NCBI GenBank assembly: GCA_036874045.1
Contig: CM072343.1
Location: forward strand, 13,102,001-13,166,000
DNA: 64,000 nt
DNA from: Cymodocea nodosa
Lineage: Eukaryota > Streptophyta > Magnoliopsida > Alismatales > Cymodoceaceae
Reading direction: 5' to 3'
The position numbers and the translations under genes were made by a program. Positions 1-64,000 of this stretch are shown piece by piece (within the stretch, counting starts at the first letter, position 1; every line of letters begins with the position of its first letter). A model generated the notes under the pieces. The model was not told the origin of the DNA. It made no database searches and worked only from the letters and a program-made list of their open reading frames with translations.

Positions 1-840
1 ATTAAAAACTTAAAAAGTTAATTTTTGCTTATGATAAATTATTATTGTTTAAACATTTGATCCATGTCATGTGTATGTCACATTCTGAACTCATTAAGTT
101 AATCACGTTGAGTTACAATTTTATTCTATTTTACGCATTTAATTAGTATTAACATAATGTCTTGTTATTACATTTAATGAAAAATTTTAGACAAGAAAGT
201 TTATTTTATAGGAATTTTTCAAAGAATCCAAAATTGATGATTCAAGATAATTTGAGAGGAAAACATAGAAGAGAACGTGTATATTTCAAATTTTGAATTT
301 AAAATTAAAACAAAAGACATGAAAAGTGGATATTGATCAAGTCGTGAACATGGAAGATATGTATACGATGAAAATTGATTATATAAGGTATATAATTCTC
401 TTTGATCAATATACTTACACCTACACCTTAGAGAAATACACATCTTAAAATACAATTCTCAAAAGGAAAGGAAGAGAATTCAGCAACTTCAGTGAAGATC
501 AAAAATGCCAAAAATTTATCATTGAAGATTTGTAGAAGAAGAAGAAAAAGAAAAAGAAAAAGAAATTCACAAATAGGGAGAAATGTTTTTCAGTTCTGCA
601 TTTTAGTTTTTCTTTATTTCTGTATTAAAGTGAATTGATCTAAGTGAATTTTCAATCGTGATATCTTTGCATTTATAATTTTAGAGGAGATTTGAATTGT
701 AAAGTGTAATTGAAACTTTATATATAAATAGTTGAATAAAATAATTATTACATATTGTTTTAAATTGAACTTTTGATTATTAATATATTTTTTGAAAAAC
801 ACAATTTACCCCCCTTTTGTGTAGTATTAGATTCTCTTCA
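1..840 (+). repeat. Copia-0: 3' portion of an LTR (copia-2-like family), cut by window edge
   Basis: This is the right part of a copia-type LTR. It shares with the copia-2 LTRs the block around 185-260 (GACAAGAAAGTTTATTTT), a TATA-like TATATAAGG at 380-388 followed by TTGATCAAT, and the terminal signature ACACAATTTACCCCCC then TTTTGTGTAG near 800-825. It ends in CA at 840, three bases before a primer-binding site. It is more diverged from copia-2 than the copia-2 LTRs are from each other, so it is probably among the oldest layers here. The left part lies outside the window. Confidence 0.8.
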
Positions 841-843
841 ATT

Positions 844-855
844 TGGTATTAGAGC
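844..855 (+). other. Primer-binding site of copia-0 (initiator-Met tRNA type)
   Basis: TGGTATTAGAGC lies three bases after the LTR end. It matches the plant initiator-Met tRNA 3' complement (TGGTATCAGAGC) at 11 of 12 bases, as usual for Ty1/copia. Confidence 0.8.
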
Positions 856-886
856 CTTGTTAAAATCTAAGTAGGTTGAAAAATCT

Positions 887-1480
887 AGGGTTTGATGACT
901 ACTAGTAATAACAATTTCACTTTGTATGAATGCCAGAATTTAAACTATCATCCTTTATTTGATAGAATATATTATGAATACTAGAAATATAAGATGACAG
1001 TCTTTCTTTAATTAATAGATCATAAATTATGATTTCTAATACTCCACTTACGTCACCTTATAATACTTAGATAGTTACTAAAAAAGAAAATGAAACTCTA
1101 AATGCAAAAAACTTAAATATTTTATTTTGTGCATTGAGTTATGATCAGTTTAGTAAAGTATCTAAATATAAATCTACTTATGAGGTGTGGCATTCATTAG
1201 AAATTTCATATGAGGGTACTTCTCAAGTTAAAGAAATTAAAATTAATATATTAATTCATAAATACAAACTCTTTAAGATGCATGAAAGTGAAACTATTTT
1301 TAAGATGTTTTTTAGATTTCTAAATATTATTAATTCTTTGAAATACATAGAAAAGAATTTTAAACAAAAGGATTTGGTGAGAAAAATTCTCAAATTCTTA
1401 AGTTATAAATGGTCTTAGAAAGTGACTTCAATTGAGGAATTACGAGACTTAAATGTTTACACTATTGATAAATGTCTTGT
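887..1480 (+). pseudogene. Copia-0 gag fragment (UBN2/Retrotran_gag_2 type)
   Basis: The region reads as the start of a Ty1/copia gag. The clearest part (about 1,134-1,440) carries the family pattern YEVWHSLEISYEGTSQVKE, then INILIHKYKLFKMHESE, then NSLKYIEKNFKQKDLV and the KVTSIEELRDL stretch, all typical of the capsid domain of plant copia gag (family knowledge). The gag stops being recognisable at about 1,480, where minus-strand Athila sequence begins, so I infer that Athila-3 inserted here. The homologous region in copia-2 is 43,020-43,640. It is a broken fossil with a few breaks, and the rest of the element is not visible in the window. Confidence 0.8.
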
Positions 1481-2364
1481 CAGCTTAAGTATATTTTTAT
1501 AATTAACAAGTAATTTCACGAATAATATTTAATTTCAATAACTTCGTTCATTAAATTTATTGTAAGTGTACAACATCTATTGTATAAGTGTGCAAGTATA
1601 GGTTGAGCCCATAGGGAATGATCAAAATCAATTTGACTCTTTAAATTTTCATAACTAGAGTTTAGTGTGTACTCAAAATTTGCTTGCTCTGTTGATTTAC
1701 AATTAATTCAACGAACTTTCCTCGTAGAGTTATAGTTAACTCAACGAGCTCTTTGGCAACTTCTGATTAGTATTATTGATTGCAAAAGAAATCAGTCATC
1801 CATTGGATGATTCTATACATTACAAATAACATTTTTTACGCTCTTCAAATGCTATTTTATATTACATTTATCATTGATCAATTCTAGCATTCAAATACTC
1901 TAAATAGTAAATATATCAATCAAGATTTCAGAGATTTATACTAACTAGTTTTAGCAATTAGTAATACGATTTTCTATTAACTAGAATAAAATAAACACGA
2001 AACATTCAACATTTACTAACAATACAAACATAGATGATACAACACAAACTTGATAAACAGAAATATGTAAATGAAAACAGGCAATTGTTTTATTCCTTAA
2101 GATAGGCGAATTATGAAAAGTAAAATTATTTATTAACAGTAAAAAACTTTTGTCACTACATGTGACACGATTACACCACTAAAAACTTAACCACTTATTA
2201 TCAAGCGCTCCTCTCCCTACTAGATTGTGAACCTAGACTTTTGTAAGTTGATCTCTTCTTCAACATAGTGGCTTCAACCTAAAACTAAGGCTAAAAGCTT
2301 AACTATCTCTTGAGAGATGATTTGATGCTTAGTGAAAATGTCCTTCCTTCCTATGATGCGATCA
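1480..2364 (-). repeat. Athila-3 LTR, left arm (LTR end part)
   Basis: Reverse complement of the R/U5 part of the Athila LTR. Blocks match 11,890-12,680 of Athila-1 in reversed order: TGCAAGTATAGGTTGAGCCC near 1,591, ACATTACAAATAACAT near 1,815, and GGCTAAAAGCTTAACTATCT near 2,289. The last five bases, GATCA, are the target duplication of the inserted solo LTR. The outer boundary near 1,480 is approximate. Confidence 0.8.
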
Positions 2365-2539
2365 TGTTAGAACCCTTGTGTGTTTGATAATGCAAAAATC
2401 CATGTGAGGTAGTAATATGTATTTCATAGGTTAGAAAATGAGTAGATATAGATGAAGAGTTAAAGCCAAAATAGCAACCAAACAGACTAGATGATTGTTG
2501 CATAAGAAATCTAGAAGAAATTATTAAGTTGTAGGACAA

Positions 2540-3200
2540 TCAAAAGGTTTCATAGTTGGTCAAAGCATATCAGAAGGTTTCAGGCTTAATAAGATAGTTT
2601 TAGATATGTTCAGAAGGTTTCACTCTTCAAAAGGTTTCATAGTTATTTTTAGAAGGCTTCGAAAGGTTTCAAGTGAAACTATCTAAAAGATAAGTGTTTT
2701 CGAAAGATTTCAAACAGTGAACCAAAACTAAGAAAATCTCACATGTAGAACTTAAAGTTTCACATGACAAGTAGAAAAATAACTATTTAAGAAGTTGGAT
2801 ACTTTCAGAAGGTTTTTCGGAAGGTTTCAAATGAAACTATCCAAACGATAATTCATTTTAGAAGGTTTCAAATCCAATCAATCTGAACTTAAAGAGATCT
2901 CACGTGATGAACTTAAACATTCATGTTATAGGTATAGAAAGACTTCTTGAGCCTTTGGATAGTTTCAGGAATGATTTCAAAAGGTTTCAAATAGAACAAT
3001 CTAAAAGACAAAAAAATTTGGAAGGTTTCAAGCTGAATAGTTTGAACTTAAAAGCTCTCATGTGCCCAACTTAAAATCTCACGTGACAAAAATAAAAGAA
3101 AGGAGTCTCAAGCCTTGAAATAGTTTTAGGGAGTTTTTGGAAGGTTTCAAATGAAATTGTTAAAAAATCAAATAGAATCGGAAGGTTTCAAAAAGGCAAT
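2540..3200 (+). repeat. Array of a GAAGGTTTCA motif in the solo-LTR U3
   Basis: About a dozen irregularly spaced copies of (A/G)AAGGTTTCA occur in this stretch, for example near 2,571, 2,613, 2,628, 2,661, 2,861, 2,970, 3,020, 3,139 and 3,180. They alternate with TGAAACTATC-type inverted partners. The placement in the U3 half fits an enhancer-like array, but that role is inferred only. Confidence 0.75.
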
Positions 3201-3368
3201 ATACTAAATGGTAACTTTCTATTTATAGGACTATCAAGAATTATAGTACAACATAATTAATACCATTGAAGACAAATATGATTGTTGGGTTTATAGTATA
3301 AATACAACTAGATCATTCAACAAAAATTAAGAGAGGGATATATAGAATATACATTGCAAATTCTCTTC

Positions 3369-3505
3369 TGTTAGGAATTTTGTTTTGATGATGAATGCTT
3401 TATTAAAGTTTTAAAATAAGTCTAAATAATATTTTCTAAGTATAATAGTCACGTAAATGTTGACAAATTATTGAAAAGTTTCGTTTAAAAATTCGGATAG
3501 TTAAC
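3369..3505 (+). repeat. Copia-1 5' LTR, left arm
   Basis: Begins TGTTAGGAATTTTG and runs parallel to 37,684-37,820 of the 3' LTR. It stops at the TTAAC target duplication of Athila-1 (3,501-3,505). Confidence 0.9.
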
Positions 3506-4266
3506 TATTTAGAATGAAAAAGTGCATATTATTAACGGTTAAATGATGGTTAATTGCATAATATTTAGCTTATCATATAAGAATTAAGCCATTAAGTTAT
3601 AATTGCACTGTTATATGCTTTAATTGAAGAATCTACTTAATTTGGGGGAATTAATGCTAATTTAGTACATTTATGAACTGTCGGTAAGTTGCAAGCTGTG
3701 AAATTCTTAAGTATCCGAATTTTCTGATATTTCAGACAGTTATGTTTAACATACCGAATATATTCAGACAATTATGTTTAACAGACCGAACATGTATCGA
3801 ATAGTTATGTTTAAATTGCCAAACAGTTATGTTTTGAGAGAATATTTTATTATTTCCTGAAGTACACGTGTCGAAATCATAATGAATAGACTTAAGTGGA
3901 TTTTCGGTGAGTTAGTTGTAACTATCCGAAATGCAACTGAGCATCGGATAGTTAGACCTGTAACTCTCCGAAATGTTATTTTATGATTAAACTGCTGCTG
4001 ACACGTGTCGAGATCTGGTAGATTTACTTAAGTTATATATCGGTGAGTTATTAGTAACTATCCGAAATGCATCTAAACATCGGATAGTTAAGTTTATAAG
4101 TATCCGAAATGCACCTGAGCATCAGATAGTTAAATTTATGCATGTGTTGAATTTAAATGCTTTAGAATATCACGTAAGATGCACATGTTTAACTCGTTAA
4201 GTTAGCATAATTGTATGCGTTGAGTTACATGAATATTACACTAAGGTAACACGTTATGTTAGCAGC
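3506..4266 (+). repeat. Athila-1 5' LTR, left arm (U3)
   Basis: Aligns with 24,974-25,730 of the 3' LTR. It contains repeated TCGGATAGTTA / TAACTATCCGAA inverted motifs (about 3,900-4,130) and the block TTTAACTCGTTAAGTTAGC near 4,187 that is shared with copia-2 LTRs. It ends in GCAGC, the target duplication of copia-2b. Confidence 0.9.
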
Positions 4267-5880
4267 TGTAGGATCGTATGGCTACACAAGAGGGGGGTGA
4301 ATTATGTATTTTTAATATTTTCTGAAATATAATTGAAACTTTAAAACTCAAAAACAAGTCGAGACATTGTTTTCATAAAATCATTTTTATTCAAGGTTTC
4401 AATTACAATATACAATTCAATTCTCCTCAGAAATTGTAGATGCAATTATATTTCGATACTATGTATCATCTAAACAATTTCATAACTACAAATAGAGAAA
4501 ACTAATTTGCGGAATTTAAAACTTTTCTCCCTGTTTGAGATCTTTCTTATTCTTTTTTTTCTTCTTCAACAATTCTTCAGTGACGAATATCTTGTCTTTT
4601 CATGCTTCACCAAATTTGCTTTCTTCTGATACTTAAAATCTTCAGTGACGAAAATCTTACCTTTTTGTGCTTCACTGAACTTTCTTCCACTTGAGAGATT
4701 TTTCCCCGAGAAGGTGTTTTTGATCCCTAAACAAGATTTTTCTTTTGGTGTGCAGGGATGATTTGATCCTTGAAAAGATTTTTCATTTTGTGTGCAAGGA
4801 TAAATTGATCAATGAGAATTCTATGCCTTTTATACTGTATCTTCATTTCATTCATATCCTTCACGTTTAACCACCACCAGTTTTCCACTTCTCCACGTCT
4901 TTTCTTTTTCCTTCATCGAAACAACCACGTTCTAACCCACGTTTATATTTCAAATTTTCTTTAATCATCAGTCTTGGATCTCTGAAAAATTTCCTGCAAA
5001 ATAAACTTTCTCGTCTAAAAGTATTTCATTAGTGTAATAAGAAGTCGTTACTTTAATGTCAACTAAATGAGTGACACAAGTATATATATAACTTAATGTT
5101 TCTAACTTAACGAGTTCCTCATGTGCCATTTCACGTGACAAGTATTGTAGCTAACTCAACGAATTATGTCCGTGGTGTTATGATATCTCAACGAACCATC
5201 TCCATTGTCTTATGATAACTCAACGAACCATTTCCGTTGTGCTATGATAACTCAACGAACTAGTAATAAACAAATGTTTTTATAATAAGAATTTTACCGC
5301 GTGCAAAAATAACAACTTAAGTTTATAACGCTAACCTAACGCGTTGCCTTAGTGTTCAATATAGCAACTCAACGCGTTTAGTTATGTTAACTTAACGAGT
5401 TAAACATGTGCTCCTCACGTGATACAATACAACATTCGTAACTTATAATTTCACCACGTGTATAACACTAACTTAACGAGTTCATCTCTTCTTTTACTCA
5501 CTAACTTAATGAGTTATCATGTGACCTATTTTAACCTTTAAGCCTCTAACTTAGCAAGTTCTCACGTGACCTCTATACAAACAAAACTCTAACTTAACGA
5601 GTTTTCTAAACGTGCACTGTTCATGATACAGAAGATATAACATTAAAACATATCATGCTTTTCAATAAAAACACACGTTAACTTAACGTTTAGCTAAATG
5701 AGAAATTAATGCAACGAAATGACTAGTTATTAACTTCAGATCCAATACAGACAAGTATTTATATCAGTAAGTTTTTTCTGTATTAATTGATGATTTTAAT
5801 TTCTTTTCACAAGTAATAGTAATTGAGCAAATATGATTATTTTCATTCAACACACATCATCAAAACAAAAATACTCAACA
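4267..5880 (-). repeat. Copia-2b 3' LTR
   Basis: This LTR of 1,614 bases reads from TGTTGAGTATTTTTG (complement, ending at 5,880) to GATCCTACA (complement, starting at 4,267). A TATA-like TATAAAAGG lies on the minus strand at 4,826-4,834. U3 (about 5,080-5,720) holds many AACTCGTTAAGTTAG and GTTCGTTGAGTTA motifs. Confidence 0.9.
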
Positions 5881-6377
5881 ATCTCCCCCTTTTTGATGAT
5901 GACAAAACCATATTAAATCAATTATGAAATATGTATAACTCAACAAAGCACCTTCGTTGGGTTAACTTTTAATTCAATAAACTTGTTTGTTAACTTAAGT
6001 TCACTTAAGCTTATTTCTATTGTTTGTGTAAATTTTACCTCTCAGAACTAAAACTCTCAAATGTCAATAATTATATAAGTATCAGTTTTCTAATTACCAT
6101 CTATCAGATTACAATAACCATTCAATAGCATCTCCTTTTATAATATATATATATGCAATTAAAATCATAATCATCTTTTTATAATATTTCTCCCCCTTTT
6201 TGTCATTAATCAAAAAGATAATTACAGAGAATATATATACATATATAAGAGAATTACAACAACAATTTCTGTAAACAAGAATAATAATTGAACACATTTA
6301 CAGAAAAATCTATTGTTCAATGAATCAAACAAGTAATACAAACATTACATTTTGTATTCAGAAACAAACAAAAATAG
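5881..6377 (-). other. Copia-2b 3' non-coding stretch with two polypurine tracts
   Basis: The minus strand carries AAAAAGGGGGAGAT directly before the 3' LTR (5,881-5,894) and a second AAAAAGGGGGAGAAA at about 6,187-6,201. The same pair occurs in copia-2 and copia-1. No gene is seen. Short open frames here are AT-rich chance frames. Confidence 0.75.
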
Positions 6378-8642
6378 TTATTGACCCCTCCTAAGTATAT
6401 CACTTATAGCATTACATATTTTATCTCCTAGATGTCTAATATCATTTCTGATGTCGTTAAACACTACATCTAAGTCAGGAGGTAACTAGGTTTGCTGTTC
6501 TGCTTGAACTGAATAACTTTGTTGTTGTTGTTGTATATGGTCTGTATCAGGTTGTTGTTGTTGTTGTCGTTGAGGTTTATGCATGGCTTGGAATTTTTGC
6601 AAATCTTTGACACTAAATGCTCTCATACCTTTAGTTTCAGAGGGCCAGTCAGATAAAGTCAATTGGCTTGCAAGGATTCTACATACAGCATCACCATAAA
6701 ATAACTTTGAACTCATATGCTATAGTTGAGACATAAAAACATCAAACCAATTTATTTGAATTCTATTCAGTAGGCCATAAGTTGTATATAAATAGCTTCT
6801 GCTGACTTCCAAATTGTGTCCAACTCTCTGAAATAAATTTGCATACAATATATTTGCAATAAACCTTGCCTCTGCATTCAGATTTTCCATTAATCTCATT
6901 TCAAAATATACATCTGGAATTTTTGATAAAGACTAAATGTTCCATTTCAGTTGTCTTATCATGTCAAATCTGTTAGTAACAACAACACCTTCATTCTTTA
7001 ATCCTAAAACTTCAAAAATTAACTCAGGAGACAACATAAACTCTTGTTCATTTATTTGAGTTTTCATAAAATTTCCATTCTTGACCAGATTGCTATAAAA
7101 AGTTGCAATAAGCTCTATGTATTGCTTCCATTTCGTTCCTACTGGCAAGAATTTAATGAGGCCTTGAAACTCAAACAGATCTCTTATTTCCATCAAATTT
7201 TTGAATTTTATTCGACGAGTATGCAGAATTTGACATGTAATCAGATTATTGTATTTCTGCAATGCTTCTTCAGATCTAAAATGAATTGCATTACCTTGAA
7301 TTTTTAATATTGTACACAAAGAAGGTGATACCTGAAGCCGTGATTCAGAGTTTAATTCATCTTCAGGAACCTCTTCTTCAAAATGAATGTCATGTTCTTC
7401 TTCCAAAATATTATCTTGAAGCTGCTCAGGTAAGCTTGATTCTTCAGCTTCAACAGTGTTAGGAACATTGTCAATATGCTCAACATTCATCTGTTCAGTC
7501 TCTATAGAATGTTCAGAGTACAATTTTTCCATAAATTCTACAACCGGTGTATCTGTCTGTAATTGTTCATTTTGTTCAACAGATAATTCCATTGATTCAT
7601 GCTGTGAATTCTCAGACTCTACTTCTATAGATTCCGTAGAAGGCTGGTTAACTTTTAGCTCTTTTGGAGTCTTAACAATTTCAATATTTGCTACTCCAGA
7701 CAATTCAACCTTTGAACTAGTTACTGCCTCAACATTGTCAATTATATTTGCAATAATTTGTTCAATGTTAGGTGCCTGATGCTCTGATTTGTCAATTTCT
7801 ACATCATCAGGACTTGTACTAATAGAAAAACTTGAGCTCATATTTGACTTGGATTTCTTCTCAAGTTTTCTAGCAAGGGAAAATAAAGTCTCATTATTTT
7901 CATCAGTTTCAGTGTGTTCGGAACTGATGAGTTTATCAGATGCATAATAAGGTACAATGTCTAGACATGCATTGTCCTTTGGAAATAAATTTTCATCTGA
8001 TTTTCCTTTTTTAATAGACTTTGTTTCCTTAGACATAATTTTTCTAACTTTCCTTCTTCTATAACATTTTTGTTTCTCCTTTTCAAGTTTTGCTGTTTTC
8101 TTTTTAAATTGCTCCATAAAAGTTTTCTACTTTAATTCTTCTAAGGCACTTTCTATTGCAACTGCCTTTCGAAGACTATCAACTTTTGTTTTGTCTACAG
8201 CAATATCTGATTCTACTTGTTTTGAATATAAAGGAGTAGGGATAGCTGATTCATGCTCTTCCTCAAATGCATGTAGTCTTGTACCATTTATAGGAGTTTG
8301 AGGAGTTCTATTTGATAAACCTACACCTTTTTCCAAATATTTTGCATACTGTTCTAAAAATGCAATCTCAGCACATTTCATTCTGTATTCTCTATCATAT
8401 TTACTTCAAATACCTATGTATGTAATACTTGCATCAATATGTTGAAGTTCTTGTCTAACTTCATCTAATATATCTTGAGAAAAGAAGTAATCTCTATAAA
8501 GTTCTGCTAACCTTTTGTCCACTCGAAATATTTTCTTGAACCAAGTACGTGGAACTTCATCATTCTCTATTTCTTTTCCTTTTGCATCTCTTCTGCTTTT
8601 GCCTTTTCCTCTACCATGACCCTTGTAGAACTTGGAGACCAT
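6378..8642 (-). pseudogene. Copia-2b env-like region
   Basis: A roughly 750-codon region on the minus strand, broken a few times, parallels 44,357-46,623 of copia-2. It starts with a basic segment (KFYKGHGRGKGKSRRDAKGK). It continues with RTWFKKIFRVDKRLAELY, a Lys-rich part, a long acidic Glu/Ser/Asn stretch (7,380-7,860) and a folded-looking C-terminal half. That half includes IKFLPVGTKWKQYIELIA, FMLSPELIFEVLGLKNEG and KLFYGDAV, followed by a Gln-rich tail (about 6,500-6,570). The C-terminal half resembles the domain catalogued in plants as a putative transposon protein, by recollection only. SIRE-type elements carry an env-like frame in this position; no signal peptide or convincing membrane span is evident. 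The function is unknown. Confidence 0.75.
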
Positions 8643-8974
8643 TGTCGCAGGTTGTAACAGCAACAAGCGGGAAAGATTTTCTTGACAAAGTTTACAAATA
8701 ACCTAAGTCCCCGTGTAATAAGTGTTTAAATAGGGTTTTTAGGCGTATAACTCAACGTGAAGAGAAGTCAGGTTTAGAAATAAAATAAATATTGAATAAA
8801 GCTTATTCAATCAAAGTACCAAAAATATTCAAGTATAACTCGTTGAGTTAACTAACCTAACGAGTAAAACGCTGTCTAGAGGCAGTTTTACACGTTACCT
8901 TATCTAACATAACGTCTAGTTAGTACACAACAATTTTCAGATGCTTCCAACTGAAACGTTTAATATTTATCACT
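8643..8974 (-). promoter_or_regulatory. Copia-2b leader upstream of the env-like region
   Basis: In element sense this stretch runs from the 5' LTR end to the env-like start. It contains ATTTAAACACTTATTACACG (about 8,716-8,735), a TATA-like element about 75-95 bases before the env-like ATG. The same block precedes the env-like region of copia-2. A promoter or subgenomic start is possible but inferred. No gag is recognised here. Confidence 0.45.
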
Positions 8975-11427
8975 TGTAGGATCGTATGGCTACACAAGAG
9001 GGGGGTGAATTATGTATTTTTAATATTTTCTGAAATATAATTGAAACTTTAAAACTCAAAAACAAGTCGAGACATTGTTTTCATAAAATCATTTTTATTC
9101 AAGGTTTCAATTACAATATACAATTCAATTCTCCTCAGAAATTGTAGATGCAATTATATTTCGATACCATGTATCATCTAAACAATTTCATAACTACAAA
9201 CAGAGAAAACTAATTTACGGAATTTAAAACTTTTCTCCCTGTTTGAGATCTTTCTTCTTCTTCTTTTTCTTCTTCAGCAATTCTTCAGTGACGAATATTT
9301 TGTCTTTTCATGCTTCACCCAATTTGCTTTCTTCTGATACTTCAAATCTTCAATGACGAAAATCTTACCTTTCTGTGCTTCACTGAACTTTCTTCCACTT
9401 GAGAGATTTTTCCCCGAGAAGGTGTTTCTGATCTCTAAAAAAGATTTTTCTTTTGGTGTGCAGGGATGATTTGATCCTTGAAAAGATTTTTCGTTTTGTG
9501 TGCAAGGATAAATTGATCAACGAGAATTCTATGCCTTTTATATTGTATCTTCATTTCATGCATATCCTTCACATTTAACCACCACCAGTTTTCCACTTCT
9601 CCACGTCTTTTCTTTTTCCTTCATCGAAACACACATGTTCTAACCCACGTTTATATTTCGAATTTTCTTTAATCATCAGTCTTGGATCTCTGAAAAATTT
9701 CCTGCAAAATAAACTTTCTCGTCCAAAAGTTTTTCATTAGTGTAATAAGAAGACGTTACTTTAATATTAACTAAACGAGTAACACAAGTATATATATAAC
9801 TTAACGTTTCTAACTTAACGAGTTCCTCTTGTGCCATTTCACGTGACAAGTACTGTAGCTAACTCAACGAACTATGTCTGTGGTGTTATGATATCTCAAC
9901 GAACCATTTTCGTTGTATTATGATAACTCAACGAACCATTTCCGTTGTGTTATGATAACTCAACGAACCAGTAATAAACAAATGCTTTTATAATAAGAAT
10001 TTTACCACGTGCAAAAATAACAACTTAAGTTTATAACGCTAACCTAACGCGTTGCCTTAGTGTTCAATATAGCAACTCAAGGCATTTAGTTATATTAACT
10101 TCTTTTTCTTCTTCAGCAATTCTTCAGTGACGAATATCTTGTCTTTTCATGCTTCACCCAATTTGCTTTCTTCTGATACTTCAAATCTTCAATGACGAAA
10201 ATCTTACCTTTCTGTGCTTCACTGAACTTTCTTCCACTTGAGAGATTTTTCCCCGAGAAGGTGTTTCTGATCCCTAAAAAAGATTTTTCTTTTGGTGTGT
10301 AGGGATGATTTGATCCTTGAAAAGATTTTTCGTTTTGTGTGCAAGGATAAATTGATCAACGAGAATTCTATGCCTTTTATACTGTATCTTCATTTCATGC
10401 ATATCCTTCACATTTAACCACCACCAGTTTTCCACTTCTCCACGTCTTTTCTTTTTCCTTCATCGAAACACACACGTTCTAACCCACGTTTATATTTTGA
10501 ATTTTCTTTAATCATCAGTCTTGGATCTTTGAAAAATTTCCTGCAAAATAAACTTTCTCGTCTAAAAGTATTTCATTAGTGTAATAAGAAGTCGTTACTT
10601 TAATGTTAACTAAACGAGTAACACAAGTATATATATAACTTAACGTTTCTAACTTAACGAGTTCCTCTTGTGCCATTTCACGTGACAAGTACTATAGCTA
10701 ACTCAACGAACTATGTCTGTGGTGTTATGATATCTCAACGAACCATTTTCATTGTATTATGATAACTCAACGAACCATTTCCATTGTGTTATGATAACTC
10801 AACGAACCAGTAATAAACAAATGCTTTTATAATAAGAATTTTACCACGTGCAAAAATAACAACTTAAGTTTATAACGCTAACCTAACGCGTTGCCTTAGT
10901 GTTCAATATAGCAACTCAAGGCATTTAGTTATATTAACTTAACGAGTTAAACATGTGCTCCTCACGTGATACAATACAACATTTGTAACTTATAATTTCA
11001 CCACGTGTATAACACTAACTTAACGAGTTCGTCTCTTCTTTTACTCACTAACTTAACGAGTTATCACGTGACCTATTTTAACCTTTAAGCCTCTAACTTA
11101 ACGAGTTCTCACGTGACCTCTATACAAACAAAACTCTAACTTAACGAGTTGTCTAAACGTGCACTGTTCATGATACAAAAGATATAACATTAAAACATAT
11201 CATGCTTTTCAATAAAAACACACGTTAACTTAACGTTTAGCTAAATGAGAAATTAATGCAACGAAACGACTAGTTATTAACTTCAGATCTAATACAGACA
11301 AGTATTTATATCAGTAAGCTTTTTCTGTATTAATTGATGATTTTAATTTCTTTTCACAAGCAATAGTAATTGAGCAAATATGATTATTTTCATTCAGCAC
11401 ACATCATCAAAACAAAAATACTTAACA
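8975..11427 (-). repeat. Copia-2b 5' LTR, enlarged by tandem duplication
   Basis: At 2,453 bases it is about 840 longer than its partner LTR because of a duplication of 9,262-10,100. It carries two minus-strand TATA-like boxes (9,534-9,542 and 10,373-10,381) where the partner has one. Confidence 0.9.
9262..10939 (-). repeat. 839-base tandem duplication inside the copia-2b 5' LTR
   Basis: Copy 1 covers about 9,262-10,100 and copy 2 about 10,101-10,939. CTTCAGCAATTCTTCAG recurs at 9,272 and 10,111, and GGCATTTAGTTATATTAACT at 10,081 and 10,920; both pairs are 839 apart. The copies are nearly identical by eye, so the duplication is recent, and it includes the promoter, R and part of U3. Confidence 0.9.
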
Positions 11428-11432
11428 GCAGC

Positions 11433-12812
11433 TATTTCTTTATATTTTCTAATATGCCATTGTAGCGGTTGCAGAAACAGACAGTTGGAAAAGAAAAACC
11501 ACGTTTGCATGTATCACGTAGGAATTCAATCGCGTAGGGAAAGAAATCATCACCGTTGATACGAATGAAGGAAATCCAACCGACCATTCAAGCAGAAGCA
11601 GTTACTACTTAAGAAATATAAAAGAAAAGAAGAAAAAAAGAAGAAGTGTGTGATCGATGGGCGGACAGTGTGTGTAGAGGAGGATCGGCGACGCAATTCT
11701 CTGAAGTACCACACCAACCATCATCATCACCATCATCACCACCATAATCACCAACCATCGGAGGTCTGTGAGGATACTTACCTGATGTCGGGTCGATTCT
11801 GAGCCAAACACAGTGCCTGACAACCATTGTGAGGAGTGATCGCGTCGCGGGAAGGGAATCCATTTTCACCAAGCGCCGACTCATATTTCAGGAGATCGTA
11901 AAGCTTTTAGCCTTGGCTTCGGGTTGATGCCTGTATGCTGAAGAGGAGATCATCTTGCAATTTTGGACTCGCGATTCTATAGGGAGAGGAGATAGGATTG
12001 TAAGTGGTTTAATTTTTAGTGGTGTAATCACATTGCAAGTAGTGTCGGAAGTATTTATTGTCAAATGAGATTACTTTACATTTCACCTGTCGCCCATTTC
12101 CATGTTCATATTAAAACAAAAATACCAAAAACAATTTATCTATGTTTGTATGTTGTATTTGAGTGTTGTATTGTTTGTGTTGTATCATGATTAATGTTAT
12201 CTTTGTTAGTGTTGTAATTGTTTTATGTTTATTTTAGTTTTACAGTTTACTGAAATTGGTTACTTGAAAAGACGTAAAGAATTTAATGGTTGCTGTTTGA
12301 ATTATCTGAATGTTAGTATTGCTCAATGATAAATCCAATGTTTACTAACATTAAAGAGCTTAATTGATGTTATTTACAATCTATGGAATCGCCCAATGGT
12401 TGGCCGAATTCCTCTACAAATAGCAGTATTAAAAAGAAAAGTCAGGCTCATGGAGTTAACATAAGTCCACGAGGTTAGTCCGTTGAGTTAGCCATAACTC
12501 AACGAACGTAGTCCGTTGAGTTAGCTGTAATTCAACGGAGAGCTTATTGAATATATAAATTTGATTTTTAACAAACGAACAGTTCTCAAGTTCGTCAGCA
12601 ATTCCCTGTGGGATCGACCTGTACTTGCACACTGATACAATAGACATTATGCACTTGCAGTTAAAATACAAATTGGAATTAATATCTAAATTGTATTAAA
12701 GGTTGTTTGTTTACTTCTAAAAGAGAGAATAGGCATAAAGATAAATTAACTAAGTAAAGACAGAAGTAACAAATCCAAGTTTTTCTAGTGTAGTGATGGG
12801 AAAACCCAAACA
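11433..12812 (+). repeat. Athila-1 5' LTR, right arm (end of U3, R, U5)
   Basis: Aligns with 25,735-27,114. A TATA-like TATAAAAG lies at 11,617-11,624, followed by a purine-rich stretch and a GC-richer leader with CATCATCACC repeats (11,720-11,750). The TCCGTTGAGTTA / AATTCAACGGA hairpin is near 12,479-12,540. The LTR ends AACCCAAACA at 12,812. Confidence 0.9.
11617..11624 (+). promoter_or_regulatory. TATA box of the Athila-1 5' LTR
   Basis: TATAAAAG is conserved at 25,920-25,927 (3' LTR) and 48,488-48,495 (Athila-2). Transcription would start about 30 bases downstream, leaving an R/U5 of about 1.1 kb. Confidence 0.6.
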
Positions 12813-12821
12813 TTAACTTTA

Positions 12822-12839
12822 TGGCACCGTTGCCAGGGA
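12822..12839 (+). other. Primer-binding site of Athila-1 (tRNA-Asp type)
   Basis: TGGCACCGTTGCCAGGGA lies nine bases after the LTR end. The complement of the plant tRNA-Asp 3' end begins TGGCGCCGTTGCCGGGG, so 15 of these 17 bases agree. Athila elements are known to use tRNA-Asp. Confidence 0.85.
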
Positions 12840-12845
12840 ATTGAA

Positions 12846-15800
12846 TTGAATTCAATTAAGCAACTGTTAGAGCTGTTTTGTTTTAATAGCCAGAGTTGTG
12901 TGTTTTCTTCTGTAATTGAGAATATGGCATATGCTTATGCTCAAAGATTTCAGAAACCTATAATTAGCATATGTGAATTCTGTAATTCTGAAGGACACGA
13001 CATTTCTAACTGTTTGAAATTGAGACATTTATAGATGGTTAGATCCCATGAACAACAAATGAATTATCCTTAATATAATAGAGCCGAGTATGAGAATCCT
13101 ATAGTTTACCCAACTGATGGTCCGTATAGAATGTGTAATATGATGAGAGACACTGAAGTTTGGGATAGCTATGACATACTGGAGCATAGTATAGAGCAAA
13201 ATCTGGACAAACTGGAATACTTTGTGTGTCAACAACAAGAAGTCAACCAATTAAACTATAAGGAGGCATATTCAGAACCTAAAAAGGATATGATTTACGA
13301 AACTAAAAAAACCATAAAGAAAATTGATCAACAAGTGAATGCAATGAAATTAGATGATCTGGAAACAAAATTAAAAGCATTAAACGAAAATGCAATGAAA
13401 ATACAAGTTATGCAATAGGATAATGAAAATTATAATGTTATAAACCTGCATAGTTTGCAAAATATACAGCAAACAGAAAATACTAATGCAAGAGAATTTA
13501 AAGAATGCACTTTAAAACTAAAAACAATTGAAGATTATAATCACGAAAATGATATACAAAAACATCATGAAAGTAACGAAAATCTAGAAGATGTATGTGT
13601 AACAATAAGATCTGAAACTGATATACCACCAAGAACTCAAAATGAAAATGATATGAAGGTGGATAAGAGTAAAAATCAAAATGATAATGAAAATGTAATA
13701 GCTGAAAATCTAGAAATCACTAAAGAACAATCTGAATTTGCGAATGAAGCTAAAAATGATCAAACAAATCAACTAAAAGAAAAAGAGTCTTTGAAATCAA
13801 AATCTTTAGCACCCTATCCTGAAAGATTACAACAAACAATTCATGAAAAACAAGAAAAAATCAGAGAAATTTTTGAAAAAGTACAAGTTAACATTCTTTT
13901 GTTAGATTTATTGCAGAAAATGCCACCTTGTGCTAAATTTCTTAAGGATTGGTGTACTAAGAAAAGAGAGCGAAAAGTTCTTAGAAAGGTCTTTTTAGCT
14001 AAGCAAAGTAGTTCCCTATTTCTGCCACAAATTCCTAAAAAGTTATCTAATCTTGGAATCCCTATTATATCATGCACCATAGGAAATATCATTCTAGAAA
14101 GAACTTTAATAGACTTAGGTGCAGGTATAAATGTTATGCCAAGTGATATATTTGCATCCTTAGGATTAGAAGGCTTAACTCCTACTAGTACAGTTATTCA
14201 ATTAGCTAATAGAAGTATAAGATACCCTAGAGGAAAAATAGAGGATGTCTTAATTAAAATCAAAAATTTTATATATCCTATTGATATTGTAATTTTGGAT
14301 TCCCAACAAATTAAGCATAAGAATAGTGATACATCTTTAATTTTGGGAAGGCCATTTTTAGCAACATCAGGGGCTGTTATAAATTGTAAAGCTGGAGTAA
14401 TGAAGTTAGCATATGGTAATGAGGATACTCAATTAAATATTTTCATACTAGAAAGGTTTGAGGAGTTAGAAATGTCCTTACATACCATAGACTTTTTAGA
14501 GGATGAAGGAGATATGTTAGATGATGTGATTCAAGAAGAATTAAATAGGCAAATCAATTTTGAAACTTTAGAAGAAAGTGAAAGCATAAATATAGAAGGA
14601 GATTGGGAAGAAATTAATTTAAAAAATGATAATGTTCAATTAGGAGCTCTAGCTTCTGATGGGCAGCATTTAGAATTAAAACATTTACCTCCTGAATTAA
14701 CCTATATATTTCTGAAAGATAAACGAACTTGTCCAATCATTATTGCTTCAGATTTAAAAGAGTATCAAATAGCTAAATTAAAAGATGTAGTAAAAAGTTA
14801 TAAAGAAGCAATAGGATGGACTATGTCTGATATTAAAGGGTTAAGTTCAACTTTATGCTGTCACCACATATATTTAGAAGAGAATGCTAAACCTGTTAGA
14901 ATTCCTGAGAGGAGATTAAATCCAAACCTTAAAGAAGTAGTCAGGAAGGAAATAGTTAAATGGTTAGATAATGATATAATTTATCCGATTTCTGATAACT
15001 CGTGGGTTAGTCCAATCCATGTAGTTCCCAAGAAATCAGGATTAACAGTTATTAGGAATGAAAGTCAAGACTTGATACCTACTAGAATTCAATCAGGCTA
15101 GAGAGTATGTATAGACTATAGAAAGCTGAATGTTGTGACTAGGAAAGATCATTTTCCCTTACCTTTTATAGATCAAATGCTGGAAAGATTAGCAGGGCAA
15201 GAATATTTTTGTTTCCTAGACGGGTATTCAGGGTATATTCAAATTCCAGTAGCATTAGAGGATCAAGAGAAAACAACTTTCATCTATCCTAATGGAACTT
15301 ATGCTTTTAAAAAAATGCCATTCGGATTATGCAATGCGCTAGCTACCTTTCAAAGATGTGTGCAGGGCATATTTACTAGAATGATTGAAGATTTTTTAGA
15401 AATATTTATGGATGATTTTACTGTATATGGCAACTCATATGAAGTGTGTTTAAGCAATTTAGACCGAATATTAAAACGTTGTGTGGAAAAAAATCTGATT
15501 TTAAATTGGGTAAAATGTCACTTCATGGTTAAACAAGGAATAGTCTTAGGGCATGTTGTTTCTAAAAAAGGGTTGGAAGTAGATAAAGCTAAAATAGAAG
15601 TAATATCTAATCTACCAAAACCTAAATCAGTAAAAGATATTAGATTATTCTAGGATATGATCAGTAAAAGATATTAGATTATTCTAGGATATGCTGGTTT
15701 TTATAGAAGATTTATTAAAGACTTTAGTAAGATAGCTAGACCTTTAACTAATCTATTAAAAGATGTTCCATTTAACTTTAATAAAAATTGTAAGGAAGTA

Positions 15801-17602
15801 TTTTTCAGAGTTAAGACTAGCTTAATTTCGACTCCTATAATTCAAGCACCTCATTGGAACCATCCATTTGAGTTAATGTGCGATGCTTCTATTTTTGCTG
15901 TAGGAGTAGTGTTAGGACAGAAGATAGAAAAATCTCTTAGAGTTATTTATTATGCAAGCAAAACCTTAAATGATGCTCAAGTTAATTACACAACTACTGA
16001 AAAAGAATTATTAGCTGTTGTGTTTGCTTTAGAAAAGTTTAGATCATATCTGATTGGAGTTAAAGTAATAGTATACATGGATCATTCAGCTCTAAAACAT
16101 CTAATAAAGAAAAAAGAAACTAAACCTAGATTGATCCGATGGATATTATTATTACAAGAATTTGATCTAGAAATTAAAGATAAAAAAGGTTGTGAGAATG
16201 TAGTAGCAGATCATTTATCAAGATTACAAGTAGAAAAATCAAATATTGAAATTAAGGATAATTTTCCTGATGAACAATTAATGATCATTAACACAATGCC
16301 TTGGTATGCAGACATAGTTAATTACTTAGTTATTGGTTTAACACCTAAGGATTGGAATAGACAGGATAAGAAATTGTTTTTCTCAAGAGTAAAATATTAC
16401 TATTGGGAAGACCCATACTTATTTAAGAAATGTCCTAATCTGGTTTTAAGGAGGTGTATTCCAGAAACTGAATATCCGAGCATATTATTTTTCTGTCATG
16501 ACCAAGCTTGTGGAGGGCATTTTGGTTCAGGGAAAACTACTGCAAAAATTCTACAATGTGGGTTTTATTAGCCAACACTATTCAAAGATGCTCATAAATA
16601 TTTCTTAAGTTGTTTAAGATGTCAACAAATAGGAAGAATATCAAAGACGAATATGATGCCTCTTAATCCTATTGTTGAGGTTGAAATCTTTGATGTGTGG
16701 GGAATAGATTTTATGGGTCCATTTCCTATGCCTAATCAATTTAATTACAAATTGTTAGGGGTGGATTATGTATTAAAATGGATAGAAGCTATTCCTACAA
16801 AAACTAATGACAACAAAGTGGTAATTCAATTTATAAGAACAAATATATTTGCGAGATGTGGAATACCTAAAGCTATTATTAGTGATAGAGGAACTCATTT
16901 CTGTAATAGAAGTTTTGAAGCCTTAATGAAGAAATATGGAGTAAACCACAAAATTGCAACATCATATCATCCGCAAACAAGTGGACAAGTAGAAAGTGCA
17001 AACAAACAAATTAAATTAATCTTGGAAAAAGTAGGAAATCCTACTAGAACAGATTGGGCTAATAGATTGATAGGTGCACTTTGGGCTTATAGAATTGCTT
17101 ATAAAACGAGCTTAGGTATGTCACCTTTTAGGCTAGTATATGGAAAGAGTTGTCATTTACCTGTTGAAATAGAACATAAAGCTTATTGGGCATTAAAAAC
17201 TCTGAATACTAATTTAAATCAAGCTGCTGAAAATAGAAAAATGCAATTAATTGAATTAGAAGAATTTAGAAATGAAGTTATTCGAATACTGTAAGAGAAA
17301 AAGAAAAAATTAAATTTTGGCATGATAGAAAAATTATTCCGAAAAGCTTTGAAATAGGACAAGAAGTATATCTTTATATGGCTAGACTCCATAACCATCT
17401 AGGAAAATTGAAATCTAGATGGGTAGGACCTTACATAGTTCGAAATGTTTATCCTTATGGAGCTATTGAAATTGAAAATCCTAAAACTCAGAATATATTT
17501 AAAGTAAATGGACAAAGACTTAAGCCTATTCTGAAAACACCAAAAAGCTCCTTTGGAATTATAGAAGAAGTCAGAGTAGAGGACTACTCGAGCTTTACTT
17601 AG
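12846..17602 (+). pseudogene. Athila-1 zinc-knuckle/spacer and pol region (protease, RT, RNase H, integrase)
   Basis: The 5' part carries a CCHC zinc knuckle (CEFCNSEGHDISNC, about 12,972-13,013) but no capsid domain. A Lys/Glu/Asn-rich spacer follows (13,130-13,850). The retropepsin motif LIDLGAGINVMP is near 14,105. Reverse transcriptase covers about 14,890-15,640 with the active-site stretch FMDDFTVYG near 15,408. RNase H (about 15,870-16,240) shows [13 protein letters not shown] and the DHSALKHL motif. Integrase has an HHCC finger (about 16,495-16,640), then GIDFMGPFP (16,697), SDRGTHF (16,882) and [11 protein letters not shown] (16,977), giving the D-D-E order, and a C-terminal LKSRWVGPYIV (17,409). 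The motif style is Athila. It is broken, with roughly half a dozen breaks. Confidence 0.9.
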
Positions 17603-17784
17603 TAAGAAATCAATTTTGATGTTTATATATAAAAAAAAAAAACATAAAAATCGTTGCAGTTCAACCGACTGAATCCATCAGTATGACCGGAACATAAAAA
17701 AATATGAATATTAATTTTCAAAAAAAAAAAATGTTGGTTTTACCGAAACATAATAGTAGTTCAACCGAAAAAAAAAAAAAAAAA

Positions 17785-17877
<93 letters not shown>

Positions 17878-18250
17878 GTTCTGACCGAAACATAGTATCG
17901 GTTAAACCGGTAAAAAAGATAGAAAAACTATTCTCTATAATATTTTTATTATTATATTTGCTTGTACGGGGAGTCCGTTGAGTTACGCTTAACTCAACGA
18001 GCTTACTCCGTTGAGTCTTGAGTTAGTCAACGAGCTTATTCCGTTGAGTTAACTATAACTCAATGGAGTACTGTAGCTAAGACCTCGGATAAAATAGTAA
18101 TAGTTGGTTCGGGAAATGACCCAATTACCCGCCTAAACTTAGGGCTTATTTAAACTAAAACCTAGGGTTTTGGGGGCATTATCCGAAAAATCATTTAGAA
18201 TCTAGAATAGTAGAAATCAGAGCAATTTCGTGCTGTTGTGTAACTCCACG
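17603..18250 (+). repeat. Athila-1 post-pol spacer: ACCGAAACATA repeats, AT microsatellite, hairpins, promoter-like block
   Basis: After pol comes a simple-sequence region. Degenerate GGTTTTACCGAAACATA / TCGGTTAAACCGG units lie at 17,645-17,910, interrupted by A19 (17,768-17,786) and about 43 AT units (17,789-17,874). A cluster of CCGTTGAGTTA / TAACTCAACG inverted motifs covers 17,970-18,070. A promoter-like stretch TTATTTAAACTAAAACCTAG (about 18,148-18,167), with the telo-box-like CCTAGGGTTTT, lies about 80-100 bases before the env-like ATG. No protein is credible here. Frames made of Ile-Tyr repeats are the microsatellite. Confidence 0.8.
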
Positions 18251-19593
18251 ATGAGGAAGATGACGCCTGAATTCTGGGAAGAGGCAGTTGACACCGCACA
18301 GTTTCTGAAGGAATTTGAAGAATGGTACACGAGGTAGAAGATCAGAAATACAACGAGAGAAAAAGAGTTACAGAAGGTAGAATCTGAACTTTTTAGATTA
18401 AGAAGAATATTAGTAGATTGTGGTATACAAATACCTCAGATAATGGAAACACGAATCAGAGTAGCAACTGAAATTGCAATTAGCAAAGAAAGAAAAATCT
18501 GGCCAAACAATGAAGTAGCCTTAGAGCTAATTCAACGTAAAACTAGATTGTGGTTTAAGAAATGCATTGCTGGTCGAGGAAGTTGGGAAATATGGCAGCA
18601 GGAACAACAAGAGGCAACTAAAGGACAAGAGGAGCCGACTGCTGAAAGACCTATTCCTGAGGAGCAGCAGCCTGAACCTTCAGTTCCACCATTTAAGCCG
18701 TTGGCACGAGCAGAAATGATGGGGCCTTCGACTGAAGAAGAAAAAAGAGAATTTGCAGAACTGGTTCAAGTTGGGAAGAACCAAGGAGAATCAGAAGATT
18801 TGGCAGTTGTCAAAGCACACCTAGTGTTTGATGCACTTTACGAAAAGAGCGCTGTAGAAAAGTTGAAAGCCTAATATAAAATCAAATTGGAACAGCATCA
18901 CGAAACTACTGCCAGAACTACTGCCAAATCTGCTACAAAAGGAGATGAAGCTGGTCCTTCGAGACTAGTAATTATAGGAAAAGTTAAACAGGAAGAGCTA
19001 GTACCTATGGCTCGAAGGCCTGCAGAGCCTATTTTTGTAGATTTAATTTCAGAAGATGAAGAGGAAGAACAGGCACAATTGATAAGAAAAAAGAAAGAAA
19101 AAGAAAAAGTGCCTGAATATGAGGAAATTAAATCTGAAGTACCAATTTTTATAGGGCCTATGGAGTAGATTTTTATTAACCTGTTGGTAAAGCACACATG
19201 GTAGCTAACATTCTGATTAAGAATGTTTATCAACGACAAGGCCATGAAATAGAATTAAGTCAATTTCTCAAATGGGCCACATATGCAATTGTAAATAAGA
19301 TCCAAATAAATTGGTCTGTAGTTTTTATCTCCAAGCTGAAAACAATGAAGAAGAAATTATTTTATGGAGATTTGATTCCACTGCTGATGGTGGATTGTAT
19401 CGATTTCACTAAATGGACATCAAAAAGGATCAGATCAAGAACCATTTCAGTGAAAGAATACAGAAATTTTGTAGCTGCAGAACTAGTTGTACCTTCTAAA
19501 GGAATTACAGGAGCTGTAGAGAGGATTAATCAATTAGAGTTTCAATTAGAAAAACTCTAGAAGGAAGTAGATGAACTTAGGCATAGAGATTAA
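18251..19593 (+). pseudogene. Athila-1 env-like region (shared with copia elements)
   Basis: The region starts MRKMTPEFWEEAVDTAQFLK. It continues with a helical segment (IAISKERKIWPNNEVALELI), a Gln/Glu/Pro-rich linker (18,600-18,720) and an acidic patch (DLISEDEEEEQAQ, about 19,041). The C-terminal part has ILIKNVYQRQGHE, NKIQINWSVVFISKL, KLFYGDLI and ISVKEYRNF, and ends in a short heptad-like tail. The C-terminal half matches, motif by motif, the env-like regions of copia-2 (FQRVGHN, NRIQINWFDVFMSQL, KLFYRDVV, FSVKDLQKF) and copia-1. Athila elements are known for an env-like frame after pol; no signal peptide or clear membrane span is seen here. Only the tail of this region remains recognisable in Athila-2 (about 55,005-55,055). 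It is broken, with a few breaks. Confidence 0.7.
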
Positions 19594-20494
19594 ATTGTAT
19601 TGTTCGTCTACTTAGGTAAAATTGTTTGAAATTGTATGATGTACTTGTATTGTAATTGATTCATATTAATGAATGTAAATTTTTCGGATGCAATTTTCAT
19701 ACGTGTTTTGGATGTGAAATGAATGGAATTTATTGAATATTATGTTATTGTGAAACTTTATGAATGAATATGTAACAGATTTACAATTTGCCAAATGACA
19801 AGATAACTGCTTAAAAATTTCTACATGTTATAAGGTAAAATGTAAATTCTGCATAACATAAAATGACTTGCAAGTTAAATCTTTATATAATGCTCAAATT
19901 TAAATGTATTTTAATTAGAATGATGCATTAATGACATAAATTTAACTTTATTACAGTTAGTAGAATGAAAAAAAAAAGAAAAGAACAGAGAGGAACTTAC
20001 GAGAGTAAAACTTAGTTGTTGCTAAGTGTTAACTCAACGAAGTAAGTTCACTGAGTTAACCGTAACTCCACGAGGTCAGTAATATAATATAAAGTCACTC
20101 CGTTGAGTTATCTGTAACTCAACGAAGTTAGTCCATGGAGTTAACAACAGTAACCGACTGTATTCTGTTGAGTTTTCTGTAACTCAACGAGGTTAGTTCG
20201 TGGATTAAGCAGAATAGTTATTCTTTTAACCACGAACGAAGCTTCGTCGGTTTAGCAGTTACCAAAATTTGAAATTAGTAGTGATACACGTATCCATATG
20301 AACAAGAACCACGATGCACGTTGCAAGACACGTTCTTGTAACGAGATTTATTCACTTTATGGATGTGCAGTATATATATAAATCAGAATGTTATTTATGA
20401 GTTACCAGCACTTTTAAAAGAAAGGAGAAGGCGTTGGAGGAACTGGAAGGAGAAGCAGCTGATTCAACTTCATCCGACAACAAATATTTATAGA
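19594..20494 (+). other. Athila-1 spacer upstream of the F-box exon, with hairpin motifs and TATA-like site
   Basis: No gene is seen. The stretch is about 70% A+T with T-rich runs, then a cluster of CCGTTGAGTTA / TAACTCAACGAAG inverted motifs and TCCGTGGAGTTA variants (20,030-20,210). A TATA-like TATATATATAAAT lies at 20,371-20,382, about 115 bases before the F-box ATG. The matching stretch in Athila-2 is 55,056-55,937. It may be the captured gene's own promoter and leader, which is inferred. Confidence 0.6.
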
Positions 20495-20512
20495 ATGGAA
20501 AGCTTCAGACTA
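20495..20512 (+). pseudogene. F-box gene in Athila-1, exon 1
   Basis: A six-codon first exon (MESFRL) ends at a strong plant splice donor, GTATGT at 20,513. The identical six codons open the intronless F-box frame of Athila-2 at 55,938, which fixes both the start and the exon end. The upstream leader is also conserved (AGCAGCTGATTCAAC near 20,453 and 55,894). I call this an exon because of that comparison; no transcript evidence is available here. Confidence 0.7.
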
Positions 20513-22066
20513 GTATGTAATTAATCTTCTACTATTTATTTATGAGCACATGGACTCGTTCTCTAAGTACTAAATGATTAGTAAGAACACCTACCTAGGA
20601 ATTTTCATTACAGAGGAGTACTGAAAAATTTTCTGAACTGAACTTTAATGAAATTCTTTGGAGTGTAGCTAACCTTTCTTTAAAAGAGAGTGTAGAGATG
20701 GCTGCTCTAGTAGAAAAACCATTAGGAGAGATTCTGTATCCTGAATTAATTGATGAACCTTCATGTATTCGATTGCCAAACTTTGAGGGAGATAGGTTTG
20801 AACTGAAATCTAATTATATTAGTCAATTACCACATTTTCATGGATTAGAAAGAGAGGATGCCTATTATTTCCTTAGAGAATTTAACGAAGTTTGTCAAAT
20901 GATGAAAATGCCAAACATGAGTATAGATGCTATTAAACTTAGATATATCCCTTTTTCTTTAAAAGACACAACTAAGAGATGGTTATATACTCTATCGCCT
21001 GATTCAATTTCTATATGGATTGAATTTTGCTCTGTTTTTCTGGAAAAATATTATCCAACACATCAAACGATTAAAAAGAAGAAAGAAATATTAATGTGTA
21101 GCCAAAAACAAGGTGAATCATTCTGGAAATATTTTGAAAGATTTAAAGATTTACTGACTCAATGTCCACATCATGCAATGAGTAAAGCACAATTAATAGG
21201 TATAATTTATGAAGGCATAGATGTTTCAATGAAATCTTTATTAGAATCTACTTGTCAAAATGGATTTTTAAAGTTATGTAGTGAAGAAGCATGGGCATAT
21301 TTAGAAAATTTTGCAAAAAGAACTGCATAGTGGGAAAATTCAGTTGAAGCTATTGTAGATAAAAGAATATTGCCAAGAGGAATGCATAAAATAGATTCCA
21401 ATACTATGCTTGAGGTGAAATTAAATGAATTAACAAAGAAAATAGAAGAGTTATCATTAAATCAAAAGCTAGCAGAAAAGAATGCAAACATAAATGACTT
21501 AGATATTATTTATGCTAGAAACCAAAGAGATAACTTGGGAAATTCTTATCATCCTAATTGGAGAAATCACCTGAATTTATCTTGGAGAAACAATAATTTC
21601 TAGGGAGGAGAAAATATAAATGAGAAAAACATAAGTTATGAAGTATTAATTGAACAAGGAGCTAGAATAGAGAAATTAGAAAAGATAATCCAACAAATAA
21701 ACAATCGTCTAGAATTTATATTTGGAAATGTTGCAATTCAAAATCAAAATAGAAATATATCACTTAGACAGAAGGAACCAATCGAAGTTAGACCTACTAG
21801 AGGATTGCCAATACAAGCTATACCTAATCCTGTCAATAGAACGGTTAATGAAATTGATACCTCTTTTGGGAGGGCAGCTGAATGAAGCAACATATTTGAA
21901 GCAATTATCTGTATGTATATATGTTTTTTATTTTTAGTCAATAGTATCGTAGAGTTAATTTTTAACTCAACGAACTTAGTCCGTTGAGTTATGCCTTAAC
22001 TCCACGAGGGTGTGCAGTAGTTAGGTTAATTTTTGTCTCTGCTAAATTTTTGTTTATGTTTTATAG
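20513..22066 (+). other. Intron of the captured F-box gene, holding the gag capsid region
   Basis: The 1,554-base stretch runs from GTATGTAATT to a T-rich acceptor, TTTATGTTTTATAG. At the matching place Athila-2 reads straight across from exon 1 to exon 2 with no gap, so the stretch behaves as a spliced intron. It contains a capsid-type gag region (20,698-21,884) in the same sense. Downstream of that are family-typical hairpin motifs (AACTCAACGAACTTAGTCCG near 21,964). Athila elements are known to use splicing for their env-like frame; splicing around a captured F-box has not been described to my knowledge. Confidence 0.7.
20698..21884 (+). pseudogene. Athila-1 gag capsid region, displaced to the 3' side of pol
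   Basis: The region is the Retrotrans_gag capsid of Athila. It reads YISQLPHFHGLEREDAYYFL, then FNEVCQMM, then IPFSLKDTTKRWLY, then FLEKYYPTHQTIKKKKEI, then GESFWKYFERFKDL, then CPHHAMSKAQLI (about 20,810-21,215). A helical linker follows, and then the Athila hallmark YHPNWRNHLNLSW near 21,547. A Gln/Asn-rich C-terminus ends near 21,884. There is no zinc knuckle here; the only one in the element is at 12,972, before pol. In known Athila elements all of this lies at the 5' end. It is broken, with a few breaks. No counterpart is seen in Athila-2. Confidence 0.85.
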
Positions 22067-23214
22067 ATTCGACAAATGGAATTGATGCAATTACCGTTGG
22101 ATGCACTAAGGGAAGTACTAAGTAACTTGTCAGCTAAAGATCTGTGCAGGCTGTGTTGTGTATCAAAGGAAATTAAAGACTGTATTGAAGAAAAATATTT
22201 TCAGGGACTACAAGCTGCAAAAATGACTATGATTAGAGATGGATTCATATGGAGATCATTTAATCGTAGTGCAAGTACCCATGAATATCTGGCTATGGAA
22301 GAAACTACTGGAATTCCACCCAATGCATTACAAGGAATAAATCATATTATGGGGATAGATGAAGGATTAATCATATACAAGACGAGACCAAGGTATGCAA
22401 GTTTATTATTACCTAATATTTTGATAAGAAATCCTATAACAAGAGAAGAATGGAATATAGGAAGACCTAATAGATTTGAAGCACCAATTGTAAATTGTGG
22501 GTCAGCTTTGATATTTTCTGATAAAAATTCTGCAATTCTTGAAAAATTATATTATTGGAGACCTACAGGAAATTGAGGTGAAGATTTACGCTTAAGTGTG
22601 TATAATTTTCTGAACAGATCTTGGAATGAAAATATTATGATATATCTAGGACAGAAATCATTAATTAACCAAACACATGTTATACTTGATGGATATATAT
22701 ATCTAGTCACAGAGATATCATTAGCATATGGATTTGATTTATACATAGTGAGCATAGATAGTTATGATGAATATATAGAAAGTTTACTTGTACCGAGTGA
22801 AATAGCTAAACCACCATCTGCAAAATTTAATGAAATTCAAATAGGAGTGTGGTATAATGAAGAAGATGATCCTACTTTATGTCTGATAAGATGGTGGGAT
22901 GAATTGATGAAATTTCAAATATGGATTATGGAAGACATAAATGAATGGAAGTGGGAAGAGGAGTATATTGAAATAGATGTAGAAATAGAAACTGCTACAT
23001 TACCTTGAAACCAAAAAGGATCCCTTTCTGCATTACATATCATTAATGGTAATACACTCGTATTTGGAATTTATAATATATTGCATGTTTACAAATTAAG
23101 AAGGAACAAGAACTGCATTAAAACAGAATTAATAGCAAGAAGAACTATGCCTAAAAATTTGCTTGGACTGATACATTTATTCCATTTGTTTCTACTTTTC
23201 AATCATGTTCTTAA
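22067..23214 (+). pseudogene. F-box gene in Athila-1, exon 2 (captured plant gene)
   Basis: The product starts with an F-box (LPLDALREVLSNLSAKDLCR, about 22,091-22,150, followed by LCCVSKEIKDCIEEKYFQ), the SKP1-binding module of SCF ubiquitin ligases. The remaining 330 or so residues resemble an F-box-associated beta-rich substrate domain, including LLLPNILIRNPIT, EEWNIGRPN and the FQIWIMEDINEWKWEEEY stretch (about 22,915). The length fits plant F-box proteins of about 380 residues. The same gene in the same place in Athila-2 (55,938-57,104) shows the capture predates both copies. The Athila-1 copy carries about three breaks. What it might recognise is unknown. Confidence 0.8.
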
Positions 23215-24973
23215 GCTGTGATTTTGTGTGTTTAATGTTGTGTATTCTGCATTTATTTTTAGAAAAAAGAAGAAGAGACTTTTGAAGTTTTCATGTTCGT
23301 TTATAAAAAAAAAAAAAAAAACAAAATATCAATCCAATTTGTTGGTATACGTTCTGGGAAACCAACTAGCTTGCTTGTGAGCCACCAAAGGCATAAGAGC
23401 CTAGGTTCCACACAAGACACTGATTTATTAATATCTGTTCAATGTTATTTTGTTTTATATTTTGCTTTTATCTATGAATGAAAAATTTTTCAGAATCAAA
23501 AATCGGAATATGCAAAAGGAGATATAAGTGAAACAAGGTATGTAACTAATTACTCATCCTCAATTTTAAATCAAGCAAAACTGTATTCATGCCTGCTACA
23601 ATTACTGTACTTATTGTGAACTCTTTTTACATTGAGGACAATGCAAAATATAGGTATGGGGGGGAGGTAATTGAAGTAACAGCCATGTAAGTTTGTTAAT
23701 TAAAGAAATTAAACTAGTACTGGAAAGTTTTGAGGAAATTGAAAATTTTATGAACTTGCTGTAACTATCTAATAAATGAGACTGTAAAATTTTTATAAAC
23801 TGCTTGAATGTTATATTTAGAAGGCTATATAAGATGCTATTGAATTTATTGTTTATGCAAATCTAGATATAGTATTTTATGCTTTTCTGAATTTCATGAG
23901 TTTAACAGTTTCACGAATTTAAAATGAAATCAGAATGCTTAATGAAAAATCAGTAAATTATCTGAAGTCCTGAAAGAGTTGAGATGTGAATTCTAGATTA
24001 AATAAAACACATATGATTAAAGATACATTTAATTTGACTGATTGAACTTGTAGAATGATTTATGTGTAGATCTTATTAAACTACAGAAATAGTATGAGCT
24101 TATTGTTATGAATTCATATTTTCAGTAACTAATAGAAGCAGAACTATATGAGATTGGCGTTTTACTGCATCTGTATTAACGAAATACATACATATATAGT
24201 ATGTAATTAATGTTTTGTTTTGTGGTGGTAGTTTGAAAAAAAAAAAAAAAAAGGAAATTTTGAGAGTTTATTGACTTGTTTGATCACGAGCCTTTTGTAC
24301 TTGAGTAGATAGGTATGTAAGGATTGTTGACCTGAAAAAGGACTCTTGAAATCTGGCAACCTAAGATCCTGATCAGATCTAGGATTGTTGACTAAAAGCT
24401 CGTTACATGGGTACATTAGAAAGCTCTTGTATGATTCAAGCTTGTCAAATTAACTTTTAAAGTACGAAAAAAAAAAGAAAAAAGAAAAAATATACATATA
24501 CTATTCTGAAAAGATATAAGTGTTTTGTGAAATACAGATATCTTATGAATCGAGTATATTTTCTATTATCTAGAATTGCTGAAATATGAATCTGGAATTG
24601 ACTTTTGAAGTTGTTTAATGGAGGTACAATTCTTTATTCTACTTGTCTTAATCAGATTGAATTGGATTGTACTTTGATTCGTATGTTGTTGAAATTTCTT
24701 TTAGAAATCTTATTGGAAAATTCAGGATGACAGATGAGGAAAAGAAGAACAAACGATAATATAATTAACACCTATATGATGATGATATACTTGGTATGTA
24801 ATTTACATATATTCTAAGTATATTTGCAGGTTGATTACTGAAACATACAAAATATATTTTTATGCTAAACAGAAGAAAAACAAAAGGGGAAGAATTAATT
24901 CTAGCACTTTTAAAGACCAATTAATTAGATCTTAGTTTACTAAGGAACTAGCAAAATTTAGGTATGGGGGAAG
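23215..24973 (+). other. Athila-1 3' non-coding stretch with two polypurine tracts
   Basis: No gene is seen. An internal TATGGGGGGGAGG (about 23,655-23,667) follows the conserved words TTGAGGACAATGC (23,631). The true 3' polypurine tract TATGGGGGAAG (24,963-24,973) directly abuts the 3' LTR. Between them is a block conserved with Athila-2 that includes two GATTGTTGAC words (24,322 and 24,384). A-rich runs lie at 23,307, 24,237 and 24,466. The region from 23,350 has ACCAACTAGCTTGC and GAGCCTAGGTTCC, also conserved in Athila-2. Confidence 0.75.
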
Positions 24974-27114
24974 TGTTTAGGAAGAAAAAGTGCATATTAT
25001 TAACGGTTAAATGATGGTTAATTGCATAATATTTAGCTTATCATATAAGAATTAAGCCATTAAGTTATAATTGCACTGTTATATGCTTTAATTGAAGAAT
25101 CTGCTTAATTTGGGAGAATTAATGTTAATTTAGTACATTTATGAATTGTCGGTAAGTTGCAAGCTGTGAAATTCTTAAGTATCTGAATTTTCTGATATTT
25201 CGGACAGTTATGTTTAACATACCGAACATATTCAGACAGTTATGTTTAACAGACCGAACATGTATCAGATAGTTATGTTTAAATTGCCGAACAGTTATGT
25301 TTTGAGAGAATATTTTATTATTTTTTGAAGTACACGTGTCGAAATCATAATGAATAGACTTAAGTGGATTTTCGGTGAGTTAGCTGTAACTATCCGAAAT
25401 GCATCTGAGCATCAGATAGTTAGACCTGTAACTCTCCGAAATGTTATTTTATGATTAAACTGCTGTTGACACATGTTGAGATCTAGTAGATTTACTTAAG
25501 TTATATATCGGTGAGTTATTAGTAACTATCCGAAATGCATCTGAGCATCGGATAGTTAAGTTTATAAGTATCCGAAATGCACCTGAGCATCGGATAGTTA
25601 AATTTATGCACGTGTTGAATTTAAATGCTTTAGAATATCACATGAGATGCACATGTTTAACTCGTTAAGTTAGCATAACTGTACGCGTTGAGTTACATGA
25701 ATATTACACTAAGGTAACGTGTTATGTTAGTAGCTTATTTATTTATATTTTCTAATATGCCATTGTAGCGGTTGTAGAAACAAACAGTTGGAAGAGAAAA
25801 ACCACGTTTGAACATATCACGCAGGAATTCAATCGCGTAGGGAAAGAAATCATCACCGTTGATACGAATGAAGGAAATCCAACCGACCATTCAAGTAGAA
25901 GCAGTTACTACTTAAGAAATATAAAAGAAAAGAAGAAAAAAAGAAGAAGTGTGTGATCGATGGGCGGACAGTGTGTGCAGAGGAGGATCGACGACGCAAT
26001 TCTCTGAAGTACCACACCAACCATCATCATCACCATCATCACCACCATAATCACCAACCATCGGAGGTCTGTGAGGATACTTGCTTGATGTCGGGTCGAT
26101 TCCGAGCCAAACACAGTGCTTGACAACCACTGTGAGGAGTGATCGTGTCACGGGAAGGGAAGCCATTTTCACCAAGCGCCGACTCATATTTCAAGAGATC
26201 GTAAAGCTTTTAGCCTTGGCTTCGGGTTGATGCCTGTATGCTGAAGAGGAGATCATCTTGCAATTTTGGAGTCGCGATTCTATAGGGAGAGGAGATAGGA
26301 TTGTAAGTGGTTTAATTTTCAGTGGTGTAATCGCGTTGCAAGTAGTGTCGGAAGTATTTACTGTCAAATGAGATTACTTTAAATTTCACATGTCGCCCAT
26401 TTCCATATTCATATTAAAACAAAAATACCAAAAACAATTTATCTATGTTTGTATGTTGTATTTGAGTGTTGTATTGTTTGTGTTGTATCGTGATTAATGT
26501 TATCTTTGTTAGTGTTGTGATTGTTTTATGTTTATTTTAGTTTTACAGTTTACTGAAATTGGTTAGTTCAAAAGACGTAAAGAATTTAATGGTTACTATT
26601 TGAATTATCTGAATGTTAGTATTGCTCAATGATAAATCCAATGTTAACTAACATTAAAGAGCTTAATTGATGTTATTTACAATCTGTGGAATCGCCCTAT
26701 AGTTGGCCAAATTCCTTTGTAAATAGCAGTATTAAAAAGAAAAGTCAGGCTCGTGGAGTTAAATAAGTCCATGAGGTTAGTTCGTTGAGTTAGCCATAAC
26801 TCAACGAATGTAGTCCGTTGAGTTAGCTGCAATTCAACGGAGAGCTTATTGAATATATAAATTTGATTTTTAACAAATGAACAGTTCTCAAGTTTGTTAG
26901 CAATTCCCTATGGGATCGACTTGTACTTGCACACTAATACAATGGACACTGTGCACTTGCAGTTAAAGTACAAATTGGAATTAATATCTAAATTGTATTA
27001 AAGGTTGTTTGTTTACTTCTAAAAGAGAGAATAGGCATAAAGATAAATTAACTAAGTAAAAACAGAAGTAACAAATCCAAGTTTTTCTAGTGTAGTGCTG
27101 GGAAAACCCAAACA
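24974..27114 (+). repeat. Athila-1 3' LTR
   Basis: Starts TGTTTAGGAAG after the polypurine tract and ends AACCCAAACA. Its 2,141 bases equal the 5' LTR once copia-2b is removed. U3 carries GGATAGTTA / TAACTATCCGAA motifs (25,200-25,610) and the copia-shared block at 25,638-25,733. A TATA-like TATAAAAG lies at 25,920-25,927. Confidence 0.95.
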
Positions 27115-27119
27115 TTAAC

Positions 27120-28216
27120 TTTCAGATAGTTACAGTTTTCGAATAGATAAAGTTTTCGGATAGTTAGTATTTCATAGTTAAACTTACGGATAGTTAATGT
27201 TTCGATTTAGTCGAAGAGTTATGTTAAAAAAACTCGTATAGTTAAGTTATCTGCACATGTGTTTTTAATGTTTTAAGTTGTCACATGTTTTCCATGTGCG
27301 TTCGGTAATGAAAATCGAAGAGTTAGATAACTATTTGACTTTTTATACGCATGGATAGATAACTGTTCGAGTTTTATAAAATGACTAACGAACAGATAAG
27401 TTTGCTATGTTCAGTCACGTGTTTTGTAGGTGTAAAAACTCGAAGAGTTACAGATAAGTGTTCAAGTTTTTACAGGACTTGATAAGTGTTCGACTAAAAC
27501 AAAGACTTAGAAGATATTCCACAAAACTCCAAGAAGATAAAGTTTTGGTGAATCTACGAGTGAAGATCGTGGAAATTCAAAATGATAGTGAAGAAAATGG
27601 AAATTCAAAAAGATAGTAATTTGAATTAAAGAAAAAATTAGTACGTGGATTATGGATTAAGTGGATAAACATGCTGAACATGAAGAGAGAGTTTGACTAC
27701 TAATAGAGAGTACGAGCTACATTACATAGAGGATCTCAATATCAAAAACTAAGTCTGAATATTCAATCCGGATCCTTAAGTTAAAAGTTAAGTTTGAATA
27801 TTCATATTAAGAAAAATTCTCCAACATCAGAAGAAGTTCAAAATTCCAAGCAATTTCAAATATGGAGCTGCAAACACAAGTAGTTTGGAAATTCGACAAC
27901 TAGAGAAGAAGAGATATAGAAGCTGAGTAAAAAAAAAGAAGGAAAGGAGCTATATGCATAAAGATCAGGTTTTATACAATTCAAAATTAGTTTTGAATAA
28001 GGACTTCATTTTCTACTTGAATTGTATATCAGACATTACTGTATCAAAACCATCAAGAAGAGAATTGAGCTGAAAAGATATTGTAAATCCTGTCTTTAAA
28101 GTTTATAAAGAATAGAATTTTATTTACGAGTGTTTTGTGCTCTTGTTTTATCTACTGGTAATTTTAATTACTAAAGACACAATTCACCCCCCCTCTTATG
28201 ATACAACAATCCTACA
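27120..28216 (+). repeat. Copia-1 5' LTR, right arm
   Basis: Continues the LTR after Athila-1 and matches about 37,820-38,934. U3 has CGGATAGTTA and ACTCGAAGAGTTA / TTCGAGTTTTTAC inverted motifs. The end reads ACAATTCACCCCCCC, then CTCTTATG, then ATCCTACA. Confidence 0.95.
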
Positions 28217-28218
28217 AC

Positions 28219-28230
28219 TGGTATCAAATC
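28219..28230 (+). other. Primer-binding site of copia-1 (initiator-Met tRNA type)
   Basis: TGGTATCAAATC lies two bases after the LTR end and matches the start of the plant initiator-Met complement TGGTATCAGAGC at 10 of 12 bases. Confidence 0.8.
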
Positions 28231-28297
28231 TGAAATTTTCATTTCTCTATTTAGGAATCGGTTTTCCTTATCATTTACTCATGATCATCTATTTAAA

Positions 28298-29695
28298 ATG
28301 GATAATATTGAAATCTTAGTTATGACTGAAGGATAGACCACTAATCATCCTCCTATGTTTGAAGGTAGCAATTATGGCTACTAGAAATATAGGATGAAAG
28401 TATTCTTTCAGTCAATTGATTTCAAACTATGGCATATAATTAGTAATCCTATAGTGTTAGTTAGAATTCATTCATGAAAGACAAAATCATATGCTACAAG
28501 TGCAACAAGCTGAGTCACTTTCAAACTGTTTGTCCTTTCAATAAAGATAAGAAGAATTCGAGGAGGAATTTCAGGAATAAGAAATTCAAAAAGAGAAGGG
28601 CACTTAAAGTGACATGAGATGACTCTTTAGCTTTACAAAGTGAAGAAACAAAGGATTCAACATCAGACAATGAATCCTCATCAACATCAGATTCAGAAGA
28701 AAATCTAGCAAACGTATGCTTCATGGAAAAATCCAGTGAGGTATCCTCTAATCAAAATGCTAGTTTTGATGGATTACTTGTTGAATAAAATAAACTAGCT
28801 AGAAAATATAAGAAAGTAAAAATAGAAGGAAAGAACACTAGGAAAATGCTAGATGAATCTGAAAATAAGATTGATTTTCTGAACTCTATGTTGAATAAAT
28901 TTAAAGAAGAAAATCAAAAGCATGCATAGGAAATTTTAAAGTTTACTGTAATAGAAAGAAAATTGCATGCTAATTGTGAAAATTTAATTGCTGATAAGAA
29001 GAAAATGATCTGTGAAATTGAAAAACTGAAACTGATTATTATTGATTTAAATTCAAAAATTGATATGCTAAAGATTAAGGTTTGCGATTAAAAGGCTACA
29101 TTAAGTAAATGGAATAATAGTCAAACCATAACAAATGAACTTAGTAGTAAAATATCAAATGTAGAAAAGCATGGTATTAGTTTACACGATGCATCTTCTG
29201 AAAATTATATACTACATGATGGTACTGCCAAAAATAATGTCTTTATTTCCAATACTAAGAATAGTAAAAGAAAAACTATTCCATGTGTAATTAAAAAGGG
29301 AGATAAATATGTGCAAATTGATAAAATGCAGTATATAAATAATAGCACACAATGCAACAATTTCAAAAGAAATTTTTAGAAAAATCAAGCTAAGTCATTT
29401 GAGAATATTAATATTCTTGATTAATTTTCTTCATATTTAAAGAATATCGGATATTGGAATCAGCAATCAAATAATGTTAGAAATGAAAATTTCAACTCTG
29501 GTTTACATAGAGATAAATGTTTTGATAATTATAACACTAAGAGAAATAAATGTAGGAATAATTATCAGAAAATAGATAAGTTGAAGTTTAAAAATATTGA
29601 TTATTTTGATATGACTCTCTCTAAAATTCTTGGACCCACTCAGAAATGGGTTCCAAGCGATAAAATCTCTTTCTAATTGTTTTGTAGGTATACAA
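28298..29695 (+). pseudogene. Copia-1 gag region
   Basis: The start resembles SIRE-like gag (NHPPMFEGSNYGY, then KYRMKVFFQSIDFKLWHII, about 28,338-28,440). A CCHC zinc knuckle, CYKCNKLSHFQTVCP, lies at about 28,492-28,535. A Lys/Arg-rich stretch, a Ser/Asp/Glu-rich stretch (28,620-28,720) and a long helical, coiled-coil-like part (28,790-29,180) follow. The capsid part is shorter than in copia-0 or copia-2 gag. The C-terminal LGPTQKWVPSDK (about 29,630) leads into pol, as in other copia elements of this lineage. Broken, with several breaks. Confidence 0.8.
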
Positions 29696-29699
29696 ATCA

Positions 29700-32600
29700 A
29701 AATGGATAATGGATAGTGGAGCATCCAACCACATGACTAGAGATATACGATTACTTACAGAAGTAACAAAGACCAAGAACGGACAAGTTACCTTTGGAAA
29801 TAAAAGCAAAACAAATATCATTGGGTCTAGCAAGGTTCAGGTAACTGAAAAATATTTTATAAATGATGTCTTATTAGTGGAAAACTTAGGTTTTAATTTA
29901 TTGAGTGTTCCTATTTTAATGAAGTTTTATAGAGTAATTTTTAAAAAAGATTCCTGTAAAATTATAGACATGTCTACAAACGAAATTTTATTCACTACAT
30001 ACAAGAAAGGATCTGTTTGTATTCTGAATTTGCCTTTTGATATTATTAAAGACAATGCTTGCTCAATTGCAAAATTGGATGAAGTTATTTTATGGCATAG
30101 AAGGCTAGGACACTCAAACTTAAAATTATTACAAAAGCTGTCTAAAAAGAATCTAGTTAGAGGTTTACCTAGTATTAAGTACTCGAAAGAGTTTATGTGT
30201 GCTGCATGTCAATTAGGTAAATTACATAAAACATCCTTTAAAAGTTTAAATAAAATAACAAGCAAAAGAGTTTTAGAACTAATGCATATAGATTTATTTG
30301 GACCTACCAGGACAACTAGTCTAGGAGGTAAACATTATGCTTTTGTACTAGTTGATGACTATTCTAGGTTTACTTGGGTTTATTTTCTAGTTAATAAAAC
30401 TGAAGTTTTTGAAATATTTAAGATATTCTATAATAAAATTCAGAATGAGCAAAATGTTAAAATTCAAAAACCTAGGAGTGATCATGGTACAGAATTTGAT
30501 AATGATCAAATTGACACCTTTTGTGAAGAATTAGGCATAGATCATAGGTACTCATTTCCAAGAGCTCCTTCACAAAATGGGATAGTAGAACGTAAAAACA
30601 GATCACTTCAGGAAATGTCTAGAACCATGTTAAATGAAAATAAGTTATCCCTATCTCTCTAGGCAGAAGTAGTTCATGCAGCATGTTATGTTATAAATAG
30701 AGTACATTTAAGACCAATTTTGGATAAAACTCCTTATGAGATATGGTATAATAGGGTTCCCAAAATAAGTTATTTAAAACCCTTTGGCTGCAAGTGTTTT
30801 ATTTTAAACACTAAGGAACATAGAGACAAATTTAGAGCCAAATCAGATGAGGGTATTTTTGTTGGTTATTCTATTAGAAGTAAGGCATATAGAGTATATA
30901 ACAAATCAACAAAAACCATTGAGGAAACTTTGCATGTGAAATTTCATGAAAATTCTCATTTGGATTTTAGACATGTTGAAAACTTTGATTCAGAAATTCT
31001 CCTAGAAATGGTACTAAATGATGTTGATAGAGAAATTGAGAGATTATCTGACGGAATAAGAAATATAAACTTAAATGATGAAGATTTAGAAGAAAATAAT
31101 GTCATACTTATAGAAAATGTGGAACAACATAGAAATTGGCATTATGCTTCATCTCATCCTATTGATCAGATAATAGGCGATCCTAATCAAGGAGTTAGGA
31201 CTAGGTCATCAGTAGTCAACATTTGTGGTGCTTATTCATTTGTTTTCTTACTAGAACCTAAGAAAATTGAAGATGCCTTAGAAGATGAATTTTGGTATTT
31301 AGTTATGCAAGATGAGTTAAATCAATTTATAAGAAATGAGGTATGGGATCTAGTTCCACCACCTGAAAATCATTCTATAATAGGAACAAGGTGGGTATTT
31401 AGAAACAAAGTAGATCAGGATGGATATATAGTTAAAAATAAAGTTAGGTTAGTTGCTGAAGGTTACAAGCAAGAGGAAGGAATTGACTATGAAGAAACAT
31501 TTGCTCCTGTTGCTAGACTAAAATCAATACAAATTTTGTTAGCATATGCTTGTTATATGGATTTCAAATTATATCAAATGGATGTTAAGACTGCTTTTTT
31601 AAATGGATATATAAAAGAAGAAGTTTATGTAAAACAATCTTCAGGTTTTGAAGATTCAAAATATCCTGAGTATGTTTACAAGCTTAAGAAGGCACTATAT
31701 GGCCTTAAACAAGCCCCTAGGTCTTGGTATGAGAGATTATCTAAATTTCTTATGAAAAAAGGGTATTCTATGGGAAATTTAGATCACACTCTTTTTATCA
31801 AGAAGGTCGAAAAAGATATATTGGTAGTTCAAATCTATGTAGATGACATCATATTTGGAGCAACAAATGATAAATTAGCTAAGTCTTTTTCGAAAGACAT
31901 GACTAATCAATTTGAAATGAGTATGATGGGTGAACTATCATTTTTTCTAGGCTTACAAATTAAGCAGTTAGATCATGGTACTTTTATTTCACAAGAAAAA
32001 TATACTCGAGATTTATTAAAGAGGTTTGGTTTAGACAACACTAAAACAAAGAATACACCAATGAGTACTATCACTAAGTTGGATAAAGATGACTCTGGAA
32101 AAACTGTAGATATAAAACAATATAGAAGTATGATTGGTTCATTACTTTATTTAACAACTAGCCGACCATATATTATGTTTAGTGTGTGTACTTGTGCTAG
32201 ATATCAATCTAATCCTAAAGAATCACACCTACTTGTTGTTAAACGAATTTTTAAATATCTATTAGGAACCATCAATTTCAGATTGTTTTACTTTAAACAC
32301 AGTTCTCTAAATTTAATAGGTTATACTGATGCTGATTTCGCAGGATGTAAGTTTGAAAGAAAAAGCACTAGTGGCACATGTCAATTATTAGGAAATTCTT
32401 TAGTGTCATGGTTTAGCAAAAAGCAAAATTGTGTAGCATTGTCTACAACTGAAGCTGAATATATAGGTGTTGCACTTTGTTGTGCTCAAATCCTATGGAT
32501 CAGATAAACTTTAAAGATTTTAATTTAGCCTATGAACCAACTAAGATTTTCTATGATAGTAGTTCTGCAATAAGTTTGTTTAAAAGTCTTGTCTTACATT

Positions 32601-32749
32601 CACGAGCTAAACATATAGAAGTTCGACATCATTTTCTAAGGGATAATGTTATAAAAGGAAAAATAGTATTAAATTTTGTTCCTACCATAGAACAATTAGC
32701 AGATCTATTTACAAAACCCTTAGATGAGAATACCTTTTCAAAATTATGA
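29700..32749 (+). pseudogene. Copia-1 pol region (protease, integrase, RT, RNase H)
   Basis: The order protease-integrase-RT-RNase H defines Ty1/copia. The protease site is WIMDSGASNHMT (29,703). The GAG-pre-integrase finger has LWHRRLGHSNLKLL and CAACQLGKLHK (about 30,090-30,225). The integrase core has HIDLFGP (30,285), SDHGTEF (30,478) and NGIVERKNR (30,578). RT begins [20 protein letters not shown] (31,392) and has [12 protein letters not shown] (31,573) and the active-site YVDDIIFG (31,836). RNase H shows [10 protein letters not shown] (32,321), the [19 protein letters not shown] stretch (32,408) and LADLFTKPL near the end. It is the best-preserved coding region in the window, but still broken in a few places. 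Confidence 0.95.
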
Positions 32750-33723
32750 TTAGAACTTGGTATCTGTAGGTTATCTGATGTTTAAATTGTTCTGTTCATT
32801 GCATAACATTTTGGTTTGTTATAAGGTAGTTTTAGAATTTAATTTCTTTATTATCAAAAAAAAAACAAACAAACAAAATATCTATTTTTGAATTACTGTT
32901 TTCTGGTAGTTAAGAATTTATGAAATTCTGATTTTTATTGAAGTCAATTTACTTAAGAAAAATTCAGAAAAGCTTACTTAAGGAAAGTTAATTTGATTCA
33001 ATATGAGTGCCAACTGTATTTTTGTTACTTATGTATACGCCCTTATAGAGATTTTAATTGAAAAAAAAACATAGAAAGTATGTATTGTTTATTAAAGGAA
33101 AGTTATTAACATATTGTTAGAAAAATTAAGTCTTGTGGTTGTCTCTTATTCAATTTACTGTCTTATTTTATTGTTTATCTACAATTGCTTGAGTAATTAA
33201 GTCCGTTGGAGGATCTTAAACTCTAGTCACTTGAACCAACTAGTTTGGGATGTGCTGACTGAAAACTCATTTTACAAGTAATTCAGATTCTATTTAAGTT
33301 ATAAAAAAAAAATATTTACCTATTCTCACTTATCATTGAGTAACTGGTTATCTTTCCCCTAAGCAAGGGATTGTAATCACGTAAAAAGATGATATTGTGG
33401 GAGGTAATACATAAAATATATATGTATAAATTAAAAAAAAAGAAGAGGCAATGTACTCAAGCTTAATTTCTTTTACAGGTGTTATAACAATTTTTCCATA
33501 ATCTGTGCATATAATCTTTGTTATTATCTATCCTTTACACATAATGTAATGCATTTATTTTCTTAAGTTCGTGTACTCATTATTGAATTCTTTTAAGTTA
33601 CCTATACATATATCTCTATGAATTTTCTTTTGTAAACTAAATAAGATAAAAGCTAGAAAGTCTAAATTGTTAAATCTACTACTTCTGTATTTAAATTTAA
33701 AAAAAAAAAAAAATTTGAGAGAC

Positions 33724-33890
33724 TCAAATCTATTTAGGACTTCGCAACCCAATTTAAGTATGCTAGATTTTGAACTTAAATGACACATCTACTTAAGGCT
33801 TAGCAACCAACTTAAGTCAGCTACTCTTGAACTTTAATGACAAATCTATTAGGGCTTGGCAACCTAGTTTAAGTACACCATAGATTCTCC
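33724..33890 (+). repeat. Three-copy tandem repeat, unit about 57 bases
   Basis: Units start CAAATCTATTTAGGACTTCG (33,725), CACATCTACTTAAGGCTTAG (33,784) and CAAATCTATTAGGGCTTGGC (33,841). Each continues with GCAACC and a TTAAGT word. The first two units end in TTTAATGA or a close variant, and the third is shorter. The copies are diverged, so the array is old. Confidence 0.8.
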
Positions 33891-33904
33891 AAACTACATT
33901 TATG

Positions 33905-34290
33905 TAAGAGGAGCAATTTATCATATAAGAATTCAACCATTATGAATTATTATATACTGTAATGACAAAATCTGCATAATCTTAGGAAATTAACATTATT
34001 TATGTACATTTCTGAACTGTCGGTGAATTACAAGCTTTTTAATTCCTAAGTATCTGAATTTTCTGTTGTTTTGGAAAGTTATATTGCATGTACCGGACAG
34101 TTATGTTTTTCAACGATTAGAGAATATTTTATTATTTCCTGATGTACACGTGTTGACACCTTAATGCATGACTTAAGTGAATGTTCGATAAGTTATCTGG
34201 TAACTCTCTGAAATGCATCTGAGCATCAGATAGTTAGGTTTGTAAGTATCCGAAATATCTGAACTTCTTAAGTTAGAATTATGCATGTGT
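33905..34290 (+). repeat. Athila LTR (U3)-like segment inside copia-1
   Basis: Colinear with the Athila-1 U3 at 25,044-25,430. Shared words in order are TTATCATATAAGAATT, GAACTGTCGGT, AAGTATCTGAATTTTCTG, GAGAATATTTTATTATT, TGTACACGTGT and GCATCTGAGCATCAGATAG. It is more diverged than the Athila LTRs are from each other. There is no matching Athila internal sequence beside it. Confidence 0.75.
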
Positions 34291-34770
34291 TGAATTTAAT
34301 TGCTTTATTCTGTCTCATGTCGAAACTTGAACAGTTATGCTTAAGTCTTCGACTTTTTCGCATATCCATCCAAAAAACTCGAACAGTTAACTTAATATTA
34401 CTATTTTTTTATAAGACTTAAAATCTGACAATAACTATTCCAGTTTGTCGTATAGTTATATGCTTTACTACTCTCAAAACTCGAATAGTTATCATAAGTC
34501 TTCGAGTTTTTCTCATTTGTTACTTAGCCAATAGTTATTTTCTTTACATGAACAGTTACGCTAAGTATTCTGCTTTTGTCAGTTGTAAAACTTGTACAGT
34601 TATTGTAAGCATTCGAGTTATTTATCAGTAACGAATCTTATATTTATGATTTCAATGATTGAATCTGTTTATAAAACTCAAAGAGTTATAAATGTTTTAC
34701 TGACAACCTTTCGTGTTTCTACCTTGGTAAAACCCTAGTTTCACAATCTTTACTTCCACTAAGTTCTACA

Positions 34771-37384
34771 ATGAATAGCGAAGATTAATCAATAATGTTA
34801 GGACGTGGACGAGGACATGGTAGAATGACAAAAGTGCAGAAAAGAGAGATGGAACTTTAGAAGATAGAAAGTGAGATCAAAGACATTTACTCAAGGTATA
34901 CTTTTTCCAATGAAATACTACATGAAATTAGAAAAGCTATTCAAGACAAGAAAAATTTTTATTGGAAATTTATTCGAAATTATGATGAAACAAAGTTTAG
35001 ACTAAAATAGACCGAACTTTCCACATTACAACTATGGAAATGAACTTTACAACCTAACCCTACGGTTGTTACAAGTTCTAGACTTGTACTTGAAAAATTG
35101 GTACAGTCTATCACTTATTATGGAAAGAAATGTGGACCAATGATAGAAAATGCCAATAGGGAATTAGAGTCTTTGTATTCCCAACATTATTTTCCCTCGG
35201 CTGTTTTAGACGACATTCAACAATTTATTGATGAACAGAAAACTACCATTTGGAAAATAGGCCTTTGTAGTGAAGGACAAAAAGTTTATCAACTAAAAAT
35301 GGTAGAGGTTGAGAGCTTAAAACTCTATATTCCATTATTACCACCTAGGCATCATGGTGAAGGACCATCAAGACCATAGGTGCCTTTGATAGGAGAAATT
35401 AAGAAAACTTTAAACCCTCTAGAACAACTAGAAACACTGCAGACATATAGTCGAAAAAGGAAGACATTAGAATATTTTGGACTAACTACAGGTGTACAAG
35501 GCATATTGCAGCAAAGAGAAGAATCATTGAAAAATGGAAAACTATGTTCCATTGCACAAGCTGGACATGATTTTGTTTCAGCAATCCCAGCAGATGTGAC
35601 AAATATTGGATTACAAGCATACACTCTAAGGTATTGTGTCACATTAGTGCATAATGTTTCTTTTAATACAATGGACAGTTTTTCGCATCATGCTGCAAGC
35701 CAACATTCTTTTCCTATAGAAAGAGAAAATGTAGGAAATTTTGATGATATATATACAGATGATATCAATCTTGATGATATTTTTGATGACATAGACACTA
35801 AGTCGATGAATTTTGATGATATTTCATCTGAAGAGGAATGTACAGCTATTCTTCCTCTTACTGTTTTACGGATAGAGACTTTTAAGTTTTGGTATAGTTG
35901 CTTATACTATAGTTTATACATGTGGTTATGTCTGTTATAGTATACAGTATATTTGTTGATAAATGTATATAATCAACAAACTACATAGTTACAAATGGAA
36001 TATAACACTACCAATGTCTCAATTATAGAAATTTTAGAAATACAAGATGATTCTATTACACAGACCCCTATAGAACATTCTTTCATATAGAGACAATTGT
36101 TATATAGATCAATTATTGACATAAATGTTGCTAATAGACAGAAAAATATAGAGACTATTGATACTGATATGTTTCAAGAAGTATAAATAGAGGAAATTCA
36201 GTAGATTATTGATACGACAATAATAGATATTTCAAACATTTATACTAGCTTTGATAGAAATTCCACTAGTTTTGAAAGATCTGCAAATATAGATGCTACT
36301 AATAATGTTGAAACAAGTCCTAGATCAGAACATCATGATAGGAAAATACCTAATCTTGAACAGAATTTAGACGAAAATACATTGTTATGGTTCAGAAATA
36401 GTTCCTGTTATGAAAAATTTCAGACATATAAAACTTTTACAGTTTTATATTCAAGACTAGTTAAGTTTGAAAGGATGGCACATATACGAGAGATGCTTGA
36501 ATTTCAAGGCTTGTTGACACTATTCCACAACAGCCAGGCCATCTAGTTATACCAGAAATTATAAGTTGTTTTTACTCAAACTTAACAGTAGAAGGTCTCC
36601 TGTTTCCAATATACAAGACTATGATATATATTTAACTCCAAAATTACTTTATCAAGTACTCGGTTTGAAAAATAGAGTTAAATTATCAGAAAAAAAATAG
36701 GTTTCTCAGTTGGGATGGGACATTAAAAGTTTAGCCAAAGATTTGACTGCCAACAATCCAGTGAGATTACTAAATGATTTAAATGGTCAAGCACATTTTA
36801 TTGCAAAAATACTTCATGCTTCACTCTTTAAGAGGTTTGGTCATGGTGTAGAAGTTGGCAGATGTTGTCTTTATGCTACATATGCATTAATTAACCATAT
36901 ATAGGTGAATTGGTATGATATTTTCATTTCTCATATCTTAAACTTGCAGAGTAAATTATTTTATGGTGATACACTTTTGAGAATTGTGGTAAGTCAAACA
37001 GATATTACACCTTGGTCATAGAAAAGATTAAAATCAAGATATTTCTTTGCGAAGGAACTACAAAAATACCAGGAAGTAGATATACCTGTAATTCGACAAC
37101 AACAATAATAGGATTGGCAACATCAGTCACAACAGCAATAACAATAGTCTACACAGTTTTTAGAACAACAGCAACATATAGATACAAATATAGGTATACA
37201 TATAGATACATATATAGATTTACATACAGACATAAATACTGAATTTTTAAAGCAACCGTCACAAGTTTCACATTTTGATTTAGATCAAGCAATAATTGAT
37301 CAGATCAACAGAGTAAGTACAGAAATTGCAAGGCAAATTTCAAATACTCTGATCAATCTTTTTCGAAGACAAAGAGGCTTGTGA
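34771..37384 (+). pseudogene. Copia-1 env-like region
   Basis: A basic N-terminal segment (GRGRGHGRMTKVQKREMEL) is followed by repeated helical units (IYSRYTFSNEILHEIRKAI; LYSQHYFPSAVLDDIQQFI) that resemble each other, and then an acidic stretch with repeated DDI words (35,740-35,830). The C-terminal half has ALINHI, NWYDIFISHIL and KLFYGDTL, with a Gln-rich segment near 37,095-37,180. The layout and motifs follow the copia-2 env-like region at 44,357-46,623, at low similarity. It is heavily broken, with around ten or more breaks. There is no signal peptide or clear membrane span. Function unknown. Confidence 0.7.
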
Positions 37385-37683
37385 TTATACAAATTATGTA
37401 TTGCATGATTTATTTATTGCAATTTGTTACCGAAAACTTACTTGTGTAATCTTTGTAAACTGTTTACTGCATTTAATGATCATAAACTTGTTTTTAACAA
37501 TTTATGTTTAAAACAGTTTATGCTTAATCCATGAAAGTTATGCATGTTTAAAAATATCTTTTTGAACGATATGTACTTAGCACATTTTTCTTCCTTACAT
37601 TTTATTTACTTTTTTATAATGCCAAAAAGGGGGAGAAGATTATTTGACTTATTAGGTTTTGACTTCATCAAAAAAGGGGAGAT
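37385..37683 (+). other. Copia-1 3' non-coding stretch with twin polypurine tracts
   Basis: AAAAAGGGGGAGAAG lies at about 37,624-37,638 and AAAAAAGGGGAGAT at 37,670-37,683. The second directly precedes the 3' LTR and is the functional type. No gene is seen. Confidence 0.8.
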
Positions 37684-38934
37684 TGTTAGGAATTTTGTTT
37701 TGATGATGAATGCTTTATTAAAGTTTTTAAATAAGTTTAAATAATATTTTCTAAGTATAATAGTCACGTAATTAAATGTTGACAAGTTATCAGAAAGTTT
37801 CATTTAAAATTTGGATAGTTAACTTTCGGATAGTTACAGTTTTCGAATAGTTAAAGTTTTCGGATAGTTAGTATTTCATAGTTAAACTTTCAGATAGTTA
37901 ACATTTCGATTTAGTCGAAGAGTTATGTTAAAAAAACTCGTATAGTTAAGTTATCTACACGTGTATTTTTAATGTTTTAAGTTGTCACGTGTTTTCCATG
38001 TGCGTTTGGTAATGAAAATCGAAGAGTTAGATAACTGTTTGACTTTTTATACGCATGGATAGATAACTGTTTGAGTTTTATAAAATGACTAATGAACAGA
38101 TAAGTTTGCTATGTTCAGTCAAGTATTTTGCAAGTGTAAAAACTCAAAGAGTTACAGATAAGTATTCGAGTTTTTATAGGACTTAAATGATAAGTGTTCG
38201 ACTAAAACAAAGACTTAGAAGATATTCCACAAAACTCCAAGAAGATAAAGTTTCGATGAATCTATGAGTGGAGATCGTGGAAATTCAAAATGATAGTGGA
38301 GAAAATGGAAATTCAAAAAGATAGTAATTTGAATTAAAGAAAAAATTAGTACGTGGATTATGGATTAAGTGGATGAACATGCTGAATGTGAAGATAGAGT
38401 TTGACTACTAATAGAGAGTATGAGCTACATTACATAAGAGGATCCCAATCTCAAAAACCAAGTCTGAATATTCAATCCGGATCCTTAATTGAAAAGTTAA
38501 GTTTGAATATTCATATTTAGAAAAATTCTCCAACATTAGAAGAAGTTCGAAATTCCAAGCAATTTTAGAAAAGGAGCTACAAACGCAAGTAGTCTAGAAA
38601 TTTGACAACTAGAGAAGGAAAGATACAGAAGCTGAGCAAAAAAGAAGAAGAAGAAGAAGGAAAGGGGCTATGTGCATAAAGATCTGGTTTTATACAATTT
38701 GAAATTAGTTTTGAATAAGGACTTCATTTTCTACTTGAATTGTATATCAGACATTATTGTATCAAAACTGTCAAAAAGGGAATTGGGCTGAAAAGATATT
38801 GTAAATTTTGTCTTTAAAGTTTATAAAGAATAGAATTTTATTTACGAGTGTTTTGTGCTCTTGTTTTATCCGCTGGTAATTTTAATTGCTAAAGACACAA
38901 TTCACCCCCTCTCTTGTTATACAACGATCCTACA
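37684..38934 (+). repeat. Copia-1 3' LTR
   Basis: An LTR of 1,251 bases from TGTTAGGAATTTTG to ACGATCCTACA, undisturbed. It shows the site that received Athila-1 in the 5' LTR: GATAGTTAAC followed by TTTCGGATAG near 37,814. The target TCTTC follows at 38,935. Confidence 0.95.
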
Positions 38935-38939
38935 TCTTC

Positions 38940-39462
38940 CATTATAGAAGAAAGTACACTTCAGATCATATACAACAAACAATAGATTGAGAAAGTTGAA
39001 TTCAGAAGAAGATTCTCAAAGCTATCCATGTGTTGAAAGTTTGATCCAAGAATGATCATTGGTTCATGGCTTCAACCAAAAAGTTACACACAAGTTGTTG
39101 GTTGTTGAGCTTCGACCTAATAGCTCTAGGTTGGGTTGTTGAAGTTTTGACTTGAAAACTTTTAAGAGATGTTGGTTAGAGTTATGACCAGAAAGCTCAA
39201 GTGAATGATTGGTTCTTGCTTCAACCTGAAAGCAAGTGTAAGTGTTTGGATACTTAGTGAAGCCTAAGTGATCCTTGGGAGTGGACTAGCTGAGTTATTG
39301 AACCACCTAAAAATTGTGTTCTTATTTATCTTTTCCACTATGCATGTTTATTTATCACTTTAATACTTATGCTCGTTGATAAATCAAATTAGTTAGAAAT
39401 GCATTTAAATTACACATAAATCACCATTCACCTCCCCTTTGGTGAGTCATTTGGTCTTAACA
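38940..39462 (+). repeat. Solo LTR, right arm
   Basis: Continues the solo LTR after copia-1 and ends TCTTAACA. It contains several CTTCAACC / GGTTGAAG-like words (38,990-39,240) and the LTR-end signature near 39,421-39,462. No gene. Confidence 0.8.
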
Positions 39463-40167
39463 GATCACTCCTCACAATGGTTGTCAATCACCATGTTTGC
39501 TTGAAATCAACCCGACATCTGGAAAGTATTCTCATAGACATTCGATGGATGGTGGTAATGGTGGGAGCTTAAGGAACGTCTAACACTTTCTATAGTAAGT
39601 GCGATTCTCCCCCCCTCTCCTCATTCTTTCTCTTTTCCTTTTTTATTTTTTTCAGTAATAACTACTTCTGCTTAAATCATTGGTTGGATCTCCTTCATAT
39701 TAATGATGGTAATTATTTCTTCATTCCATGATTTAGAACATGGCATGGTTTGTGTAACATGGTTTCCTTCAAATTTCTTGGAACTGTTCACAATCGAATA
39801 TTAGAAAATAACTGGTCTGTGGAGTTAGTGTAACTCCACAGACTTACTCCTTTGACTTAACTATTAACTCAATGAACTGACCTCGTTAAGTAAAAGCTTA
39901 ACTCAATAGACTCGTTCAGTTCTATAGTTTAATAAAATAAATACTTATATAATGTTTAACACTTAATATGTAAAAGAAGTAATTTCTAATTCATTTATGA
40001 ATGATACTTAATTAACCACTAATTCCATTAAATTATGCACATTCTTTAATTAAGGCTTATAATTGTATAATTATAACATAATGGCTTAATTCTCATATGG
40101 TAGGCTAAATACTATGCACTTAACCATTCATTAACGACTAATATTATGCATAATTTCATTCTAAACA
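39463..40167 (-). repeat. Athila-3 LTR, right arm (U3 part)
   Basis: Reads on from the arm at 2,364 with GATCACTCCTCACAATGGTT, the complement of the Athila-1 leader GAGGAGTGATC. U3 hairpin words lie at 39,815-39,915. The LTR start is CTAAACA, complement of TGTTTAG, at 40,161-40,167. Confidence 0.85.
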
Positions 40168-41051
40168 CTTCCCCCGTACCTAAGTTTTGCTAGTCTCTTA
40201 GCAAACCTACTATAGTCTTGCTAAAAATTGCTAGGACTATATTACTTCTATTTTAAAATCTACACATTCCTGCAATAATTCAATCTTAGAAAGTTATTCA
40301 ATCTCACACATATATCAAATTAAATAGAGATTTATGCACATGTTTTTCACTATTCAAGTCTAATCTCAAACCATATGTACTTTATATAGATGATGATATT
40401 AATCAAAACTTTAATGTACATATTGTCATCCTTTGAAAATATTGATTCATCTTGGAAACAAGTGTACTTATCATATCTACTAAAAAATCATTGCTTCCTT
40501 GTTGATTGTAAAAACTTCTTGCCTTGCTACAAAAAGTTGAACGGCAAATGGTACAAATGCATTTTTGGGAAAAGAGTTTTCACTTTTCTATTTTCTTTTC
40601 CTCTCTAGTACATTGACCAAAGTCATAACTTCAACTTTACTAAACCAACTACTACATGCTATGCTACACAAAAAATTGCTAAGGCAAGACAATAATAAAT
40701 AAGGAAGATAATTCCTAGATAGACAAAAATTTAGTACCTTACCTCAATAGCATTATGGGATGATCCTACTTCCATTAATTGTCCTAATTAACATCATTAT
40801 AAAGATGAAAATACATGATGGTCGAAACTATACAAAGATAGCTAGAAATGATTTTTCATCTCCACTAAAGTGAAATAAATGGAAAATAATTTCCTCTCTT
40901 CAACTAAATAATGTCAGAAAGTTTAAGCAATTTTAGTATAAAAAATCAAAAGGTTTCAGTAATGTATCAGATAGTTTCACTTAATTTTGAATAGTTTTAG
41001 CTAAGTTTTGGATAGTTTTAGTAAAATTTAAAAATTTTATGAGGAAACTAC
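40168..41051 (-). other. Athila-3 internal 3' non-coding stretch, first piece
   Basis: It begins with the complement of the polypurine tract (CTTCCCCCG) and GTTTTGCTAGTC, matching CTAGCAAAATTTAGG of Athila-1 and Athila-2. No gene is seen. Near 40,915-41,040 there are AAAGGTTTCAG and GATAGTTTCAC words like those of the solo-LTR U3. It ends with ACTAC, the copia-2 target duplication. Confidence 0.7.
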
Positions 41052-42828
41052 TGTTGAGTATTTTTGTTTTGATGATGTGTGCTGAATGAAAATAATCATA
41101 TTTGCTCAATTACTATTGCTTGTGAAAAGAAATTAAAATCATCAATTAATACAGAAAAAGCTTACTGATATAAATACTTGTCTATATTAGATCTGAAGTT
41201 AATAACTAGTCATTTCGTTGCATTAATTTCTCATTTAGTTAAACGTTAAGTTAATGTGTGGTTTTATTGAAAAGCATGATATGTTTTAAAGTTATATCTT
41301 CTGTATCATGAACAGTGCACGTTTAGACAACTCGTTAAGTTAGAGTTTTGTTTGTATAGAGGTCACGTGAGAACTCGTTAAGTTAGAGGCTTAAAGGTTA
41401 AAATAGGTCACGTGATAACTCGTTAAGTTAGTGAGTAAAAGAAGAGACGAACTCGTTAAGTTAGTGTTATACACGTGGTGAAATTATAAGTTACGAATGT
41501 TGTATTGTATCACATGAGGTGCACATGTTTAACTCGTTAAGTTAACATAACTAAATGCGTTGAGTTGCTATATTGAACACTAAGGCAATGTGTTAGGTTA
41601 GCGTTATAAACTTAAGTTGTTATTTTTGCACGTGGTAAAATTCTTATTATAAAAACATTTGTTTATTACTGAATCGGTGAGTTAAAGTTTTTCGGAGACT
41701 TACAGTCGTAACTATCCGAAAGGTAACTTAAGTCATGTTTTCAGGTCTTGACACGTGTCTCACTAGTTTTATAATATAAAGAGTATTTCGGTGACTTACA
41801 TCCGTAACTATCCGAAACTTAAACTGATTTCGGTGAGTTATCGTTTAACCTTCCGAAAGAAAGGTTAAGCTGGTTTATTGAGTTATCATAACACAACGGA
41901 GATGGTTCGTTGAGATAGCATAACACCACAGACTTAGTTCGTTGAGTTAGCTACAGTACTCGTCACGTGAAATGGCACATGAGGAACTCGTTAAGTTAGA
42001 AACATTAAGTTATATATATATACTTGTGTTACACGTTTAGTTAACATTAAAGTAACGACTTCTTATTACACTGATGAAAAACTTTTGGACGAGAAAGTTT
42101 ATTTTGCAGGAAATTTTTCAGAGATCCAAGACTGATGATTAAAGGAAATTCGAAATATAAACGTGGGTTAGAACGTGTGTGTTTCGATGAAGGAAAAAGG
42201 AAAGACGTGGAGAAATGGAAAACTGGTAGTGATTAAACGTGGAAGATATGCATGAAATGAATATACAGTATAAAAGGCATAGAGTTCTCGTTGATCAAAC
42301 CATCCTTGCACACAAAAAGAAAAATCTTTTCAAGGATCAAATCATCTCTGCACACCAAAAGAAAAATCTTTTTCAGGGATCAAAAACATCTTCTCAGGGA
42401 AGATCTCTCAAGTGGAAGAAAATTCAGTGAAGTAGAAAAGGTCAGATTTATGTCACTGAAGATTTGAAGTATCAGAAGAAAGCAAATTTGGTGAAGCAGA
42501 GAAAGACAAGATATTCGTTACTAAAGAATTGCTGTAGAAGAAAAAGAAGAAAGATCTCAAACAGGGAGAAATGTTTCAAATTCCACAAATTAGTTTTCTC
42601 TGTTTGTAGTTATGAAATTGTTTAGATGATACAAGGTATCGAGATATAATTGCATCTACAATTTCTAAGGAGAATTGAATTGTATATTGTAATTGAAACC
42701 TTGAATAAAAATGATTTTATGAAAATAATGTCTTGACTTATTTTTGAGTTTTAAAGTTTCAATTATATTTCAGAAAATATTAAAGATACACAATTCACCC
42801 CCCTCTTGTGTAGCCATACGATCCTACA
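41052..42828 (+). repeat. Copia-2 5' LTR
   Basis: An LTR of 1,777 bases from TGTTGAGTATTTTTG to GATCCTACA. U3 carries AACTCGTTAAGTTAG motifs (41,320-41,540), an Athila-like GGTGAGTTA / TAACTATCCGAA block (41,670-41,880) that copia-2b lacks, and GTTCGTTGAGTTA motifs (41,900-41,960). Downstream of the TATA box are two near-copies of a roughly 45-base unit with TGCACAC and AAAGAAAAATCTTTT (42,293-42,385). Confidence 0.95.
42269..42277 (+). promoter_or_regulatory. TATA box of the copia-2 5' LTR
   Basis: TATAAAAGG is conserved in the 3' LTR (60,436-60,444), in the solo LTR at 62,471-62,479 and on the minus strand in copia-2b. The conserved TCTCGTTGATCAA about 25 bases on is the likely start area. 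Confidence 0.65.
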
Positions 42829-42830
42829 AG

Positions 42831-42842
42831 TGGTATAAGAGC
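42831..42842 (+). other. Primer-binding site of copia-2 (initiator-Met tRNA type)
   Basis: TGGTATAAGAGC lies two bases after the LTR end and matches the initiator-Met complement TGGTATCAGAGC at 11 of 12 bases. Confidence 0.85.
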
Positions 42843-43028
42843 TGTGTTAATAATCTTTGATATAAAATTGATACCAACTTATTTAATATCATTGCTTATT
42901 CTACCTTCCTTGTTTTTAAACAGAAATTAATATTTGAGCATATGTTTAACTCTATTGATTTAAGGCTCAAGTTGTTTTAAAGTTTTTAGACTGTTTAAAA
43001 TCAAATAGGTTGAAAAATCTAAGGTAAA

Positions 43029-44192
43029 ATGGCTACTGGAAATGGTAATTTTTCTTTATATGAAGGCCAAAATCTTAATCGTCCTCCTTTATTTTAATGG
43101 AATACATTTTGAATATAGGATGACTATTTTTCTTCAAAGTATAGATCATAAATTGTGGTTCATGATTTCTAAACCATATACTCCGTTAACTACTCCTTAT
43201 AATAGTTGGACAATTACTGAAAAAGAAAATGAAACTCTGAATGCTAAGGGCTTAAATATTTTATTTTGTACATTGAGTTATGAATAGTTCAGTAAAGTGT
43301 CGGCATATAAATTTGTTTATGAGGTGTGACATGCATTAGAAGTTTCACATGAAGGTACTTCTCAAGTTAAAGAGACTAAAATAAACATGTTGATTCATAA
43401 GTATGAACTCTTTAAGATGCATGAAGACGAAAATATTTCTGAGATGTTTTCCAAATTTCTTGATATCATAAACTCTTTAAAATATTTAGGAAAGAATTTT
43501 GAACAGAAGGATTTGGTGAAGAAAATTCTCAGATCCCTAAGTTCTAAATGGTCTCAGAAAGTAACATCAATTGAGGAATCATGAGATTTAAATCTTTTAT
43601 ACTATGAATGAACTTATAGGAAATTTAACAGCTTATGAAGTTCAATTAAATGAATCACTGAGTCACAAACAAACTAAAAATGAAGAAAGAAATAGCCTTC
43701 AAAATTAATTCAGATTCTGATATATCTACTGATTCTAACGATGATTTGATTTTGTTGACTAGGAAATTCAAGAAAGCATGGAAAGCTAGGAAACAGCAAA
43801 GGAACAAAAGTGATAAACCCTTAACATCAAAATCACTGAATGACAAGAATTCTTCATCCAGAAAGTATGTATGTTACAACTGTAAGAAACCTGGACATCT
43901 TTCTCTAGACTGTCCTACGAGGAAAAATGAAAACCATAGTAGGACAAATCAAAAGAAGACGACTCAGAAAACTCAGAAAAAGTTTTACAAGAAAAAGGCC
44001 TTGAAGGTCACTTGGGATGACAAGTCTGAAGAGTCTGAATCTAAGAAATCAGCATCAAAATCTTCACATTTAGAAGGAGAACAAGAGTTAGAAGACGTTG
44101 CTCATGTGTGCTTCATGGCAGATGAGTCTGAGGTAATATCTGATCCAGAAAGTCAACGAGTTATACTTGAATATTTCGGGTACCTTGATTGA
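43029..44192 (+). pseudogene. Copia-2 gag region
   Basis: The gag start reads MATGNGNFSLYEGQNLN. The capsid part matches copia-0 (TSQVKETKINMLIHKYELF near 43,360; NSLKYLGKNFEQKDLVKKIL near 43,470). A Lys/Arg-rich linker leads to the zinc knuckle CYNCKKPGHLSLDC (43,872-43,913). The end is Lys/Ser/Glu-rich, with VAHVCFMADESE near 44,100, as in copia-1 (NVCFMEKSSE). Just after it, instead of pol, the sequence turns into the leader of the env-like region. Broken, with several breaks. Confidence 0.85.
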
Positions 44193-44356
44193 ATAAGCTT
44201 TATTCAATATTTATTTAATTTCTAAACCCGACTTCGCTTCACATTGAGTTATACGCCTAAAAAACATATTTAAACACTTATTACATGGGCACTTGGGTTA
44301 TTTGTAAACTTTGTCAAGAAAATCTTTCCCGCTTGTTGCTGTTACAACCTGCGACA
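44193..44356 (+). promoter_or_regulatory. Leader upstream of the copia-2 env-like region
   Basis: Contains ATATTTAAACACTTATTACA (44,265-44,284), a TATA-like element about 75-90 bases before the env-like ATG. The same sequence lies in copia-2b at about 8,716-8,735 (minus strand). A separate promoter for the env-like region is possible but inferred. Confidence 0.45.
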
Positions 44357-46623
44357 ATGGTCTCCAAGTTCTACAAAGGTTGTGGCAGAGGAAAAGGCAA
44401 AAGTAGAAGAGATGGAAAAGGAAAAGAAATAGAAAATGATGAAGTTCCACGTACTTGGTTCAAAAAAATACTTCGAGTGGACAAAAGGTTAGCAGAAATT
44501 TATAGTGAATATTTCCTTCCTAAAGGTATACTAAATGAAGTTAGACAAGAACTCCAAAATACTGATGCTAGTATTACATACATGGGGATTCGAAGTAAAT
44601 TTGATAGAGAATACAGAATGAAATGTGCTAAGATTGCATTTTTGGAACAGTATGAAAAATATTTGGAAAAAGGTGTAGGTTCATCAAATAGAACTCCTCA
44701 AACTCCTATAAACGGTACAAGACTACATGCATTTGAGGAAGAGCATGAATCAGCTATCCCTACTCCTTTATATTCAAAATAAGTAAAATCAAATATTACT
44801 GTAGACAAAACAAAAGTTGACAGTCTTCGAAAGGCCGTTGCAATAGAAAGTGCCTTAGAAGAATTAAAGCAGAAAACTTTTATAGAGCAATTTGAAAAGA
44901 AAACAGCAATACTTGAAAAGGAGAAACAGAAATGTTATAGAAGAAGGAAAGTCAAGAAAATTATGTCTAAGGAAACAAAGTCTTTTGAAAAAGGAAAATC
45001 AGATGAAAATTTATTTCCAAAGGAAATGTATGTCTAGACATTGTACCTTATTGTGCATCTGATAAACTCATTAGTTCTGAGCACACTGAAACTGATGAAG
45101 ATAATGAGACTTTATTTTCCCTTGCTAGAAAGCTTGAGAAGAAATACAAGTCAAATATGAGCTCAAGTTTTTCTATTAGTACAAGTCTTGATGATGCAGA
45201 AATTAACAAATTAGAGCATCAGGCACCTGACATTGAACAAGTTATTGCAGATATAATTGATAATGTTGACGTAGTAACTAGTTCACAGGCTGAATTATCT
45301 AGAGTAGTAGATATTAAAAATGTTAGGACTCTAGAAGAGCTAAAAGTTAACCAGCTTTCTATAGAATCTATAGAAGCAGAGTCTGAGAATTCACAGCATG
45401 ACTCAATGGAATTATCTGTTGAACAAAATGAACAATTACAAACAGATACACCAGCTGTAGAATTTGTGGAAAAATTGAACTCTAAACATTCTATAGAGAC
45501 TGAACAGATGAATGTTGAGCATATTGACAATGTTCCTAACTCTGTTGAAGCTAAAGAATCAAGCTGACCTGAGTAGCTTCAAGATAATATTTTGGAAGAG
45601 GAACAGCATGACATTCATTTTGAAGAAGAGGTTCTTGAAGATGAATTAAACTCTGAATCACGGCTTCAAGTATCACCTTCTTTGTGTACAATATTAAAAA
45701 TTCAAGGTAATGCAATTCATTTTAGATCTGAAGAAGCATTGCAAAAATACAATAATCTGATTACATGTCAGATTCTGCATGCTCGTCTAATAAAATTCAG
45801 AAATTTGATGGAAATAAGAGATCTGTTTGAGTTTCAATGCCTCATTAAATTCTTGCCAGTAGGAATGAAATGGAAGCAATACATAGAGCTTATTGCAGCT
45901 TTTTATAGCAATCTGGTCAAGAATGGAAATTTTCTGAAAACTCAAATAAATGAACAAGAGTTTATATTGTCTCCTGAGTTAATTTTTGAAGTTTTAGGAT
46001 TAAAGAATGAAGGTGTTGTTGTTACCAACAGATTTGACATGATTAGACAACTGGAATGGAACATTCAATCTTTATCAAAAATTCCAGATGTATATTCTGA
46101 AATGAGATTAATGGAAAATCTGAATGCAGAGGCAAGGTTTATTGCAAATATATTGCATGCTAATTTATTTCAAAGAGTTGGACACAATTTGGAAGTCAGC
46201 AGAAGCTGTTTATATGCAACTTATGGCCTGCTAAATAGAATTCAAATAAATTGGTTTGATGTATTTATGTCTCAACTACAGCATATGAGTTCAAAGTTAT
46301 TTTATCGTGATGTTGTACGTAGAATCTTCGCAAGCCAATTGAATTTATCCGACTGGCCCTCTGAAACTAAAGGCATGAGAGCATTTAGTGTCAAAGATTT
46401 ACAAAAATTCCAGGTCATGCATAAACCTCAACGACAACAACAACAAGAACCTGATACATACCATATACAACAACAACAATAGAGTTATTTAGTTCAAGCA
46501 AAACAGCAAACCCAGCTACCTCCTGACTTAGATGCAGTGCTTAACGACATCAGAAATTTTATTAGGCATCTAGAAGATAAAATATGTAATGCTATAAGTG
46601 ATATACTTAGGAGGGGTCGATAA
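44357..46623 (+). pseudogene. Copia-2 env-like region
   Basis: Homologous throughout to 6,378-8,642. The order is a basic start (KFYKGCGRGKGKSRRDGKGK), TWFKKILRVDKRLAEIYSEY (44,456), a Lys-rich helix, an acidic Glu/Ser-rich stretch (45,060-45,650) and the C-terminal domain. That domain has IKFLPVGMKWKQYIELIAAF (45,846), LSPELIFEVLGLKNEG, FQRVGHNLEVSRS, NRIQINWFDVFMSQL (46,237) and KLFYRDVV. A Gln-rich tail (46,430-46,490) and a final helix follow. It is the least damaged of the three copia env-like regions, with a few breaks. Its C-terminal half is shared with Athila-1. No membrane span is obvious, so calling it envelope rests on position only. Confidence 0.75.
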
Positions 46624-47127
46624 CTATTTTTGTTTGTTTCTGAATACAAAATGTAATGTTTGTATTACTTGTTTGATTCATTGAACAATACATTTTTCTG
46701 TAAATGTGTTCAATTATTATTCTTGTTTACAGAAATCATTGTTGAAATTCTCTTATATATATATATATATATATATATTCTCTGTAATTATCTTTTTGAT
46801 TAATGACAAAAAGGGGGAGAAATATTATAAAAAGATGATAATGATCTTAATTGCATATATATATTATAAACAGAGATGCTATTTAAATGGTTATTGTAAT
46901 CTGATAGATGATAATTATAAAATTGATACTTATATAATTATTGACATCTGAGAGTTTTAGTTCTGAGAGGTAAAATTTACACAAACAATAGAAATAAGCT
47001 TAAGTGAACTTAAGTCAACAAACAAGTTTGTTGAATTAAAAGTTAACCCAACGAAGGTGCTTTGTTGAGTTAAACATATTTCATAATTGATTTAATATGG
47101 TTTTGTCATCATCAAAAAGGGGGAGAT
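46624..47127 (+). other. Copia-2 3' non-coding stretch with twin polypurine tracts
   Basis: No gene. An AT microsatellite lies at 46,756-46,778. Polypurine tracts AAAAAGGGGGAGAAA (about 46,808-46,822) and AAAAAGGGGGAGA (47,114-47,126) lie about 300 bases apart. The second abuts the 3' LTR. Confidence 0.8.
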
Positions 47128-47677
47128 TGTTGAGTATTTTTGTTTTGATGATGTGTGCTAAATGAAAATAATCATATTTGCTCAATTACTATTGCTTGTG
47201 AAAAGAAATTAAAATCATCAATTAATACAGAAAAAGCTTACTGATATAAATACTTGTTTGTATTGGATCTGAAGTTAATAACTAGTCGTTTCGTTGCATT
47301 AATTTCTCATTTAGCTAAACGTTAAGTTAACGTGTGGTTTTATTGAAAAGCATGATATCTTTTAAAGTTATATCTTCTGTATCATGAACAGTGCATGTTT
47401 AGACAACTCGTTAAGTTAGAGTTTTGTTTGTATAGAGGTCACGTGAGAACTCATTAAGTTAGAGGCTTAAAGGTTAAAATAGGTCACATGATAACTCGTT
47501 AAGTTAGTGAGTAAAAGAAGAGACAAACTCGTTAAGTTAGTGTTATACACGTGGTGAAATTATAAGTTACGAATGTTGTATTGTATCACGTGAGGTGCAT
47601 ATGTTTAACTCGTTAAGTTAACATAACTAAACGTGTTGAGTTGCTATATTGAACACTAATGCAACGCGTTAGGTTAG
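47128..47677 (+). repeat. Copia-2 3' LTR, left arm
   Basis: Matches 41,052-41,604 of the 5' LTR and ends at GTTAG (47,673-47,677), the Athila-2 target duplication. The break falls in the block shared with Athila LTRs. Confidence 0.95.
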
Positions 47678-49632
47678 TGTTTAGAATGAAAAAGTGCATA
47701 TTATTAACGGTTAAATGATGGTTAATTGCATAATATTTAGCTTATCATATGAGAATTAAGCCATTATGTTATAATTGCACTGTTATATGCTTTAATTGAA
47801 GAATCTGCTTAATTTTGGGGAATTAATGTTAATTTAGTACATTTATGAACTATCGGTAAGTTGCTGGCTGTGAAATTCTTAAGTATCCGAATTTTCTGAT
47901 ATTTCGGACAGTTATGTTTAACATACCGAACAAATTCGGACAGTTATGTTTAACAGACCGAATATGTATCAGATAGTTATGTTTAAATTGTCGAACAGTT
48001 ATGTTTTGAGAGAATATTTTATTATTTCGAGATGTACACGTGTCGAAACCAGAATAAATGTCTTAAGTGAACTTTCGGTGAGTTAGCTGTAATTATCCGA
48101 AAATGCATTTAAGCATCGGATAGTTAGACCTGTAACTCTTCGAAATGTTATTTTATGTTTAAACTACTGCTGACACGTGTCGAGATCTGGTAGATTTACT
48201 TAAGTTATAACTCGATAAGTTAGCATAACTGTACACGTTGAGTTACATGAATATACACTAAGGTAACGCGTTAGGTTAGCGGCTTATTTCTTTATTGCAT
48301 GTATTTTATAGTTATTTTCCAAAATGCCACTGTAGCGGTTGCAGGAATAGACAGTTGGAAGGAAAAACCACGTTTGCACATATCACGTAGGAATTCAATC
48401 GCGCAAGGAGAAAGAAATCATCGCCGTTGATCTGAAGGAAGGAAATCCAACCGATCATTCAAGTAGAAGCAGTTACTACTGAAGAAATATAAAAGAAAAG
48501 AAGAAAAAAAGAAGAAAGTGTGATCGATGGACGGCCAGTGTATACAGAGGAGGAGCACCGAGCTTTCTGCAGACAGTATCGGTGATTCTCCGAAGTATCA
48601 CACCAACCATCGTTATCACCACCATAATCACCAATCATCGAAGGTCTGTGAGGATACTTGCCTGATGTCGGGTCGATTTCAAGCCAAACACAGTGCCTGA
48701 CAACCACTGTGAGTTGTGATCGCGTTGCGAAAAGGGAAGACATTTTCACCAAGCGCCGACTCATATTTCAGGAGATCGTAAAGCTTTTAGCCTTGGCTTC
48801 GGGTTGATGCCTGTATGCTGAAGAGGAGATCATCTTGCAATTCTGGACTCGCAATTCTATAGGGAGAGGAGACAGAATTGTAAGTGGTTTAATTTTCAGT
48901 GGTGTAATCGCGTTGCAAGTAGTGTCGGAAGTGTTTACTGTCAAGTGAGATTACTTTACATTTCACCTTTCGCCCATTTCATCAAAAACAAAAATACCAA
49001 AAACAATTTATCTTTGTTTGTATGTTGTATTTGAGTGTTGTATTGTTTGTGTTGTATCGTGATTAATGTTATCTATATCAGTTTTATGATTGTTTTATGT
49101 TAGTTTTAATTTTACAGTTTACTGAAATTGGTTCGTACAAAAAAAAACTTAAAGATTTTAATGGTTACTGTTTGAATCATCTGAATGTTAGTATTGCTTA
49201 ATGATAAATCCAATGTTAACTAGCAATAAAAAGCTTAATTGATGTTATTTACAATCTGTGGAATCGCCCAATGGTTGGTCGAATTCCTCTATAAATAGCA
49301 GTATTATAAAGAAGAGACATGCTCGTGGAGTTAACTTAAGTCCACGAGGATAGTCCGTTGAGTGCTTATTGAATATAAATTTGAATTGTTCACAAACAAA
49401 CATTTCTTAAATTCGTCAGCAATTCCCTGTGGGATCGACCTGTACTTGCACATTGATACAATAGACACTGTGCACTTGCAGTTAAAGTACAAATTGGAAT
49501 TAATATCTAAATTGTATTAAAGGTTGTTTGTTTACTTCTAAAAGAAAGAATAGGCATAAAGATAAATTAACTAAGTAAAAATAGAAGTAACAAATCCAAG
49601 TTTTTCTAGTGTAGTGTTGGGAAACCCAAACA
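47678..49632 (+). repeat. Athila-2 5' LTR
   Basis: Starts TGTTTAGAATG and ends AACCCAAACA. TATA-like TATAAAAG lies at 48,488-48,495, followed by a GC-richer leader. U3 has TCGGACAGTTATG and CCGAA motifs (47,880-48,130). Confidence 0.95.
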
Positions 49633-49639
49633 AGTTTTA

Positions 49640-49657
49640 TGGCGCCGCTGCCTGGGA
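49640..49657 (+). other. Primer-binding site of Athila-2 (tRNA-Asp type)
   Basis: TGGCGCCGCTGCCTGGGA lies seven bases after the LTR end and agrees at 15 of 17 bases with the plant tRNA-Asp 3' complement TGGCGCCGTTGCCGGGG. Confidence 0.85.
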
Positions 49658-49659
49658 AT

Positions 49660-49740
49660 TGAATTGAACTTAATTGAATTGAATTGAGACGAAGTAAATT
49701 GAATTGAATTGAATTGAATTGAATAGATATAAGCAACTGT
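49660..49740 (+). repeat. GAATT pentamer repeat after the Athila-2 primer site
   Basis: TTGAATTGAATTGAATTGAA-type repeats cover about 49,659-49,725, several units longer than the equivalent place in Athila-1 (12,840-12,858). This is likely replication slippage. Confidence 0.8.
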
Positions 49741-52700
49741 TAGAGCTGTTTCATTTTAATAGTCAGAGTTGTGTGTTTTCTTCTATAATTGAGAATATGG
49801 CATATGCTTATGCTCAAAGATTTCTGAAACATTTAATTAGCATATGTGAATTCTGTAATTCTGAAGGACACGACATTTCTAATTGTTTGAAATTGAGACA
49901 TTTACAGATTGTTAGATCCCATGAACAACAAATGAATTATCCTCAATATAATAGAGTTGAGTATGAGAATCCTATAGTTTACCCAACTGATGGTCAGTAT
50001 AGAATGTGTAATATGATGAGAGACACTGAAGTTTGGGATAGCTATGATAGACTAGAGCATAGTATAGAGCAAAATCTGGACAAACTGGAATACTTTGTGT
50101 GTCAACAACAAGAAGTTAACCGGTTAAACTATAATGAGGCATATTCAGAACCTAAACAAGATATAATTTACGAAACTGAAAAAGCCATAAAGAAAATTGA
50201 TGAAAAATTGAATGCAATGAAATTAGATGATCTGGAAACAAAATTAAAAGCATTAGACAAAAGTACAATGAAAATACAAGTTTTGCAACAGGACAATGAA
50301 AATTATAATGTTATAAACCTGCACAACTTGCAAAATATACAGCAAACAGAAAACACTAATGTAAGAGAATTTAAAGAATGCACTTTAAAACTAAAAACAA
50401 TTAAAGATCATAATTATGAAAATGATATACAAAAACATCATGAAAGTAACGAAAATCTGGAAGATATATGTGTAACATTAAGATTTGGAACTGATATACC
50501 ACCAAGAACACAAAATGAAAATGATATGAAGGTGGACAAGAGTAAAAATCAAAATGATAATGAAAATGTAATAGTTGAAAATCTAGAAATCACTGAAGAA
50601 CAATCTGAATATGCAATTGAAGCTAAAAATGATCAAACAAATCAACTGAAAGAAAAAGAGTCTTTGAAATCAAAATCTTTAGCACCCTATCTTGAAAGAT
50701 TACAACAAACAATTCCTGAAAAACAATAAAAAATCAGAGAAATTTTTGAAAATGTACAAGTTAACATTCCTTTGTTAGATCTATTGCAGAATATGCCACC
50801 TTGTGCTAAATTTCTGAATGATTGGTGTACTAAGAAAGGTGTACTAAGAAAAGAGAGCGAAAAGTTCTTAGAAAGGTCTTTTTAGCTGAGTAAAGTAGTT
50901 CCCTATTTCTGCCACAAATTCCTAAAAAGTTATCTGATCCTGGAATCCCTATTATATCATGCACCATAGGAAATACCATTCTAGAAAGGACCTTAATAGA
51001 CTTAAGTGCAGGTATAAATGTTATGCCAAGTGATATATTTACATCGTTAGGATTAGAAGGCTTAACTCCTACTAGTACGGTTATTCAATTAGCTGATAGA
51101 AGTATAAGATACCCTAGAGGAAAAATAGAGGATGTCTTAATTAAAATCAAGAATTTTATATATCCTATTGATATTGTAATTTTGGATTCCCAACAAATTA
51201 AGCATAAAAATAGTGATACATCTTTAATTTTGGGAAGGCCATTTTTTGCAACATTAGGGGGTGTTATAAATTGTAAAACTGGAGTAGTGAAGTTAGCATA
51301 TGGTAATGAGGATACTCAATTAAATATTTTCAAACCAGAAAGGTTTGAGGAGTTAGAAATGTCCTTACATACCATAAACTTTTTAGAGGATGAAGGAGAT
51401 ATGTTAGATGATGTGATTCAAGAAGAATTAAATAGGCAAATCAATTCTGAAACTTTAGAAGAAAGTGAAAGCATAAATATAGAAGGAGATCAGGAAGAAA
51501 TTAATTTAAAAAATGATGATGTTCAATTAGGAGCTCTAGCTTCTAATGGGCAGCATTTAGAATTAAAACCTTTACCTCTTGAATTAACCTATATATTTCT
51601 GGAAGATAAAAGAACCTATCCAATCGTTATTGCTTCAGATTTAAAAGAGGATCAAATAACTAAATTAAAAGATGTAGTAAAAAGTTATAAAGAAGCAATA
51701 GGATGGAATATGACTGATATAAAAGGGTTAAGTTCAACTTTATGTTGTCACCACATATATTTAGAAGAGAATGCTAAACTTGTTAGAATTCCTGAGAGGA
51801 GATTAAATCCAAACCTTAAAGAAGTAGTCAGGAAGGAAATAGTTAAATGGTTAGATAATGATATAATTTATCCGATTTCTGATAGCTCGTGGGTTAGTCC
51901 AATCCATGTAGTTTCCAAGAAATCAGGATTAACAGTTATTAGGAATGAAAGTCAAGACTTGATACCTACTAGAATTCAATCAGGCTGGAGAGTATGTATA
52001 GACTATAGAAAGCTGAATGCTGTGATTAGGAAAGATCATTTTCCCTTACCTTTTATAGATCAAATGCTGGAAAGATTAGCAGGGCAAGAATATTTTTGTT
52101 TCCTAGACGGGTATTCAAGGTATAATCAAATTCTAGTAGCATTAGAGGATCAAGAGAAAACAACTTTCACCTGTCCTAATGGAACTTATGCTTTTAAAAG
52201 AATGCCATTCGGATTATGCAATGCGCTAGCTACCTTTCAAAGGTGTGTGCAGGGCATATTTACTAGAATGACTGAAGAATTTTTAGAAATATTTATGGAT
52301 GATTTTATTGTATATGGTAACTCATATGAAGTGTGTTTAAGCAATTTAGATCAAATATTAAAATGTTGTGTGGAAAAAAATCTGGTTTTAAATTGGGAAA
52401 AATGTCAGTTCATGGTTAAACAAGGAATAGTCTTAGGGCATGTTGTTTCTAAAAAAGGGTTGGAAGTAGATAAAGCTAAAATAGAAGTAATTTCTAATCT
52501 ACCAGAACCTAAATTAGTAAAAGATATTAGATCATTTCTAGGACATGCTGGTTTTTATAGAAGATTTATTAAAGACTTTAGCAAGATAGCTAGACCTTTA
52601 TCTAATCTATTAAAAGATGTTCCATTTAACTTTGATAAAAATTGCAAGGAAGCATTTTTCAGACTTAAGACTAGCTTAATTTCAACTCTTATAATTCAAG

Positions 52701-54511
52701 AACCTAATTGGAACCATCCATTTGAATTAACGTGCGATGCTTTTGATTTTGCTATAGGAGCAGTGTTAGGACAGAAGATAGAAAAATCTCCTAGAGTGAT
52801 TCATTATGCAAGCAAAACCTTAAATGATGCTCAAGTTAATTACACAACTACTGAAAAAGAATTATTAGCTGTTGTGATTGCTTTAGAAAAGTTTAGATCA
52901 TATTTGATTGGAGCTAAAGTAATAGTATACACGGATCATTCAGCTCTAAAACATCTAATAAAGAAAAAAGAAACTAAACCTAGATTGATCTGATGGATAT
53001 TATTATTGCAAGAATTTTATTTAGAAATTAAAGATAAAAAAGGTTGTGAGAATGTAGTAGCAGATCATTTATCAAAATTACAAATAGAAAAATCAAATAT
53101 TGAAATTAAGGATAATTTTCCTGATGAACAATTAATGACCATCAACACAATGCCTTGGTATGCAGACATAGTTAATTACTTAGTTACTGGTTTAACACCT
53201 AAGGATTGGAATAGATAGGATAAGAAATTGTTTTTCTCAATAGTAAAATATTACTATTGGGAAGACCCTTACTTTTTTAAGAAATGTCCTGATCTGGTTT
53301 TATGGAGGTGTGTTCTAGAAACTGAATATTCGAGCATATTATCTTTCTGTCATGACCAAGCTTGTGGAGGACATTTTGGTTTAGGGAAAACTACTACAAA
53401 AATTCTGCAATGTGGGTTTTATTGGCCAACACTATTCAAAGATCCTCATAAATATTGCTTAAGTTGTTTAAGATGTCAACAAATAGGACGAATATCAAAG
53501 AGGAATATGATGCCTCTTAATCCTATTGTTGAGGTTGAAATCTTTGATGTGTGGGGAATAAATTTTATGGGTCCATTTCCTATGTCTAATCAATTTAATT
53601 ATATATTGTTGGAGGTGGATTATGTATCTAAATGGATAGAAGCTATTCCTACAAATACTAATGATAACAAAGTGGTAATACAATTTATAAGAACAAATAT
53701 ATTTGCTAGATTTGGAATACCTAAAGCTATTATCAGTGATAGAGGAACTCATTTCTGTAATAGAAGTTTTGAAGCCTTAATGAAGAAATATGGAGTAAAT
53801 CACAAAATTGCAACATCATGTCATCTGCAAACAAGTGGACAAGTAGAAAGTGCAAACAAATAAATTAAATTAATCTTGGAGAAAGTAGTAAATCCTACTA
53901 GAACAAATTGGGCTAATAGATTGATAGATGCACTTTGGGCTTATAGAACTGCTTATACAACGAGCTTGGGTGTGTCACCTTTTAGGCTAGTATATGGAAA
54001 AAGTTGTCATTTACCTATTGAAATAGAACATAAAGCTTATTGGGCATTAAAAACTCTGAACACTAATTTAAATCATGCTGCTGAAAATAGGAAAATGCAA
54101 CTAATTGAATTAGAAGAATTTAGAAATGAAGCTTATTCGAAGACTATAAGAGAAAAAGAGAAAATTAAATTCTAGCATGATAGAAAAATTATTCCTAAAA
54201 GCTTTGAAATAGGACAAGAAGTATATCTTTATATGGCTAGACTCCATAACCATCTAGGAAAATTAAGATCTAGATGGGCAGGACCTTACATAGTTCGAAA
54301 TGTTTATCCTTATGGAGCTATTGAAATTGAAAATCCTAAAAATCAGAATATATTTAAAGTAAATGGACAAAGACTTAAACCTATTCTGAAAACACCAAAA
54401 AGCTCCTTTGGAATTATAGAAGAAGTCAGAGTAGAGGACTACTTGAACTTTACTCAGTCAGAAATCAGTTTTTATGTTTATATATATATATATATATATA
54501 TAAAATATTAA
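49719..54511 (+). pseudogene. Athila-2 zinc-knuckle/spacer and pol region
   Basis: Parallel to 12,846-17,602 of Athila-1. The CCHC knuckle CEFCNSEGHDISNC is near 49,850, and the Lys/Glu/Asn spacer covers 49,990-50,720. The retropepsin site region, ending GINVMPSDIF, is near 51,010. RT runs from about 51,790 with the SPIHVVSKKSG and GWRVCIDYRKLNAV stretches, and the active site FMDDFIVYG is near 52,293. RNase H is about 52,725-53,080 ([31 protein letters not shown]). Integrase has its finger at 53,350-53,490, FMGPFPMS (53,566), SDRGTHF (53,737), SGQVESANK and the C-terminal LRSRWAGPYIV (54,263). Longer stretches are open than in Athila-1, but it is still broken, with roughly half a dozen breaks. 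Confidence 0.9.
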
Positions 54512-55004
54512 AAATATATATAAAACATAAAAATAGTTGCGGTTCAACAGACAAGATCCATCGGTATGACTAGAACATTAAAAAAATTGTATATTAATTT
54601 TCAAAAAAAAATATTGGTTTTACCGAAACATAGTATCGGTTCAACCGAAAGAAAAAAAAAATATATATTTAGGTCTGATTGAAGCATAGTATCGATTTAA
54701 CCGGAAAAGAAAATTGTATATTAATTTTCAGAAAAAAATATTGGTTTTACCGAAACATAGTATCGGTTCAACCGAAAGAAAAATAAAAAATATTTAGGTC
54801 TGACCGTAGCATAGTATCGGTTAAACCTGTAAAAAAACAGAAAAACTATTCTCTGTAATATTTTTATTATTATAATTGCTTGTACGGGGAGTCCGTTGAG
54901 TTACGCTTAACTCAACGAGCTCACTCCGTTGAGTCTTGAGTTAGTCAACGAGCTTATTTCGTTGAGTTAACTGTGACTCAATGGAGTACTGTAGCTAAGA
55001 TCTA
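54475..55004 (+). repeat. Athila-2 post-pol repeats and hairpins
   Basis: An AT microsatellite (54,480-54,502) precedes two tandem units of about 125 bases (about 54,586-54,713 and 54,714-54,835). Each has TTGGTTTTACCGAAACATAG, then TATCGGTTCAACCGAAAG and a GCATAGTATCG...TTTAACC end. A cluster of CCGTTGAGTTA / AACTCAACGAG inverted motifs follows at 54,890-54,990. No gene. Confidence 0.85.
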
Positions 55005-55937
55005 AAATTAGAAAAACTCCAGAAGGAAGTACATGAATTTTGGCATAGAGATTAAATTTTATTGTTCGTCTACTTGTGTAAAATTGTATGAAATTGTATG
55101 ATGTACTTGTAATGTAATAGATTCATATTAATGAATATAATTTTTCAGATGCAATTTTCATACGTATTTGGATGTGAAATGAATGGAATTTATTGAATAT
55201 TATGTAATTTGTGGAACTTTATGAATATGTAACAGATTTACAATTTACTGAATGATAGGATAACTGCTTAAAAATTTCTGCATGTTATAAGGTAAAATGT
55301 AAATTCTGCATAACATAAAATGACCTGCAAGTTAAATCTTTATATAATATTCAGATTTAAATATATTTTAATCAAAATGAGGCATTAATGACATAGATTT
55401 AACTTTATTACAGTTAGCAGAATGACAAAGAAAAAAAAACAGAATAGAAAACTTACGAGAGTGAAACTTAGAAGTTGCCAAGTGTTAGTATGCTGAGTTA
55501 ACCGTAACTCCACGAGGTTAGTAATATAATATAAGGTCACTCCGTTGAGTTATCTGTAACTCAACGAAGTTAGTCTGTGGAGTTAGCAACAGTAACCGAC
55601 TGTGTTCTGTTGAGTAATCTGTAACTCAATGATGTTAGTTCGTGGATTAAGCAGAACGGTTATTCTTTTAACCACAAACGAAACTTCATCAGTTTTGCGG
55701 TTACCAAAATTTGAAATTAGTAGTGGTACACGTACCTATAAAAACAGGAACCACGATGCACGTTGCAAGCCACGTTCTTGCAACGAGATTTATTCACTTT
55801 ATGGATGCGTAATATATATATGAAACAGAATATTATTTACGAGTTACCAGCACTTTTAAAAGAAAGGAGAAAGCGTTGGAGGAACTGGAAGGAGAAGCAG
55901 CTGATTCAACCTTCATCTGACAACAAATATTTATAGA
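55005..55937 (+). other. Athila-2 spacer before the F-box, with remnant of the env-like tail
   Basis: About 55,005-55,055 matches the last codons of the Athila-1 env-like region (AATTAGAAAAACTC, GAAGGAAGTA); the rest of that region is not seen. The remainder parallels 19,594-20,494, with hairpin words at 55,495-55,640 and a TATA-like AATATATATAT at 55,811-55,821 about 120 bases before the F-box ATG. No other gene. Confidence 0.7.
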
Positions 55938-57104
55938 ATGGAAAGCTTCAGACTGAATCGACAAATGGAATTAATGCAATTACCGTTGGATGCACTAAGG
56001 GAAATACTAAGTAACTTGTCAACTAAGGATCTGTGCAGGCTGTGTTGTGTATCAAAGGAAATTAAAGACTGTATTGAAGAAAAATATTTTCAGGGACTAC
56101 AAGCTGCAAAAATGACTAAGATTAGAGATGGATTCATATGGAGGTCATTTAATCGTAGTTCAAATACCCATGAATATCTGGCGATGGAAGAAACTACTGG
56201 AATTCCACCCAATGCATTAGAAGGAATGAGTCATATTATGGGGATAGATGAAGGATTAATCATATACAAGACGAGACCAAGGTATGCAAGTTTATTATTA
56301 CCGGATATTTTGATAAGAAATCCTATAACAGGAGAAGAATGGAATATAGGAAGACCTAATAGATTTGAAGCACCAACTGTAAATTGTGGGTTAGCTTTAA
56401 TATTTTCTGATAAAAATTCTGTAATTCATGAAAAATTATATTATTGGAGACCTACAGGAAATTGGGGTGAAGATTTACGCTTAAGTGTGTATAATTTTCT
56501 AAACAGATCTTGGAATGAAAACATTATGATATATCTAGGATAGAAATCATTAATTAACCAAACACATGTCATACTTGATGGATATATCTATTTAGTCACG
56601 GAGATATCATTAGCATATGGATCTGATTTATACATAGTGAGCATAGACAGTTATGATGATTATATAGAAATTTTACCTATATCGAGTGAAACAGCTAAAC
56701 CACCATCTGCAGAATTTAATGAAATTCAAATAGGAATGTGGTATAATGAAGAAGATGATCCTATTTTATGTTTGATAAGATGGTGGGATGAATTGATGAA
56801 ATTTCAAATATGGATTATGGAAGACATGAATGAATGGAAGTGGGAAGAGGAGTATATTGAAATAGATGTAGAAATAGAAACTGCTACATTACCTTGGAAC
56901 CAAAAAGGATCCCTTTCTGCATTACATATCATTAATGGTAATACACTCGTATTTGGAATTTATAATATATTGCATGTTTACAAATTAAAAAGGAACAAGA
57001 ACTGCTTTAAAACAGAATTAATAGCAAGAAGAACTATGCCTAAAAAGTTTGCTTGGACTGATACATTTATTCCATTTGTTTCTACTTTTCAATCATGTTC
57101 TTAA
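55938..57104 (+). pseudogene. Captured F-box gene, intronless copy in Athila-2
   Basis: A frame of about 388 codons starts MESFRLNRQMELMQLPLDAL. It has an F-box at residues about 14-50 (LPLDALREILSNLSTKDLCR, then LCCVSKEIKDCI). The substrate-side domain includes LLLPDILIRNPITGEEWNIG, WNENIMIYLG, WYNEEDDPILCLIRWWDELM and FQIWIMEDMNEWKWEEEY, and the end is FVSTFQSCS. F-box proteins tie substrates to SKP1-CUL1 ubiquitin ligases, acting in nucleus or cytosol (family knowledge); the target here is unknown. It is close to the Athila-1 copy but lacks the 1.55-kb intron, exactly at the GT-AG borders. It carries about one break. Confidence 0.85.
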
Positions 57105-58859
57105 GCTGTGATTTTGTGTGTTTAATGTGTGTATTCTGCATTTATTTTTAGAAAGAAAAAAAAAAGAATTATGAAGTTTTCATGTTCATTTTAAATAAAT
57201 AAAAAAAACAAACGAAACAAAATATCAATCCAGTTTGTTGGTATCTGTTCTGGGAAACCAACTAGCTTGCTTGTGAGCCACCAAAGGCATAGGAGCCTGG
57301 GTTCCACACAAGACACTGATTTATTAATATCTGTTAAATGTTATTTTGTTTTATATTCTGTGTTTATTTGGGAATGAAAAGTTTTTCAGAATCAAAAATC
57401 GGAATATGCAGAAAGAGATACAAATGGAACAAGGTATGTAACCAATTACTTATCCTGAATTTTAAATCAAACAAAACTTTATTCATGCTTGCTACAATTA
57501 CTGTACTTATTGTCAAATCTTTTACATTGAGGACAATGCAAAATGTAGGTATGGGGGGGAGGTAATTAAAGTAACAGCCATGTAAGTTTGTTAATTAAAG
57601 GAATTAAAATGGTACTGCAAAGTTTTGAGGAAATTGAAAATTTTTATAAACTTGCTGTATCTATCCGATAATTGAGACTGTAAAATTTTTATAAACTGCT
57701 TGAATGTTATATTTAGAAGGCTATAGAAGATGCTATAGAATTTATTATTTATGTAAATCTAGATATAGTATCTTATGATTTTTCTAAATTTCATGAGTTT
57801 AACAATTTCACGATTTTAAAATGAAATCAGAATATTTAATGCTTAATCAGAAAATTATCTAAAGTCCTAAAGGAGGTGAGATGTGAATTCTAGATTAAAT
57901 GAAACACATATGATGAAAGATACATTTACTTTGAATGATTGAACTTTTAGAATGATTTATGTGTAGATCTTATTAAACTACAGATAAAGTATGAACTTAT
58001 TGTTATGGATTCATATCTTTAGTAAATGGTAGAAGTAGGATTATATGAGATTGGTGTTTTACTGCATCTGTATTAATGAAATACGTGCATATATAGTATG
58101 TGATTAATGCTTTGTTTTGTGTGTGCATTTATTTTTAGAAAAAAAAAAAAAAACCTTAAGAGTTTATTGACTTGTTTGATCACGAGCCTTTTGTACTTGA
58201 GCAGATAGGTATGTAAGGATTGTTGACCTCAAAAAGGACTCTGAAAATCTGGCAACCTAAGATCTTGATCAGATCTGGGATTGTTGACTGAAAGCTCGTT
58301 ACATGGGTACATTAGAAAGCTCTTTATGATTCAAGCTTGTCAAATTAACTTTTAAAGTACAAAAAAAAAAAAAAACATATACTGTTCTGAAAAGATACAA
58401 GTGTTTTGTGAAATATAGATATCTTATGAATCGAGTATATTTTCTGTTATCTAGAATTGCTGAAATATGAATCTGGAATTGACTTTTGAAGTTGTTTAAT
58501 GGAAATACAATTCTTTATTCTACTTGTCTTAATCAGATTGAATTGGATTGTACTTTGATTCGTATGTTGTTGAAATTTCTTCTAGGAAACTTATTGGAAA
58601 ATTCAGGATTACAGATGATGAAAAGAAGAACAAACGATAATATAATTAACACCTATATGAAGATGATATACTTTGTATGTAATTTACATATATTCTAAAT
58701 ATCTTTGCAGGTTGATTACTGAAACATACAGAATATATGTTTATGCTGAACAGAAGAAAAAAAACAAAAGGGGAAGAATTAATTCGAGCACTTTTTGAAA
58801 GACCAATTAATTAGATCTTAGTTTGCTAAGGGACTAGCAAAATTTAGGTATGGGGGAAG
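57105..58859 (+). other. Athila-2 3' non-coding stretch with two polypurine tracts
   Basis: Parallel to 23,215-24,973. The internal tract TATGGGGGGGAGG lies at 57,550-57,562 after TTGAGGACAATGC, and the 3' tract TATGGGGGAAG ends at 58,859. No gene is seen, and short open frames do not stay open in Athila-1. Confidence 0.75.
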
Positions 58860-59795
58860 TGTTTAGAATGAAAAAGTGCATATTATTAATGATTAAATGA
58901 TGGTTAATTGCATAATATTTAGCTTATCATATGAGAATTAAGCCATTATGTTATAATCGCACTGTTATATGCTTTAATTGAAGAATCTGCTTAATTTTGG
59001 GGAATTAATGTTAATTTAGTACATTTATGAACTGTCGGTAAGTTGCAGGCTGTGAAATTCTTAAGTATCCGAATTTTCTGATATTTTGGACAGTAATGTT
59101 TAACATACCGAACAAATTCGGACAGTTATGTTTAACAGACTGAATATGTATCGGATAGTTATGTTTAAATTGTCGAACAGTTATGTTTTGAGAGAATATT
59201 TTATTATTTCCAGATGTACACGTGTCAAAACCAGAATGAATGTCTTAAGTGAACTTTCGGTTATGTTAGCTGTAATTATCCGAAAAAAACTTAAAGATTT
59301 TAATGGTTACTGTTTGAATCATCTAAATGTTAGTATTGCTTAATGATAAATCCAATGTTAACTAGCATTAAAAAGCTTAATTGATGTTATTTACAATCTG
59401 TGGAATCGCCAATTGGTTGGCTGAATTCCTCTGTAAATAGCAGTATTATAAAGAAGAGACAAGCTCGTGGAGTTAACTTAAGTCCACGAGGATAGTCCGT
59501 TGAGTTAACTGTAACTCAACGGAGTGCTTATTGAATATAAATTTGAATTGTTCACAAACAAACATTTCTTAAATTCGTCAGCAATTCCCTGTGGGATCGA
59601 CCTGTACTTGCACACTGATACAATAGACACTATGCACTTGCAGTTAAAGTACAAATTGGAATTAATATCTAAATTGTATTAAAGGTTGTTTGTTTACTTC
59701 TAAAAGAAAGAATAGGCATAAAGATAAATTAACTAAGTAAAAATAGAAGTAACAAATCCATGTTTTTCTAGTGTAGTGCTGGGAAAACCCAAACA
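58860..59795 (+). repeat. Athila-2 3' LTR (short form)
   Basis: Starts TGTTTAGAATG and ends AACCCAAACA, with 936 bases against 1,955 in the 5' LTR. It keeps the outer U3 and the U5, including the CCGTTGAGTTAACTGTAACT hairpin near 59,495. Confidence 0.9.
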
Positions 59796-59800
59796 GTTAG

Positions 59801-60997
59801 CGTTATAAACTTAAGTTGTTATTTTTGCACGTGGTAAAATTCTTATTATAAAAACATTTGTTTATTACTGAATCGGTGAGTTAAAGTTTTTCGGAGACTT
59901 ACAGTGGTAACTATCCGAATGGTAACTTAAGTCATGTTTTCAGGTCTTGACACATGTCTCACTAGTTTTATAATATAAAGAGTATTTCGGTGACTTACAT
60001 CTATAACTATCCGAAACTTAAACTGATTTCGGTGAGTTCTCGTTTAACCTTCCGAAAGAAAGGTTAAGCTGGTTCGTTGAGATAGCATAACACCACGGAC
60101 TTAGTTCGTTGAGTTAGCTACAGTACTCGTCACGTGAAATGGCACATGAGGAACTCGTTAAGTTAGAAATGTTAAGTTATATATATATACTTGTGTTACT
60201 CGTTTAGTTAACATTAAAGTAATGACTTCTTATTAAACTGATGAAAAACTTTTGGACGAGAAAGTTTATTTTGCATGAAGTTTTTCAGAGATCCAAGACT
60301 AATGATTAAAGGAAATTCGAAATATAAACGTGGGTTAGAACGTGTGTGTTTCGATGAAGGAAAAAGGAAAGACGTGGAGAAGTGGAAAACTAGTAGTGAT
60401 TAAACGTGGAGGATATGCATGAAATGAAGATACAGTATAAAAGGCATAGAGTTCTCGTTGATCAAACCATCCTTGCACACAAAAAGAAAAATCTTTTCAA
60501 GGATCAAATCATCCCTGCACACCAAAAGAAAAATCTGATTTAGGGATCAAAACACCTTTTCGGGGAAAATCTCTCAAGTGGAAGAAAATTCAGTGAAGCT
60601 TAAAAGGTCAGATTTATGTCATTGAAGATTTGAAGTATCAGAAGAAAGCAAATTCGGTGAAGCAGAGAAAGACAAGATATTCGTTACTAAAGAATTGCTA
60701 TAGAAGAAAAAGAAGAAGAAAGATCTGAAACAGGGAGAAATGTTTTAAATTCCGTAAATTAGTTTTCTCTGTTTGTAGTTATGAAATTGTTTAGATGATA
60801 CATAGTATCGAGATATAATTGCATCTACAATTTCTGAGGAGAATTGAATTGTATATTGTAATTGAAACCTTGAATAAAAATGATTTTATGAAAACACTGT
60901 CTCGACTTGTTTTTGAGTTTTAAAATTTCAATTATATTTCAGAAAATATTAAAGATACACAATTCACCCCCCTCTTGTGTAGCCATACGATCCTACA
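59801..60997 (+). repeat. Copia-2 3' LTR, right arm
   Basis: Matches 41,605-42,828. TATAAAAGG lies at 60,436-60,444. Ends GATCCTACA, followed by the ACTAC duplication. Confidence 0.95.
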
Positions 60998-61002
60998 ACT
61001 AC

Positions 61003-61233
61003 AAAACAATCCTGATTCCTTAAAATGACAAGGTTTGATTTGATTTTAATCTAATCGCCTTCCCATACCTACATTTTGCATTGTCCTCAATATAATAGAT
61101 TAACATAATATGTAGTACATGATAGCAAGCACGATAAACTCATTTCGTTGGTTTACTACTTAAGTCAACAGACTTAGTTCGTTGAGTTAGGACAACTCCA
61201 TGAACTGCACAAGAATGTAATTAAATGAAAGGT
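61003..61233 (-). other. Athila-3 internal non-coding stretch, second piece
   Basis: Continues from 41,051. It holds the complement of the internal polypurine-like block: CGCCTTCCCATACCTACA (61,056-61,073), then TTTTGCATTGTCCTCAA. A hairpin word, TTAGTTCGTTGAGTTAGG, lies near 61,170. The last bases, AAGGT, may be the target duplication of copia-3. No gene. Confidence 0.75.
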
Positions 61234-64000
61234 TGTTAGGAATTTTGTTTTGATGATAAATGCTTTATTAACATTTTTAAATAAGTCTAAATAATATTTT
61301 TGTAAGTATAATAGTCACGTAATTAAATGTTGATAAGTTATCAGAAAGTTTCATTTAAAATTTCAGATAGTTAAAGTTTTTGGATAGTTAGATTTTCAGA
61401 TAATTAAACTTTCTGTTGAGTATTTTGTTTTGATGATGTGTGCTGAATGAAAGTAATCATATTTGCTCAATTACTATTGCTTGTGAAAGGAAATTAAGAA
61501 CATCAATTAATACAGAAAAAGTTTGCTGATATAAATACTTGTCTGTATTGGATCTAAAATTATACTAAGTTAAATAACTAGTCATTTCATTGCATTAATT
61601 TCTCATTTAACTAAACGTTAAGATAACATGTGTTTTTATTGAAAAGCATGATATGTTTTAAAGTTATATTTTCTGTATCATGAACAGTGCATGTTTAGAC
61701 AACTCGTTAAGTTAGAGTGTTATTTGTATTGAGGTCATGTGAGAACTTGTTAAGTTAGATGCTTAAAGGTTAAAATAGGTCACGTGAGAACTTGTTAAGT
61801 TAGTGAGTAAAAGAAGAGACGAACTCGTTAAGTTAGTATTGTACACGTGGTGAAATTAAAGGTTACGAATGTTATATTGTATTACGTGAGTTGCACATGT
61901 TTAACTCATTAAGTTAACATAACTGCATGCATTGAGTTGCTATATTAAACACTAAGGCAACGCGTTAGGTTAGCGTTATAAAACTTAAGTTGTTATTATT
62001 GCACGTGGTAAAATTCTTATTATAAAAACATTTGTTTATTATTGGTTCATTGAGTTATCTATAACACAACGGAGTTGGTTTGCTGAGTTATCGTAACACC
62101 ACGAAGCAGGTTCATTGAGTTAGCATAACACCACAGACTTAGTTCATTGAGTTAGCTACAGTACTTGTCATGTGATTTGGCACATGATGAACTCATTGAG
62201 TTAGATACGTTAAGTTATAAATATACTTGTGTTACTTGTTTAGTTAACATTAACACAATGACTTCTTATTACACTTGATGAAAAATTTTGGACGAGAAAG
62301 TTTATTTTGCAAGAAATTTTTCAGAGATCTAGGATTGATGATTAAAGTAAATTTGAAAAGAAAATGTGGGTTAGAACATGTGTATTTCGATGAAGGAAAA
62401 ACAAAAGATGTGAAAAGTGGAAAACTAATAATAATTAAATGTGGAGGATATGCATGAAGTGAATATACAGTATAAAAGGCATAGAATTCTCGTTGATCAA
62501 TTATCCTTGCACACCAAATGAAATATCTTTTCAGGGATCATCAAAACACCTCTTCGGGGAAAAGCTCTCAGATGAAAGAAAATTCAGTGAAGTAGAAAAA
62601 GTCAGATTTATGTCACTGAAGATCTGAAGTATCAGAAGAAAGTTAGATATTTTTCATTGAAGAATTGTAGAAGAAAAAGAAGAAGAAGGAAAATCTCGAA
62701 CAGGGAGAAATGTTTTAAATTCTGCAAATTAGTTTTCTCTATTTGTAGTTATGAAATTGATTAGATGAAACATGGTATCGTTATATAATTGTATCTACAA
62801 TTTCAGAGGAGAATTGAATTGTATATTGTAATTGAAACCATGAATAAAATGATTTGATTAAAATAGTGTCTCGACTTGTTTTTACTTTTGAAGTTTCAGT
62901 TATAATTTAAAATGTTGAAAAACACAATTCACCCCCTCTTGTGTAGCCATTCGATCCTACACTTTCAGATAGTTAAAGTTTTTGGATAGTTAGATTTTCG
63001 GATAGTTAACGTTTTGATTTAGTCGAAGAGTTATGTTAAAAGCTTGTATAGTTAAGTTATCTGCACATGTGTTTTTAATGTTTTAAGTTGTCACGTGTTT
63101 TCCATGTGCGTTCAGTAATGAAAATCGAAGAGTTAGATAACTGTTCGAGCTTTTATATGCATGGATAGATAACTGTTCGAGTTTTATAAAATGACTAACG
63201 GATAGATAAGTTTTCTTTGTTCAGTCATGTGTTTTGTAGGTGAAAAAAACTCGAAGAGTTACAAATAAGTGTTCGAGTTTTTACAAGACTTAAAGGACAA
63301 GTGTTCGACTAAAGCAGTGATTTAGAAGATATTCTACAAATCTCCAAGAAGATAAAGTTTCGGTGAATCTACGAGTGGAAATCGTGGAAATTCAAAATGA
63401 TAGTGGAAAAAGTGGAAATTCAAAATGATAGTGGAAATCGTGGATAATTTGAATTAAAAATTAGTACGTGGATTATGGATTAAGTGGATGAACATGTTAA
63501 ACGTGAAGTTAGAGTTCAACTACTAAAAATAGAGGATACGAGCTACATTATGATCATCCTGATTCTAATCCCTAATCAAGATCAAGTCTGAATATTCAAT
63601 CCCAAATATCTAATCTGAATATTCAACTGCATATCAAATCCAAAAAAATTCTCCAACATCAGAAGAAGTTCAGAATTCTAAGCAATTTTAGAAAAGGAGT
63701 TGCAAACACAAGAAGTTTGGAAATTCGACAACTGGAGAAGAGATACAGAAGCTGAGCAAAAAGAAAGAAAAGAAGCTACGTGCATAAAGATCAGGTTTCA
63801 TACAATTTGAAATTAGCTTTGAATAAGAACTTCATTTTTTATTTGAATTGTATATCAGACATTATTGTATAAAAATCGACAAGAAGGGAATTGAACTGAA
63901 AAGATATTGTAAATTCTTTCTTTAAAGTTTATAAAGGATAGAATTTTATTTACGAGTGTTTTGTGCTCTTGTTTTATCCATTGGTAATTTTAATTACTAA
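61234..64000 (+). mobile_element. Copia-3: LTR of the copia-1 family, split by a solo LTR and running off the window
   Basis: TGTTAGGAATTTTG at 61,234 starts a copia-1-family LTR. Arms are 61,234-61,413 and 62,967-64,000, the latter colinear with 37,860-38,890. About 40 more bases are needed to reach the LTR end, so whether this is a 5' LTR or a solo LTR cannot be told. It inserted in Athila-3. Confidence 0.85.
61414..62961 (+). mobile_element. Solo LTR of the copia-2 family inside copia-3
   Basis: This LTR of 1,548 bases from TGTTGAGTATTTTG to GATCCTACA is flanked by CTTTC at 61,409-61,413 and 62,962-62,966. TATAAAAGG is at 62,471-62,479. It lacks the Athila-like block seen at 41,670-41,880, so it is nearer to copia-2b in U3. 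It has no interior: a solo LTR formed by recombination. Confidence 0.95.

Follow-up and report, generated by a model that had tools for sequence, protein, structure and literature searches.

A stretch of 64,000 nucleotides of Cymodocea nodosa DNA (here called the window) contains two related retrotransposons, Athila-1 and Athila-2, that raise a question about gene expression and gene loss. In Athila-1, an F-box gene near the 3' end is interrupted by an interval that holds the capsid region, and in Athila-2 exactly this interval is missing. How are the capsid and the F-box protein made from such an arrangement, and by what route did the sister copy come to lack the capsid? Our analysis of the window and of the genome leads us to favor, with considerable though not complete confidence, an Athila-type Ty3/gypsy family with a split gag, in which a choice of splice acceptor would determine whether capsid or F-box is expressed and RNAs spliced in either manner would have returned to the genome by reverse transcription.

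Table 1. Features of Athila-1, Athila-2, and the 3' cassette, in window coordinates.
Feature	Position	Strand	Remarks
Athila-1 5' LTR	3506..12812	+	pieces 3506-4267 and 11433-12812; split by nested insertions; TSD TTAAC 3501-3505
Athila-1 5' ORF region	12829..13418	+	CCHC knuckle (CEFCNSEGHDISNC), without capsid; adjoins LTR end and PBS-like stretch
Athila-1 protease-like region, RT, RNase H, integrase	13419..17294	+	several frames
Athila-1 ORF1/env-like remains	18338..19560	+	match to longer ORF region of another copy
TATA-like box (TATATATATAAA)	20371..20382	+	candidate internal promoter of 3' cassette; ~124 nt upstream of ATG
Exon 1, MESFRL	20495..20512	+	ATG at 20495; common to both predicted products
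GT-AG interval, 1,554 nt	20513..22066	+	missing at Athila-2 and 188 other junction matches
Mini-intron, 101 nt	20513..20613	+	putative proximal acceptor TTTTCATTACAG, AG 20612-20613
Capsid-type Gag ORF (RSTEKF...GRAAE), probable alternative exon	20614..21885	+	two in-frame stops in Athila-1
F-box exon 2	22067..23214	+	PF00646, E 8.6e-11; Athila-1 frame broken, in two frames
Athila-1 3' LTR	24974..27114	+	TSD TTAAC 27115-27119; 95.7% identity to 5' LTR pieces
Athila-2 5' LTR	47678..49632	+	TSD GTTAG 47673-47677
Athila-2 5' ORF	49713..50729	+	CCHC knuckle, without capsid
Athila-2 F-box gene	55938..57104	+	exons fused at 55955/55956; one in-frame stop 56541-56543
Athila-2 3' LTR	58860..59795	+	internally deleted; TSD GTTAG 59796-59800

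Borders were read letter by letter and by self-alignment of the 64-kb window, and Pfam places RT, RNase H, and integrase in gypsy order on both elements (Table 1). We take the family to be Athila, a lineage label that rests on the anatomy, the Gag, and earlier naming; likewise, the stretch beside the 5' LTR end of Athila-1 is presumably PBS-like, and the ORF region after pol is presumed to be ORF1, or env-like. An undivided 5' gag, with the capsid first and the nucleocapsid second, is a feature of the Athila lineage that is not found in the two window elements or in 11 readable copies, the capsid lying near the 3' end instead. The Athila-1 protease match (E 2.6e-4) falls below the family cut-off, as does the PF20167 match of an ORF similar to Athila-1 ORF1 at window positions 45577-46482. 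Because the LTR pieces within each element's pair share 93.6-96.7% identity in the self-alignment, neither insertion can be very recent. Related LTR-like pieces lie nested within the Athila-1 5' LTR (4268-11432), polypurine-tract-like stretches at 23630-23670 and 24955-24973, separated by about 1.3 kb, precede its 3' LTR, and long open frames at 29688-32507 have, by eye, a copia-type integrase and RT look.

The ORF region after integrase is present in Athila-1 and another copy and has been lost in Athila-2. The missing ORF1/env-like stretch (18086-19543 compared with 55003-55006) is also absent from an interval-bearing copy, L069 (upstream of L018), and Athila-2 and L069 form an ORF1-less subfamily. 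Splicing was set aside as the cause of this loss, as its borders are not GT-AG as read. Another copy, L071 (upstream of L031), has no pol: its LTR and short leader run directly into sequence from just upstream of the F-box/capsid cassette, and it is a short derivative retaining the cassette.

The structure of the 3' cassette is consistent with an intron. In the self-alignment, Athila-1 19544-20511 and 22066-25399 match Athila-2 55006-55954 and 55955-59285, with nothing in between in Athila-2. The interval starts with GTATGT at 20513 and ends with TTTTATAG at 22066, exon 2 following from 22067. The borders claimed in the preliminary description, 20,512/22,067, thus prove exact to the base by sequence reading and self-alignment, and Athila-2 does run without a gap across the same point, exon 1 being joined directly to exon 2. 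The further claim that a capsid-type gag lies inside the interval in the same sense as the F-box agrees with the Retrotrans_gag and F-box Pfam matches.

For comparison, 39 other cassette copies and Athila-2 were retrieved from the plant's own genome (374.6 Mb, 28 contigs; 41 matches from the best 40 of 2,891 first-look candidates). The donor GT is kept in 38 of the 39 other copies, and the distal acceptor, readable in 33 of 39, is AG in 28. The other five readable copies (L009, L020, L023, L035, and L040) have AA and could perhaps represent a lineage making capsid only. Among the 38 donor-GT copies, the last letter of exon 1 is G in 27 and A, as in Athila-1, in 11. The commonest border form is CTG/GTATGT...ACAG/AATCGAC, and its GT-AG product, CTGAATCGAC, is identical to the Athila-2 reading; from these borders, the CTG/AATCGAC of Athila-2 can be read as the spliced product.

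The choice of reference affects how the Athila-2 gap is placed. With Athila-1, the gap fits best when shifted leftward by one base, and GT-AG is found in none of three gaps, because Athila-1 differs at the border letters. L018 and L010 were chosen as references for having the same border letters as Athila-2; with either, nine gaps of at least 30 bp are seen, and GT-AG occurs only in that of Athila-2, which can be placed equally well in two ways, GT-AG being one. Use of L031 as a reference was dropped, its own duplication creating 230-bp false gaps (GT-AG in 1 of 50). Ragged deletion edges, which had been named as evidence that would count against splicing if seen at this place, do occur in the family, but at other borders.

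The fused junction is common in the genome. A 30-base spliced junction, with at most 2 mismatches tolerated, occurs 189 times including Athila-2 (89 forward and 100 reverse), some of these places perhaps being segmental duplicates, and the reversed control of the pattern has 0 matches. Among 100 junction matches listed, 71 are exact and 29 have one mismatch. A 131-base query over the Athila-2 junction returns at least 40 matches including Athila-2 at 98-100% identity; 38 of the 40 scored cover positions 1-131 in full, and the remaining 2 stop short by one or two bases at an end. A search for intron-minus copies with the exact border had been proposed as a check, and the genome supplies 188 junction matches beyond Athila-2. 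Multiplication of a capsid-less form is suggested by these 189 matches without the interval, with capsid absence elsewhere in the element read in Athila-2 (tblastn, window). Athila-2 itself is bounded by LTRs and flanked by a 5-bp target duplication.

The direction of change is indicated by trees and by shared deletions. In a 31-row tree built from exon 2 and 3' sequence, Athila-2 falls in a clade of 12 with 100/100 support, and of the other 11 rows 10 retain the interval and 1 has a ragged deletion; this tree is biased toward intron-plus copies, which came from a query holding intron bases. Because an interval-bearing copy has the ORF1 deletion of Athila-2 too, the change in the interval is best read as a loss. 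For the intron-minus side, 1.15 kb was taken at 5 of the 188 other places (3 exact and 2 chosen for a mismatch beside the junction) together with Athila-2. A 1,084-base tree, for which four of the six intron-minus rows are long enough, needs four changes, its bootstrap being unsettled. A 594-base exon-2 tree with all six needs six changes, four of them forced by well supported branches (4 of 34 inner branches are well supported). A single clade is rejected for the six intron-minus copies (AU p 6.7e-50). Trees from different stretches, on the other hand, group some copies, such as L010, L022, and L039, differently, which points to recombination, and recombination could mimic repeated loss. The fused junction therefore appears to be either plural in origin or spread by recombination.

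Could the fused junction have arisen in a single splicing-and-copying event, with recombination of co-packaged RNAs then carrying it to other backgrounds? Retroelement RNAs recombine, and the shifting company of L010, L022, and L039 is what such exchange would leave behind. It would also suit the letters beside the junction, where exon 1 ends in G in five of the six intron-minus copies and one upstream haplotype is common to four. Yet there are three upstream haplotypes among the six, and differences lie to either side of the junction, in the 33 bases before it as well as in the first bases of exon 2, so that every transfer would have required a double exchange confined closely to the junction; moreover, grouping just the four closest copies in one clade is already rejected (p 9.4e-4). 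We regard a single origin as unlikely, though it is the alternative to be taken most seriously. Repeated copying of spliced RNA would also have to be distinguished from precise DNA deletion, or from conversion by spliced cDNA after insertion. Either is possible for any single copy, but the eight other gaps of the family are not GT-AG, the 189 junction matches are dispersed, and Athila-2 carries LTRs and a 5-bp target duplication; we consider such a DNA-level origin highly improbable.

The opposite polarity, in which the ancestor lacked the interval and a capsid piece inserted into the exon created the intron, might seem to be favored by the one-base ambiguity of the border and by the abundance of both intron-plus and intron-minus forms. 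The preliminary description had named a target duplication as the mark of such a later insertion, and no duplication beyond one G is seen. Athila-2 and L074 are placed within interval-bearing groups, and insertion would require the same piece to have entered at the same base repeatedly, so that we give this reading hardly any credence. The proposal that Athila-2 descends from a spliced, reverse-transcribed element RNA is well supported by the GT-AG removal, the nesting among interval-bearing rows, and the 188 further junctions.

The preliminary description had also supposed that capsid is made from unspliced RNA. This is probably not the case. Read upstream from its first Met, the capsid ORF stays open as far as the acceptor-like TTTTCATTACAG, 101 nt behind the donor, and use of the acceptor at 20613 would put it in frame with the MESFRL of exon 1. 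Of 41 rows, 3 (including Athila-2) have no recognizable region here, 35 were parsed, and 3 were left unparsed; AG stands at the proximal acceptor in 35 of the 38 rows holding the region (33 of 35 parsed; among the unparsed, 2 AG and 1 AA). Some of the joined MESFRL-capsid frames have stops or a shift, as expected in old copies. By itself the proximal acceptor would be weak, because other AGs in the interval score equally well or better: on a crude score over the 118 AGs, 3 outrank the distal acceptor and 6, the distal one among them, outrank the proximal. Without the single genomic junction described next, the case for this acceptor would remain weak. The proximal junction was predicted from sequence before the genome was searched, and at up to 3 mismatches it was found at exactly one place, C17:2987041-2987070, with 30 of 30 bases identical and 0 matches in the control. 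The in-frame link to exon 1 and the single genomic instance of the junction together make it probable that the capsid is encoded by an alternative exon and is not a product of unspliced RNA. The suggested splicing switch thus survives in part: the choice between capsid and F-box is indicated by the sequence, whereas the capsid would come from the proximal splice and not from the unspliced transcript.

The position of the capsid is also unusual. The interval protein is a Retrotrans_gag domain (PF03732, E 2.7e-19 and 7.9e-19) with 31 relatives in the protein database, whose named sources are all plants and none of which is termed Athila by its source. It aligns along the length of six plant Gag relatives, shares columns conserved in 23 relatives, and is without the CCHC block that is present in five of those six. 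A CCHC knuckle sits instead at the 5' end, in the ORF leading toward protease, and in neither window element does the capsid occupy its usual 5' position. In 20 other 5' regions, the LTR end and nucleocapsid ORF are within tens of bases of each other in 11, the junction being unreadable in the other 9, and tblastn with Gag on these 20 regions gave nothing significant (best E 0.17). On the window, the same search found the Athila-1 interval and one weak match (E 0.011). The Athila-2 5' ORF has no Pfam match at E <= 1, and a homolog search with the 5' ORF found none. The gag of this family thus appears to be split, with the nucleocapsid knuckle 5' and the capsid 3'.

Whether the displaced capsid ORF still matters to the element bears on how the splice sites should be read. 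The sites could be real and the capsid ORF a passenger relic, working capsid being supplied by another family, in which case there would be no functional switch. Codon-phase counts of shared variants are flat, as this would predict (43/41/44 in gag and 36/33/41 in the F-box; one of five stretches had a single row and gave no result). At a minor count of at least 5, synonymous changes are 20 of 40 in gag (4 of 40 being stop changes), where about one-third of transitions would be expected, and 23 of 57 in the F-box, a slight excess; the excess fades at lower cut-offs (42 of 114 in gag at a minor count of 2). Being transition-dominated and near flat, the codon-phase and synonymous counts were rejected as a test of selection. 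Frames are broken in most of 40 copies and open in some, and intron-minus copies have multiplied without the capsid, both of which would suit a relic. Inherited indels, counted when present in at least 3 of 27 copies, appear to be the clearer sign of constraint: there is 1 in 1,187 bp of gag and 0 in 1,151 bp of F-box exon 2, against 16 in 663 bp of 3' UTR and 3 in 179 bp at the 3' end of the interval. The count took the 27 of 41 rows that were long enough, and low-complexity tracts inflate the 3' figures. It is not a clean test, because the 5' UTR (116 bp) and the mini-intron (101 bp), both non-coding, are also without inherited indels. Nevertheless, the rarity of inherited indels in gag, as in the F-box, a gag frame of 423 codons open in at least one copy, and the columns shared with 23 relatives all speak against a mere passenger, and we consider a relic unlikely.

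The F-box gene, which the preliminary description called captured, is at most a candidate for capture: for its ORF, no relatives were found at E <= 0.001 among 1886 candidate proteins and none in the PDB at E <= 1; an FBA_3 match to the F-box protein (E 5.4) was discarded. Upstream of the cassette, at least one match to TATATAT, TATAAA, or TATATAA lies between -125 and -118 in 41 of 41 rows, which are close relatives.

We predict that the family works as follows. The nucleocapsid knuckle would stay 5' with protease and pol, and the capsid, between pol and the 3' LTR, would be an alternative exon of a two-product gene. If both acceptors are used in living plants, one donor (20513) would join the proximal acceptor (20613) to yield MESFRL-capsid or the distal acceptor (22066) to yield MESFRL-F-box. 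Distal-spliced RNAs that still have both element ends could be packaged and reverse-transcribed, giving rise to the ~189 copies without the capsid interval, and such copies would have to borrow capsid in trans from particles made by other transcripts, comparable to BARE2 on BARE1 particles. The F-box protein may serve the element, perhaps through SCF-mediated removal of a host defense factor; that it counters host defense is a guess by analogy to viral F-box proteins. With 189 distal fossils compared with 1 proximal fossil, genomic RNA may have undergone distal splicing much more frequently than proximal splicing. Alternatively, and this too is a guess, proximal-spliced RNA could come mostly from an internal start at the TATA-like box near 20371 and hence be uncopyable. 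More broadly, and only tentatively, we propose that the capsid moved from gag-pol to a 3' alternative exon of the F-box gene, that host splicing could set how much capsid is made relative to polymerase and relative to an F-box effector, and that replicated spliced genomes may keep making capsid-less parasites of their own family, a reading that we find plausible but hold with less than even confidence.

Parts of this scheme have precedents. Splicing of plant LTR elements is described for BARE, EVADE, Ogre, and Bagy2 in the passages cited (PMC3735527, PMC12786077, PMC7264820). For Diaspora, the cited passages propose that env could be lost in one step if an RNA with aberrant splicing was packaged and copied (PMC1142308). 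The family considered here appears to resemble the Athila, Calypso, and Diaspora lineage (PMC1142308) in Gag and pol type and in having an ORF after pol, and it differs in two ways: Diaspora lost env, with splicing conjectured, whereas here the capsid is lost at a GT-AG border and the product is found 189 times; and Diaspora has one gag-pol ORF, whereas here gag appears to be split (PMC1142308). BARE1 and BARE2, as portrayed in the cited passages, offer a likeness in a subgenomic spliced RNA for Gag and in a Gag-deficient subfamily parasitic on the other (PMC3735527). Splicing of BARE favors Gag (PMC3735527), however, whereas here the distal splice removes the capsid, and RNA spliced in this way has apparently itself given rise to genomic copies. 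EVADE and Ogre have functional introns that lead to subgenomic RNAs (PMC12786077); the EVADE splice removes the protease domain, and a capsid alternating with an F-box is not described for either element in the passages cited (PMC12786077). In the Cer1/CERV elements of Caenorhabditis elegans, according to the cited passages, spliced mRNA gives an extra protein and unspliced RNA gives GAG and POL (PMC10309623), but the host is different and the extra protein is an export factor for genomic RNA, not an F-box protein (PMC10309623). Polerovirus P0, an F-box-like silencing suppressor, is portrayed in the passages that we draw on as a parasite-encoded F-box motif binding SKP1; the likeness is one of guessed function, and no sequence relation is claimed.

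A split gag with capsid as an alternative exon did not turn up in searches of free-licence papers. The present family would add sequence evidence for one-step gene loss through a packaged, copied spliced RNA, so far a proposal in the passages cited (PMC1142308), and would connect the choice of splice site with the origin of subfamilies that lack the capsid. The junction counts, 189 at up to 2 mismatches compared with 1 at up to 3, may be a fossil record of packaged spliced RNAs. Overall, the family differs from the known systems in its displaced capsid, in the alternation of that capsid with an F-box, and in the large genomic record of the spliced form.
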